Part shown: positions 1-64,000 of the stretch, piece by piece | How the letters are laid out: each line of letters begins with the position of its first letter | Numbering within the stretch: the first letter of the stretch is position 1 | Assembly: GCA_963920665.1 (NCBI GenBank) | Contig: OY987269.1 | Location: forward strand, 22,880,501-22,944,500 | DNA from: Straminergon stramineum | Taxonomy: Eukaryota > Streptophyta > Bryopsida > Hypnales > Calliergonaceae | Reading direction: 5' to 3' | Length of the DNA: 64,000 nt | The notes under the pieces: generated by a model | Database searches by the model: none | What the model saw: the letters and a program-made list of their open reading frames with translations, nothing else | What the model was told of the DNA's origin: nothing | Position numbers and translations under genes: made by a program

Positions 1-380
1 CATGGAATTGAGCAAGAATTTTCAACAAGCATTTTATCCTATTATTCAAATTCCTTAAAGTTGCCTAAACTAGTTGACCCCCCAATTCAATACATTATCC
101 TACAAGGTTAGGTTGACACCTAGGTATGCATGCCCCTCACCTTGCTTAGGTAAATTAACCTATGAATATTTATCCCATGATAGTTGAAATCCACCAAGTA
201 TTAAAAGGAGGCAGGTAAAATATCCTCCAATTTGAAGGAGACATTGGCTGATTTAATGCCCTACCAATTTCCTTCCGGTTCAGCATCCCTTGTTTTCAAA
301 ATGCAACCACTTTTTTCCCACTTCCACCAGCTACTGACTTTGAAGTAGCCACCATTTTTTTCCCGATCATTGACTAGCTA
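1..380. other. Intergenic, no gene seen
   Basis: AT-rich sequence without a supported reading frame or recognisable repeat. It borders a duplicated upstream fragment that starts at 381. Confidence 0.5.
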
Positions 381-656
381 GCAACATCCAAGTCTGCGAA
401 GCTCATGTATGGAAAGCATACTGCAGGCTCCTTCGCAAGAAGAAATCATCTCACTTCATGCCGACAGTTCCATTTCAACTCGAAAAGTGTCTGTCCCAGC
501 GTCAGTACAGGAACTTCAATTCACCGATGGGGATCAGGAATTCCTTTCTCGGAATAATAAGACTATTTGAGCAACTTCAGAAGATGAACTAGCTTGTCCA
601 CGCGTGTACTCTCCTGCGAAAAAGTGGGCTTACCATATATTGCCGGAGCGGGGCCC
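381..656. repeat. Duplicated upstream segment of the receptor-kinase unit
   Basis: This stretch matches 61863-62120 in the same orientation, with shared blocks such as AGCAACATCCAAGTCTG, TCATCTCACTTCATGCC and AACTTCAGAAGATGAAC. In the right-hand copy the segment lies 500-760 bases upstream of the R1 start codon. By analogy it is upstream DNA of another array member whose body would lie left of the window; that member is not visible, so this is inference. Confidence 0.75.
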
Positions 657-1233
657 CGCCGGGGTGGATCGATTGACTGACCTCCTCGCTCGTCCGTCCT
701 CCATGGGATTACTCAAACGGAAGCTTGCTGAACCCTGCAAGTCATCCGGCCTGTCCGGTTAACTACTGTAGTAAGTCTTCAACCCTTAACCCGGGCTTTC
801 GAGAAAATTCGACTGTGCTGGCTCCTTCGAATTGAAGCTGTTGACAACGGTGCTTCGGGAAAGTCACTGTACCAGTTTGAAACCCCCGACGTCGGTCCTG
901 ACTCCTGACGCCCAATTCTGCTCTTGCTCTGAATCATTCAGTCGACTGCCTGTTGAGATTCCCGGCCAGTTTCACATCATTCACCACTGCCCCTGATTCT
1001 TGGCTTTGGTCGAGTTCTTCTGGTTTGCGACTTTGGGGTTTGCGACTTCGAGTTCCGTTGGGGGAGTTCGAGTCGACTTTGAGTTTCGTTGCCATGGGAG
1101 GAAACTCGGCCCGCGGTGAGAGAAGTGAAGTCGTGGGTGAGAAGACTCACGGGTCACTGGGTGCAGTTGTGGCTATGAATTGGGAACAGGGTTTTAATTC
1201 TTGCTGTTGGTCCCACGTTGCACACCTGGTACG
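657..1233. other. Intergenic, no gene recognised
   Basis: Moderately GC-rich DNA. One open frame (953-1237, plus) has low-complexity composition, no recognisable domain and runs into the adjacent transposon terminus. I do not call it a gene. Confidence 0.5.
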
Positions 1234-1823
1234 TTAACCCCTAAAGGACCAAGTGTCCGTTCAGCGTACGCAAGAAATCTTGGGTAGGCTCCTATGAAGT
1301 CATTTTTAGTTGGATGTTCATGAAATTTGGACATAATGTCTAATTGTGTATCCCCTTCCTGAAAATCTATTTTTTTTTTCCGATTGGGTGCCCAGATCAC
1401 AAGTTATGCTGCCCTGAACTTTGTGGGCATCTCAGGCAGCTTTGGGCAGCATGTGCAGAACTCTTCCTATGATTTTAAAATTTGGCAAGTGTGTAGCTTA
1501 CATGATCCAAGATGCAAATGTCAAAAAAAATAACCCTATTTAGTGTAAGAATCTCATTCTAGAAGGAGTTAAAGTTTGGAGGCCATGTTGGGCAAGGTTG
1601 GAAAAAAACTTTTTCACCTAACTTCAAACGTTATAATCTTTCAATCCATTCGGTCAAAGTTTCTAAATTTTTTTGCACGTGTTCCCAAAGAAGTCTAGTT
1701 CAAACTTGTACAATTGAATTTTGAAAGAAAAACTGTTTTTTTCATTTTTTTTCTTGCTGCCCTAAAAAGTGGCAGTTTTTGACAATTTCTGCCCAAAATG
1801 TGCCTCAGTCCTTTACGGGTTAA
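1234..1823. mobile_element. TTAA-flanked piggyBac-like MITE, copy A
   Basis: The element starts TTAA-CCCCTAAAGGACCA and ends GTCCTTTACGGG-TTAA, so the ends are imperfect inverted repeats flanked by TTAA on both sides. It has no coding capacity. The termini match copies B-E in this window. TTAA duplication plus CCC-starting termini is the hallmark of the piggyBac superfamily; assignment rests on the ends only. Confidence 0.75.
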
Positions 1824-2647
1824 AGGTACCTTGAAACTCTCAACTTTTTGCGAAAAATTGAGTGGCCAATCTATTTGGTTTTTTGGCCCATTCAGTGTAT
1901 TACGAAGTAGTTCATAATGGCTAGGAGTGTATAGAAAATACTCCTTAGTAGCAATCATGACTGCTCATCCCTTGCCACCCAATACACTTCAGTACAATTT
2001 TTTATGCTTAATTGTATTTAAAAAATTGATAATTGTACAATAATCGTAATTTGTATTGGAAGATTTACTTAATCATATACCCTTTTTTGCTTCTAAAGTT
2101 TTTATGGCTTTCTTTTGCCTCTTCATGAAAACAATAACCTTTGTTTTATCATACATCACTTTCTAAAATGCACAAGTGATACACTCAAGGATGTTTTGGT
2201 TTAATTAAAAATAATCGCCCCTTTGGGAGGCATTTAGTAAAAAATAAATAACCTAAGTATATGCCAAGGGTATCTAGTTGTGGGTATGAAATAATAGATA
2301 TATTATAAAAAAAATTCGAAAATTTGGATTCTAGAGGCTATTCTAAGAAATTTGTAAAATATTATCTAAACAAAAATTTTAGGAGCTTTTTTGCTTTATA
2401 ACAGTAGCCCATTTAAAAAAAAATTCGGAATAAAATGAACCAAATCTTTGTGTGCACCATATTTATAAGTTTTTTGTACTAAACCTTTTTGCAAATCATA
2501 AATTAGACATGGAACATTGAAGGAAGTGAAATACTAAACAATAGCATTAGATTTTAAAAATTAAATATATAATAGCGATTTTGAAAGTAAGATAAAATAT
2601 AATAGTATTTTTTATCCCTACTAAGTTCTATATACAATTAGGTTTAT
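1824..2647. other. AT-rich intergenic DNA
   Basis: No supported reading frame, RNA gene or repeat was recognised here. Confidence 0.5.
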
Positions 2648-3039
2648 TTAACCCTTGAGGGTCTAGTAGGGACCATAGACATGGTCTTATATTTTACTCT
2701 TAGAATACAAAGTATGTACTAAAATATGCCGAGCTATTGAATTGAAAATTCAACAACTAACATCTTTCATTTGGAAAACCAATTTCAAATTTTTGTTTTT
2801 GCAAAATGTGACTTTTAAAAATCTACCTAGATTGCCGAGTTCCAAAAAAAAGTAACATGTCAAGCCATAACTTTTGACTTATATTTCCAAATGTCATGAA
2901 TTTTAGTGCATATGAAAGATATTCCTCGTCCCCACCTTATATAAAAACTTGGGCCAAAAATATGGAAACTTCTAGTCACACATACCTACCCAAAATTGCT
3001 ATGTAGCCAAAAAATGCATGCTAGTCCTTTAGGAGTTAA
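2648..3039. mobile_element. TTAA-flanked piggyBac-like MITE, copy B
   Basis: Starts TTAA-CCCTTGAGGGTC and ends TAGTCCTTTAGGAG-TTAA. The right half is clearly homologous to the right half of copy C: shared blocks include CATAACTTTTGACT, ATTTCCAAATGTCATGAA, GATATTCCTCGTCCCCACCT and AAAATTGCTATGTAGCCAAA. Non-coding. Confidence 0.78.
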
Positions 3040-3164
3040 AAAATGCATTGCAATTCTTTTATAAAATAATCAATCTAATTATAGAGATATAAGTCAAAAT
3101 AAAAATCTACAACTACTAATCTTGTAAGAACTCCACATTACTTCTCTAAGTTGCCTACAATGAG

Positions 3165-3956
3165 GGCCACTTCACACTATGGCCGTCCAAGTCAAGAGGC
3201 CGTGGGATTGAGTGGCCAAACTTTGGTGAGAGTCCAAGGAAATGAGCAATAAATAGGCCAAAAAAACTAGGAATTGGAGCCTTCGGCTAGCTATAGTGTG
3301 AAGCCTCCAAAGGCCAAGGTCCAAAGTCGAAGCCCAAAGTCCAAACCTATTCCATTTTTTTGACTTCTAATCCATCCATTTCTGAAATTTTCACTGAATC
3401 GTCACCCATGTGACTATTTTTTCAAGCAAAAGGTTTAAAAACATGAGAAAGGAGTCAAAAATGGCCTTGGAAAAATAATTACAGCACATGCTCTCATCAT
3501 TAAACAAGGAATATGAAGGATATAAATGGAATAAAAAGGTGGCATTAAACATTGAAGGGAAGTAGGTTCATAGAATGCCAAGAATCCCCATTGTAATGGT
3601 GGAGACTAGAGTTCAAACCCCAATGGGGACACAAATAAACAAATAAACAAGGGAGGGCATCCTACCTAGTTCTACAAAAACAGTCTGATCTAATGGTAGG
3701 GATTCTTTCAGATTCTGAAAAAAACTTGACGGACTCTCAATTAGAGTTTGGGTCGGCCAGAAATGGAAACCCAATCTCTAATTGAGAGTCCGTCACCATG
3801 TAGGCATTTGGTTGCCATTTAGGCAGATAAGTGGGTGACGGACTTTGGATTGTGCCTCCTTGTGTGAAGGCTCGAGAGGCCGAACTCTTGGGTTTCTGCA
3901 ATCTCATTAGCTGAAATCGATGGACTCTAGACATTGTGCCGTAGTGTGAAGTGGCC
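3165..3956. mobile_element. TIR element with internal hairpins, superfamily unresolved
   Basis: The left end GGCCACTTCACACTATGGC and the reverse complement of the right end (GGCCACTTCACACTACGGC) match at 18 of 19 positions, defining a 792-bp element. No clean target duplication is visible. It has no transposase. Inside it, the motif GACGGACT and its complement recur and form hairpins (3728-3794 and an adjacent AGTCCGTCACC / GGTGACGGACT pair). Just outside its left end, 3060-3160 resembles intron DNA in R1 and R2 near 56700-56820 and 31030-31140. Confidence 0.7.
3728..3794. repeat. 67-nt hairpin
   Basis: A perfect 19-bp stem (GACGGACTCTCAATTAGAG against its complement at 3776-3794) is followed by a second short pairing, TTGGGT with ACCCAA, around a small loop. 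It lies inside the TIR element at 3165-3956. Confidence 0.8.
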
Positions 3957-3989
3957 TTGAGTCAAGACTCTCTTGTAGAGGACTATAGG

Positions 3990-4713
3990 TTAACCCCTAA
4001 AGTTCTATGACTATGTTTTCACTGAAAATGCTCCAAAACTATCATTTTTAGTACAAGTGCCAAATTTTTGAAAAAAAACATTTTTAGACACATGTAACCA
4101 TAGGATCTTGTAGTATACTTGGGAGTGTGTGGTAAAAATTTCAGAAATTTGCACTACATGGATTGCAAGATATAAGCATTTAAATTCAATGAAATAATTT
4201 TTTGGGCCCTACAAAAAACAAGGCAGCAGCACTTCACAAGCTCACTTTTCTAAGAAAAAATGTCCAAAATGGTGGTGCTTCTTTGGATTTTTTTTCCAAA
4301 AATATTGAAAATCGAGTAAGATAAAGGACTTTGAAGTTTATTTTAGAGTAGAGAATCCATATCTGCCCACAAACAAAAAATCCTCATAACTTTTGACTCC
4401 TTGATCCAAATTAAATGATTCAAAGCTTTCTAAGTATACATAACTTTAGAAAACCAATTTCAAATTTCAGTTTTGGAAAACAGTGATTTTTTTTAATCTG
4501 CCCGGATGGCCCATTTACAAAAAAAGCAACATATTAGGCCATAACTTTTGACTCATATTTCCAAATGTCATGAAATTTAGCGCATCTAAAAGATATTCCT
4601 CGTCCCCACCTTCTCTAAATATTTGGGTTAAAAATATGAAAATCTCCAACCACAAGTACCTGCCCAAAATTGCTATGTAGCCAAAAAACGCAGGTTGGTC
4701 CTTTAGGGGTTAA
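3990..4713. mobile_element. TTAA-flanked piggyBac-like MITE, copy C
   Basis: Starts TTAA-CCCCTAAAGTTC and ends TTGGTCCTTTAGGGG-TTAA. The left half resembles copy D (the stretch with ACATGTAACCATAGGATCTT) and the right half matches copy B. It is non-coding and 724 bp long. Its right TTAA abuts the R3 pseudogene at the same relative position where R1 and R2 show a degenerate TTAA element end. Confidence 0.82.
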
Positions 4714-7080
4714 AACTAACCGATTATGTCGTATCAAGTTTTCCAATTATTAGTGAAGTGCATTGCTAAAGATTATTCTTGGTGCTTGTACATTACCTTC
4801 TATATAGCTCCATAACTACCCTCACCCAACTTCATGTCTAGATGAAAGTCCCATGTGGCAGCTCTAAGATTGTTGAATGAATAGATCGTAGGCTTGACAT
4901 CCAACTCTTCAAATTCTGCAGTTCACATTATTAGGAATGTTCTATTTACTCCACAACATAATTAGAGCTTATCCACTTTGAAAGTAACCTTGTCTGCATG
5001 CAACCCCATCTTCAATTAAACCATGGGTATCAAAATGAATTTATCATAAGAGTTCAATTAAACCATGCATATCTTACTTTGCTGAACCTGAAGAAGGAGA
5101 TACCGTTTACATCTTTGGGCTGTATAGAGAACCACAGAAACAACTTCTATTTTGAAGAATACTGAATGTGCTGGCAATCGTTGCTACTAAAATAACCTTC
5201 CTGTTGTTGCTCACAAAACCTGAAACAAAGTGCCCTTGTCAGAACACATCAAAGAGAAAGAGTTTGGAGAATAATGAAAATGCGATGAAATTCCATGTAA
5301 GTTGATAGGAACTCTTGACTCGACTTTTACCTTGATTTTGGCAGTTTTTGTTCACAAAAACATCTAATACCATCATCTGCATCCTTCACACAATACTAGA
5401 CAAGGTAGATGAGAGTTCTGAGTTGAAAAAACTTCAATGGCAATTGCTTAGCTACAAGAGTAGTGCCCAAGGCATTTTGCTATACTAACACATTGCTCCT
5501 CAAGCACCTCAAAATTAGTAATCTTTCTCAAAGTGTAAAATGAATGAATTTATGAAACATTGAAACCATTTGGGTGTGCAGATTCACCTAATCAATGTCA
5601 ACTTCAGATTTTACGTCAATTTTCTGTAGCACATAAGGATTTTTGTGGATGTCATAGGAGGTGAATGTTCATCGCATATTCATAACCTGGTTTCAATACT
5701 ACATAACTTGGTAAATTAATGTGGTATTTTGACCTTTCTCAATAGAAAGTAAGTACTAGGGATTTGAAAATTACTTACAACATAGACAAAATAGTGAAGT
5801 TTCCAATTTCCGCTGGTAAAATGCCTGCAATGGATGCTTTAAGGAGACTCCAGCATGTCCAATTCATCATCATATAAGCTAGATTCTAAATATCAAAATC
5901 TAGTGGAGACATAACCAATCCACTTAAGTTTCTAGGACTTATTGAAATTTAGTATCTATACAAGCCCCACTTGCACCAAATAGCAACTTTAGCTAACTAA
6001 ATTTACTTAATGGACCAAATGTACATTAGCTAGCAATTTGTTGCTAATTCCCACCAACTATGTGTCATTGTATCTCCATTCATTTCTATCAGTTCACTTA
6101 ATTTCCTGATTTGGGACAAGTACACTAGTTGTGTTGTCATCAATCACTTGAAACATGCACTTATGGTAAGAGGTGCAAACTCTGCCCATGCTCTAAGAAC
6201 TGTTCCTAGAATGTACCATGAATTGTCCCTAGGTAGGATTGAAAAATGTCCTATCAAAGTATTGGTGCCAATTTGGGATTCTCATTGCACAGTTTCAGGA
6301 ATGGTTGGGGATTGATTAGATTAGAAAGTTAACAAAATTTTAGTGTACATAATGTGGAGTTATGAGTGGTGGGAGACTTTGTGTCATCCCAGACAATTAA
6401 ATGCACCATGTTGTTGCAGTTTAAGGTTAGCACACCTTCATTTTGGGACTCCATTTGTACCATTAAAGGACAAGTGTTTGACATTTTATGGCAGTACCTA
6501 TGGACTCAAAAAGCACCCTACTACTATGATCTTTAGAAAATCATATCTAATACAGTTTCACTGTGAAAATTACAAATCAAATTGTGATGGATGTGTCTCC
6601 CTCTCTACTTTCTCTGAAAATTTGTTAGAAAATGCTTTGATCAGCTCAGAAGGCATCCTAAGCCAAAATGCTCTTAAATGGGCAGTTTCTGCACCTCCTA
6701 CTTTAGTGAGCTTTTATTCCCACTTGCCGAAAATCCTTCTACTTTGTGCGTGTGAGCTCATTAGAGCTACCATTAATGTCTTCAAACATAGGCTAGCAAA
6801 TTGGAGTTGCTTGGTGCAGATGGGGCCTAAACTATTGACCACATCACCAAAGATTGATGAAGGCAATCATTTAACAAGCAACTTATTGACTAGACAAAAG
6901 GGGTTTTCCTCAAGCTTGTCCAAAGCTTGAGGAAAAAATTTAGAGTGAATTAGAGAATTACCAACTTACAAGCCAATGATGAAATCATATTCAGTTCCAT
7001 TGAAAATTATATTCAAGCACTCTATCCCTTGCCAATTGGATGTAGTGGATGCTTCAAAGTATCTTGAGTAGAAGTATTGG
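4714..7080 (-). pseudogene. R3: truncated LRR receptor-kinase pseudogene
   Basis: This is a decayed third copy of the receptor-kinase unit, minus strand. From the 3' side it keeps the juxtamembrane/glycine-loop exon (about 4790-4916), the transmembrane exon (about 5070-5215), the Cys-rich exon (about 5330-5400), part of the next exon (near 5583), then one LRR exon (about 5780-5850) and the N-terminal exon (about 6955-7075). The LRR exons lying in R1 between about 57730 and 59890 are deleted. The glycine-loop exon contains a TAG where R1 has a Tyr codon (GAI-stop-K instead of GAVYK). The signal-peptide exon and the catalytic kinase exons are absent. A plus-strand frame at 6343-6930 is antisense to it and not a gene. 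Confidence 0.85.
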
Positions 7081-9579
7081 ACATCAAAAAAATCCGTTCC
7101 AAAAAATTCAGTCATGTCACCTAAAACGTGGATTTCTTATAGTGATTCCTCTACAACTACCATTTTATGACTCAACCACCTAACCACTAGTTCTATGACA
7201 TGGTAAAAGAATAATGCATATTTGTAATTGTTGGACACATGACACTATATTGTACCTATTCTTCATTATTGACATTCTAGAACAAATGCTTGTCTATGAA
7301 TTTAGTAAAGAGGGTCCTTGATTTTTTTTAATGAGCAAATCCTTGGCCCTTGCTTCCTACCCTATAGAAATTTTTCACCCACAAATTGCCTCTACATCAC
7401 TTCTCTCTGCCTAGGCAACTCAAAATTTCCTCCAAAACTCCACATATTTCACTACAACCATTTTTTTCTTCCAATTGCATATTGATGAATACCAAAGTTG
7501 TCACCATGAATCCATAAAAAAAATCCATGTAAGCATTCTCAAAAATATGGATGAATGAAAATTCATTGTTCCCTGTCTTCTATGAGCGGTCAACTTTGTT
7601 CATTGTCCACTTTGGGGACATCCAAGCATTCTAAGGTTCAAACATTACAATATCAAAAATCTTCAAACAAACGTGACTTCTCATGTAGGGATTCCAGTTC
7701 CAAGTTTGAAAGTGGACAAAACATTACCTAGACATGTCTCCAAATAGGAAATTTCATTGAAATGGCATATGAAATCTGCCATTTTTCCATCCAATTCCTT
7801 CTTTAGTCCTCAGGTCTAGGACTGGTATAGATTTTAGATCGTATGATCTAAACCCAAAAGCACCAAGTTTGTGGAATGGGTCAAACCACACACAAAGGAT
7901 TTTACAAGATTAAATCTTAAACACAAAATAGTGTAATTTTTTAATTAATTAATTGAATATTGACAAACTATCAATTTGTTCTGAAAACAAATTTAAAAAC
8001 TTAATTTTAAAAATAGCTTATTTAGTGCCCTTGATGTCAATAATATTTACATATTTTGTTTTGAGACAATCATCATTTGAATTATTTTATACATTGAAAA
8101 GGATGTTCACATATTTTAACTTATGAATATTATAGGAAATAAAAACATATTAAAAACATATTAAAAAAATTTCTTTCCTACTATATCATATGATTGTATA
8201 TACACATGATTTTTTTTGGAATCAAGAACATTATTATTCATTAGAAATTAAACTCCTTTTCATCCATTGAAAAACCTCACAACCTACCACTCGAATTACA
8301 ATTGGAACTTTAATAAAGAATTTTTGTTTTTTTGATGAATAAAAAATATTAGTCTTAACATGACTTGAAGTTTTTGTCAAAAAGGACTGAATTACCTATA
8401 GTTAATAGATTAGCATTAAAAAATAAAAGATAAAAAGAAATTACATTGCAGATTTTAGTGTGTGACCCCTTTTTTGGTACCTATGAGTGTGATTTGACCC
8501 GAATACTGCCATTTTAAACAAATACTAGTTCAAAACAGTTTTGGGATGGAGATTCAAATCATTATGAAAGACGGATAACATAAGCACTTCGCATTTACTT
8601 AAAGTAAACATCTTGCATAACAAACACAACAGACAAACAAGCGTCAGGGATTCAACAGATAGACTCACAAGTTCCACATTCATGAATGTCTCTTTTGCTA
8701 TAGTTAACATGATATCATTCCAACAGAATTTTGAAGGGATGCCAAAGCTTTGGCTTTCAATTGTTACCTCATCCAAATATATAAGGTCGCCAATGAGCTT
8801 GAATGCACAAAAATACACAAATGTTCAATAAGAAACACTCTTGAAGTAGACACAAAAATTTCCCAAAATTCACCCTTGTTAACATCACTTCAATTTCAAT
8901 GCTCCATTATTTATGATGGTGACCACCTTTGGTATCTTGGATTTAGAGATTGAAGGACGAAAAAGCAATGGCCTCCATATATACAAGCTTTCTCTTGTGA
9001 TTCAAGAACATTAAGAAGCGAACCCCAATTGACCACACAAGTCCTCCATAAATCCTACGCCCCCTTCCAATTTAGCATGCTCTATCTTCACAAATTATGT
9101 TTCTCATCAAAATGTAACCAACTTCAAAATGCATTGTACATGAACATCCAAATATAGGCAGACCTCAATGTGCACACATTAGTGATTGAAATCATAATCC
9201 TTTTGTCTTTTGACTAGTTTGGAAATGAGAGGATTGTACATGTTGTGATAAAGGAGGAGTATGTACATGGAGTTGCATAGAGTATGCACATTGTATTGTA
9301 TTGATATTTTGTGAGTTTTCCTTTGCAAAAATGAAGCATTAGAGAAAATCTTGACTCCCTTGAAGGCTATTTTTCTACTAACCACATGTGCAAATATAGT
9401 AAAAAGTGAAAATTGAAAAATTGAAAGATCATCTACCACATGATTGCCTCAGATACCATGTTAGATTGTGGTTTTTTTATTTTCATTTTCATTTTAAAGA
9501 AGAAATATTTCCTACATTTGCATAGTTGAATGACATGTCTTAGCCTCCTCATTTTCTCTAATGCCTTGTTGTCTTATTG
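7081..9579. other. AT-rich intergenic DNA, nothing recognised
   Basis: Short overlapping frames on both strands around 8500-9440 have no recognisable domain or splice context. No terminal repeats were found. Confidence 0.5.
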
Positions 9580-9708
9580 ATGAAGAAAGAGCTCTCATTA
9601 TTGGAATGAGTAAAGGTGGAATGAAAGTTGCACAAATTGCTAAACAAATGAGCTTGTAATGTTCAATAGTTTATAGTGACTTACAATAGAGGTTTAGACT
9701 TTAGTGAA
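9580..9708 (+). pseudogene. Tc1/mariner transposase relic, N-terminal part
   Basis: The plus strand reads ERALIIGMSKGGMKVAQIAK, the helix-turn-helix start typical of Tc1/mariner transposases, followed by a stop. The rest of the same protein resumes at 25533, on the far side of the nested insertions, so this is the left half of a split relic. Confidence 0.65.
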
Positions 9709-9718
9709 CCATAATATC
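9709..9718. repeat. Probable diverged 10-bp target duplication, left copy
   Basis: CCATAATATC here and CCATACTCTC at 25523-25532 match at 8 of 10 positions. They flank matching GCTA-containing ends of an older, small element. Confidence 0.5.
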
Positions 9719-9880
9719 AAGGGTTGCTATTATGTGAGCCTAGAATCATGAGCTCATGAGCCTAGAAGACTATACACCTATGTTAAAGGTGTCTATATTA
9801 TAGAAGCCTTCTATGATTATAGTGTAACTAGGTTGTAGATACCAATATTATAGGTATTTATGATATATGCACCTTTAATG

Positions 9881-9890
9881 GTTGTAAGAT
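9881..9890. repeat. 10-bp target-site duplication, left copy
   Basis: GTTGTAAGAT here is repeated exactly at 25447-25456, directly adjacent to the right end of the large element. A duplication of 9-11 bp is characteristic of Mutator-like elements. Confidence 0.8.
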
Positions 9891-9990
9891 CAGGGTTGCT
9901 AGCACATGAGCCTGTGAGTGTGAGCGTGTGAGCCTATGAGTGGGAATTTGTTTGGTTTAAAAAAGGGCTTAGGGACCTATGACCGTGGGT
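9891..9990. repeat. Left terminal/subterminal inverted repeat of the giant element
   Basis: Contains GCTAGC (9898-9903), repeated GAGCCT/GTGAG units, and ACCTATGACCGTG (9975-9987). The same features occur inverted at 25262-25446, though with a spacer of different length. Confidence 0.7.
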
Positions 9991-10538
9991 GTAGGTAATA
10001 ATTGGTTTAGGAACATGTGAGTTCACTTATCCAAAATTTAAGGCATGTACAAACATGGATTGTGAAAGTATAAAGGAAATAGAACGCAGAAGGGTTTGTT
10101 AGTAGCCATAAAACACACAAATCCACTCATAATGAAAATCCACACATAATAGTTGACTCATGAGATATGTCAATCTCATGAGTCTAAGTCACTGTAGACT
10201 CAGTCGCGGAAACCTTGGTGCTAGATGACTCTGAAGTCTCTCCTCCCTCGGATGCTGACCTATCTATATACTTTAGAACATTTAGAGCATATGTATCTTT
10301 TTTGCGTTTAGGGTAAGAACAACCAAACTCTGCAAAATCCAATGCTATCTGCTCGGCATACACTGGAAGATGAAATGGCTTCTCTGGACTGAGGACAAGT
10401 CTTTCAATCTTCTTTGACGCATTTGCTAGAATCAATCGTTGACATCTGCAACACAAATGATATAAAATTAGCTTCATAAAACATTGAAATGAGTATGCAA
10501 ATAATTCATACTTAGAATTAAAAGAAATGTAGACTTAC

Positions 10539-11562
10539 TTACGAGGTCTAATCTTCCTAGTGAACTTCCGAGACACTACAATCATTGCGTCTGGATCTTG
10601 GGAAGATTCAACCATTGGTGGCGGTTTTGTTGTCACCACAACCTCAATGCTCTTCTTCATAGGTAGGAGGAGGGCATCAAAAATTTCCTTGTCCTCCTCC
10701 AATGCGACAATATGGCGCCCTGTGCCACGACATGCCGTAATAGAAGCCCCTGCAATAACCAATTTACAAATCATCACTTGATTGACTTATTACATACTAA
10801 AAATTTGAATACACAATCTTTGAATTAAAAACCTACATGTAGATGCTGTGCAGTCAAGAACCACATCTCCTTCCTCAGTTGTTCTTTCAATGAGGAACTG
10901 GATGAACCTTGCATCTTTTTCGCGAGCCCCTTGCCATGGAATTAAGGTTGCCTCATTGATGAACATTGTCTCCTTTGTGGTATAGTTCATCAACATATCG
11001 TGCCTTCTTAGGTCTACTTTGGCCTTTTGCATTGCCTTTGTGCACTTCAAAATGAATTTGGACTTCCCTTTCTCACCACGCTCTTTCACCAAGAGGGTGA
11101 TTCCGAACTTCAAAGTCTGCATGTGTGCCACCGATATACATCAAAAGAATATAACCATTAACATTGGCAATTGCCACTCAAACAATGACATATTCACTAA
11201 ATTCGTACCGTGGCTGCATTGTCCATGGCTGAGGTCAGATACATAAGGTTCACTCCCAACCACTCAAACTTCTTCACGAAGGAGGGATATGTCTCACACA
11301 ATCCTTGGATCACACCCTTTGAAGTTGCACAGTATGAATGAAATACAATCATGCAGCCATGGTCCTGCAAATGCATATCTGCAAAAAGAAACGCCATTTG
11401 AATGGCCTCGTACTCCAAGTCAAAGTTCCATGCTGGAATATGAGTAAGTGGAAAAGACACTTCTGGGATGGGTAGATTCTCTTGGCAATCGAATAATATG
11501 AGGTCCGTTAATCCCACCTGGCTCACTTTACCATCGAGCGTGCGCACCTTTGTTGCCGACAA
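10539..11562 (-). CDS. Methyltransferase exons (motif IV then motif I)
   Basis: Exons 11562-11209, 11116-10837 and 10749-10539. Motif IV normally reads DPPY or similar; here it is D-C-Q-E followed by NLP. Motif I reads LDCTAST, then after the splice WAS-ITACRGTGRHIVALEED; the usual Gly after AST is Trp because the last exon base is T. GRHIVALEED matches the GR-x-x-x-G-x-E-x-D block that follows motif I. Both motifs look degenerate, so this copy may be inactive. The start of 10749-10539 in phase with 10837 supports the splice. Confidence 0.68.
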
Positions 11563-12600
11563 CTACAAACAACAATCCTCCCCAAAATCAATTATTCCCA
11601 CTTAAAACATTGATTTCATTGATCAATATAAATAATTGCTGAAGATTAATATTCCATTTGTAAAACATTTACCTTCTTCAAAAAAATTTTCACCTCCACG
11701 TAGCATGGTGCCTTGTTGGTTTGAATGTTCTCCATGATGTCCACAATGGAGACGTTGAGGATCAATTCCTCCGAATTCACATCGTCATCATCACCAATGA
11801 CTATGACTTGGGTACCCTACGTAATCATGTCGTCTGTTAGTTTAGGAAGCACCGCCTTCCTTTTTAGTCTACCACGAGATCCGACTTGCATTTCAGAGTT
11901 CTGATCCATTGTAGAAGACGTAGGAACTTGGCCACCTCCTTCAACCTTCTTCTTGCCTTTGCCCTTGCCTTTGCCCTCCTCTTTCTCCTCCTTCTCTGCC
12001 AACTTCAATAGCCGCTCTGCTTCTTTTTTCTCCTTCAAGATGAGAATTTCTTTCTCTTTGCCTCTTTCCTCTTGTCAGCATCAGCCCTTCTAGCCAGGGC
12101 CTTCCTCTTTGCCGCATCACTGAGTCCTGCAAATTCATCCACCACCAAGTCGATAACACCAAGGCCTTCGAAGGACTTTCGGAACTCCACCTCTGATGGA
12201 TGAGTGAAGAGGATATGGCAGTCCAAGTACCACCCTCCACCACTAAAGTGAGCAGTTGTGAAAGTCCGAAGCTGACTGGAAGAATACATGCAGTCTGCCG
12301 AACTACGGTCCAACCAAGTGGATAAGAAAGGTGGAAGATCCTCTTGTGAGATTGCACCCTTTGCAAGAAGCTCAAGTTTGAAGTAACTACATTCCAAAAT
12401 AAAATAATCAAAATATAGAAAATTTGAAGGAAGTAACAAATAGAGAAAAATACACATTAAACTATGCTTGCTCAAAAACAAAGATGATGGATTAAACATT
12501 ACTATTTACAAATCCACTCCTGCAATGAATGACCTCAACAACACTCATGAACAACTTCCACCACATCTTGGCCCCCAAAATAGAAAATGGTAAGACATTA

Positions 12601-12697
12601 GGATGGAAATAAGGGGTACTATAAGGTACCTCAAAAACCTAAGTCGAATCTAACTAAGCTTATGAAGGTACCTCAAAGTACCCTCCATTTCAATCCA
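12601..12697. repeat. Palindromic ~100-bp repeat, copy 1
   Basis: Arms GGATGGAAATAAGGGGTACT and, reversed, TGGATTGAAATGGAGGGTAC; inner GGTACC on both sides. It lies in the intron between methyltransferase-gene exons 13054-12750 and 12386-11673. It is the most diverged of the five copies. Confidence 0.75.
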
Positions 12698-14096
12698 TTA
12701 CATCATTTCAAAGAATATTATTTTTTAATGAATCCATCTACCAACTAACCATTTGACACAACTTGAAGGCATTTTTATCGCAATAGAAAAATGAATGGAA
12801 CTTAGGGTATGAACGAAGCGGAAGAGAACTCTTTGAACCACCTGCATTGATCCCTCAAAATTCAAGAATGAATCACTCTTCCTAAAATAGTTTGCACCTT
12901 TGAGAGCGGGTCCAAATCCTTGATCCCAAATCTTTCGCCTCCAACCTTCCACATACTCTACTAAATACTCCGGTTGTTGAGGAACTTCATATTTGACTGT
13001 GATGTTGTCCTTTTGAACCACTGTATCAAAATACTCTATGGCTGCATCTTCAATCTATAACAACACAATCAATTAAAATTTCATCCCTACAATTGATGAG
13101 TAAATCTATGAACAGGGGTATACACTAATAAATGAAACATGCAACATTGACTAAATTCAAGAATACAAGAACTTAAAACTTACCCCTGCGTACCAAACAC
13201 ATTTGTTTAAGAAAGGCCCCAACTTGTCCTCTGATACAGGCCTAGCGGGAAACTTCCTAGCGTCACGGGATGGCATGGAAGAATTCCACCACTTGAGGAA
13301 CTTCATCTTGTGGAAGGCTGTAGTATTGCAAGTAGCAATCATCTGTAGTTTCTCAAGAGTCATCTCAGGCGTTTCATTAGAGCTCCGGTGTTTCTCCACC
13401 TACACCAATGACAAGGTCTTAGTTCATACCAAATGTCAATATACAAATAATTTAGACATGCTAATTAGTATCTATAATAGAACCCACCTCTTCAAGAAAT
13501 CCTAGCCCATGACCAGGATTAGCCACCGCCAACAGCTTCATCATCTTAACATATAATTTGGCATTCTTTTCTTTTGCTCCAACCCTCATGGCATCTACCA
13601 CTCCCTGGTCACTCTTCTCCTCAAATGTTGTGACCTCATTGTACTTTCGAGCCACCGCATCTGCTGCCTGTGCAATTTTTTGCTGCAAAAGTTCAATGTT
13701 GTTTGCATTTCAAAAAAAATAAAATTTTGAGATCAAGTAATATTAAATTATAACTTAGAAACACAAAATCAAGTAATAGCTAACTCACCCGAAATACAAA
13801 TGATGTGAAAACTTCGGCAGGCATTGAATACCAAGTCTTCCTACCCTGTTGAGCACTGGACCGCTTCACCTCAGATAGCCTCAACATCTCATTAAATTTT
13901 TGCAAGGGTAAAAGGCCATATTTCTGAACACGATATAGAGTATATACCAAATTGGTCTTCATGTGCGAGTCCTCGGTAGATCTGCATGTCATGAACATAG
14001 AATCGATTAAGACTTCCTAATATGTGGCATATAACAAGTTCCAAGACAAAGGAAAAATATACAACTTTCAAATTAATATGGAATTAGAGAACTCAC

Positions 14097-14764
14097 TTGT
14101 TGATGTCGTGCATTACTTGCATTACCAACTCAATCCTCCCCTTTGTGTCCAACAGAATACAATCTACTGCACAGTGAAAGGTTGGATTTGACGATTGGAC
14201 CCTAGAGATGTGGTTCATCCATGCCTGCAATCGGTGATTACCGTCACAAACAAAGAATTTCAAGTTTCTCAAGAACTTCAATGGCCCCTCTGAATCCACA
14301 TAGTTGTTGAAGATGTTGTTCTCTTTCTTCCATAATGAATCCCATCCATTCATATCATCTTCTGTAACCTCTGAAGTCTCTCCAGCCTCATTGGTAGTGG
14401 ACACATAAAAAACAGCTACCTCCTCACGATATCCGAAAACAAATTCCGTCTCAAGCTTCTTCACGTTACATGAAAGGGTGGGCCTAACCATGGGCATTGC
14501 AACAAGTCTACATAAAGGAATGCAGAGACGAAATAAGTTATCAGGCTTCATCCTCAAACCAGAGATTGTTGCCACAAAGTCAACTTCTTGGAGTCGACGG
14601 AGTTCATCCTCCAACAACTCCTTCTCCTCCTCCCCCTCATCAATATCCACATCCATGAAGCTCACTGGTTCTTCTTCTTCTTCAATCTCTGGTTGAGTCT
14701 CATCGGTTTCTAGAGTTTGAATGATTCTCTCATCTTGAGTTCCAATCATTGGAGTCTCATCTAT
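14097..14764 (-). CDS. ParB-like exon of the methyltransferase gene
   Basis: This exon opens with an acidic stretch (many Glu/Asp, about residues 12-50 of the exon) and then carries FFVCDGNHRLQAWM at about 14220-14262. The G-N-H-R-L-x-A pattern is the signature of ParB/Spo0J-type domains, which in prokaryotes bind DNA or hydrolyse CTP and are often fused to methylases. It ends in phase 2 (HDINK codon split) at GTGAGT and joins the next exon at 13981 in frame. Confidence 0.72.
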
Positions 14765-16055
14765 CTGCAAAGGCAGTGGCAATGAAATTTAGGTCTCAAA
14801 GAAGAAATACACTACATAGAGCATAAAATTCTGTATCCAATCTCAAATGCAATCATAAATTCATTTCTTTGAATGACACATGAATGATATAGTGGAATGA
14901 TAGAAGTATTGAATTGCTTAGAAAGTAAACACCAACCCTATAAATGGCTATTACATACAAAAAGTACACATATAAATGTAATAGCCATGAAAACATATGA
15001 AGTCAATACCCTATGGAATCAACATCTACACTACAGTTTGAATCATAGCTGAGGTGAATTAGAACCACCTCATGCTTGGGCACAACAGAACTACAAGCAC
15101 AATCACAAAACTCTTCAACCTTATTACTACACTCAGAGAGTGAAGAACGAATACTAGAGTTGTACTCTGTGTTAGAGCTCTCTGGTGAGAAGACGGGCTG
15201 CTTTCGCTTGAGGTTTCTCAAAACACTTAAGCGACTAACATTTTTTGGTTTCACGTAGTCACTTGTGCGGTCACATGCATCCAATACGTCATTGGAGCTT
15301 ACCAAGTGAGTATCATTTCGTGCACCCACATTAGGGTCAGGCAACCCATGAACTCCGTGATGAATTGGTGACATCGGGAATGGAGTAATTATTGCATCCG
15401 GGATTGGGTTTAGGGCTGTAGGCATTGTTGGTGAAGATCCATCGCCCACATAACCAACAATCAAACGATCCTGCAAATATTAATTCCAAAATATTAGTTC
15501 CATTAGCCTTAAGAGACAATGTAAAATAATCTTAGACAAATACAAAATGTAATCAATAAAAACATTCAAGCATTTATGTCCAATTCCTTAACATATCATT
15601 TATATATAGGTTGAATATATAATATCATTAGAATTTTAAGAAAAAGATCAATTCTTGTTAACATGATGGAGCAAAGATAAATTCTTTAGCATCCAAATTA
15701 GAAATTTCCATGCATAGATGTTATAGAATTCACCAAAATGAACTCTATAAAATTCCATTAGTCCTCAGATGAATTAGTATTATCTAGGTGAAAAAAGATA
15801 ATCCTCTGAGATCATTTGGTCTGAAAATATAAAATTAGAATCAATGTCAATCAACAAGATAAAAAATTAAACAAGCCAAAAATTCAAAACAAGTGGGCAC
15901 TAGAATCCTTGAAGTTGTTCAAGAACTCAAATGCATTTATAGTCATCATGACAAGCCAAATCATTGTGGATTTGTGCTCTTCTTGCACAATAAAGGAGAG
16001 TCATCAAAACCCCTAAATTAGCAACATGGACAAAAGGCAAAGAATTATTCAAATT

Positions 16056-16152
16056 GGGACAGAAAAAAGGGGTACTTAGAGGTACCCTGAGATCCTTAGT
16101 CGGATCCGACTAAAGATCTGAGGGCACCTTGGGGTACCCCATGTTTCCATCC
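16056..16152. repeat. Palindromic ~100-bp repeat, copy 2
   Basis: Arms carry GGGGTAC and, reversed, GGGGTACC, with the central palindrome TTAGTCGGATCCGACTAA. It lies in the long first intron of the ParB-methyltransferase gene. Confidence 0.82.
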
Positions 16153-16345
16153 ACTATTGGTGACTATGAGCAAGAATGCAAAGTATGGTCTACAAAGATA
16201 ATTTAAGCCCCCACAACACAACGGACCGAGCTGAGTTTCATAGCCATGTTTGTTGGCATATGCAAACTCAACATGTCATGGATTTTGCTCACTTTGAGCA
16301 TTCATGCGGAAATTGAGGCATAATAAAAACATTATAGACAAACAA

Positions 16346-16443
16346 AGGACGGAAAAATGGGGTACCGCCAAACACCTCATGATCATCAGTCAGGTCTGAC
16401 TAAAGATCTGGAGATGCTTGGCGGTACCCCATTTTTCTGTCCT
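16346..16443. repeat. Palindromic ~100-bp repeat, copy 3
   Basis: Nearly perfect arms: AGGACGGAAAAATGGGGTAC on the left and TACCCCATTTTTCTGTCCT on the right. The centre is AGTCAGGTCTGACTA. Same intron as copies 2 and 4. Confidence 0.85.
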
Positions 16444-16814
16444 CGTACAATTCATTTGCAGAATTTTCGTAGATCTTGGAAAATTCAACTTGAGAAGGTA
16501 CTATTTTAATTAACACATTATAGCTATACTTTGATCTTAGGAGGTACTAGTCCAATTGTCTCACTGTCTGGAAGATTCGAGCTAAGGGTCGAGCTAAAGA
16601 AGTACTAGTCTACTTGTCTGGGCAATTTGAGCTAAAGTTTGATCTCAAATAAGAATGGTTCAGCTGCCCGAGGTTCAGGAGCTGAAGTTTTAGCTCACCA
16701 ACCAAAGGTCGGAGCTTCACAACAGTCATCCACAGCACTCTGTTTGTCACCAGCACTCCATTCATCACCAGTTGCATAGTCATTCAACAAGAATTCAGAC
16801 AATCCTCTCTCTCC

Positions 16815-16914
16815 AGGGACGGAATTTCGGGGTACCTTGAGGGTCTCCCCGAATGTCAGTCGGGTCCGACAGATGATCCTCAGATGCCTCCAGGTACCTC
16901 GAAATTTCTTCCCC
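16815..16914. repeat. Palindromic ~100-bp repeat, copy 4
   Basis: Arms GGGACGGAATTTCGGGGTAC and, reversed, GGGGAAGAAATTTCGAGGTAC; centre CAGTCGGGTCCGACAG. Same intron as copies 2 and 3. Confidence 0.8.
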
Positions 16915-17492
16915 AAAGAGATTTTCAAAAAAATTTGTTGCCGTTCTTTACCAAATAGCGACCCAATCCTTTGAATCACTAAGGGAGCTCGTAGAAAGGA
17001 TTCCCGGGAATCCCAATGCTGGAGGCGAAATAGTAAGGTGACATTCTTCGCATGGTCTCTATCAGTCTCAAATGATCGAAAATTGACTCCAGAACGCAAG
17101 TTTTAGCAATAGAAAACGAAACCGATCGAAGTAGCTCGTTTTTGACCCTATCAAGCAGCGGCTCAAAAATCGACAACGACTACTACCCACGGGTCGCAAA
17201 GAAAGAAGAAAACGTGAACAAGGTTGTCCATACTGCTCGTCCACACGTAGAGAAGCTGGTAACTCAAACCACCCTAACGTCTTGCATTTTAAAATGCACA
17301 TCACAACTCAATCATTCGGCTCCGCAGCCAGCCGTGACTGAAGACCCAAGAATCCGGTTCAGAACACCCGATCAAAGTCTACCAGTTGAAGAAGCTCACC
17401 TCGGATCCTTTCATCACAGCAGGTTGCTTCGGGATCTCCTTCAAACCAGCAGTTCTAGAATCGACAGGTTTCTTGCTCCGAGTGTTCCTCAT

Positions 17493-19564
17493 TTTGTCAC
17501 CCGGCTCCTCACGCGAAACGAAGCCAACTACCTGTATACAATCACGCCAAATCAGAACAGAGCTTCCAGCAATAGAGCCAGTAGCGAGGAAGAGATAAAA
17601 TTTGAATCCGTAATTTTCCACCTCGCCCATCACTTCTGGATCTTCGAGCAGAACCTCTCCAGTTGGCCCCAAGTTTCAGCAACCTGCCTGGCTGCAAAAG
17701 ATTCTATAAAGTAACCACTAGTCACCTGCGGGAGTTAATGCCATGCCCGTGTATTTTGGATCTCGGTGGGGGAACCTGTCCAGTTGTCCCCAGCTTCGAG
17801 AAATTGGGCTGGCTACGAGAAAAAGGGAGAAGATGACAAACAAATCAATGCAAAAATTGTCTTATCGGCATCAATTTTGGAGCTCAGTGGGAGAATGGAT
17901 CGAGTTGTACCAAGACTCCCGAGAATGCCGAGGTATCTGGACCCCACACATTGGAATTTTCTCCAAAATTTCTGAAGAGTTTGCGGCAACAAAGAAGATT
18001 CTCAGAGCCTGGAATGCCAACACACTTTGAGGAACTATTGTTCAAATCTTCAGATCAAGTAATAAATTCTAGCTTCCATATATATGTGTTCTTGTTTTAA
18101 ACAAATGGCATATTTCCTTTGATAACAAAAACAGTACATCAAAGAAGGAGGACAAGCCTCCGGCCAAAATGTTTTAATGGTTTTTAACTTTTTTAAACAG
18201 CAAGTAGGAGAATAAAAGAAACATCGAAGAGCCAACCATTGGAAATTGATGAAGAGTACTCCCACCCACCATGCAAGACTAGTAGTGAGCTAGAGTGTAT
18301 AGACAATCTAGGAAAATCAATGATCAATTGCACAAAGAGATCAATTAGAAGACTATTAGAAGGCATCTATCCTACGTGTTTTATAGTAATGACTCTAAGA
18401 CCCAAGATTTAGTGATTTTATGTGCCATCAAAATCGAGGACAATATGCATAAATGCGTAACTTCATCCCAAAACTTGTTGTCCAATTTTTATCTCATTAT
18501 CATATTGTTTGATCCTTAACTGTCTTAACCATGGCATGAATTTCGAATATTCGAAGGAGACAAAATCTTGTCAAATTTAAGTTTCCCCTATTATATGTTT
18601 TGAACTACATTATATTGTATTTATTTGAAGAAGTTAATTAATCAAGCTGGCTACATACTTGACATTTTTATCCCTAATGATACAAGCACAGATGATTATT
18701 TCCTAGAACTGGGGTAGCAATTACTCCTCCTATTTCACAACCCTAGTTTACTTTATGAGATCAACAAACATTGAGAAGAATTATTGATAGTGAATAATTA
18801 CCATGCAAGGTTAATTCAAATGCCTATTGATTTCTATAATTTTAGTGGCAATTTAAAGACAATTAAGTGGAAACTTCGCATGTCTCAATATTTGACATTA
18901 TCATTTAGATCCCTCTTTGTGAAAGTGAAAGGACAACACCAATTTCACAATTTTTTAAATACTCCTCTTCTAAGCCTAGAAGATTATTTTTCTATGGACC
19001 AAATTGATATTATCTCATTTTATAGATCTTTTAGGATAGACTTGGACTTGAACACTACTATTTTCTATCATTTCTGAATTTTTTATGTTATTTAAAATAT
19101 TCTATAGTTGCAGTAGAATTTTGAATCACACAACTCCAAGAATTTGTCTACTTGCAATTGTTGTTAGAATCACAGGATACAAATTTCATAGTGAGCCTCT
19201 TACAATACAAAACAATTCTATATTCTTTCACTTCATTAAATCTTTTTCCAATACATTAAACTCTTTATGTATTCTATAGAAGCACTGAGGGTCTTTAGAA
19301 TGGAGGAGGGTTGTTTGAGAACAATTTCCTTTCCTTGCTTTCTAACTAAGAATTTCATAATATAAAGTCTCTCCTTCAATTGAAGTTCATCATCCTATCC
19401 TATAATAATATCTGATAAGTAGTGACAAGACACCACAATACACTACTTGAAAATGTACATCAGGCATGAATATAATTGCAATTACCAAAAGACTAAAACA
19501 CGAAGAAATATGCAACATCTATAAATGCAAGGAATAATGGAGAATGGTTCTTGCAAGAATGTAG
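17493..19564. other. Region between the two divergent genes, left half
   Basis: Probably the 5' flank of the methyltransferase gene and filler DNA of the giant element. Plus-strand frames at 17743-18030, 18784-19077 and 19085-19279 have no recognisable domain; the last two are very AT-rich. Nothing else is recognised. Confidence 0.45.
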
Positions 19565-20026
19565 TCATGAATCGAGTCTTACAGTGTCCAAGATTTCCTC
19601 CGTCTCTTGACCTCTTCTAGTGGTTTTGTTTTCGGACGGCTCCATCACAACATTCATGGAATGTCCTGCAACATCCTCCTCGCCTCCACTACAAGCTCCT
19701 GAATAGCATAGGGATTTCCGAAGCTCGCCCATTGTTGACAAACCTCTCTTAGAAGCAACTTTCTTCCCTCGAGTCATCCTCGCACTCCTAAGTTTGTGAC
19801 AAGATGAAAAGTATAGAGAACTACTCTTCTTGTGTTTCTTTGTATGCTTCGGATCACCAAATGGAATGCTACGGTTCTCTAACAGCAAGAAGGTATGGGA
19901 CAACACATCTATCGTAGCGCTCTCAAATGCAAATGAAAAGTTCCAGAGAGCACATTGGAAAGACTTCTGAACAACAAAGTGTCTTCTACTTATATGCCCA
20001 AATGAACTAGTCAGTCGACCTACCAA
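19565..20026 (-). CDS. Unrecognised 153-codon minus-strand ORF
   Basis: I do not recognise this frame. It ends at 19565. The second half, from an internal Met (MTRGKK...), is rich in Lys, Arg, Glu and Ser and would suit a small basic, disordered protein; the first half looks less protein-like. It sits between the ParB-methyltransferase and transposase genes of the giant element, so it could be a third cargo gene, an exon, or chance. Confidence 0.25.
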   Translation of the reverse strand: MVGRLTSSFGHISRRHFVVQKSFQCALWNFSFAFESATIDVLSHTFLLLENRSIPFGDPKHTKKHKKSSSLYFSSCHKLRSARMTRGKKVASKRGLSTMGELRKSLCYSGACSGGEEDVAGHSMNVVMEPSENKTTRRGQETEEILDTVRLDS

Positions 20027-20397
20027 GTGTTTAAAAAATTAGGGTGGCAACTGACGCCGTTATTAGGAAATGATGACAAAGATAGTTATTAATGTGTTTT
20101 AGGTGTTGTCAGTATTTAAGGTTTACCATTGATGTCGTAGACTAGGCTACTCGGGCACGCCACAATGAGGTATTTATGACTGTGAAAGGTGAAGACGTTT
20201 TAAAAGAGCTTCCTATATTTATGCTAAAAAAGCCTATTTAATGCAGATATTGGTTCAATTGTCACATTTACTTCATTGGCACACCAAAGTAACAGATCCT
20301 TCCTTAACTGGTATTTATGTGGAAGAAGTTAAATATACACGAAAGATATGATTATTGACATTGCCACCACAAGCATTTACATATGAACTAGAAAAAG

Positions 20398-23300
20398 GCC
20401 TTCATTAAAGCTAGGGGTGGAGGCTTGAAATCAATACCCATTTTAGATGGTGGAAGGGAAATTTTCAAATTGGATGATACTAAGTTCTTCCAATATTCAC
20501 TATAAAAAAAAATGATATAGTACTTCATCAAGTTCAATTTGTCTGCAACACACATTGAGAACAAGTTTCCAGTAGTCTCCTTACTTGATTTCTCCGTTAT
20601 TTTGAACATGGCTTGCATTCAAGTAGATGGTCACGAGGTCCCGCTTGTATTTCCGATAGATGAAGGAGGATGAGCTAGAGTACTAAGTCACCTACTTCAT
20701 GTCCGTTTCAAATTTGTAGAATCTTCTATCTATGTTGAGGAAGAGGCGAAGTTAGAATTGGGTGAGTTGCAGCAATCTATTCTGGTTGTAAAGTCTATGG
20801 AAGAGGAAGGGCATTGTTGGTACCTACCTAATGGAAACTATAGAGCTTACAGCCTTCCTTTATCTATGTTTGCTTCATCAACGGAGATTTTAAGTAGACA
20901 ATCAGATGCTTCAACAATTGATATGCCCTATATCACACACGTAGTTTTTCCTAGCCCACCTCATGAGGTTTTACCAATCCTTCCTCGATATGAAATTCTG
21001 CGAGCAGTGAAGATTGAGAAACTAGATCCTATCATAGAGTTGTCTAGCGAATTGGAAGGAGAGCCCCTTCAATTGACACCAGAGAAGCAACAAAATTATA
21101 TGCAAACTACGTTGGGTGAATATCCTTTTGTGAATTCAGTATGTAGCACTCCATTGAATAGTCGTGTTCAATCCGTGTCCTCTCGACCTCCGTTGCCTAC
21201 ATATCCTGTTGATGGCTCTAGTATAATAGAGTGTTTGAAGAGACTAGGTAGTATACACCGCTCTAGGAACGAATTGTCAACAATGGATCTAAATGCCGTG
21301 AAACACTATCGAGTGTAGTATCTTCCACCACTTTTCAATGGAGATGTGATATTTGAGTTGCCTCCATGTCGATCATCATCAGTAGCGAGGAATTTGGAAG
21401 GAATGGACAAGCGATACGACGAACACCTGTGGTGCAAGTTGGTGACGACAAACATTCATAACTCTGACAACTTGAAGTTCCGTAAGTCGTACTATATTGG
21501 TCATCTTGCTTGTAAAAATCCAGAGTGTGATTTTTTGAAGAGGGCTTCTAGACGCAATGAAACAGAGTGGATTGGTTATACATGCTTTCCCTTTATAGTA
21601 GGGGATAGCACTCCCAAAGATTGTACTCTAGTTTGCAAGGTTTGTAAGAAGACTCCTTCCTGCTTTAGTACATGCAATGCTAGGATATACTACACCTATA
21701 GTAGCAATCCAAAAATGAGTAGGGCTGCAATTCACTTTGGAGATCATAGTCACCCTATTGCTAAAGGCATATATAGAGATTCTACAGAAGAAATCTGTGG
21801 ACTCATTGCAGAGCAAGTGGCCAAAACACCAACAGCCACTAACTCTGCTATTGCTCTCTATGCGAGCAAAGATTTTCTAACCAACTACCTATTCCACAAT
21901 GGAGAAGGAGAGAAGGTGATGTTGAAAGGGGACAACTTGGAGGAGGTTATGGACTGCTTTCAATATTTGAGCAGTCCAAATATACGGAATGTGATTTCTT
22001 CTTTCTGTTCAAACAACCATGGAGGTGTCATTGACAACATCATGACCATGAAGAAAGAATCAAAATTTGAATACATACACGACAGTGTCTTCCCAGGACA
22101 AGGCAAAGAGAAGGTGTACATTTTCAAGATGCTCACTGAAGGTCCTGGAAGTGGAGTGGACTTGGTTAACCACATGCAATCTGGAGGTGATCTGTAGAAT
22201 GCGTGGATAATGTTTGACCACGTGAAGCGTGTGAAGGAGTGGACCACGATGGCTTGCCACGTGTATGATCCTCAATATAAAAAGGTGATGATTATTTCAA
22301 CATGCGATATGCAATCAAAAGACACAGAGATCCAAATTCAGTTTTCGAGGTACTTGAATGCTGTGATGTCACGACATGGAATAGATCATCCCAACTTCAA
22401 AGGCTTCATGGCTGATAGCGCTATGGCCAATTGGAATGTTGTTCGTATTGTTTACAGTAGTGGTTCTGCCAATGACAAAATGGAAAATCGTGAAAGGACT
22501 TGTTTGTTGCATTGGACTACTTCTCTTCACAAACACATGCACAAGCATATTAAAGAAGGATTCCAACAACAACATAATACATTGTGCAAGCAATACAAAG
22601 ATTCGAAGACTATGGAGGAGGCGGAGACACATTATCTCGCAATACGGTCATGGTGGTTGTCATCTGGAGCTGCCAATGAAGAAGCACTTCATCACTTGGA
22701 TCATTGGTTGGCATTCTATCATTTTTGGTATCGACAATGGGGAGGCTTTATGCAAATGGTAAGTGAATATCTCATTTCTAATTTTCAATTTCCTAAGTGG
22801 TATTCATATAGAAGATCTACATTCTATGAGAGAGTTATGTGCCCCTATATGTTTGTACATATAAATAGATCTAATTTATTTCCATGAATTTTTGGAGGTA
22901 CGAAAAATGGGGGTACTATGAGACAACACCAAAACATTAGTTGGATCCGACTAATGTTTTAGCAGTGCCTCATGGTACCACCATTTTTAGTACCTACAAG
23001 AAAGAAATGAAAATTGAAGGCAAAGTTCTGCAAAATGCGTACTTCAAATTATCATGAAATTGAGTATTTCTTCAATTGCTCCTTTCTAAATTCAGAAGTA
23101 ATGGTATATTTTTATATTTATTTCAATTATACTCTCTTCTATGTTATGTACAATACACTAGCATTCAATCAATTCAGTTTACAAATATAATTGGCTATGA
23201 GGTATGTAATTTTAAATGCAAATTCATATATCACTTATTGTTTATAAATTTGGAGGATTTGAGTTTGGAGGAGATGGCAGACATGCCTTCATGCAATTTG

Positions 23301-24644
23301 TCAAAAACTGTCCATAACAAGTGGCTTCAAATGTCGGGAAACCGAGGGAACAATTTGTTTGATGCCACATGTGACAACAATATTCGTGCTTGGATGCAAA
23401 TGACAAACTACCGTGCATATCTGAGAGGCCACACATTTGGATCTGGTCCATCAAAGGGGGAGTTGAAGTTGAGAGCTGCAAGGCAAAGCGGAGACCCCAA
23501 GAAAATGGCTAAGGCCCTAAACACATTACTTGGAGCCGAAAGGATTGGAACCCGAATACCACATTTGGAGGGAGAAGAAATTTTTGGAAGCACAAAGAGG
23601 AAATTGGACGTACCTATTGGTGATGCTAGAGACTCACACCGACTGGACAAGCTTAATTTTTCTCAACCTTGTGTTCGAACACGATCCACAACAACTTCAA
23701 CAGAGTCTACGCAGGGCAAAGGAAAACTGGCTAAGGTGACCCTTTCCCAACATGTCACAGTTGCATTTGAAAGTGACTGTGACACGTCAAAGTGGCACAT
23801 AGCGAGGATCAGCCACAAATCAAATGCAAAATGTCAAGCTCAACAACGCGGCTCAAATATCAAGTGCACCACCAAAATTGCAAGGGGACAAAAGGGATCC
23901 CCATCTCCTACCTATTGCGGGAGAAAAGAAGATTATGGGAGTAAACGAGAGGTGGTGGCAGACTTTTGGTTCTGTTGGGATGATATTGAAAGATGTGTGA
24001 AAGGTAACAAGAGAAAATGGGTCATTTATTGGCCAAAGGTACCAGAGGTTTGGCCTGTTCTAACCGGAACTAGTCTTAGTCGAGAAGAGACTTTGTTGCT
24101 ACAACATGCGGGCTTCCGTCTCCAAGAGCAACCTACATTGTCTCCACGTCGCCTCTTCAACATGTCAAAGATTTTCAAGAGTGTTCTATATGACCAACAA
24201 CCACCCTCAAATCCAAATGCATACCCAACGGTTAGGAACAATCGAACCATACAAAGAATTACAAATGCCCCATCTACAGAACAGCAAAACAAGTGGGAAA
24301 GTGCAGGAAACATTAAAGGACAAATCCTTGGAGTAACATAGTTTCCTTTTCCAGGCCTAGGTGCAATTGTGTCATTGGAGACAGGGATAGACTATAACAA
24401 AAATATGTATCGAGTTACAGTGGGTATGTTCCCCGCATGCACAAGCCCGGATTTCGTGAACATGTCTGTTTCTCCTATTGGAGGTCATCATCAGTATGTG
24501 AATTGCAAGCACCTATACTACTTGTATCGCTACTTTTGCAAAATAGACATCCATGATGACAAATTCATTCATGCACCAAGTTATAGCTTCAATGAGTTGA
24601 AGCTACTTCTAGTTTGGGCAGGAATCATTAGAGTTTCAGAATAG
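20398..24644 (+). pseudogene. Mutator-like (MULE) transposase relic with GCM-type zinc finger and SWIM end
   Basis: Exon 1 (about 20398-22758) keeps one frame apart from stops at 20503, 20518, 20671, 21316 and 22195. Exon 2 (23271-24644) joins in phase 0 (GTAAGT donor, AG acceptor) and has one stop at 24339. In order: an N-terminal region of unknown function; a GCM/WRKY-type zinc finger (CKNPEC at about 21511, CKVC, HFGDHSHP at about 21733); a DDE-type core with CDMQ and FMADSAMANW (about 22402) followed by a C..HW motif; a Ser/Lys-rich linker; and a SWIM-like end (PACTSPDF ... NCKHLYYL, about 24435-24525) in which the second Cys of C-x-C is Ser. This domain order is that of MULE transposases. 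It runs outward from the methyltransferase gene. No intact product is expected. Confidence 0.75.
22894..22997. repeat. Palindromic ~100-bp repeat, copy 5
   Basis: Arms GGAGGTACGAAAAATGGGGG and, reversed, GTAGGTACTAAAAATGGTGG; centre TTAGTTGGATCCGACTAA. It lies in the intron between the two transposase exons. Confidence 0.82.
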
Positions 24645-25261
24645 GCACAAACACATTTATCTGTGTACCTCACTCGTATTGCCTTCATTCACATATATTA
24701 CGATTGAAATGATTTGAAACTTATGGACTTCAAATTGATAATGCATTTATGAAATAGGGAAAGATATGTCATTAATCAACTATTTTGCAATTAGTTCATA
24801 TACATGACTGAAATGTACCATCCTAATCTTTATTTTAGTAAGACATATATGAATATGTAATTTTTTTCTTTCTTCTTTTTCCCAGAGCTTTCCCATTTTT
24901 AAAACTTCTTCATATGCTTTCTAATTCCAATGTTTTCGCATTTGTTTCAAGGTTCTTTTTATCGTAGTTTCTTCTTGGTTCCCTTTCCCCCTTTTTTTTC
25001 TTCTCCCTTCTTTTTTTCTTTCCCCATTTTTTTCTTTCCCCATTTTTTTTCTTTTCCCCATTTTTTTTCCTTCCCTATTTTTTTTCTTTTGTCGAGTTTC
25101 ATGACATTTATCTAGCATACTTGCAAAGTTTGGCATATTTTCTATTTTAGTTATTGAACTAAGTGCTGAAACTTTTCAACAAAGTTTTAAGTTCTTTTCC
25201 CATAGTAATGAACAATTTCACGACAATTAAAACAAATTGCACAATCCACGGTTATAGGGGA
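24645..25261. other. Non-coding, with polypyrimidine tandem repeat
   Basis: AT-rich 3' flank of the transposase gene. The part 24955-25095 is a run of imperfect 16-18 bp units of the type TTTCCCCATTTTTTTC, at least four times over. Short frames read from it are low complexity and not genes. Confidence 0.65.
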
Positions 25262-25446
25262 CACGGTCATAGGTCACAATATTTACTATAAATAGGAAGT
25301 TTTCTTCTATTTTAGGAAAAAAGATGAAAAATAAAATTGGTGGGCCATAAACCGCCCCCAAAAAAATTGGGGGGGCTCTAGGCTCATAAACTCTACGCTC
25401 ACAGCTCACAAGCTCACAGCTCCAAGCTCGCACGCTAGCGTTGTTG
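25262..25446. repeat. Right terminal/subterminal inverted repeat of the giant element
   Basis: Carries, inverted relative to the left end, ACCTATGACCGTG (25262-25274), a cluster of GCTCACA/GAGC units (25380-25433) and GCTAGC (25434-25439), ending 7 bases later at the target duplication. Confidence 0.7.
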
Positions 25447-25456
25447 GTTGTAAGAT
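25447..25456. repeat. 10-bp target-site duplication, right copy
   Basis: GTTGTAAGAT, identical to 9881-9890. Confidence 0.8.
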
Positions 25457-25532
25457 ATCTACTTATATATATGCTCAAGGTTCACATGCTTGCATTTCTA
25501 TACTCACACACTAGCATCATTGCCATACTCTC

Positions 25533-26397
25533 ATAGAAGTTTAGTGATAGGCCTTCTAAGCTTTTAGATTGTGATAATAGGCAATCATACCATCTTCTTT
25601 GCTTTGATCAATGCCAAACACTTGTAGTGATTATAGACTAGATGGTTGTGAAGGTTTACAAAAATATATTGAGGATGGTTATTAGAAGCCTTGACTGCAC
25701 TATTTGCATTGCAATCAAGAAGCCTTTATTTAGTGATGCACATAAGGTTGAGAGGTTGCAATTTATACAAGAACATTAGCATTGGAGTGAGGTTGACTGG
25801 AAAAAGTTATTTGGAGCTTCAAATTATGTTTTGAGATTGGCAACAATTCATGGTGAACTAGAGTTGGGTGTTGCACTTTTAAGAAATTCAATAGTTGTGG
25901 GTTGGTATCTACTTTCAAGTCTAGATGTACCTCTATGGTGGTGTGAGGTGGATTTTACTAGATTTGACAAGTGCCCTTTGGGTATCATGCCCCAAAATAG
26001 AAGAAGTGTACATGATTTTGTAGAAATTATTTGTGATCATACATGGAGTGACTTTTATTTTCTCCATGATTGCTCAAAGGACCTATTTCTTATAGAAGCT
26101 GGTGCTTTGGTTCATTGTACTCTTCTACTGACTTTATGGAGACAAACTTATAGTATGAAAAGTTAACATTGCTACCAAACTCCGCAAATTTGAACTCCTT
26201 AGAAAATTTGTGGAAAATCATGAAAGACCATATCCAAAATCAATCTATGCTCAAGGAAATGAATGGACTTCATTACTAAATCAATTCCAAGAGCATGATA
26301 AGGGGTATATATTGACATGCTTGAAGTTCTCATTTCAATGATGCTTCATAGAATGAATGCCATAATTAATGCTAGAGCCAAGGGGTAGACTTATTAG
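25533..26397 (+). pseudogene. Tc1/mariner transposase relic, C-terminal part
   Basis: Translation in the plus frames shows KKPLFSDAHKVERLQFIQEH, then WSEVDWKKL, then a degenerate second catalytic block (LIEAGALVHCTLLLTLWRQ, where functional proteins have an ED-x-A-P-x-H pattern), then NSANLNSLENLWKIMK, a worn version of the N/S-PDLNPIEN-W motif. A frame of 111 codons (25831-26166) covers only the middle. Stops and frameshifts make it dead. It continues the HTH fragment at 9580-9708. Confidence 0.75.
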
Positions 26398-26466
26398 ATG
26401 GTAGACCTTAAGAAATAAAAAGACTTTTATTCTTTCTAACTTTTCAACATGTAAATATTTTATATC

Positions 26467-27385
26467 TTAACCCCTAAAGGACCAAGGCCTTTTTTCTACA
26501 AAAGAAACACTCAAAATTGCTATTTTTAGAGCAAAGAGTAAAATTTGAAAATTTTATTTTTTGCACATCTAACCATATGATCTTACACCAAACTATTATG
26601 AAAATGTGTGGAAAAAATTTCAAAATTTTAACTGCATAGATTACAAGATATCTGAGTTTAAAGTGAAGAAAACAAGTTTTTCTACACATTGTGGGATTAG
26701 GTTATTTGACTTTGAACCTTCTTAACTTTAATTTTTTGCACTCAAGAGTTTTGATCTTTAAGTCCTTATGGTGGAGAATTGAGTTGAGAGTCTAGGAAAA
26801 AAGAAAATGCAAAATAAAAATTATTCTTTAAAAAATTGTTAAGTATAAGTAGGTACAAGATAGAAGGAAATTCTAAATTATTAATATCTCTAAGATGGAA
26901 TTAAAATGCACCGATCCCAATGATGAGATTTTTCTAGAGAGAAAATGAAACTATATGGACCTTTTTCTTTTCAAATTGTAAAAATTGCACTCATAAATGA
27001 ATCCTACAAGTTATTTTTTCAAGAAGATGCTCTCATTGCCCCCAAAACAAGATTGTCTATAACTTTCTCATAACAAATCCAAATGCAATGAATCAAAGCT
27101 TTCCGTGTAGAAAAAAATATAATCTATAAGTGAAATAAATAAAAAATAAAAACATTCAAATTTTTGAAACCTTTTTTGGTTGCCCCTTCTCCCCTGTTTT
27201 GAGCCTATTTGGGCATCACTTTTGTTCCTAGGCACCAAATGAAAAAAAATTATATTCCCATGAAGCTAATCAATTTTTCTATCTTCACAAAAAGTTTCAA
27301 AAAATCAGGACAAAAATTGAGACTGTAGGTACTTGCCCGAAATCTCATTTGTCCCCGAAAGGCACAATGGTCCTTTAGGCGTTAA
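26467..27385. mobile_element. TTAA-flanked piggyBac-like MITE, copy D
   Basis: The cleanest copy: TTAA-CCCCTAAAGGACCA on the left, TGGTCCTTTAGGCG-TTAA on the right, 919 bp. It is non-coding. The left part is homologous to copy H at 53805 (shared CCAAGGCCTTTTTTC) and to copy C. Confidence 0.85.
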
Positions 27386-28347
27386 AAATAGAATACTTGA
27401 TATTTTTTTAAATATTCTATAATTTCTAATTTGAGTGGATATTTTAGTGAGTAGCAACAATTTGAAATCTTTGATTTGCATATATTTATAGCTTTGAAGG
27501 ACAATGTATATTAACTTATTGAAAGTGATAGTAGTAGAAGATGAAGACCTTCAAATGTATAGTATTATGAAGCTTAAAGAGTTATTGCAAAAAAATAATG
27601 AAAAAATGGCAAAGTAAATGCTACTTTTCAAATGAATTTCATAAAACAACATATTACTATGAAAGTGCTAGTATTTATTAAATTACAAACAATTTTGAAA
27701 CCATAAAGAAACAATGTAAAATAAAGATAAAAACATGATCAAAAGAAAAGTTAGAAAATGAAAACTTGTTATTATAAACACTAAGTATAGCCCTATGTCA
27801 TTGACCCATAACTCAAAAATCCATATGGCCCAACACCAAGAAACAAAATTTGTAAACCCCTCCTTGTAAGAAGCTTTTTAACAATCCCATAATAGTGATC
27901 TGGCAAGAGATCTCACCATATCAAACAAAACAAACATGATACCTAAATATAGTAAAAAATCAAGCTAATTTTATATATGGATTACATCTATATCAGAAAT
28001 ATAGAAGACAATTCAATGCAATTAATTCTAGAAAAACTTATGAAGTTCCATTGCAAATGCTATTGAAGATGAACCACTCTAGTACCAATACAATATTATG
28101 TTTGAAACCATTGCAAAGTTATTCAAATGAAAATTATAGGCACTACAAAATCATTACAAGACTATTGCTACTTCTATACTCTGTTATAGTAAATTTGATC
28201 TATTTGTTGGAAGCAGTAAAAGGGTTGGGTTCCAAACCTTGCATTTCTCAAATGTTATTGGCTATAGTGGAGGCAATTTTTTAGAGGTGTCATTTGATGT
28301 CATCTAGGACGCATTTCACTAAGTTGCAAGACTCCTCCCCCACTACC
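27386..28347. other. Intergenic DNA downstream of R2
   Basis: AT-rich, no recognisable gene or repeat. A plus frame at 28051-28284 has no domain and is probably chance. Confidence 0.5.
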
Positions 28348-30369
28348 TTACCCTGAACTCCTTCTCGAGGACTCAACATTGACTGACGAGGCCGACAATC
28401 CATCTTCTAATTCTTCTTTCACAGAGGTGAGCTCACTATTGTTGCTCCCAAAAGCTAGCAAGTATAAGTTGTCAAAATCCTCTGAATTTGAAGTCCCAAA
28501 ATTTGAAGACTTACGCACTACCACCACCTCCGAGTGTGTATCATTTTCCAACATGGTCACCACCTGGGCTATGGTAGGCCGTTGCTCAGCTTCTTGTTGT
28601 GAGCATAGTAATGCAATGTTGATGAGGCATTGCATTTTGGGCATCTCATCATCTTGCAAGATCAAGGTAGGATCTACTAACTCCATCAGTCGGCCCTCCT
28701 TGTGGAGTATCCAAGCCTGCCACAAAGTCACATGAATTCAATTGTTGATTGACAAGAAACTTGTTAAACCATATACAAAGTATATATCTTATCTTACTTC
28801 CTACACATTAAGTGGATATCACAACCCCATATACATATATAATTATATATACAATGGTTACAAGACACTTGTCAATTATCTTTGATTGACTAGATTCTTA
28901 CTTTCAACATATTGGATGACACATGCCTAGGTGCACATATACAATGGCTAGAATATTATCAATCACCATAAGAAACCATGCAATGAGAATTATGTCTAAG
29001 AAAGCCATGTCTATACCACGTCATGTGATTGTATACTAGATAGAAAATGAAGCTGGAGGAAAGGTATAGTGTAGTACCCATTTAGAGAGATACACTTCTT
29101 CAAGTGGCCTTGTCTTATCTATGTTTTGTCGACCAATCAAAACCTCCAAACACAAAATACCAAAGCTAAAGACATCAACTTTGTCACTCAATTGGCCAAG
29201 TGATGCATACTCAGGTGCCAAATAACCCCTGTATTCAACACGAATGCTACATTTGTTAGAAATCATGAACTCTCATTATATGAATCAACTTCTATTAATC
29301 TTACAAATAAGCACTCTTATTTTGATCAGTCAAATTCATTCAATCTCTAAAGGACAAAGAAAAGTGTGTTATACAACAAATATGACAACTTTCCAAGTGA
29401 ACATACAAACATACAAGGAGGTAATGATTAAAGATATATCTAAGGGGAAAGCTTATGCTACAACTCACTGTGTTCTAGCAACATTAAGTGTCATAATATG
29501 GCTTTTTTCATCTGGAAAGAGCAAAGCTAAGCCAAAATCTGCAATTTTTGGTTCAAAGTTCTTGTCCAATAAGATGTTGCTCGCTTTTATATCTCTATGA
29601 ATGATCCTAGGATGAGCCAAGGAATGTAAGTAATGTAAGCCACGAGCAACTCCGAGGCAAATGTTTAGACGAACAACCCAACCCAAGGGCATCTTGTGTC
29701 CACCTCCTGTAAGAGATGGAATCTTTGTGAGCTTTGATAAAGCTCAACAATTTCAATATGCATTTTTTTATTGAACACAAATCTAGATAGCTCAGGAATC
29801 AAAATCATAACATTCTTGAACAATCTTACAAGGTCCTTCTATGACCAAGAATAGAAGCCCAAATTCTCCTCCTAACTATTCACCAAACAAACTTGGAGTT
29901 GGGCCATTAGCTCTTAAGTATTCCTTTGTCATTGAAGTTTAAATTAGAGAAATCCCTTGAATAAAAGATGAGCCTTTAAGAACAATAGAATATAGAAAGT
30001 GATCTTACAACAATGATAAAAAAAATATGACCCCACAAAATAGGAATTAAATGTATCTTATAGGAAAATGGTTAAAAGAATTTGGACTAATAGTTAGAAA
30101 AAGAAACTCACGAAGTAGAACTTGGTTGATATCGTAGTTATCCACATACTCAGAAACCAACAACCTTTGGTGTTCACGAAGGCAACATCCTTTCAAATTC
30201 ACAAGGTTTTTGTGTTTCATTCCGGTAATCAAGACAACTTCATTAAGAAAGTCACCTATACCCTTTGTGTTTTTGGCAAATAGTTGCTTCACAGCCACCA
30301 TACTTTTATTTGGAAATATACCCTGCAAGAAGTGAGCATGTGCATATCATTACTTAAATGGGGAATTTC

Positions 30370-30562
30370 GTTAAAATAATGCCATTCTACAACTTTGGCA
30401 CTTTTATGGTTTAGACCGCATAGTCAAAAATTTATACCTATCGTAGTTGGCACTTTTATAGTTTAGACCTCGCAATTTGAAATGTATACCTATTCTAGAT
30501 TTCACTTTTGTGGTGTAGACCACGTAGTCTGAAAATGGTGTATGGAATGTAGCCATTTTAAC
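30370..30562. mobile_element. Small TTAA-bounded insertion made of three ~54-bp repeats
   Basis: Present in R2 but not at the matching R1 intron site (about 56216). Three imperfect units contain CACTTTTATGGTTTAGACC-like blocks (about 30395, 30450, 30505). The ends are loosely inverted (GTTAAAATAATGCCATTC and, reversed, GTTAAAATGGCTACATTC) with TTAA on each side. Confidence 0.6.
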
Positions 30563-30724
30563 CGTATTCATTGTTTAAAAAATCAATTGTAGCTACAAGG
30601 GAATCATTTTTCTCCTCAACTAAAAGGGTTTGTAGTTTAGCTCATGGAAAAGAACAAAAATGCCTAATGCACTTTCAAGACTTGTGAGGTGATGATATAA
30701 TAACTTGGCTTCCAACTTTATCCT

Positions 30725-31160
30725 TTAAACGCCTCAAAGTGAATTTTAGGACAATGGACAAAATTAATAGAGTCCCTTAATTTCCAACCAATACATATTT
30801 TCAATTTATCCAAATTTTCCTTGATTCATGCATTTTATTGACTTGTACTAGTAGTCTATAAAAAAAACCCTATAAGCATGTCAAATTATAAATTATGTCT
30901 TTACTAGATCAAATATTTATCCTCCCAAAAGTAACGCCACAAATTAATTCTTTGACTCTCTTTCAACTAACCCTATTTATGAATTTACATTTAAAAATCC
31001 ATTGCAATGTTTTTATTTACAAATAAAAGTGATAGCAATTGTAAATCTTATTATATAGATGTAACTCAAAATTCAAAACCTTTAACTATTTTTCATGTAT
31101 CAATTCCACATTATTTCTCCAAGTTATTAATCATGAGTCTAGACACTCATTTAGGGTTGA
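30725..31160. mobile_element. Degenerate TTAA-family element in R2 (same site as in R1)
   Basis: Left TTAA-ACGCCTCAAAG, right CATTTAGGG-TTGA. It occupies the same intron position as 56375-56845 in R1 and is alignable to it, so it was inserted before the duplication. Confidence 0.5.
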
Positions 31161-33409
31161 AAACTAACCGATTATGTCAAGGTAGTTTTTCCACTTGCAT
31201 TGCAAAAGATAAGTCTTGGTAATAAGGTAGAAGGCTCGAACTCAATTCGGGCATTAAGAACCGTCCCTACGAAAGCTCTGAAATGGACATTAACTGGTCT
31301 TTAAATCAACCTCTATAGTCATTTGAATGGATTGAGGAAAAAAGGATAATTTCTTGCCAGAGTCAATCATTATCCTTGCTTTATCCATTTCTCTTTATGA
31401 CTTCAAGTGAACAATTTATGGAAGACCTAGTGACATAAATAGCGACCTTTGACATAACTTGTTTGAAAATTCATAAATAATTCAATAATGCTTCAAAAAA
31501 TATGAAACCACTTGTGTTAAATTCTACATCTATTTCTCTTCGTCTGAAAAATTAGATAAAAATATTCCCATGAAAAGGAATACATGAAAAAGGTGGACCA
31601 GCCCTTAGATGAACGATTTATGAGCCTTCTACCTTAGTGTATTACCATGTATACAGCTCCATAGCCGCCTTCACCCAGCTTCATGTCTGGATGAAAGTCC
31701 CGCGTGGCAGCTCGAAGTTCGTTGTATGAATATATTGTAGGCTTGACGTCAAACTCTTCAAATTCTGCAGTTCACATCATTAGGCATGTTCTACTTACTC
31801 CACAACATTATTAGAGTATGCTAATCCACTTTGAAAGTAACCTCGTCTGCAATCCTATCTTGAAATCTTGAATCAAACCATGCATACCCAAACCAATTTA
31901 TCATAAGAGTTCATACACTTACTTTACTGAACCTGAAGGAGATACCGTTTATATCTTTGGGCTCTATAGAGAACCGCAGAAACAACAACTATGATTATGA
32001 AGAATACCGATAATATGCTGGCAACCGTTGCTATTAAAATAACCTTCTTGCTGCTCATAGAATCTGAAACAAAATGCCCTTGTTAGAACACATCAAAGAG
32101 AAAGCGTTCAGAGAATAATGAGAATGCGATGAAATGCCACGTAAGTTGAGAGGAACTCTTGACTCAACTTTTACCTTGATTTTTGCAGTACTGTTCACAA
32201 AAACATCTCGTACCATCATCGGCATTCTTTCGGCAATATGGATTGCCTTGCAGCCTGTGCAAGCAAAAAATAACATTATAAATAGACAAGGCAAATGAGA
32301 GTTCTTAGTTGAAAAAACTTCAGAGCCAAATTAATTGCTAAGCTACAGGAGTAGCACCTGAGGCATTTTGCTGTACTAACACTTTGCTCCACAAGCACCT
32401 CAAAATTAGTAATCTTTCAAAAGGTGTGAAATCAATGAAGTCTTGAAACATTTAACCCATTGGGTGTCTGGATTCACCTAATCAGTGTCGTGATATTTTC
32501 AATGGTTCCGTCAGTGTAAATCACTTCGGTAATATCGTTGCCCATAATTGACAATGTCCCGAGCCCTCCAGATCCATTCCCCAACTGAGTGTGAACTAAC
32601 CCAGATGCAATAAGTCGAGTGATGTCGAGAGTTCCACTAATGCCAGTGTTATCGAGGTACCTGTCACATCCATCCACAAATCGAGCAAATGAATCTCAAA
32701 CTTGATGCCATGTAGAATGCAGTTGTCACTCTTTCCTGTTGAATGAAACAATTCTAAGTGAGTTTTGTGATTCAAAAATTAGAGAACTGAACTCACAGTT
32801 CCTTAAGGGAGGTCAGATCCGAGCCGGTCCAGCCAGTGACAGATCCTGTCAATTGATTGCCGGACAGGTCCAGTATAGAAAGGGTGCTGGTGGTGCTGGT
32901 GTTAACATATGAGGTCAATGGGAAATTCCCTGTAAGATTGTTATAGGCCAATTTCCTGCAGTATGTAGTCTATTCATATAAGCACCAGATGTTCTCAGGA
33001 ACAAGTTTGCACTGCAATTTCAGCAGAGCTTGACTTTAAAAAAGAATGAATTTCAGAGAAGCAGTAAGATAAATGATTAACTCTTTTTGAATGAAAATTT
33101 CTCATGCCTTAAAATCATGCAATAAATAAGTTGCATGAAGTAGTGCATCAGTCAGGGTCAAACGTACAGAGTGTATAAATTGGGGAGCATCTTCAAATCA
33201 GGTAGAGAACCAGTGAAGCTATTGTTGGACAGTACCCTGTGAATGGCAATGACTGGTCTTCTGTTAGGGAGATTTTAATTGTTGAGACTTGGCATACATG
33301 CATATATAACGAGAAACAAAAATGGAGTTAATAAGGAAGCACTACAAACAACATGCCACGTGGAAGATCAATCAACTGAATGTACCTAGGGGTCATTGCA
33401 AGAAACACC

Positions 33410-35739
33410 AGTCCTATTTTCTATCATAATGAGAGTGATGCTTTTGTTATTTGCTATAACTTTTGAAGCACAAATCCAATGAATATGAGATTTCTATGGA
33501 ATATGTCTAACTTGATGGTAATAAGATCCCTTATTTTTTAGAAATTAAAAAAAATCATTTTGTATTTAAAAATGATTTTTGTTAGTTTGTCACAAAGTAC
33601 AGTTTAGGGGTTTTCACTATGTTAGGAGTCCCCATATTTTATGATCTAGAGTTGAAATTTTCATGATCTATGTGTATATTAGGAAAACATGTATCTACCA
33701 AAGAAAATTTGAAAATCTATTATTTTATGTCCTCCATATGAGTGCAAACATCACTCCCATTATGTACAATTTTTGAACATTGAAGATGGTTCTAATATCA
33801 TTCTTTTATTGAAATCTCATCTTTATCAACTCTTCCCAAATGGAAAATTTTTAATTTAACAAGACGTATGGGCCCTTAAGAATCTCCTTCAAAAACATGT
33901 ATTGAAAAAAGTTTAATCTACTATAAAGATAATTGTTTTTTAATTAGTAGTCTTTACTCTTTACCTAAAAAAATTGAAAATAACTATATGCATGCAACAA
34001 TGTACATAGACTATCTGTAAACTATTTGTAATGAATGCTTAATGTCTAGATCTTTTTGGATGAGGTGGAATCTCAACATCTTCTTATAGGTAGCAAAAGG
34101 TTGAAGTAGCTAATGTAGTGTTGTCGTCTCTAGTGTAGGTTTAGTTGTAGAATCCTTCATTTCTTGAATTAAAATTTGTGTGTGTTTGAAGGATAGATCC
34201 TTCCAATCATCATCATGTAACTTGAATATTTCATAAAATTGAATGCACACAAATGAAAAGTTGCTTTCAATGGTGAATGCTAAACGACATCCAACCACAT
34301 TCCATAATATGATTCAGGAGTAGAATGGGATTCTACAATCCATCTCTCACAATTGCCCAAAACTACTTGAAAAATCCTCAAAACCTAGGCTTTATGAAGA
34401 ACCACCTGTTTTTGCCAATTTTGAACCTCTTCCAAAACTACTCTCGCCCCCTACCATCATCAAACCACCAATCACTTCATAACTTTTATAGTTGCATTTT
34501 TGGATATCTTAGAGAGTACAGACAACCACATTTCATTTGAGAAAAAGGTAACAATGTATTAAACATGCTATAAAAATGACATTGAAATTCCATGGAAAAA
34601 ATTGCTCATCAATAGTAGAGTAAGATTGCTAGATACAAATAAGGACTCCTTATCAAATGTGGGAGAAGTGAATAATGAATACCTTTCTCGCTTCAAAGAG
34701 GAAGGCATTGCAGGTTATTGGAAAGGAAATATTTCACAAGTTTGTGTTCGAAGAAGAGTTTTAGTTGAACTTTGTCATATTAATTACTTCTGGGTTAGTT
34801 TATGTCTTCTATGTTTCAAATTAGGAATGCCTATGATTTTCTGTTGAATCTTAATATCTTCTATTGGCAAGTTGGGCCTTAGTTCCCACCTACACAAACG
34901 AAAGAAAGTAATGTAATCCACATTATTAGATCTATTCCACAAAAACCAACTAAAATTATGAGGTCCTCGTAAGTCTCACATCCTAATATCATTCATTCAC
35001 TCAAAAAAGGTGTCCAATGAAATGTCACTTCTTTGAGCTCCACCTAGACTTCACGAAGCGTGATCATCCACTACTATATAGATACCCAACATAATCTCCT
35101 TGGAAGTGTCCAATAGACGACACTTTCAAATATCTCCTCAGCTAATCCTTTATAGGCCTTCAAACTTTGCAAACTCTTCAAGAAGTTGTTGGCTAACCCC
35201 ACATGCATCAACTGCACAGAATCCAGAACCATATATCGTTTTGTTAAAATAGTGCGCAGGTATAAATGAAAATTATTGAGCATACATTCCACCTCCTGTT
35301 GAATACCATCTGCTTCCTATTGAGCACAAGACAAAAACCATGAAGCTTAAATTTGGTACTCGTGGTCACTTAGGGGTTTACACAAATAAAAAAACTCATC
35401 TAGCTCCCCACACACATCACATTGATCCCCTCGAGCATCTTCCTAACCACAACGAGAAGTTGGACATGTACCCTCCACAAATCTGTCAGATTAAAACCGG
35501 TTGCAAGTGGTGCAAAATGGCTGCATAAATCCAAACCACAAGACATGAGATGCTGCATAACACATTATGCATATCATTGACACGTGTCACCTCCCCAAAT
35601 CAGTCTTTTTTATGCAACCCTAAGAAATCTCTTCTAAATACTCTTAGCTAAATGGTGATTGCTCCTAGCCCTAGAACTGATTTCACCAGACAAAAAATAT
35701 AACCATTGCAGTGGTTGAACATTTGAGAGGTTGAAAAAA
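33410..35739. other. Left interior of the Pack-type element
   Basis: AT-rich. Minus frames at 34110-34298 and 35074-35292 and plus frames at 34325-34540, 34602-34847 and 35340-35528 have no domain I recognise. Confidence 0.4.
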
Positions 35740-35772
35740 TTAGATCTCAAATAGAAGCTTGAGCTCACAAAC

Positions 35773-36290
35773 TTGAATGATGGTATTTTCGTTCAATTGA
35801 TTCTTCTCATACAAAGGCAAGAAAATAGATTGAGCCATCGTAGTCTGTTGAGGTGTGACAGTCCATCCAAATTTATCAAAGTTGATATCAAACCATTCGG
35901 AAATGTCTTTATGAATAGCATGGTATCTATAGCACAAATATACAAAAATGAGTTGATAAACCCTAACAAACAATCACCTTCATGAATAGTGTGGTATCCA
36001 CAACAAAGACATACAAATTCAGACATTGAACCCTAATAACCTCAAAAATGCCAGGAACTCTATCAAAACACAAGAAACGCACATGGAACTATCAAATCAG
36101 CTTGAGAAAGCTCAAACTCTAAACCCGATTGAAAATCCTTACTTGTCACGAATTTGGCGCGGTATAAGCCCCTTCTCCATAGCCTTGGTCTCGGTGGTAG
36201 TTCCATACTCATTCGTTCCCCAAATATTGATAACATTGTAATTTTGTTTCCGACAGTAACGAGTGTATACGTCGGCACTGAATAGTACAC
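35773..36290 (-). pseudogene. Captured methionyl-tRNA synthetase fragment (two exons)
   Basis: Exon 36290-36143 begins after an AG acceptor and reads GVLFSADVYTRYCRKQ..., then WGTNEYGTTTETKAMEKG; it ends in phase 2 at GTAAGG. Exon 35926-35773 begins with the completing base and reads YHAIHKDISEWFDINFDKF. These match the conserved plant/animal cytosolic MetRS segment just after the HIGH motif (CGTDEYGTATETKA type). The HIGH-motif exon upstream and the KMSKS region downstream are missing, so it cannot be an active synthetase. A partial second copy of the second exon start (YHTIHEG frame) lies at about 35970-36008. Confidence 0.82.
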
Positions 36291-36947
36291 CTACAAGCAA
36301 ATTTTCAACTCAATCAAATTCTAGAAATAAATTGATTCAGCTCAGCTAACTAAAGCTCAGAGTTCAAATTCTTCTGCCTATAGACAAAAACGAAGAAGAT
36401 CGCGACACAGACTTGGTGACATTTGCAACAATATCTAGCACTACTCCTGTAACACTGACACCAATGTATTCTTGATCTGAGCAACAAAAAAGCTCAAAGT
36501 TGAGATCGCTCCAAGTAAAATACTTCAATTTCCGCAATTCTACCAAATAGATTACAGTCCATGACCTCAACTTGGATGGGATGTTTCAACTCTTTGATCT
36601 ATGTAGCATATCGTAATTCAAAGTTGAGATGCTATTAGACTAGCATTGAAGAGGCAAATGTCCAACATGACAAAACCTGCTAGCAAGTCTCAAGTTGGTG
36701 AAGTTTTTTGCAGCTTTTCTTGCAAAGAGGATAGGATTGCTGCTCAATGACTTCCCAATCACAACCAACTCAAATAATATAATCCAATAATGGAACTCTA
36801 TATTTTTAGTGCTGAATTAAGCTAAATTAGACCTTTCCAACCTATTGCAGATAGGCAATTCTGTTGTTTTTGTCGCCATTACAACTTTATCTTCGCCATA
36901 ATCTAAAGAATGATCAACAATTGATAATCCGTTCAAACATCTTTTGC

Positions 36948-37244
36948 TTAAGAAGCTATCAACACAACAGTCTCCCCTACAGAACCTTCTGATCTGTCAA
37001 TACACACACTTCCACTACTTGAAGCTCCATTCACACCATAATCAAAATTCGACTTGATATCCGCATTTCTGACTCCCACCAATGAGTTGCGCCACTTCAT
37101 TATTCTGTGTGGTAACCCTCCCACTGCTTGTTTCTGATTCTTCTTTTTATGCAAGGAATGCTCGGGGTTTATAGTAGTGAATTCAACGGATGCTGGATCC
37201 CTATGTTCAAGCAACCATTGGGATATGGCATGTTGACTCAACAT
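36948..37244 (-). CDS. Unidentified 98-codon frame in the Pack-type element
   Basis: Reads MLSQHAISQWLLEHRDPAS... with a basic stretch KKKNQKQ and a Ser-rich end. Composition is protein-like and better than neighbouring frames, so it may be another captured exon. I do not recognise the family. Confidence 0.3.
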   Translation of the reverse strand: MLSQHAISQWLLEHRDPASVEFTTINPEHSLHKKKNQKQAVGGLPHRIMKWRNSLVGVRNADIKSNFDYGVNGASSSGSVCIDRSEGSVGETVVLIAS

Positions 37245-37419
37245 TTAAATCTGATTTACTAAGTTTCAAATAATCAAATGTCTTGAGATCTAGAAAATAG
37301 TTCGTTGAATCCTTCGCGTAGGAATGTCTGTCAGTGCTGCGGTGGAAAGGAAGAATGAGAAAAACAACTATTGAGTGGTTGGACTAAACACTGCATAGGT
37401 TTACTATGTATTGTGTAAG

Positions 37420-37875
37420 GCACCAAAGATTCGCCCTCAGGTCGTTCCAAAGCCAGTGATGAGCGTCATCAACACTGTAGTGCCTGTTGTGCACTCAAAT
37501 TTGGGAGCAGATGATCCAGAAAGTGACTTCTTAAGAAGAACATTGCATCTCATACATGTAAGTATTTGTACCGAATACATGTCTCATCTCAGGACCAGCG
37601 ATTGTCCATGCTGTGTATTTGATGTTGTTTACGTGGTGAACTCCTTAGTATTTCTTCACATACTTGGTCGTTCAGCTTGTCAAATATCCACGGAGTATGA
37701 TGTCAAAGAATAGTGATTGTCATCTCACTATTTACTCTCCGGTAGACACGGTCCAAGGTTGATGAAGCAACTGTAGCACGGCGTGAAGATGAGGCATTTG
37801 AAGCTGTGTTCAAGATGGAAGCAGAGCTAAAAATGGTCCTATGCCAAATTCTTGACCAATTTGTACTGCTCTAAC
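37420..37875 (+). pseudogene. Unidentified captured exon pair, plus strand
   Basis: An exon of about 37421-37559 (APKIRPQVVPKPV... ADDPESDFLRRTLHLIH) ends at GTAAGTAT in phase 0. A second exon of about 37744-37874 starts after GGTAG in phase 0 (TRSKVDEATVARREDEAFEAV...) and ends at TAA. The splice signals and frame continuity suggest a genuine captured gene fragment in opposite orientation to the MetRS fragment. Family unknown to me. Confidence 0.45.
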
Positions 37876-38663
37876 AACTTGCATCTGTCTCCGATTCGAT
37901 GAATTGAGGAACGATTTTTAGTAAACCCACCTCAAAAACAAGAGCAATGGGAGCGTGGGCATTCCCTAGCTGTGATTCTCGAGTGGTTAAAGTCCGAATA
38001 CACTCTTGCTGAAAATCCTAATCATTGAGAGGGCGAGGATCAGTCCATGGCTGCGAGTTTTACTACCGTAGACGCTCGCCTGCCTCTGCAGTACCCCTGC
38101 GGACCGGCCTTGAGCAGGGAGAGAAGACGATCATTAGAGACCGCAAGTCATCTCCCTCCCCCAAACCCTAAACTCTAGTCGTCTCTCTCCCCAAAATCCA
38201 GCACCATTGCTATTCCCGATGCATTCCCCGATCCCAATGTTCCCAACTTGGCTCCGAAGTTCCCCTGTTAGGAGAGCGTAAGCGTCTCCTAACGGGGCCC
38301 ATAAAAAATAAATAAATTCTATTTATTACAAATTAAAATGTGAAAGTGCCAATTTTCATTAGAATTGGTACTTTTTGAGTTCTCCTACCTAGATTTTTTC
38401 TCTACGTTTTTCCTTGCTAGGGTACCTTCTTTTTTAAGGTTTGTACATTAAAATATTTTTCTCATTTTAAAATAATTATTTTTCTAATTATAAAGTACTC
38501 CCCCTCCAAAACAAGAGTACTATGGAAAACACTACAAAAAATGTACGGTGTTTCTTGCAATGACCCCTAGACTCTATAATAAATATTGCTCTTGAATTAT
38601 AATCAGGAAAACTCTCATGGACCTTCAAGTTTACTAGGTATTCTGGTGAAGTTGGGTTTTTTT

Positions 38664-38881
38664 TGTTAAGAAATGATATTATCTTATGGTGCTCTCCTAG
38701 TCATCTTAGTCAACTAGGATTAGGGATGATAATCCCATAGACCAATAGGAGAAGAGAACTATTCATCTTCTCTCTCCCTTTGTATATACTCTCAAGTTTC
38801 ATTGAACTAACTACGCTTTTCTTTCTTGCATGTTTTGGTGTTGCTACAAGTTTATTGTTTAGTTTCGTTTCTTTCTCAACA
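38664..38881 (+). repeat. 5' LTR of the copia element
   Basis: Starts TGTTAAGAAATG and ends TTTCTCAACA. It differs from the 3' LTR at two positions that I can see. It is followed by CGTTATCAGCACGCTC, the probable primer-binding site. Confidence 0.93.
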
Positions 38882-38984
38882 CGTTATCAGCACGCTCTTT
38901 AAATTTATTTTTTTAAGATAGTTTTGCTTTTGAACATCCATTTTAAAGTTTGTTTTTTGGGAGGAATTTTGCAATCCCTCCCTG

Positions 38985-39844
38985 TTGTTGTATCTCTGCC
39001 CCTGCTCTCTCTCTGACTCCCTCCGACTAGTCCCGCACCCCCCCTCTCCGCTCCCCTCCGCTCGCCTCCCTCCCTGGTGCTCGCTCCCTGGCTCCCTGCC
39101 GCTCCCTGGCTCTCCGTTGTTCCCTGCCTCCCCTCCGCTCCGTAGCTGGTCCCTCCCCGGTCCCTTCCGGCTCAGCTCCCTCTCCAGTCCCTTCCGGCTT
39201 TTGTTTTCGCTCCCTTCTGGCTCCCAACCCGTACCGCTCCCTGTCTCCCTGCTTACTCTACCGCCCGACTTACTCCAGGCTCTTCCAGATCATCTTGGCG
39301 TTTGGCACCTCCTTCCTTCCAAACCTTTCAAGTTTGCTACTCTCCATTTTTATTTTTGTTAATCTTTGTTATTCATTTTCCTCTTGCCTCTTCATGTCCA
39401 TTTGCTCTTCCACCTTCTTCTTTGCCATCTTTCAAAACCCTTCCTTCCAAACTCTTGTTTTGAATAATTTTATTTATTTTAAATTTTAAATTTTAAAATT
39501 GATCCTTCATTTTTATAATTTTATAAAATCATAATTTCCAATCTTTATCTTTATCTTTATCTTCATCTTCATCTTCATCTTTATCTTTACCTTTACCTTT
39601 TACTTTTACTTTTACTTTTATCTTTATCTTTAATTTACTTTAATTTTAATATTAATATTATTTTACTTTAATCTTTTTCAATTCCACCTTTATCTTTATT
39701 TTTATTCCATCTTTATCTTTATTTCATTTTCATCTTTTTCTTTATTTTCAAATTTCATCTTTATCTTTTATTTTACTTGAAACCCTAATTTCAAACCCTA
39801 ATTTTCATCTCAAACACTTTTATATTCTCTTCTATTCTTCTATC
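38985..39844 (+). repeat. Pyrimidine-rich leader of the copia element
   Basis: From about 38985 to 39290 the plus strand is a C/T-rich, GC-high tract with repeats of CTCCCTGGCTCC type. From about 39535 to 39770 it is a TCTTTA/TTTTAC-type microsatellite. Frames read from these are low complexity and not genes. They form the untranslated leader between the 5' LTR and gag. Confidence 0.7.
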
Positions 39845-40745
39845 ATGGCTACATCAACCTCTTCTGTTGCTACATCTACCACAGTCCTGGTGGTCACTAC
39901 TACCGTTGAATCACCATGGCTTCAGCCTCTTCTTTTTCCACAACTTGCAGCTGATGGGAGTAACTATTTATTATGGGCGAAAACTGCAAAAGCACATATA
40001 TTTGCGGAGCAATTATCAGAGTGCATTTCTTTTGACCAATCCCCTATTGTAAGTGCCTCTGTTACTACCGCCATTTCTTGGAAAACTTTACTTTTGCTTT
40101 GTCGTCATCTTGTTCCTTCTCTACAGCATTAGTATTTGAAACTAGAACAACCAAATGAGCTTTGGCAGAAGCTCAAATCTCGCTTTGATCACCAGAAAAC
40201 AATCTTTCTTCCGAGAGCCCTTCATGATTGGACTCATTTACGAGTGTTGGATTTTCCAACAATTGTTGCTTTCAATAATGAATTGTATTGCATTATATCT
40301 CAACTGAGATTATGTGGTCAATCCATTACCGAACAAGAAATGATCGAGAAAACTCTCTCAACATTTCCACCTGTATCTGTTGTACTTGCACAGCAGTATA
40401 GAAATATGAAATTTGACAATCACTCAGATCTCATGTCTCTGTTACTTCTTGCTGAAAAGCAAAACGAACCCCTCTTGTGAAATGCAGAGGCTCGTCCTAT
40501 TGGAACTACGGTTCCTGAGTCTCATGTTGCCAAGGTTTCTAATTCTAAACCTAAGGCACACAAATATAGAAAATATCGCAACAAGCACTCGGGTAGCTAT
40601 AGTCGTGACAACCAACCAACACAGCGGAGAAATACTACTTCTTCTACTAACAACCATGGTAAGCGTCCGTCAGAGACGCGTTCTTGCCACAAATGTGGTA
40701 GAGTGGGCCATCTAGCAAATGCTTGTCGGACATCAAACTATTTTG
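39845..40745 (+). pseudogene. copia gag with CCHC zinc knuckle
   Basis: One frame from the ATG at 39845, with stops at 40130 (TAG) and 40478 (TGA). It contains the gag pattern ADGSNYLLWAKTAKAHI, then LWQKLKSRF, and the knuckle CHKCGRVGHLANAC at about 40684-40725. Gag packages the element RNA in virus-like particles. The stops rule out an intact product. Confidence 0.85.
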
Positions 40746-42499
40746 TCAAATTATTCCAGGAGAACAAGAAGCTACGAGCTCAAACTCGAGAGGCCCATAC
40801 TATGGATGCGCCCATGGATCCATGTGCAACTGATGACCTGAAAACGTATGTTGTTGATGACACCTCCACTGGTGAGTCTTGTGATGCGCTCCTTGACTCT
40901 GCAACTACACATACAATCCTACAGGATAAACAATTTTTTGATTCAAAGAATCTTTCAATTTGGCAAACCAAAAATTTAATAACTATGGCTGGATCGAATG
41001 TCTTTCATTTCCAGGAGGGACCAGCAAAGGTGATATTGCTTGAGGACAACACCATTACATGCATGCATACTATGTTTTCTCCCTCTGTGCCTCGGAGCTT
41101 GATCAGCTATCGAGATGTACGTACCAATGGTTATCATCTCTCGACCACAATTCTAGATAGGCGAGAGGCTTTGGTTTTTGTACAAAATAATAAAGTGGTG
41201 GAAAAAGCTTTTGCTGCAGCAAGTGGCTTATATCGGATTCCAATCCGACCACCTATTGTATCTAGTTTTGCTTTATCTTTTAAAGATAATAAAATTTCTC
41301 TTTGGCATGGAAGATTGGGTCATCCTAGCTCTACTTTATTTTGCAAAATCCTTCCATGTATTGCTGGCCATAATTTACAACCAGCAGATGTCAATTCTAT
41401 GATATTATGTCAAGCATGCGTGCAAGGCAAATTAATTGCCAAACCATCTCTGTGGAAACTTCCTCATGAATTACAACCATTGCTTTCCAGATTACATGGT
41501 GATATTTGTGGTCCAATAAACCCTATGTCTGGACCATTTAGATATTTTTTAGTTTTGGTTGATGCATCAGGCCAACAATCACATGTCTCATTACTTTCAA
41601 CAAGAAATTTGGCTTTAGCCAATTTACTTTCAATGTTGATCCGTTTCAAGGCTCATTTTCCTGATTATCCAATCAAAACACTACGTATGGATAATGCTCA
41701 AGAATTTCGATCAAGATCTTTCGAAGATTATTATATTGCAACAGGAATTGATTTGACATATTCAGTTCCATATGAACATGCTCAAAATGGACTAGCGGAG
41801 TCTTTTATCAAACGGATTCAACTTATTACGAGACCTTTGCTTATTCATGCAAATTTGCCTCCATCTATGTGGGGCCGTGCAATTCTCTACGCTACAAATC
41901 TAATTCGACTTCGTCCTTCATCTGTGGAGATTGCTTCTTCACAAGAACTTCTTTCAGGACATGTTCCTAATGTATCATATTTACACATTTTCGGTTGCTG
42001 TGTATGGGTTCCAGACCCGGAACCTCAACGTCGTACTATTGGAGTTCATCGGCAAGAAGACATTTATGTTGGTTTTGATTCTCCAAGCATCATTCGTTAC
42101 ATCAATCCATCTACTGGTATGCTGCTTCGTGCTCGTTTTGATAATTGTAGATTTGAGGAAGACATATTTCCATCTTTGACAAGAGGAGTATCAATTCCCA
42201 AGACTCCAACAGGCCTTACATTCAAGGCACCTGAGACATTTACATTGAATCCTGATCCAAGAACATCTTTGGCCGAAACTGAAGTTGCCAAAATTTTGCA
42301 TTTGCAAAAGATTGCGGATCAAACACCTGATGGATTCAATGATACAACAAGAATTACGAAAAATCCGTTGAATGAAGCTCAAAATGTTCTTGCTCGCGTT
42401 TCAATACTAGATACTGTTGCCACTCCAACTCTTCAATCAATGGGCAAACGGACTCGTGGACCAAATAAACAACCATGCAAGCGCAAAAACAATGGCTGA
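40703..42499 (+). pseudogene. copia protease and integrase region
   Basis: A 598-codon open stretch in the gag frame. It holds a protease-like ALLDSATTH motif, the GAG-pre-integrase LWHGRLGHPS block with the C-x-x-C of the integrase zinc finger (QACVQGK), and the DDE integrase core (DICGP, TLRMDNAQEF, NGLAE). The frame is lost near 42480, where the reading shifts. Confidence 0.88.
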
Positions 42500-44384
42500 T
42501 GCTATTCACCCTTCTATACCTTTAGCAACCACCTCCAATTTTCTGGAATCATCCATCTCAGATTGTCCGTCCACATCTGATACCATCAATATTCTTGAGG
42601 AAGCAGTTCCTACTCAACAACATACAAAGATTTAGTTGAATAATGAGTTATCTATAATGTATTGTGGAACTAGTGATGTATGGGATAGAGCAAATATTGC
42701 AATTGATGACTCATTTATTTGTATGATTGCTGAACATCTTTCTTGCGAGAAAGATGATCCTGAACCAAACACTATTGAAGAAGCGATGCGTCGCTCTGAT
42801 TGGCTAAAGTGGAAAGCTACTATGGAGGAGGAGTACGCCTCTTTGCGTAAGAAACAAGTCTTTGGACCTATTATCAATAATCTTACTTCTCGCCCTCTTG
42901 GATACAAGATGGTATTTGTGCGTAAACGTAATCATACTGGCCAAATTATCCGTTATAAAGTTCGCCTCGTTGCTTAAGGTTTTACACAAAAATTTGGAAT
43001 TGACTATGATTCGACATATTCACCAGTTATGGATTCTATTACTTTTCGATATCTTCTTGGGATGGCCGTACATGCCATTCTTGACATGCGATTGATGGAC
43101 GTAGTAACTGCTTATTTATATGGATCACTTAATGCTCATATTTATATGAAAGTTCCGCCTGGTCTTGAAACCACAAATCCAACTACACCAATCCCGGGTA
43201 AACATCGTGGTGTTAAATTACAACGGGCATTATATGGTCTTAAGCAATCTGGACGCATGTGGTATCAATGACTATGAGATTTTCTTATCCAACATCACTA
43301 TATAAACGATCTATTACTTCCATGTCTTTTTATCAAACAAGACACATATAGATTTGTCATCATTGTAGTCTATGTTGATGATTTGAATCTTGTAGGCACT
43401 ACATCTGCTTGTATTGTAACTACTCAGCTTCTTACTCGTGAGTTTGAGATGAAATTACTTTATAAAACTACCTTTTGCATTAGTTTACAAGTTCTTCACT
43501 TGAAAGATGGGAGTATTTTTCTTTCACAAATGACTTATATTACTCGAATCTTAAAAAGATTCAACATGATAGATGTCTATCCACTTTCTACACCTATGGT
43601 TGGTCGTAGCAACAAAGGTGATGATCCTTATCGCCCTTGCGAGGAGGAGGAGGAACCATTGAGTGAACAATATCCGTACCTCGCCACGGTCGGAGCACTT
43701 TTATATTTGGCTACATCTACAAGGCCTGATATTACATTCGTAGTTAGTGTCCTTGCGAGACATAGTGCTCGTCCTACACTACAACATTGGAATGGCATCA
43801 AACACCTTCTTCGTTATTTGAAAGGAACCGAAGATTTGGGATTACATTATATTCAATCAGTAGATCCTACATTGATTAGATATGCTGATGCTCGCTATAG
43901 ATCTGACCCTGCAACATCCAAGTCTCAAATGGGCTATGTTTTCTTACGACATGGAGCTGCAATATCTTGGAAATCGGTAAAACAAATGATAACTGCAACA
44001 TCATCAAATCATGCAGAAATTATTGTTTTGCATGAAGCATCTCGAGAATGTATTTGGTTAAGATCAATGGATAAATTTATTCGGACAAACTGTGGATTAT
44101 CATATGATGATTCTCCAACTACTTTATATGAAGACAACAGTGCTTGTGTTACACAAATGCAAGTGGGTTTTATCAAAGGAGACCGAACTAAACATATTGA
44201 TCCAAAATATTTCAGTTTTATCCATGACTTAATTACTAACCGAGCACTTGAAATCAAGAAAATTATATCAACAAATAATCTTGCTGATCTTTTTACCAAG
44301 GCTCTTCCTTTATGTATCCATCGTCAACTTGTTCATGGCATTGGTATGCGACGGCTCAATATTTTAGAGCAAGAGATTCAATAG
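42486..44384 (+). pseudogene. copia reverse transcriptase and RNase H region
   Basis: Reads in the next frame, broken by stops at 42633, 42975, 43269 and 43275. Landmarks: WKATMEEEYASL, VFVRKRN, YGLKQSGRMWYQ, the catalytic YVDD at about 43372-43383, then YLKGTEDLGL and the RNase H end EDNSACVTQM ... HIDPKYFS. The RT makes cDNA from element RNA. All stops fit C-to-T changes at CAG, CAA or CGA. Confidence 0.88.
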
Positions 44385-44946
44385 ATTATTACTATGCAAT
44401 TTGTAAAAGCCTTTTGATATCTTTCCATGGATTTTTCCCATTGGGTTTTACCATGAGAATAGATTGATAAAGGTGTTGTACTCTTTTTCCTTCATCTGTG
44501 GTTTTATCCTTAATTATAAACAAGGTTTTCCCAGATAAGGTTTTAATGAGGCAGCAATTGTAATCTCATGAGATTTCAAAATTTATCTCATAGAATATTG
44601 CATAGAAAAAGATCGTGGTAAGAACCATGGTTTAGTAATCAATGCTGGAGCTTGTTAACAATCTTGGGGTGCACTGCATCTTGTCACAACTCAAGGGTAG
44701 GATAGCGGGTCGACTGTATATTCCTGCCTCACTAGCATGCCAAGCCGCAAATTACTCAACCAATCAACGAGGCCGACAAGTTTCGAACCTCGGACCGATC
44801 GGTTAACCACTGACGTACCAACCAATTGACCAAGTCTACAACTTGGCAACTGAATTCGACATTTGGTTGATTTTATCACTTTCTTGGACCAATTCAATTC
44901 AATTTTTATATTTTATTATATTCTTACTATGTCGAGTGAGGAGGAG

Positions 44947-45164
44947 TGTTAAGAAATGATATTATCTTATGGCGCTCTCCTAGTCATCTTAGTCAACTAG
45001 GATTAGGGATGATAATCCCATAGACCAATAGGAGAGGAGAACTATTCATCTTCTCTCTCCCTTTGTATATACTCTCAAGTTTCATTGAACTAACTACGCT
45101 TTTCTTTCTTGCATGTTTTGGTGTTGCTACAAGTTTATTGTTTAGTTTCGTTTCTTTCTCAACA
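44947..45164 (+). repeat. 3' LTR of the copia element
   Basis: 218 bp, TG...CA, about 99% identical to the 5' LTR by eye. Confidence 0.93.
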
Positions 45165-46158
45165 TTTTTCATCTCTGTTCTCATTGAGATCTATCACACA
45201 CACATCCCAAAGGCTTTGGGAGAGGAGGTGCCATACTTGCATGAGAGTTTGGAAGACAATGCAAATATTTTTGCGTAATAATGAAACGATTGATAGAGCT
45301 CGAAATGGCACTTACAAAGACTGTAGGCTCTGGGACATGGTGAGATTTGGCAAAGGTCCTGTGAGATTGTTCGTAGATAGGTCCCTGTTTCAACCAACTA
45401 TCACTCTCCAAATACCATTTCTCAATGCATTCCAGCACTAATTTGAGCAAAGATAAACGAGAGGGTGGACAAATCGAGTAAACTAATATGAAGATAACAG
45501 GCTAACAGATAACATCTAGCAACAGACAAGTACAGAAGAAGAATCTGTGAAAAAATACAGGGAAGCATCTTTGGACACTCTAAACCAAGGATAGTAAATC
45601 ACTAATGAATTGCAGCATCCAGATTCTTAGTGTTACTAACTGTGTCATGCTTATAAAAGCATTTGTAAGATTGCTATCGTTGAATTGGTTCCTGGCCAGG
45701 TTTAGAGTCTGGAGATTTGACCAATCTTGAGCTTGATTGTGAAACTCCCCAACAAACTCGTTGCCACTCAAATCTCTGTGGAATTCCACATGCTGAAATC
45801 AGTGAAAATTCCAACTAAGTTGAAGCTACTTCTGTGACCACATTGAGGACTCCAATTTTTGAGTTTCCAGAGTAGGTCAATTCATTAAGAGAGCAGTAAT
45901 TAATGTCGCAGTTCCATAAATAAATACTTACACATTCAAAATAATGTTAAGGTAGGGGAGATCTGGAAGACTTCCGGTAAATGCATTGTCATGGAGATCC
46001 CTATAACACAGCACCAATACAACAGATGTAACATTGTTAGAACCTCGGTTAGAACCAATCAACCAGGGTGTTCATGTAAACCTTGTTGTCATATCATGGA
46101 AATAACACCCTCTACATTGATGAAAGTGCTTGTGGGATATGAATGTCAACTCCCTATA

Positions 46159-46628
46159 AGGTAAAACAGCCTGTTACGAACCAAATGGGGGGTTTGCCCT
46201 CTTGTCATTTCTGAAATTTTTTACTGTTTTTTTCCAGAGAAAGTCAAGTGATAGAAATGGCGAGAGCATTTGAAACTATATTTTTTTTCGACAAAGTGTG
46301 AATTTGTTATGAAATTTTGAAGTGTTCAGCCCATCACAGCCTGTAGACTACCCCAAAACCAACAAAAAATGATCCATAACACTCATCTTACTCACCTATT
46401 GCACTCACAATATTTTCTAATGCAGAAGACCTGAAAAAGGCACTTCCTAGTTCCTACAATGAACTACACCAAAAAACTAGAAATTCCTATTGAGGTCAAT
46501 AATTACTCCATTCGAGTTAGCTAAGACATTGAATGTGGCCCAAATCTCAATAACTAAAAGAAAACTGTAATGGGATCATTCTTAGGAGTCTGCAATGGGT
46601 AAAGGGTCTGTAATGGGCTGTTTTACCT
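46159..46628. mobile_element. TA-flanked TIR element in R2 intron
   Basis: Left end TA-AGGTAAAACAGCC, right end GGCTGTTTTACCT-TA, about 470 bp and non-coding. R1 lacks it at the matching intron (about 59745). TA duplication suggests a Tc1/mariner-type non-autonomous element. Confidence 0.65.
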
Positions 46629-46817
46629 TAGACCAGATAATCTCTGTAGTCAGTGTTTCTGCAGGACAATCACAAGCAAGAGAAGCTTACAGTGTGTGTA
46701 AATAGGTCTTTTGAATTTCCTGAGGAAGAGGTCCAGTCAAATTTGGATTTCCAGTCAATTCTCTGCAGCATGCAAGGATTTTTGTCAATGTCATAGAATG
46801 TTAACATGGCACACATA

Positions 46818-46950
46818 TTGATATCCTACTTTTTTTTTATTTGGCACAAATGAAACGAAATTTCATTGCAAAAGGGAATAAAATACAAACAGACCAGCCA
46901 CAAGTGGCCTGGTCCAGGAACACACAAAGGAAACTTGATATCCTACTTTT
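46818..46950 (-). mobile_element. Short retroposon (LINE/SINE 3' end) with exact 16-bp target duplication
   Basis: TTGATATCCTACTTTT occurs at 46818-46833 and again at 46935-46950. Between them, read on the minus strand, lie about 100 bases ending in a poly-A run. The tail region (TTTTGCAATGAAATTTCGTTTC) resembles those at 50850 and 52390. The R1 intron has no insertion here. Confidence 0.8.
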
Positions 46951-47577
46951 GGTAACTTGATAATTTGGTATCCTGACCTCTCTCAATAGAAAGCTAATAC
47001 ATGACTCTGGTTCTGAGAAGCATTATTATTTTTTTAAATGATCAGTGACCATTAAAAAAAAAGAGAGCAATCAATCAGGAGTTCTGAGAATTACTTACAA
47101 CGTGGACAGACAAATGAAGTTTCCAATCACCGCTGGTAAATTGCCTGCAATTGATGCATTATGGAGGCTCCTGCATGTCCAATTCATCATCATATAAGCT
47201 AGATTTTATATCACAAAATCTAGTGGAGACAGAACCAACCCACTTAGTTTCTAGGACCTATTGAACTCTGCTATCTATATAGGCCCCACTTGCACCCAGT
47301 TGCCATTTTAGCCAACTGAATTTAGTTAATGGACCCAATGAACGTCAGTTGGCAATTTGTCGCTAGTTCCCAGCAACTAACTGGCATTGGATTATTTTAC
47401 ATTCAGTTCCATTACTTAACTTCATTTCCCTATTATGGACAAGTACACTAGTTGTGCCCTTACTTATCAATCACTTAAACAGCAGGCAGTTATAATTAGC
47501 TAGCTGTTATTCCCACCTGCCAAATTTCTTGTTACTTATTTTGCAAGTGTCGGTACATCAGAGCTACTATCAATGTC

Positions 47578-48503
47578 TTAACCCCAAAAGGATTGTTTGT
47601 CCTCTCTGGGGACAATTTGAGTCCAGGTAGGTTCTTATGACCTCAATTTTTATTTGAATTTTTGGAATTGTCTTGAGGATGTGCAATTTTGCGAGAGCTT
47701 TGTGGATGTATAATTTTTATTTCTATCAGTGCCCAAGAGAAAAAGTTATGAAACAATCTAACAAGAATGGAGATTGTGGGGCACCACAAAAAAATCACAA
47801 GAAGTTTAAAGAATATTTTTTTTAAATTCCTAAAAAAAATTCTCTATATTTGAAGCATTGATTCATTCTATTTAGACTAGTGATGAGAAAGTTATGGACA
47901 ATCTTAGTTTTTAAAATAATCTAAGCATATACTTGAAAAAATAACTCATATGATTCATTCTTTAGTGCATCTTTTTATAATTTTCCAAAATTTTTGTTAG
48001 AGAGGGTTATGTTTGACTTGCTAGAACATTCTCATTGTTGGGATTATTGTATTTCAATTTCATTTTAGAGCTATTAATGTTTTAGTTTTTCCTTCAATCT
48101 TCAATCTACTTCTACTCAACAATTTTTTAATGAGTAAAAATTACATGTTTTTTTCTTGAATTTTTTTCTAGGATTCTTGAATCAATTATTCAACATGAAA
48201 TCTTAAAAAATCAAAATCAATAATCCAAAAAATTTAAGTTTAGAAGATTCAAAGCCAAAAAATCTAATCAAGCAAGTTGTAAAAAAACTTGTTTTCTTCA
48301 CTTTGGATGCAATTATCTTGTAATCTAGGAGGTCAAAGTTTCTGAAATTTCATCCATACATCCTTATTCTAGTCTAGAATAAGATCCCATGATTAGATAT
48401 GCAAAAAGGAACAATTTAAAAAAAAATTGCTCTTTGCAATAGAAGTCTGTGGCAGTTTTGAGCATGTTTTGATGAAGAAAAGGCCTTGATCCTTGAGGGG
48501 TAA
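47578..48503. mobile_element. TTAA-flanked piggyBac-like MITE, copy E, with empty paralogous site
   Basis: Left TTAA-CCCCAAAAGGATT, right GATCCTTGAGGGG-TAA (one T lost). R1 shows the uninterrupted site ATGTCTTAAGACACAAGC at about 60491-60508, while R2 reads ATGTCTTAA ... TAAGACCCATGC around the insertion. This shows directly that the target is TTAA. Non-coding, 926 bp. Confidence 0.88.
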
Positions 48504-49081
48504 GACCCATGCTAGCTAAATGGAGGTGCTTGGTGCAGACGGGGCCTGAACTATTGGCCACATCACCAGAGGTTGATGATGGCAACCATCGAACAAGCAA
48601 CTCATTGACTGTACAAAACGGGTTTTCCTGGGCTTGGCAATGTCCAGAGCCTGAGGAATAAATTTAGAGTAAGTTAGATGATCGCTGACTTACAAGCCAG
48701 TGACTATATCATAATAATCCGTATTGTTGAAATTCAAACCCAAGCACTCTATCCCTCGCCAGTTGGGTGTAGTGTAATTATAGGATCCATCGCAGGGGTA
48801 TATTTGAGTGGAACTCCAGCCTGCCAAATTGCTGACAGGGTTGGGAGTGCTCTTGTTCCATTCTGCCCAAAGCTCTTGCAGCGCCTCCACTAGCAGGTCC
48901 CACCACACACAGACAAGTCACTCAATCAGAGCCTTTGCTGAGCTTGAAATTAGCCAGGGCTGGAGATCTAAGCCTACATGTTTGACTTAGCAAGAAGAAA
49001 CACCGAAACCCAACACACGAACAAGTGATATATCACATATTTTAGTACATTAATATAACCACTTCCTTGGTCATTTAATTA

Positions 49082-49667
49082 TTAACCCTTAATCGCTCTG
49101 ACATCCATTTTCTGGACAATGAGCAGATTGAAACTTGAATTTCATCCTCCTAATTGCTTAGATGAAAATTATTCTAATTTGGGGAGATACTTTATCAAGT
49201 TGTTATCTTATTAGAGGGTTGGATTTGGTGTTACTAGAGTACATATTTTTCTAAAATTATAAATGTGCAAATGTGTTAAGTGGTCAAACTGCATTGACTT
49301 TAGTTCAAAAAATTTGCCTAGATTTGTCAAAATGAGGTCATAGATTTGAAGAACACAAAAATTTCAAAAAATCACCATCTAAAGAGAAGCTCAATTCAAA
49401 TCCATTCCAACAAATTTTACTCAAAAAATGTTAATGTTTTGCTTGTAATCGAATTTTGAAGGAATTTTGAAATTTCTCTTTCAAATTTTATAAAAGAAAT
49501 ATTGGTGATAGCATTGGTGAATCTAACCGTACAGATGGAATCTACAAATCAAAATCTACAACTTTTATTTGTATATCAATTCCAAAATATGCTTCCAAAT
49601 TGAACTTTATAATGATTTTTTCACTAATCATCAATTCTGGAGATGATTCGGAACATTTAGGGGTCAA
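49082..49667. mobile_element. Degenerate TTAA-family element, copy G
   Basis: Left TTAA-CCCTTAATCGC, right CATTTAGGGG-TCAA, in the R2 first intron. It is older and more diverged than copies A-E. R1 has a much shorter intron here. Confidence 0.5.
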
Positions 49668-50198
49668 CCAGAGAGGATTTTACTTTTAGAAATTCAACAA
49701 GTAGTTCTATGGAGCTGACCTATGATCCCGACCGACACCTACCGACCGACACCTACAATCAAACGTTTACTAGCTCCAGGCCAACGTATCGTTCTGAGAC
49801 CTATTGAATAAATAATTGCTTCGAAGGCGCACAGGTGACCAGGGCTCCAAACTCCTCTCAACAAGCTTCTTCAACAATTCAACAACTCAGGAGCAAGCTA
49901 GTTCAGAAGAGATTGATCTCTGTTGCCAGTGATGAGGTCTGTTAAGGTCAGCAGCTTGCATGCATAATTCCACATCTATACAGGACATCGTTACCAAGCA
50001 GTGCTCCTAGCTGCATCGATTCACCTGAAAGCTAGCTACCACAAGAGAAACGCTCGGCATCAATGCAAAGAGTAGTCTGGTAATGGAATCCTCACGTTCG
50101 CTTATAAAATACCCATTATCTTGGAATTGGGCCTCGGTGAACAGAGGGGAAAAGAAGAGAAGGAGCAGCACCGCTCCACCCAACTTTAAATAAGCCAT

Positions 50199-50812
50199 AG
50201 CCAGCCCCGACTAGCTCACAGCTAGTTCCTCCGATCAGGTGTTGCGTATCACAGTTGCAATGAATTCACGGAGCGCACACAGGCAGGTACGCAGGCCAGG
50301 ATCGATCACACCTTGAATCGATTATTCTTTCGAGATGTACGCTTAAAGATATTTGGGAGAAGTGCACATAACTATTAGTGACTTCGTTGAATACGGCTTC
50401 CACGGCCGTCCCCGTATGAAACCAGGTTCAACTGTTAATTTACTAAACAATTGGCGCCGTTGCTTGCGAGTCCCAAGGTCAGAGTGAAGCCTCAAAGAAG
50501 AGATAGGACAGGAGCTTGCAGGCCAGCACTGAATATTGACTTCGACGTTCTCCTAGCTTGAAGGAATGGCAACGTTACCGAGTGAATCAGCTGCTACACC
50601 GCTAACATTCAACTGCTATCGACTACCGGTAAAGCTCAGATGATGTTGATTCTTCGTACACGGACAAGAACTGCACGCGTTAGCGGGCCGTACAAGTGTT
50701 CTAGCAACATCTAAGTTAATTCCTCAATATCGCATGACTGTAAGTTCCTCCCCTGCAATGTGGGCAGGCCGGTGCACTCTTCGATGAAAAGCCAGAAACT
50801 GCGCACTGATGA
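50199..50812. promoter_or_regulatory. R2 upstream region, conserved with R1
   Basis: Aligns with 61363-61870 upstream of R1 and then jumps to the part matching 62310-62400, for example CGGCTTCCACGGCCGTCCCC against TGGCTTCCACGGCCGTCCCC. It must hold the R2 promoter; no TATA box or factor site is assigned. Confidence 0.55.
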
Positions 50813-50844
50813 TGAGTCCACTGAGCAGAGCAGGACGATTCGTA

Positions 50845-51350
50845 TTGCAACTTGTACATTATTTATTTATTGATCTTATTGATCTTATTTTGACACAACT
50901 GAAACGGAATCTCATTGCCTTGTGGTGGTCATCCTTCCTACACAATTACACATCATTGGCCCTGGGTTCTCCAAGTCAAGAGCCACACAGCTTCATCGGA
51001 GATTCGTGATGCTCTCGCAGATGGCAACTTCCTATCCCCTGGTGAAGCTGGAGTGAAATTCGGGCTGCGCCCCAATGAAGCGAGTGCCTGGCAGGTGGTG
51101 GCCTTCTCTCTGGAGGCACAATGGGGGTCCCTCATCACCCGTCCATATGGAGAATGGGTGGGGTCACTGGGGTGGTATGATGGCGAGCATGACCAGTGGC
51201 CACGGAAAAGTTGCCCAAGTTCCTCTCGGCCACTCCCTGCACGTTGGGCCCCGTGCCAGCGCGTGGCCCCTCTCTGAAGCAATGATCGGAAAAAACTGGC
51301 AGTTAGTTCAAAGTTAGCCGGTGGATTTGGGAAAAAAACTAGTTGCATTT
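50845..51350 (-). mobile_element. Probable LINE/SINE remnant
   Basis: On the minus strand the lower end reads CAATGAGATTCCGTTTCAGT and then a tail of AAATAAGATC-like units, resembling the 3' ends at 46834 and 52390. The adjoining part (51000-51290) is GC-rich, unlike its surroundings. Neither overlapping frame carries a domain I can name. Confidence 0.4.
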
Positions 51351-52284
51351 TGAAATTAAAGGATGCTAAACCGGGAAGAAATTTTTAGAACCGGAAATCA
51401 ACTGGTGCCACCCAAAATTTGGAGGATATTTGACCGCCTCCTTAAAATATTTGGGGGATTTCAGCTGCCTTGCCTAAAAAATTATTGGCTAATACCCGGC
51501 TAATGAAGGTTTGTTGCCATTGGATATCAACCTCTGCACTTGTGCTAAAGGCCCTAGTATGAAATTGTGATTACTAAAAATTGAAAAAAAAATGAAAAAA
51601 AAATGAGAAACCTTACTAACTCACAGCTCACAGAGTTGTGGCTTGCCATCTCGTAGTGGTGGAGGGCACCTCCCAAAGTTGCTAGAGGAAAAACTTCGAA
51701 ATTGCATGAAAACATCCAATTTGGACAGTGTCATGTGATTGGCCTTAGGAGGACCTAACAAAGACTATGACAACATAATAGAAGAGGCCATTGACTCGTG
51801 GAATAATTCTTCTAAGTTTTACCATTTATATGCAAATCCTGCGCTATACCTTACAGGGGCAGCAAAAGAAATATTTGAAGAACGTAAAATTGGTACTTCC
51901 TAAACTCTTTTGATTTCATGCAACCTTTTCATAACCATCCTCAACTCCATATTGCATGGGTTGGAGGATCCTTGGCCTTCAAGTGGTGAAGGACTTTGTC
52001 AAGTTCAATTCTTGCTAAGGATGCCATATTAATTATTACATTCATTTTTAATCTTTTTTTCTATATTTTATACAAATTTTGCAATTTAGCCGGTGCCAAT
52101 TTCAATTTAGGGGAAATTTGCCAGTGAGAAATTGAAATTGGAGGAAATAAACCGGTACTTTTTGTGATTCAAAGGATGTAACCGGTGCCCATTGAAAAAA
52201 ACCCAGTTCATTATCGCGGAAGGAGGAAATCAGCTAGAGGACCTCGAAAAATTTCCTGAACACTGATACCAATCCCTCCGAGCC
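51351..52284. other. Intergenic, no gene recognised
   Basis: Contains scattered ACCGG-bearing short repeats near 51310-51410 and 52080-52200 in roughly inverted arrangement, but the ends are too diverged for me to call an element. Confidence 0.35.
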
Positions 52285-52385
52285 AAAAATTATGGTTGAG
52301 ACTATAGTAGCGCAACGAGCCAAATGCGGAGGTCCAGCCAAGGGTGAATGTAAAAAAAAGCCCCCCTGTTTTGTGCTTGACTATC

Positions 52386-53451
52386 TATTTTTTTTTTGAA
52401 ACACATGGACAATTTCCATTGATAAGGGGAAACTGTACACAGAACCACAGGACAAAGTCCTCGGCGGCAATTTTTAATTTTCAAAAATACTATTTTAAAA
52501 CTCTTTCAAAACAACTTCAAACTACTTCACAACCAAACGCCCAGACCCCAAAAAACATAGCCAGATCAGGTCACAAACACCAGGCCTGAGAGGGGACAGA
52601 GGCCCAAACCACAAGAGGCAAGGATGAGAGGCCTTCGGCCTCTCAGGAGAACCGTCCCATGGAGGGGCGAATCAAATTCCAGTGCATCCGAAGTTGAGTT
52701 CTGACCCCAACAAAATCCGATTGCAGCCAAGTGTTGTCAAAGCGCCGGAGGAAGATGTCGGTCTTGTCGGAGTAAAGTTGACAGAGGTTCACTGTTTTGA
52801 GCCATGCCACCCGAGCATGATCACTGAAAGCTTCCCAGAGGACAAGTTCGAGTTTTTGAATAGGCCAGTCGTCGTCGTTACAGCAAGATGGCATTGGGAT
52901 CGAGCCACGTGACCCATAAAACTGAGACCACATAGAAGTCCCTCTCTTTAACCGTCTGGGAAGTTTAGACCCGAGCACACATTGTTGCCATGTGAGAGCC
53001 GGCCAAAGAATAGGAGTAGTCACAGTTCCTCCGCCATCAAAATTTTCCGTGGAGAATGAGATGTAATGGGAACCAATGGGAAGCATTAGTGGATGAAGGA
53101 AGTGTGACATCCCTTATTCGTTTAGACGATGAGATGTGGAGAATCAATGGGAGTCAATGGGGAGCCATAGCATAGTCCAAAATAGAATATTCTTCTTGGA
53201 AGAAGTTTTCTACACACCCATTCTTTTCCTCCGGAGGTGAAGAATGGATGTGTAGAAAACTTCTTCCAAGAAGAATATTTCTTTTTGCAACACATGTGGA
53301 TAGCCAACCACAAACAGGCATGTCCCCATTCTCTTCGAAAAATCCAGAGGATGGAGGAATTGTGACTATCCCTATTGACTAATTTGTTTCTCCACATTGC
53401 TCCGAGCAAATTTGGGATCTCTGATTGCAAATATGAACTCAAAATTTGCAA
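52386..53451 (-). pseudogene. 5'-truncated LINE (non-LTR retrotransposon) fragment
   Basis: The minus strand has two open stretches (53451-53122 and 53110-52643) with the Trp/Cys-rich look of a LINE ORF2 C-terminus (e.g. LELVLWEAFSDHARVAWLK). The 3' part ends CAATGGAAATTGTCCATGTG and then TTTC and an A run at 52397-52387, a typical LINE tail. The reverse transcriptase core is absent. The assignment rests on tail and composition. Confidence 0.6.
53185..53280. repeat. 96-nt near-perfect hairpin
   Basis: Arm GAATATTCTTCTTGGAAGAA continuing through 53232 is complementary to 53233-53280, about 48 bp with only a few mismatches and essentially no loop (CCTCC/GGAGG centre). It lies inside the LINE fragment at 52386-53451. 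Confidence 0.85.
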
Positions 53452-53804
53452 ATTTTGTCATGCCTTGCAAATAAATTGTTCTTGTGTTTTTTCCATAGGT
53501 AAAATGCGGGGGGCAAAATAGTCCCTGCATTCAGCTCATCACACTACTATAGTCTCGACCAAAAATTATTATTTTGGTACCAAAGCGATCATGTCATTTC
53601 CCTAGAAGTTCGCCATCGTGATGCACATCATCTAATTCGGAGGAGTTCTCAGGTGATGGATGACTTCACATGAGACAATACAATGGAGTAAGAAAAATGT
53701 TTTTTCATCTAAGTAAATTTTTTTCCCTTGGTGTACATTTTTAGAGAATAGCATTGCAAAATCCCTCATTATGATATTATTGATTCTTTTAAAGAAGAAG
53801 ATGC

Positions 53805-54048
53805 TTAAATCCTAAAGTCCCAAGGCCTTTTTTCCATCAAAGACTATTTAAAATTGCCATTTCTATTGCAAAGAGCAAAAAACTTTGATTTTTTTTTCTC
53901 ATATCTAACTATAGGATCTTGTACTAGACAGTTAGATTTTGAAAAAATAAACAATTTGCTTCATTTGGGACAACTATGAACCCATGTTCATTTTTCATAG
54001 TCAAAACACACTTGGAAAGGCTTAGACACTTAGGGATTAGAGGGTCAA
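53805..54048. mobile_element. Degenerate TTAA-family element, copy H
   Basis: Left TTAA-ATCCTAAAGTCCCAAGG, right TTAGGGATTAGAGGG-TCAA. The left 150 bases align with copy D. It lies about 80 bases beyond the R1 stop codon. Confidence 0.6.
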
Positions 54049-54124
54049 ATCCCTAACCTTTAAGTTCCCAAATATATCTTCTTGGAATAAAATGGAGGTG
54101 GATTTCCAAAAATGCCATTCGATT

Positions 54125-57100
54125 TCATCTGGCACGCATTTCACTGAGCTGTAGCAGTGCTTTGGTGGTGAGCTCTCCCTCCACCTCGCCCTGCCCTGAA
54201 GCCCTTCTTGAGGACTGAGCATTGAATGACAATGCTGACTCGTCTTCTTCTATAACAGTGGTCAACTCACTGTTGTTGTCCCCAAAGGCCAGCAAGCGCA
54301 TGGTGTCAAACTCTTGCGGTTTTGAGGTCCCTGAATTTGAAGGTGTGAGCACCAATACCTCTGATTGTGTATCGTTTTGCAACATGGCCACCACCCGGGC
54401 CATGGTGGGACGTTGCTCAGCCTCGCGTTGTGAACATAGCAATGCAATGTTGATGAGGTGCTGCATTTCAAGCTTCTCGTCGTCTTGTAAGATCAAGGTG
54501 GGGTCTACTAACTCCATCAGTCGGCCCTCCCCATGAAGTTTCCAAGCCTGCCATGGATTAACATGAATTTGATTGTTGGTTGACAAGAAACTTGTCAATC
54601 CATGTACAAAACATATACCTTATCATACTTCCTACACATGAATTGGATATCACAACCCCATATGCATATATACAATGGCTAGAAGTAACTTATGAGTCCT
54701 TGCTCGATGAGATCGACTCTTACTCTCTACACTTATTTCCTCTCTAGAAGGTCTTATTTTCCACAACAAGGCTATAGATTTGAATTCCCTAGCACATTAC
54801 TTTAACAAACCTTGAGATGAGAATTGTGTCTAAGAAAACCAGCTCTACAACTTTGCATGAGAGTTGTAATGATGAGAGTTGTGTCTAAAAACGCCATCTC
54901 TATACCAACTCATGTGATTGTACGCTAGAGAGATAATGAAGTTTAAGGAAAGGTGCAGTGTAGTACCCATTTGGAAAGATACACTTCTTCAAGTGGCCTT
55001 GTCTCATCTATATTCTGTCGACCACTCAAAACCTCCAAACACAAAATACCAAAGCTGAAGACATCAACTTTGTCACTCAGTTGGCCAAGTGATGCATATT
55101 CAGGTGCCAAATACCCCCTGCATTTGACACACATGCTACATTCATTAGAATCGTGAACTCCATTGTATGAATTAGGTTTTGTTAATCTTACAAATAAGCA
55201 TTCTAGCTGAATTTGATGAGTCAATTTCATTGAATCTCTAAGGAGTAAAGAAAAATGAAATGTGCAACAAATGTGACTACTTTCCAAGTTAGCATACAAA
55301 TACACAAGAAGGTAAAGAATAGAGATATCTAAGGGAAAAAAACTTGTACCACAACTCACTTTGTTCCAGCAACATGAAGGGTCATAATATGGCTTTTTTC
55401 ATCTGGAAAGAGCAAGGCTAAGCCAAAATCTGCAATTTTTGGTTCAAAGTTCTTGTCCAACAAGATGTTGCTGGCTTTTATATCTCTATGAATGATTCTA
55501 GGATGAGCCAAGGCATGTAAGTAATGTAAGCCACGAGCGACTCCAAGGCAAATGTTTAGACGAACAAACCAATCCAAAGGCGTCTTGTGTTCACCTCCTG
55601 CAAGAAATGGAATCTTTGTGAGCTTTGGTAAAGTATAATGATTTCAATCTACACTTTAAGTTGAATACAAGTCTAGCTAGCTCCATAATCAAAATCATAA
55701 CATTCTTGAACAATCTTACAAGGTTTGTTTCCAAGCCAAACTATCCTCCCAACTAATCACCATGAACACTTGTTGGAACTCGCCATTCTTTTGTCATTGA
55801 AATTTGGATTAGAGAAATCCCTTGAATAAAAGATTAGCCTCAAGAACATAGAAAGTGATCTTACAAAAATAATACAAAAATATTATGACCCCACACAAAA
55901 TAGGAATTGAATGTATGTATCTCATATGAAAATGGTCCAACAAGTTTTGGTTAATAGTTAGAAAAAGAAACTCACGAAGTAGAACTTGGTCGATATCATA
56001 GTTATCCACATACTCGTAAACCAGCAACCTTTGGTGTTCGCGAAGGCAACACCCTTTTAGATTCACAAGGTTTCTATGTTTCATTCCAGTAATCAAGACA
56101 ACTTCATTAAGAAAGTCCCCTATACCCTGTGTGTGCTTGATAAATAGCTGCTTCACAGCCACCGTACTTTTATTTGGAAATATTCCCTGCAAGAAGTAAA
56201 CATATGCATATCTTCACTTAAAAGAATTGTAGTTCTATCAAGAAGTGGCTGCAAGGGAATCATTTCACTTGTCAATTGAAAGTGATTTTAGTTTAGCTCA
56301 TGGTAAAAAATAACAAAATTGCCATGCACTTCAAGATTTGTAAGGTGATGATGTAATAATTTGACCTCTGACCTTTAACTCTTAAGTGCCTTAAAGGGAA
56401 TTTTTAGGATGATGGATAAAATCAAGGAAGTCCCTTGATATCCAAACAATCCATGTTTCATTGATCCAAATTTTCTTTGGTTCTTGCACTTTATTGAACT
56501 CTATAGATCTCAAAAATTGACTTGTACTAGTATTCTATAAAAAAAAAACCCAACCATAAGCATGTCAAATCATAAAATATCTCATTATTAGTTCAAAAAT
56601 TTGGCCTCTAGAAATGAACTCCACTAATTCTTTTGATCTACTTTTTAGCTAACCATATTTAGAATTATAGATTTAAAAATTCGTAGCAATGTTTTGGTTT
56701 AAAAATCAAAGTAATAGCAATAGTAAATCTAATTATATGTAGATGCACGTCAAAATTCAAAATCTATAACTATTGTTCAAGTACCAATTCCACATTATTT
56801 CTCCAAGTTGTTTATAATGAATCAAGACACTCATTGAGGGGTTAAAACTAACTGATTATGTCATGGTAGGTTTTCCACTTGCATTGCAAAAGATTATTCC
56901 TAGTTCTTGAGCATTACCTTGTATACAGCTCCATAGCCGCCTTCACCCAACTTCATGTCTGGATGGAAGTCCCGCGTGGCGGCTCTAAGCTCGTTGAATG
57001 AAAATATCGTAGGCTTGACGTCAAACTCTTCAAATTCTGCAGTTCATATCGTTAGGCATGTTCTACTTACTCCATAACATAATTAGAGTATGCTAATCCA

Positions 57101-60100
57101 CTTTGAAATTAACCTCGTTTGCAACCCTATCCTGCATATCAAAATCAATTTATCATAAGAGTTAATATACTTACTTTGCTGAACCTGAAGAAGGAGATAC
57201 CGTTTATATCTTTGGGCTCTATAGAGAACCGCAGAAACAACAACTACTATTATGAAGAATACCGATAATGTGCTAGAAACCGTTGCTATTAAAATAACCT
57301 TCTTGTTGCTCATAGAACCTGAAAACAAGTGCTCTTGTTAGAACATATCAAAGAGAAAGGGTTCTAAGAAAAGTAAGGATGCGATGAAATGCTACGTAAG
57401 TTGAGAGGAACTCTTGTCTGACTCGACTTCGACCTTGATTTTTGCAGTACTGTTCACAAAAACATCTGGTACCATCATCGGCATCTTTTCGGCAATATGG
57501 ATTGCCTTGCAGTCTGCAAGTGAAAAATAACATTATAAACAGACAAGGCAGATGGGAGTTCTTAGTTGAAAAAACTCTAATGCCAATTGCTTAGCTACAG
57601 GAGTAGCGCGCGAGGCATTTTTCAGTTCTAACACATTGCTCCGCAAGCACCTCAAAAGTAGTTATCTTTCAAAAAGTGTGAAATCAATGAAGTCGTGAAA
57701 CATTTAAACCATTTGGGTTTACGGATTCACCTAATCTGAGTAGCGATATTTTCAATGCTTCCATCAGTGTAAATCACATCGCTAATAGCGTTGTTCATAA
57801 TTGACAATATCCTCAGCCCTCCACCTCCATTCATCGACTTACTCTGAACCAACCCAGCCGCAATAAGTTGAGTGATGTCGAGAGTTCCACTAATGCTAGT
57901 GTTATCGAGGTACCTGTCATATCCATTCACAAATCGAGCAAATAAATCTCAAACTTGATGCTGTACAGTGTAGTTGTTAGTCTATTTGAATTCCTGTTGC
58001 ACAATTCTAGGAAAATTAGAGGACTGAACTTACAGTTCCGCAAGGAAAGTCAGATCCGAGCCGTTCCAGCCGGTGGCAGATCCCGTCAATTGATTGCCGG
58101 ATAGGTCCAGTACAGAAAGTGTGTTGTTGTTGCTAAAGTTAACATAAGAGGACAATGGAAAATTTCCTGTAAGGTTGTTAAAGGCCAATTTCCTGCAAGA
58201 TGTGTTCATTTAATATAAGCACCAGATATTCTCAGGAACAAGTTTGCACTGTAATTTCAACGGAGCTTGAATTTCAAAAATAATGAATTTCAGAAAATCA
58301 ATGATTAATTCTTTCTGATTAAAATATCTCATGACTTAAAATCATGCAATAAATAATTTGCAAGAAGAAGTAGTGCATCAGCCCAGACTAAACTTACAGA
58401 GTGTATAAATAAGGGAGCATCTTCAGATCAGGCAGAGAACCAGTGAAGCTATTGTTCGACAGTACCCTGTGAATGGCAATGTGTGGTCTTCTATTAGAGG
58501 GATATTTTTTTGCAGAGCCTTGACATGCATGCATGTAAAACGAGAAACAAAAATGGAATTATTAAGGAAGAAATTTGAACATCACGCCACGTGGAAGATC
58601 AATCACACAGACTCAACAATAAATATCGCTCTCAAATTGTAATCAGGAAAACTCTCGTGATTACTACGATTAATACTTGAAACTGAGTATTAGCTCCTCG
58701 ACATTTCGGGCCTGAAAGTTTACTAGGTATTCAGGAGAATTTTCTTTGATCTTTGTTCTCATTGAGATTCATCAATCCCACCCCCACCCCGGGGCTAGAG
58801 AAAGGAGGTGTTATACCTGCATGAGAGTCTGAAAGACGATGCAAATATTGTTGCGTTAGAATGGACACGATTAATAGAGCTCAAAATGGCACTTACAAAG
58901 ACTGTAGGTTCCGGCACCTAGTGAGATTTGGCAACGGTCCGGTGAGCTTGTTCGTAGATAGGTCCCTGTATTAACCCACTATCACTCTCCAAATACCAAT
59001 ATACCATATATCAATGCAATCCAGCACTGGTTTGTGCAAAGAAAAACGAGAGGGTGGACAAATCGAGGAAGCAAGTAATTAGTTAACAATCTAACAGATA
59101 ACATGTAGCAATGGACAAATACAGAAGAAGAATCTGTGCAAAAATATATGGAAGCATATTGGACAATCTTAACCTAGGATAGTAAATCACGAATGAATTG
59201 AAGCATCCAGATTCTTACAGTGATACTAACTGCGTCATGTTTATAAAAGCGTTTATTAGATTGCTATCATTGAATTGGTTCCTGGCCAGGTTTAGAGTCT
59301 GGAGATACTTCCACTTCTGAATTTGAGAGTGAAACTCCCCAACAAACTCGTTGCCACTCAAATCCCTGTAAGAAATCCACATGTGTACATCAGTGAAAAT
59401 TACAATGAAGTTGAAGCCACTTCTGTGTCCACATTGCGGACTCCAATTTTGGAGTTTCAACAGTAGGTCAATTCATTCAGAAAGCAGTAATTAATATATG
59501 TCGCAGTTCCATAATAAAAACTTACGCATTCAAAATAGTGTAAAGTAATGGGAGGTCTGGAAGACTTCCGTAAAATGCATTGTCATGGAGATCCCTGTAA
59601 CACAGCACCGATACAGGATGAAACATTTTTAGAACCCCGATTAGAACCAGTCAACTAGGGTGTTCATGTAAACCTTGATCCTCTTTCAGGAACGTAACAC
59701 CCTCTACATGATAATGTGCACTTCAAGATATGCAAGAATATGCACGTGAACTTCCTGAAGGCCATAAAATCTCTGCAGTTAGTTTTTACGCAGGACAATC
59801 ACAAGCAAGAGAAGCTTACAGTGTATTTAAATAGGGATATTGAATTTCCTGAGGGAGAGGTCCAGTCAACTTTGGATTTCCAGTCAATTCTCTGCAGCAT
59901 GCAAGGATTTTTGTCAATGTCATAGAATGTGAACGTTCCATCGCATATTCATAACCTATTTTTGGTAACTTGATAATTTGGTATCCTGACCTGTCAATAG
60001 AAGTAAATACATGACTCGGGTGCTGAGAATTACTTACAACGTGGACAGAGCAGTGATGTTTCCAATCTCCGGTGGTAAATTGCCTGCAATTGATGCATTA

Positions 60101-61362
60101 TGGAGTCTCCTACATGTCCAGTTCATCATCATATAAGCTAGATTCTATATCACAAAATCTAGTGGAGACAGAACCAACCCACTTAGTTTCTAGGACACAT
60201 TGAAATCTGGTAGCCATGCAGGCTACCACTCGCACCAAGTAGCAATTTTAGCTGACTGAAATTAGTTGCTGAGCCAAATGGACGTCAGCTGGCAATTTGT
60301 CTCTGGTTCCCACTAACAAACTGGCATTGGATTACATTCATTTCCATCAGTTCACTTAATTTCCCGATTTTGGACAAGTACACTAATTATGCCTTTATCA
60401 ATCACTTAAAGCAGGTAGTTAGCTAGCTATTATTACCGCCTGCCGAAAATCCTGTTACTTTGTGAGTATGTGCACATCGGAGCTACCATCAATGTCTTAA
60501 GACACAAGCTAGCTAATCGGAGCTGCTTGGTGCAGACGGGGCCTATACTATTGACCACATCATCAGCGGTTGATGAAGGCAACATCCAACAAGAAACTCA
60601 TTGACTGCACAAAAGGGGTTTTCCTGGGCTTGGCCATGTCCAAAGCCTAAGGAATAAATTTAGTAAATTAGAGGATCGCCAACTTACAAGCCAATGATGT
60701 AAGCATCGCTGCAGTTCGTTCCGTCGTTGTTGCAATATAATGTAAGGCACTGTATCCCTCGCCAGTTGGGAGTAGTGGATCCATAAACGCTTTCGGAGCA
60801 AGGGTACTTTTGAGTGGAATTCCAGCCTGCCAAATTGCTGTCAAGGTTGGGAGTGCTCTTGTTCCATTCTGCCCACATCACTTGCAGAGCCTCCACTAGC
60901 AGGTCCCACCACACACAGACAAATCACTCAATCAGAGCCTTTGCTAAGCTTGAAGTTAGCCTGAGACCTATAGAATAAATAATCGTTCAGAAGACGCACA
61001 GGTGACCTAAGCTCCAAACTCCTCTCAACAAGCTTCTTCAGCAATTCAACAACTCAGGAGCAAGCTAGTTCAGAAGTGATTGATCTCTGTTGCCAGTGAT
61101 GAGGTCTGTCAAGGTCAGCAGCTTGGATGCATAATTCCACATCTACACAAGACATCGTTTCCAAACTGGGCTCCTGCATCGATTCACCTGAAAAGCTAGC
61201 TACCACAAGAGAAACGCACGGCATCAAAGCAATGAGAAGTCTGGTATTGCAATCCTCACGTTCGGATACCCAATACCCTTGATCTTGATCTTGGGCCTCG
61301 GTGAACAGAGGAGAAAAGAAGAGAAGTAGCAGTACCGCTCCACCCAACTTAAGATGAGCCAT
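54125..61362 (-). CDS. R1: intact LRR receptor-like protein kinase
   Basis: 17 exons, 862 codons, frame intact: 61362-61188, 60895-60688, 60109-60038, 59891-59820, 59594-59526, 59365-59219, 58965-58897, 58466-58398, 58192-58034, 57913-57731, 57513-57434, 57318-57175, 57036-56918, 56186-55976, 55597-55360, 55117-54967, 54547-54125. Signal peptide ([14 protein letters not shown]); LRR N-cap (WAEWNKS...WRGIQC); LRRs, mostly one per exon (LDLSGNxF/L type); Cys-rich [21 protein letters not shown]; one transmembrane helix ([14 protein letters not shown]); kinase with [39 protein letters not shown]. The set of kinase motifs is complete, so an active Ser/Thr kinase at the plasma membrane is expected. 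It resembles LRR-RLK subfamily VIII; the ligand is unknown. Odd: exon 57513-57434 ends at GTCGAA, a weak donor (R2 has GTAAAA). Confidence 0.92.
56375..56845. mobile_element. Degenerate TTAA-family element, copy F
   Basis: Left TTAA-CTCTTAAGTGCC, right TTGAGGGG-TTAA, in the R1 intron before the glycine-loop exon. The R2 intron has an alignable element at the same place (30725-31160), and R3 ends at a TTAA element at the same place. Confidence 0.5.
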
Positions 61363-62592
61363 AGCCAGCCTCGACTAGCTCACAGCTAGCTCCTCCGATC
61401 AGGTCTTACGCATCACAGCTGCAATGGATTCAGGGAGCGCACGCAGGCAGGTATGCAGGTCAGGATCGATCACAGCTTGAATTGATTCCTCGCCCGAGAA
61501 GTACGCTAGCTGAAAGATATTCGAGAGTAGTGCACATAACTATAAGTGATTTCGTTGAATATGGCTTCCACGGCCGTCCCCTTATGAAACCAGGTCCAAC
61601 AGTTAATTTACTAAACAATTAGCGCCGTTGCTTGCGGGTCTCAAGGCCAGAGTGAAGCCGCTAAGAAGAGATAGGCCAGGGGCTTACAGGCCAGCACTGA
61701 ATATTGTCTTCGACGTTCTAAGGGATGCCAACATTTCCATATGAATCAGCTGCTACACCACTAACGTTCAACTTCTAACGACTACCGGTAAAGCTTAGAC
61801 GATGTTGATTCTTCGTATACGGACAAGAACTGCACGCGTGAGCGGACCTTGCAAGAGTTGTAGCAACATCCAAGTCTGCCAAACTCGTTTATGGAAAGCA
61901 TATTGCAGGATCCTTCGCAAAAAGATACTGTATCATCTCACTTCATGCCAGCAATTCCATTTCAACTCGAAATGTCTGCCCCAGTGTCAGTGAAGGAACT
62001 GCCTCGGTGGGGACCAGGAATGCCTTTCTCGAAGACTACTTGACCAACTTCAGAAGATGAACTTGTCTACGCGTGATCTCTCTGGAGAAAGTGGGCTCGC
62101 CATTGGGAGCGGGGGTGGGCCTATAAAACCACAAAATAGGAGGTACGGTCACACTGCGTAGTCTACACTATTCACACGGAGAAAGTGCACCTCCACAACT
62201 GCTATTCTCCTACTTTACCCTTAGTCCTATGTCCCACATCTAAAACCTCAAAGTCAAAGTTGACTGACCGTTCAGACTCGTGTGGGCTTGAATATTCTAA
62301 GTTGACTCCTTGATATGCATGACTGTATTCGCTAGGAATCTGGGCAGGCCGGTGCTCTCTTTTATCAAGAGCCAGAAGCAGTACACCGATGAGTCCACAC
62401 GGCTTTGACATGGGCAACTGGAGAGCCGTCCTGTTGATTCCTTCTGTCGGTAATGACCCGAAAGCTAATACCGACCCCACAGGGCACAAAATTATTATTT
62501 CTGCACCATGGCGATCATTTCAGTTATCCAGATGTTCGCCATCGAAACGTGCATCATCCGGTTCGGAGGAGTTTCCCAAGGAAGACTAAAGA
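61363..62592. promoter_or_regulatory. R1 upstream region
   Basis: Shared with R2 upstream DNA (50199-50812, and 53570-53660 for the far end) and, at 61863-62120, with 381-656. It therefore marks the repeat unit of the array and must include the R1 promoter. No individual site is assigned. Confidence 0.55.
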
Positions 62593-62744
62593 GCCAAGTT
62601 AATTCATTGAAAAATGAGACTAGGTCTCAGAAAGCAACACACGAGTCCTCACATGAAAGTCTCAGGAGCGACTCGTGATCTTTTGCAGGATTCAGGCAAG
62701 AGGCATGTTCAGCTAGCAGACTCTAGCCTTGCCAATTAATTTCA

Positions 62745-64000
62745 CTAGGAGCTGCTCTCATCACGATATTTCTTGCGAGTACTGCGGCGCTCTTTGCGAT
62801 CTTCCTCGTCACGATGTTTTCGTTTCTTGCGCTTCTCCTTCTCATCTCTGGATTTGTGACGCTCTTCTTTCTTCGATTTGTGCTTTTCATCTCTGGACTT
62901 CGAGCGTTTCTCTTTTTTCTTGTGACGCTCTTCTTTCCTTCTATGTTTCTCTTCCTTGAGCATAGCAATCACCGCCAACGCATCCTCTACAGTCTCCAAT
63001 TTCCCTGGCAAAGCTGAAATTTGCTTCGGTTCTGGGTCGGACTCTGGAGGAGCAGGGCCACCCACTCCAACCCCATGCTTCATCCAGGCTGGTTGCACCA
63101 CCGCACGGCCTCTACCCACAGATCCAGTGGCCAGCAAGTGTTTGGACATACCAACTACCGCCATTGGAGGTTGCATGCGCTTTGAGCTCTGTCTAGGTAA
63201 TCTGTCCTCACTCTTTGTGCGCTTTTGGATCGTCAAGTCAGCGTCCTCCTCATCCGACAACAACTTGTACGTCTTCTCGCCTGAGGAGTAGCACTCTTTC
63301 TTCAAGTGGCCATGGCCACCACAACGTTCGCACTGTACATTTAATACAGCATCCAATTTGAACTGGTGACAGGCCAACAATGCAATGAATATTACATCCT
63401 CGAAAGCCTCATTGACCAACAGCTACATAGAATCCATTTCCACACAAAGATACCTGTTTGGCTCCTACAGGTATTCTTCCATTCTCTCCTAACCAATTAA
63501 TTGTCCGCCATCCATTTCTATGTCTCCACAACAGCCTACACATGGTTTCTTTGCAAATGGTCTTCCCAACTTTTTCATGAATTTATGAATAAGTCAACAG
63601 TATATTGGTCAGCATTTGATACTCATCATCTAAGGAAGAGTCTCAGCCTGCTGTAAACTGAATTAGGAAAACAAGCATCCACATTGTCAATTAATAATAA
63701 ACCTCTCTAACATCACGGCTGCCACCTACCTCACCTTCTGAGAAGAGGGTCCATAGAATCAACCTGGAGAACTGAGAGCACACGTGACCTTACAAATTAT
63801 TTGACACTATTTAACATGTTCAGGACGGTGCTAACCTTTTGAGGCTCTTTCCATGCAGGTCGCGACTGCTGCTTCTCGGCTTGGATGTTATTTGGATCCA
63901 AATCTTCCCCGTCACCTTGGGCAACATATTTCATCGAACAGCCTATCTTAGACTTCCCATTTTCTTCCACAATTACAGAAATCACTTTAATCCACACCTG
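62745..64000 (-). CDS. S1-CCHC protein like ZCCHC17/pNO40, 3' part of gene
   Basis: The gene enters from the right edge. Exon to about 63836: VWIKVISVIVEENGKSKIGCSMKYV then GEDLDPNN, the end of an S1 RNA-binding domain. After a GTTAGC donor, the next exon starts at 63382 or nearby (acceptor CACCAG): FKLDAVLN-QCERCGGHGHLKKECY, a CCHC knuckle, then YKLLSDEED. This order and the motifs DLDPNN, LDAVLN-C and YxLLxDEE match ZCCHC17, a nucleolar/spliceosome-associated RNA-binding protein. The plant protein then has PAWMKHGVGVGGP, a coiled stretch and a long Lys/Arg/Ser/Glu-rich tail (RS-like) to the TAG at 62745. Nuclear RNA processing is the likely role; the N-terminus lies beyond the window. Confidence 0.8.

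Follow-up and report, generated by a model that had tools for sequence, protein, structure and literature searches.

Does this stretch of moss DNA hold one transposon that carries a DNA methyltransferase gene as its cargo, as an earlier note had proposed, and if so, what would the product of that gene do for the element? The window, i.e. the whole stretch analysed, comprises 64,000 nt of the forward strand of Straminergon stramineum (Hypnales; GCA_963920665.1, OY987269.1:22,880,501-22,944,500). The element and its ends map as follows, with the duplications read from the sequence together with a comparison of copies and the 14-bp motifs read from the sequence.

9891..25446, strand not applicable: complete transposon copy, 15,556 bp
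9881..9890, plus strand: left target-site duplication GTTGTAAGAT
25447..25456, plus strand: right target-site duplication GTTGTAAGAT
9891..9935, plus strand: left end CAGGGTTGCTAGC with TGAGC repeats; the same end recurs in other copies
25402..25446, minus strand: inverted right end, CAACAACGCTAGC, containing TGAGC repeats
9974..9987, plus strand: subterminal 14-bp motif GACCTATGACCGTG
25262..25275, minus strand: inverted copy of the 14-bp motif GACCTATGACCGTG

The interval 9891-25446 represents a single copy of a transposon that is present many times. A search of the same genome with the left 200 bp gave 205 candidates with 40 scored matches, and other copies start and stop at the bases equivalent to 9891 and 25446. 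Exact duplications are present at the same ends in 6 of 11 copies including the window copy (5 of the 10 others), with a length of 10 bp in five copies and 9 bp in one, i.e. within the 8-11 bp of MULEs. These six duplications differ in sequence, with GTTGTAAGAT of the window copy and GTTGTAAGG of copy c4 having eight letters in common. No exact duplication was found at the ends of c10, c2a, c11, c8 and c9 (5 of the 11 copies examined); in c9 the candidates each carry two mismatches and were not accepted. Around the window copy the flanking identity extends to 12 bp and not 10, because the final TG of the element, whose forward-strand 3' terminus reads ...GCTAGCGTTGTTG with 25446 as last base, is also present in the left flank. 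The 15.6-kb transposon and the 10-bp repeat described in the earlier note are exact to the base.

Taken alone, the inverted similarity of the ends is weak. They are short and imperfect: the end-to-end inverted score of the window copy is equalled in 27 of 300 random interior pairs, those of the other five complete copies are reached by 1, 2, 4, 29 and 32 of 300, and in 3 of the 6 copies the scores are not clearly above interior pairs. The GACCTATGACCGTG motif is an exact inversion between both ends over its 14 bp. The ends rise above chance because the same ends recur in the genome with exact duplications. Motifs at 9719 and 25522 resemble the element's own ends and could mark boundaries outside those given here, or the ends and the repeat could be fortuitous, yet we give such readings almost no credence: chance is ruled out by the recurrence in other copies, and boundaries at the outer motifs by the termini of these copies and by a separate 8-of-10 repeat flanking the outer pair. 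We read the outer pair as the remains of a short, older element that has been hit.

The right part of the element is occupied by the transposase gene.

20608-24644, plus strand: transposase gene, two exons, divergent from the left gene
20608..22758, plus strand: exon 1, with a zinc-binding-like N-terminus, the first two catalytic Asp and CxxH
23256..24644, plus strand: exon 2, with the catalytic Glu position and a degenerate SWIM finger

MULE transposases are characterized by a D/D/E triad with a C..H located between the second D and the E. Both catalytic D as well as the C and H are invariant in 14 aligned relatives (of 52 found), while the catalytic E is present in all four aligned relatives that extend that far (P0002, P0049-P0051) and also in L001, c4, c1b, c2b, c2c, c8 and c2a. 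A Lys replaces it in c1a and in the window copy (codon 23304-23306), where stop codons are found at 20671, 21316 and 22195 in exon 1 and at 24339 in exon 2 and where one SWIM Cys is missing. The SWIM signature CxC..CxH is intact in c4, c1a, c2b, c2c, c8 and c2a and broken in c1b as in the window copy. The Pfam SWIM model is reached by P0049 (22.8 bits, cut-off 19.6), and P0050 stays under this cut-off with 11.9 bits; P0002 gave no match to it and neither did P0001 and P0018, both of which stop short of the SWIM region. Scanning genome contigs yielded one relative, L001, and scanning viral contigs with the transposase alignment yielded none.

Based on the duplication length, the D/D/E with C..H, the SWIM finger in a relative and a weak structural match to the IS256 family, the transposase looks Mutator-like. 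The structural model, which is poor (mean pLDDT 51), predicts an RNase H-like core, and its best match is ISCth4 of the IS256 family (TM-scores 0.12/0.30, rmsd 22). The Pfam MULE profile PF10551 matches neither the window transposase ORFs (E up to 1) nor five transposase relatives (E up to 10), and because this profile is unmatched the label 'Mutator-like' is kept provisional. The MULE-type transposase relic recognized in the earlier note stands on these features but not on the family profile.

The left gene runs in the opposite direction, so that the two genes point away from each other, as had been noted.

10184..15470, minus strand: left gene, at least exons A-K, encoding a ParB-like plus methyltransferase-derived protein
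15012..15470, minus strand: exon A
14097..14764, minus strand: exon B, ParB/sulfiredoxin-like domain with CDGNHR
13789..13981, minus strand: exon C
13488..13682, minus strand: exon D
13184..13399, minus strand: exon E
12842..13054, minus strand: exon F; the F-G junction is out of phase in the model
11694..12385, minus strand: exon G, Lys/Glu-rich, broken in the window copy
11209..11562, minus strand: exon H, methyltransferase-derived domain with FDCQEN at the presumed motif IV
10837..11116, minus strand: exon I, with a degenerate motif I (LDCTAST) at its end
10539..10749, minus strand: exon J, ASITACRGTGRHIVALEED
10184..10445, minus strand: exon K with the stop codon

Read through, the gene model gives a protein of 1248 aa. 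The lesions of the left gene in the window copy are confined to exon G, where one frameshift lies close to 12045 and one stop codon around 11818. In other aligned copies except c10 the codon at this stop is Gln or His, which rules out an intron or splice site as its cause. None of 18 copies read is open in all exons of the left gene. The window element, with the stops and the Glu to Lys exchange in its transposase and the frameshift and stop in its left gene, is a dead relic.

Does the left gene belong to the element? Exon H lies divergently at 6.6-11.8 kb from 40 of the 60 best genomic transposase matches, compared to a mean of 0.29 and a maximum of 3 under random placement. Exon B has 813 candidates in the genome and exon H has 696, and all of the 150 scored for each exon match. 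The layout varies in that 6 of 21 exon B neighbours are not divergent, c2a has its transposase on the opposite strand relative to the usual arrangement, and in c10, c11 and c9 (3 of 10 copies) no transposase was found inside, within 20 kb. The exon order of the left gene is kept in the copies read, and the gene is conserved between copies that are about 60% identical. Both genes are under purifying selection, with a dN/dS of 0.18-0.23 for exons H-J (8 pairs computed). Pack-MULEs pick up genes in plants (see also PMC12477816), and a passively carried host gene could likewise have been placed here, or the two genes could be unrelated neighbours; one gene is indeed missing from some copies. We regard this as very improbable: the long-term purifying selection and the non-random pairing with the transposase, recurrent in orientation and spacing, rule out passive capture, and the number of candidates and the kept exon order speak against it as well. 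The methyltransferase-like gene is thus cargo of the element as the earlier note had inferred: within this genome it comes back together with these termini, for the most part in one orientation, which is contrary to the outcomes that the note had named as refuting.

Exon B is predicted by modelling to adopt a ParB/sulfiredoxin fold, with a best Foldseek E of 0.10, nothing at E<=0.001 and every Z below 8 in the structural comparison. Searching the protein database with exons B and C retrieved 124 relatives, and a loose scan finds a CDGNHR-type motif in 106 of the 120 listed (14 without a match), which we take to be the G-x-x-R nucleotide-binding box of the ParB/sulfiredoxin superfamily. Pfam ParB models match none of 34 aligned members at E<=1, and one member matches Pfam DndB (E 0.032); NCBIfam gave chance-level rows only (DGQHR and DndB at about 0.02, one member each) and a PDB sequence search with the ParB exon only weak matches to unrelated proteins. 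Viral contigs scanned with exon B contained no relative. The whole spliced left protein found no match in the protein database within a length range that, as we read it, excluded single-exon ORFs.

To judge from sequence comparison, the ancestor of the second domain was an N6/N4 DNA methyltransferase, whose fold is still partly recognizable. PHROG methyltransferase models match the left gene (E 6.4e-7 and 2.1e-5; 5 of 6 copies), while Pfam N6_N4_Mtase (PF01555) remains under its cut-off (16.1 vs 26.7 bits), with one match at E 0.058 across six copies. In PDB searches with the methyltransferase part DpnA appears at E 0.11, and at 0.63 in the profile search, ranked after two unrelated leukocidin rows (0.085). 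In N6/N4 methyltransferases the catalytic motif IV is (D/N/S)PP(Y/F/W) and the SAM-binding motif I is DxFxGxG. DPPY is absent from all 30 copies read, of 696 exon H candidates (L034 yielded no exon H). At the presumed position of motif IV, placed by the DpnA alignment and the motif order, a conserved altered motif [DNH]-[CY]-x-E-N is found. In all 17 copies whose exon I covers motif I, this motif is DC[TS]A[ST]T or similar, vs DPFxGSG, and lacks the first Gly; the position of the second Gly falls on a splice junction, where a Trp is deduced for the window copy alone. The absence of DPPY together with the degenerate motif I makes a methyltransferase function doubtful, and 'DNA methyltransferase' is probably wrong as the function of the left gene.

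We therefore consider it unlikely that the left gene encodes an active N6-adenine/N4-cytosine methyltransferase marking the element DNA against silencing. The partly recognizable fold and the purifying selection on exons H-J are in line with such an enzyme, and so is the domain plan, which is that of the Ectocarpus Sola1-1 protein; its authors propose that this protein binds its own element and modifies it epigenetically (PMC12477816). The missing motif IV, the degenerate motif I and the Pfam score under cut-off speak against it. Being conserved, the motif [DNH]-[CY]-x-E-N might also represent an atypical active site and not a dead one. Of the working methyltransferase envisaged by the earlier note, descent from the N6/N4 family is what the data support.

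The reading that we favour, and think likely, is that the element in the window is a dead member of a large two-gene family of Mutator-like transposons in which the left gene product is not an enzyme but a ParB-type binder or clamp that loads onto the element. The DDE transposase, which combines a zinc finger with a predicted RNase H-like core and SWIM, would move the element, presumably by cut-and-paste, leaving the 9-10-bp duplications. The partner protein, which joins a ParB-like nucleotide/DNA-binding domain to a former methyltransferase without DPPY and the glycine-rich SAM loop, may load sequence-specifically onto the element's own DNA. Candidate sites are the TGAGC repeats in the subterminal parts and the motif GACCTATGACCGTG that lies close to each end. 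The protein could thereby keep the element expressed or aid end pairing. A gene conserved without its catalytic motifs suggests that the element holds or shields its own DNA rather than methylating it.

More tentatively, the dead but conserved methyltransferase might be kept as a DNA reader, while a plasmid-style ParB clamp spreads from the subterminal repeats and keeps the chromatin open. An equally tentative alternative is that transposition requires the left gene product as a further subunit of its machinery, acting in end binding and synapsis and not as an anti-silencing factor. The divergent two-gene layout, the subterminal motifs common to both ends, the ability of ParB relatives to bridge DNA and the conservation of the gene between copies about 60% identical would suit this role, but the current data fit anti-silencing equally, and the lack of a nearby transposase in three left-gene copies would fit mobilisation in trans just as well.

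For the binder or clamp an anti-silencing role is favoured by analogy with the VANDALs of Arabidopsis, which are MULEs (PMC6446971, table) and whose accessory protein VANC counteracts silencing and binds tandem repeats in non-coding regions (PMC10398659); the abstract of that paper speaks of neither a ParB nor a methyltransferase domain. With the MULEs described in PMC6446971, which have 8-11-bp duplications, SWIM in many groups and extra ORFs, some antisense, the moss element shares the duplication length, SWIM and an additional antisense ORF. In the group-table passages of that paper there is neither a ParB nor a methyltransferase ORF, and its main text never uses the word 'methyltransferase'. 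Dinoflagellate and charophyte retrotransposons that have incorporated cytosine methyltransferases are likewise mobile elements with a DNA methyltransferase gene, but they are retrotransposons with C5 DNMTs, and the passages describing them do not mention ParB (PMC5890265).

Among the open-licence PMC papers listed in literature searches, PMC12477816 was found to describe a ParB-methyltransferase in a transposon, and other descriptions may exist. According to this paper, the 21.5-kb Sola1-1_Ec32 of Ectocarpus carries a divergent accessory gene with ParB-like and N4/N6 methyltransferase domains (1104 aa), and transposons of green and red algae have similar proteins, for which it cites Iyer 2011 and Petroll 2025. 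A transposon-borne ParB-methyltransferase has thus been published for algae, in a different transposon superfamily. Likened by description, the domain plan is the same, with 1248 aa in the moss protein; Sola1-1_Ec32, however, belongs to a brown alga and has a Sola-1 transposase, whereas the moss element is Mutator-like and resides in a plant, and the algal protein is described as a methyltransferase while the moss left gene is without the canonical catalytic motifs. What differs here is the Mutator-like carrier, the plant host and the decayed catalytic site, the accessory ParB-methyltransferase as a kind being known from algae. An accessory gene of this kind is also found on Mutator-like elements of a plant, where one genome supplied 150 or more scored exon matches. 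That selection keeps the gene though its methyltransferase site is gone argues against self-methylation as a general explanation for genes of this type, and opens a testable alternative to it, a transposon-encoded ParB-type DNA clamp.

The element at 9891-25446 (15,556 bp) is bordered by the target duplication GTTGTAAGAT at 9881-9890 and 25447-25456, which bears out the claim of the earlier note that an exact 10-bp direct repeat flanks it. The left end starts with CAGGGTTGCTAGC and the right end, inverted, with CAACAACGCTAGC; TGAGC repeats come next at both, and a 14-bp motif near both ends is inverted without mismatch. The inverted-similarity score of the end pair was equalled by 27 of 300 interior pairs; this similarity is not strong, and the case for an element is therefore made by recurrence.

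Using the left 200 bp of the window copy (window G000:C7:22880501-22944500) as query over the 326-Mb assembly we obtained at least 40 scored matches among 205 candidates, chose ten other left ends and read 20 kb around each. The left gene, with its ParB-like and methyltransferase-derived domains, lies directly inside the left end on the minus strand in all ten copies, several of its exons being matched only partly and many broken; exon E was unmatched in c2a. None of the left-gene copies read has all its exons intact. This search with the element ends, proposed in the earlier note, showed both genes in the window orientation in six of the ten (c1b, c4, c2b, c1a, c2c and c8), with the transposase at a similar distance. 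In c2a the left gene is in place and the transposase is diverged and on the opposite strand (L022-L023), which suggests a nested or rearranged copy. No transposase was found inside the element within the 20 kb read for c10, c11 and c9; a 42-residue transposase fragment lies outside the left end of c11. Duplications of 8-11 bp were likewise sought, and exact ones are present at five of the ten copies and thus, with the window copy, at six of 11: GTTGTAAGAT (window), ATCATAGGGC, GTTGTAAGG (9 bp), GTTTCAATTC, TTCAATGGAA and AAGTTCAAAT. These six copies measure 15,427-15,875 bp; no duplication was found at c10, c2a, c11, c8 and c9. Eight letters are common to the window copy's target site (GTTGTAAGAT) and that of c4 (GTTGTAAGG; L012-L013), which may reflect a target preference or related flanks.

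The pairing of the two genes extends across the genome. All scored candidates matched for exon B of the left gene, which encodes the ParB-like domain (150/150, of 813 candidates), exon H, from the methyltransferase-derived part (150/150, of 696), and the transposase (query P0001; 60/60, of 1310). At no fewer than 40 of the 60 best transposase places (of 1310) a divergent exon H lies 6.6-11.8 kb away, and among the matches listed an exon H in another orientation occurs within 16 kb at one of the 60; chance divergent pairing had a mean of 0.29 and a maximum of 3 in 1000 random placements. An exon B match lies within 20 kb at 21 or more of the 60 places, 15 divergent and 6 not (chance divergent pairing: mean 0.28, maximum 3, 2000 random placements). 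Since the exon lists hold best-scored matches only, these counts are lower bounds. The two top transposase loci (L038, L039), without exon B among the matches listed, both proved on reading to carry a divergent exon B.

The window transposase is a relic, with the catalytic Glu replaced by Lys and four in-frame stops; both transposase exons are open in c4. We found 52 relatives, the best with 75% identity across 56% of the query, and the alignment of 14 of them shows the conserved catalytic pattern FDH...GFMAD...RTCLFHW...NLAE. A MULE combines an N-terminal zinc domain, an integrase-like or IS256-like core and a SWIM finger. Pfam detected a SWIM finger in one relative. The predicted structure of the relative P0049 is poor overall (pLDDT 51) and at E<=0.001 matches two chains only, both of the IS256-family transposase ISCth4 and with low TM-scores. 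Weaker alignments connect residues 427-517 of this model with retroviral integrase cores and its N-terminus with WRKY and GCM zinc domains. The Pfam MULE profile PF10551 was unmatched in the window transposase ORFs and in five relatives, and the Mutator-like label is therefore provisional. Of the MULE-type transposase relic named in the earlier note, the relic state stands; the SWIM finger and, weakly, the ISCth4 match speak for the type and PF10551 against it.

We then compared copies by Nei-Gojobori dN/dS, taking exons B-F and H-K of the left gene without A and G. For the left gene, W (the window copy), c1b and c4 give 0.16-0.19 against c2c (dS 0.44-0.45) and 0.12-0.13 against c8, where a dS of 1.7-1.8 approaches saturation. 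For the transposase, comparison with c8 yields 0.10-0.12 (dS 1.1). Between close copies values reach 0.2-0.7 for both genes, as expected for decaying copies. The two halves are discordant in age (L010-L029): dS is 0.13 for the left gene but 0.30 for the transposase between W and c1b, and 0.44 but 0.08 between c1b and c2c. This points to exchange between copies, in which element halves would have been swapped.

Outside the window element (9719-9890 and 25457-25522), an end of the left type is present at 9719 and one of the right type finishes at 25522. Judged by these ends, the element is inserted into a putative older, short relative of 238 bp, including one copy of the inner duplication. The flanks of this outer element, CCATAATATC and CCATACTCTC, are alike in 8 of 10 letters, and the left flank finds an equally good match at 45 of 63,990 window positions. 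Further features of the window are:

12639, 16096, 16386 and 22937: hairpin inserts with GGTACC-like ends and a TTAGTCGGATCCGACTAA-type core
40481-44384, plus strand: Copia-like retrotransposon ORFs, recognised by eye
54125-55398, minus strand: receptor-kinase-like ORFs, recognised by eye, probably a host gene

The places corresponding to inserts 12639 and 22937 are occupied in c1b and c4, that of 12639 also in c10 and c11; insert 16096 has a counterpart near the equivalent place in c2b, c1a and c2c.

In other genomes, transposase P0043 and the exon-B protein P0095 both have a longest contig of 583,271, which suggests that they may share one contig. An open two-exon transposase on a 4.1-kb sequence (L001:1-4101), filed under a cyanobacterial (Synechococcales) MAG, is probably eukaryotic contamination.

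A ParB-methyltransferase accessory gene in a transposon is of a known kind, as PMC12477816 reports one. As far as our searches of open-licence papers show, what is new is that the carrier is Mutator-like and its host a plant, that selection continues on a gene whose catalytic site has decayed, and that the family is of this size. The plant host is taken from the earlier note and from the receptor-kinase-like and Copia-like ORFs listed above. An active methyltransferase is a less likely reading of the left-gene protein; we favour a non-enzymatic, ParB-type protein that would bind the element's own ends. The main rival is that the protein serves as a helper of synapsis. For the favoured ParB-type protein, analogy with VANC and VirB, the latter kin of ParB, suggests that it might act in anti-silencing. 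VANC is described as an anti-silencing protein (PMC10398659), and VirB is reported to counter silencing by H-NS, its ligand being CTP (PMC10653881).
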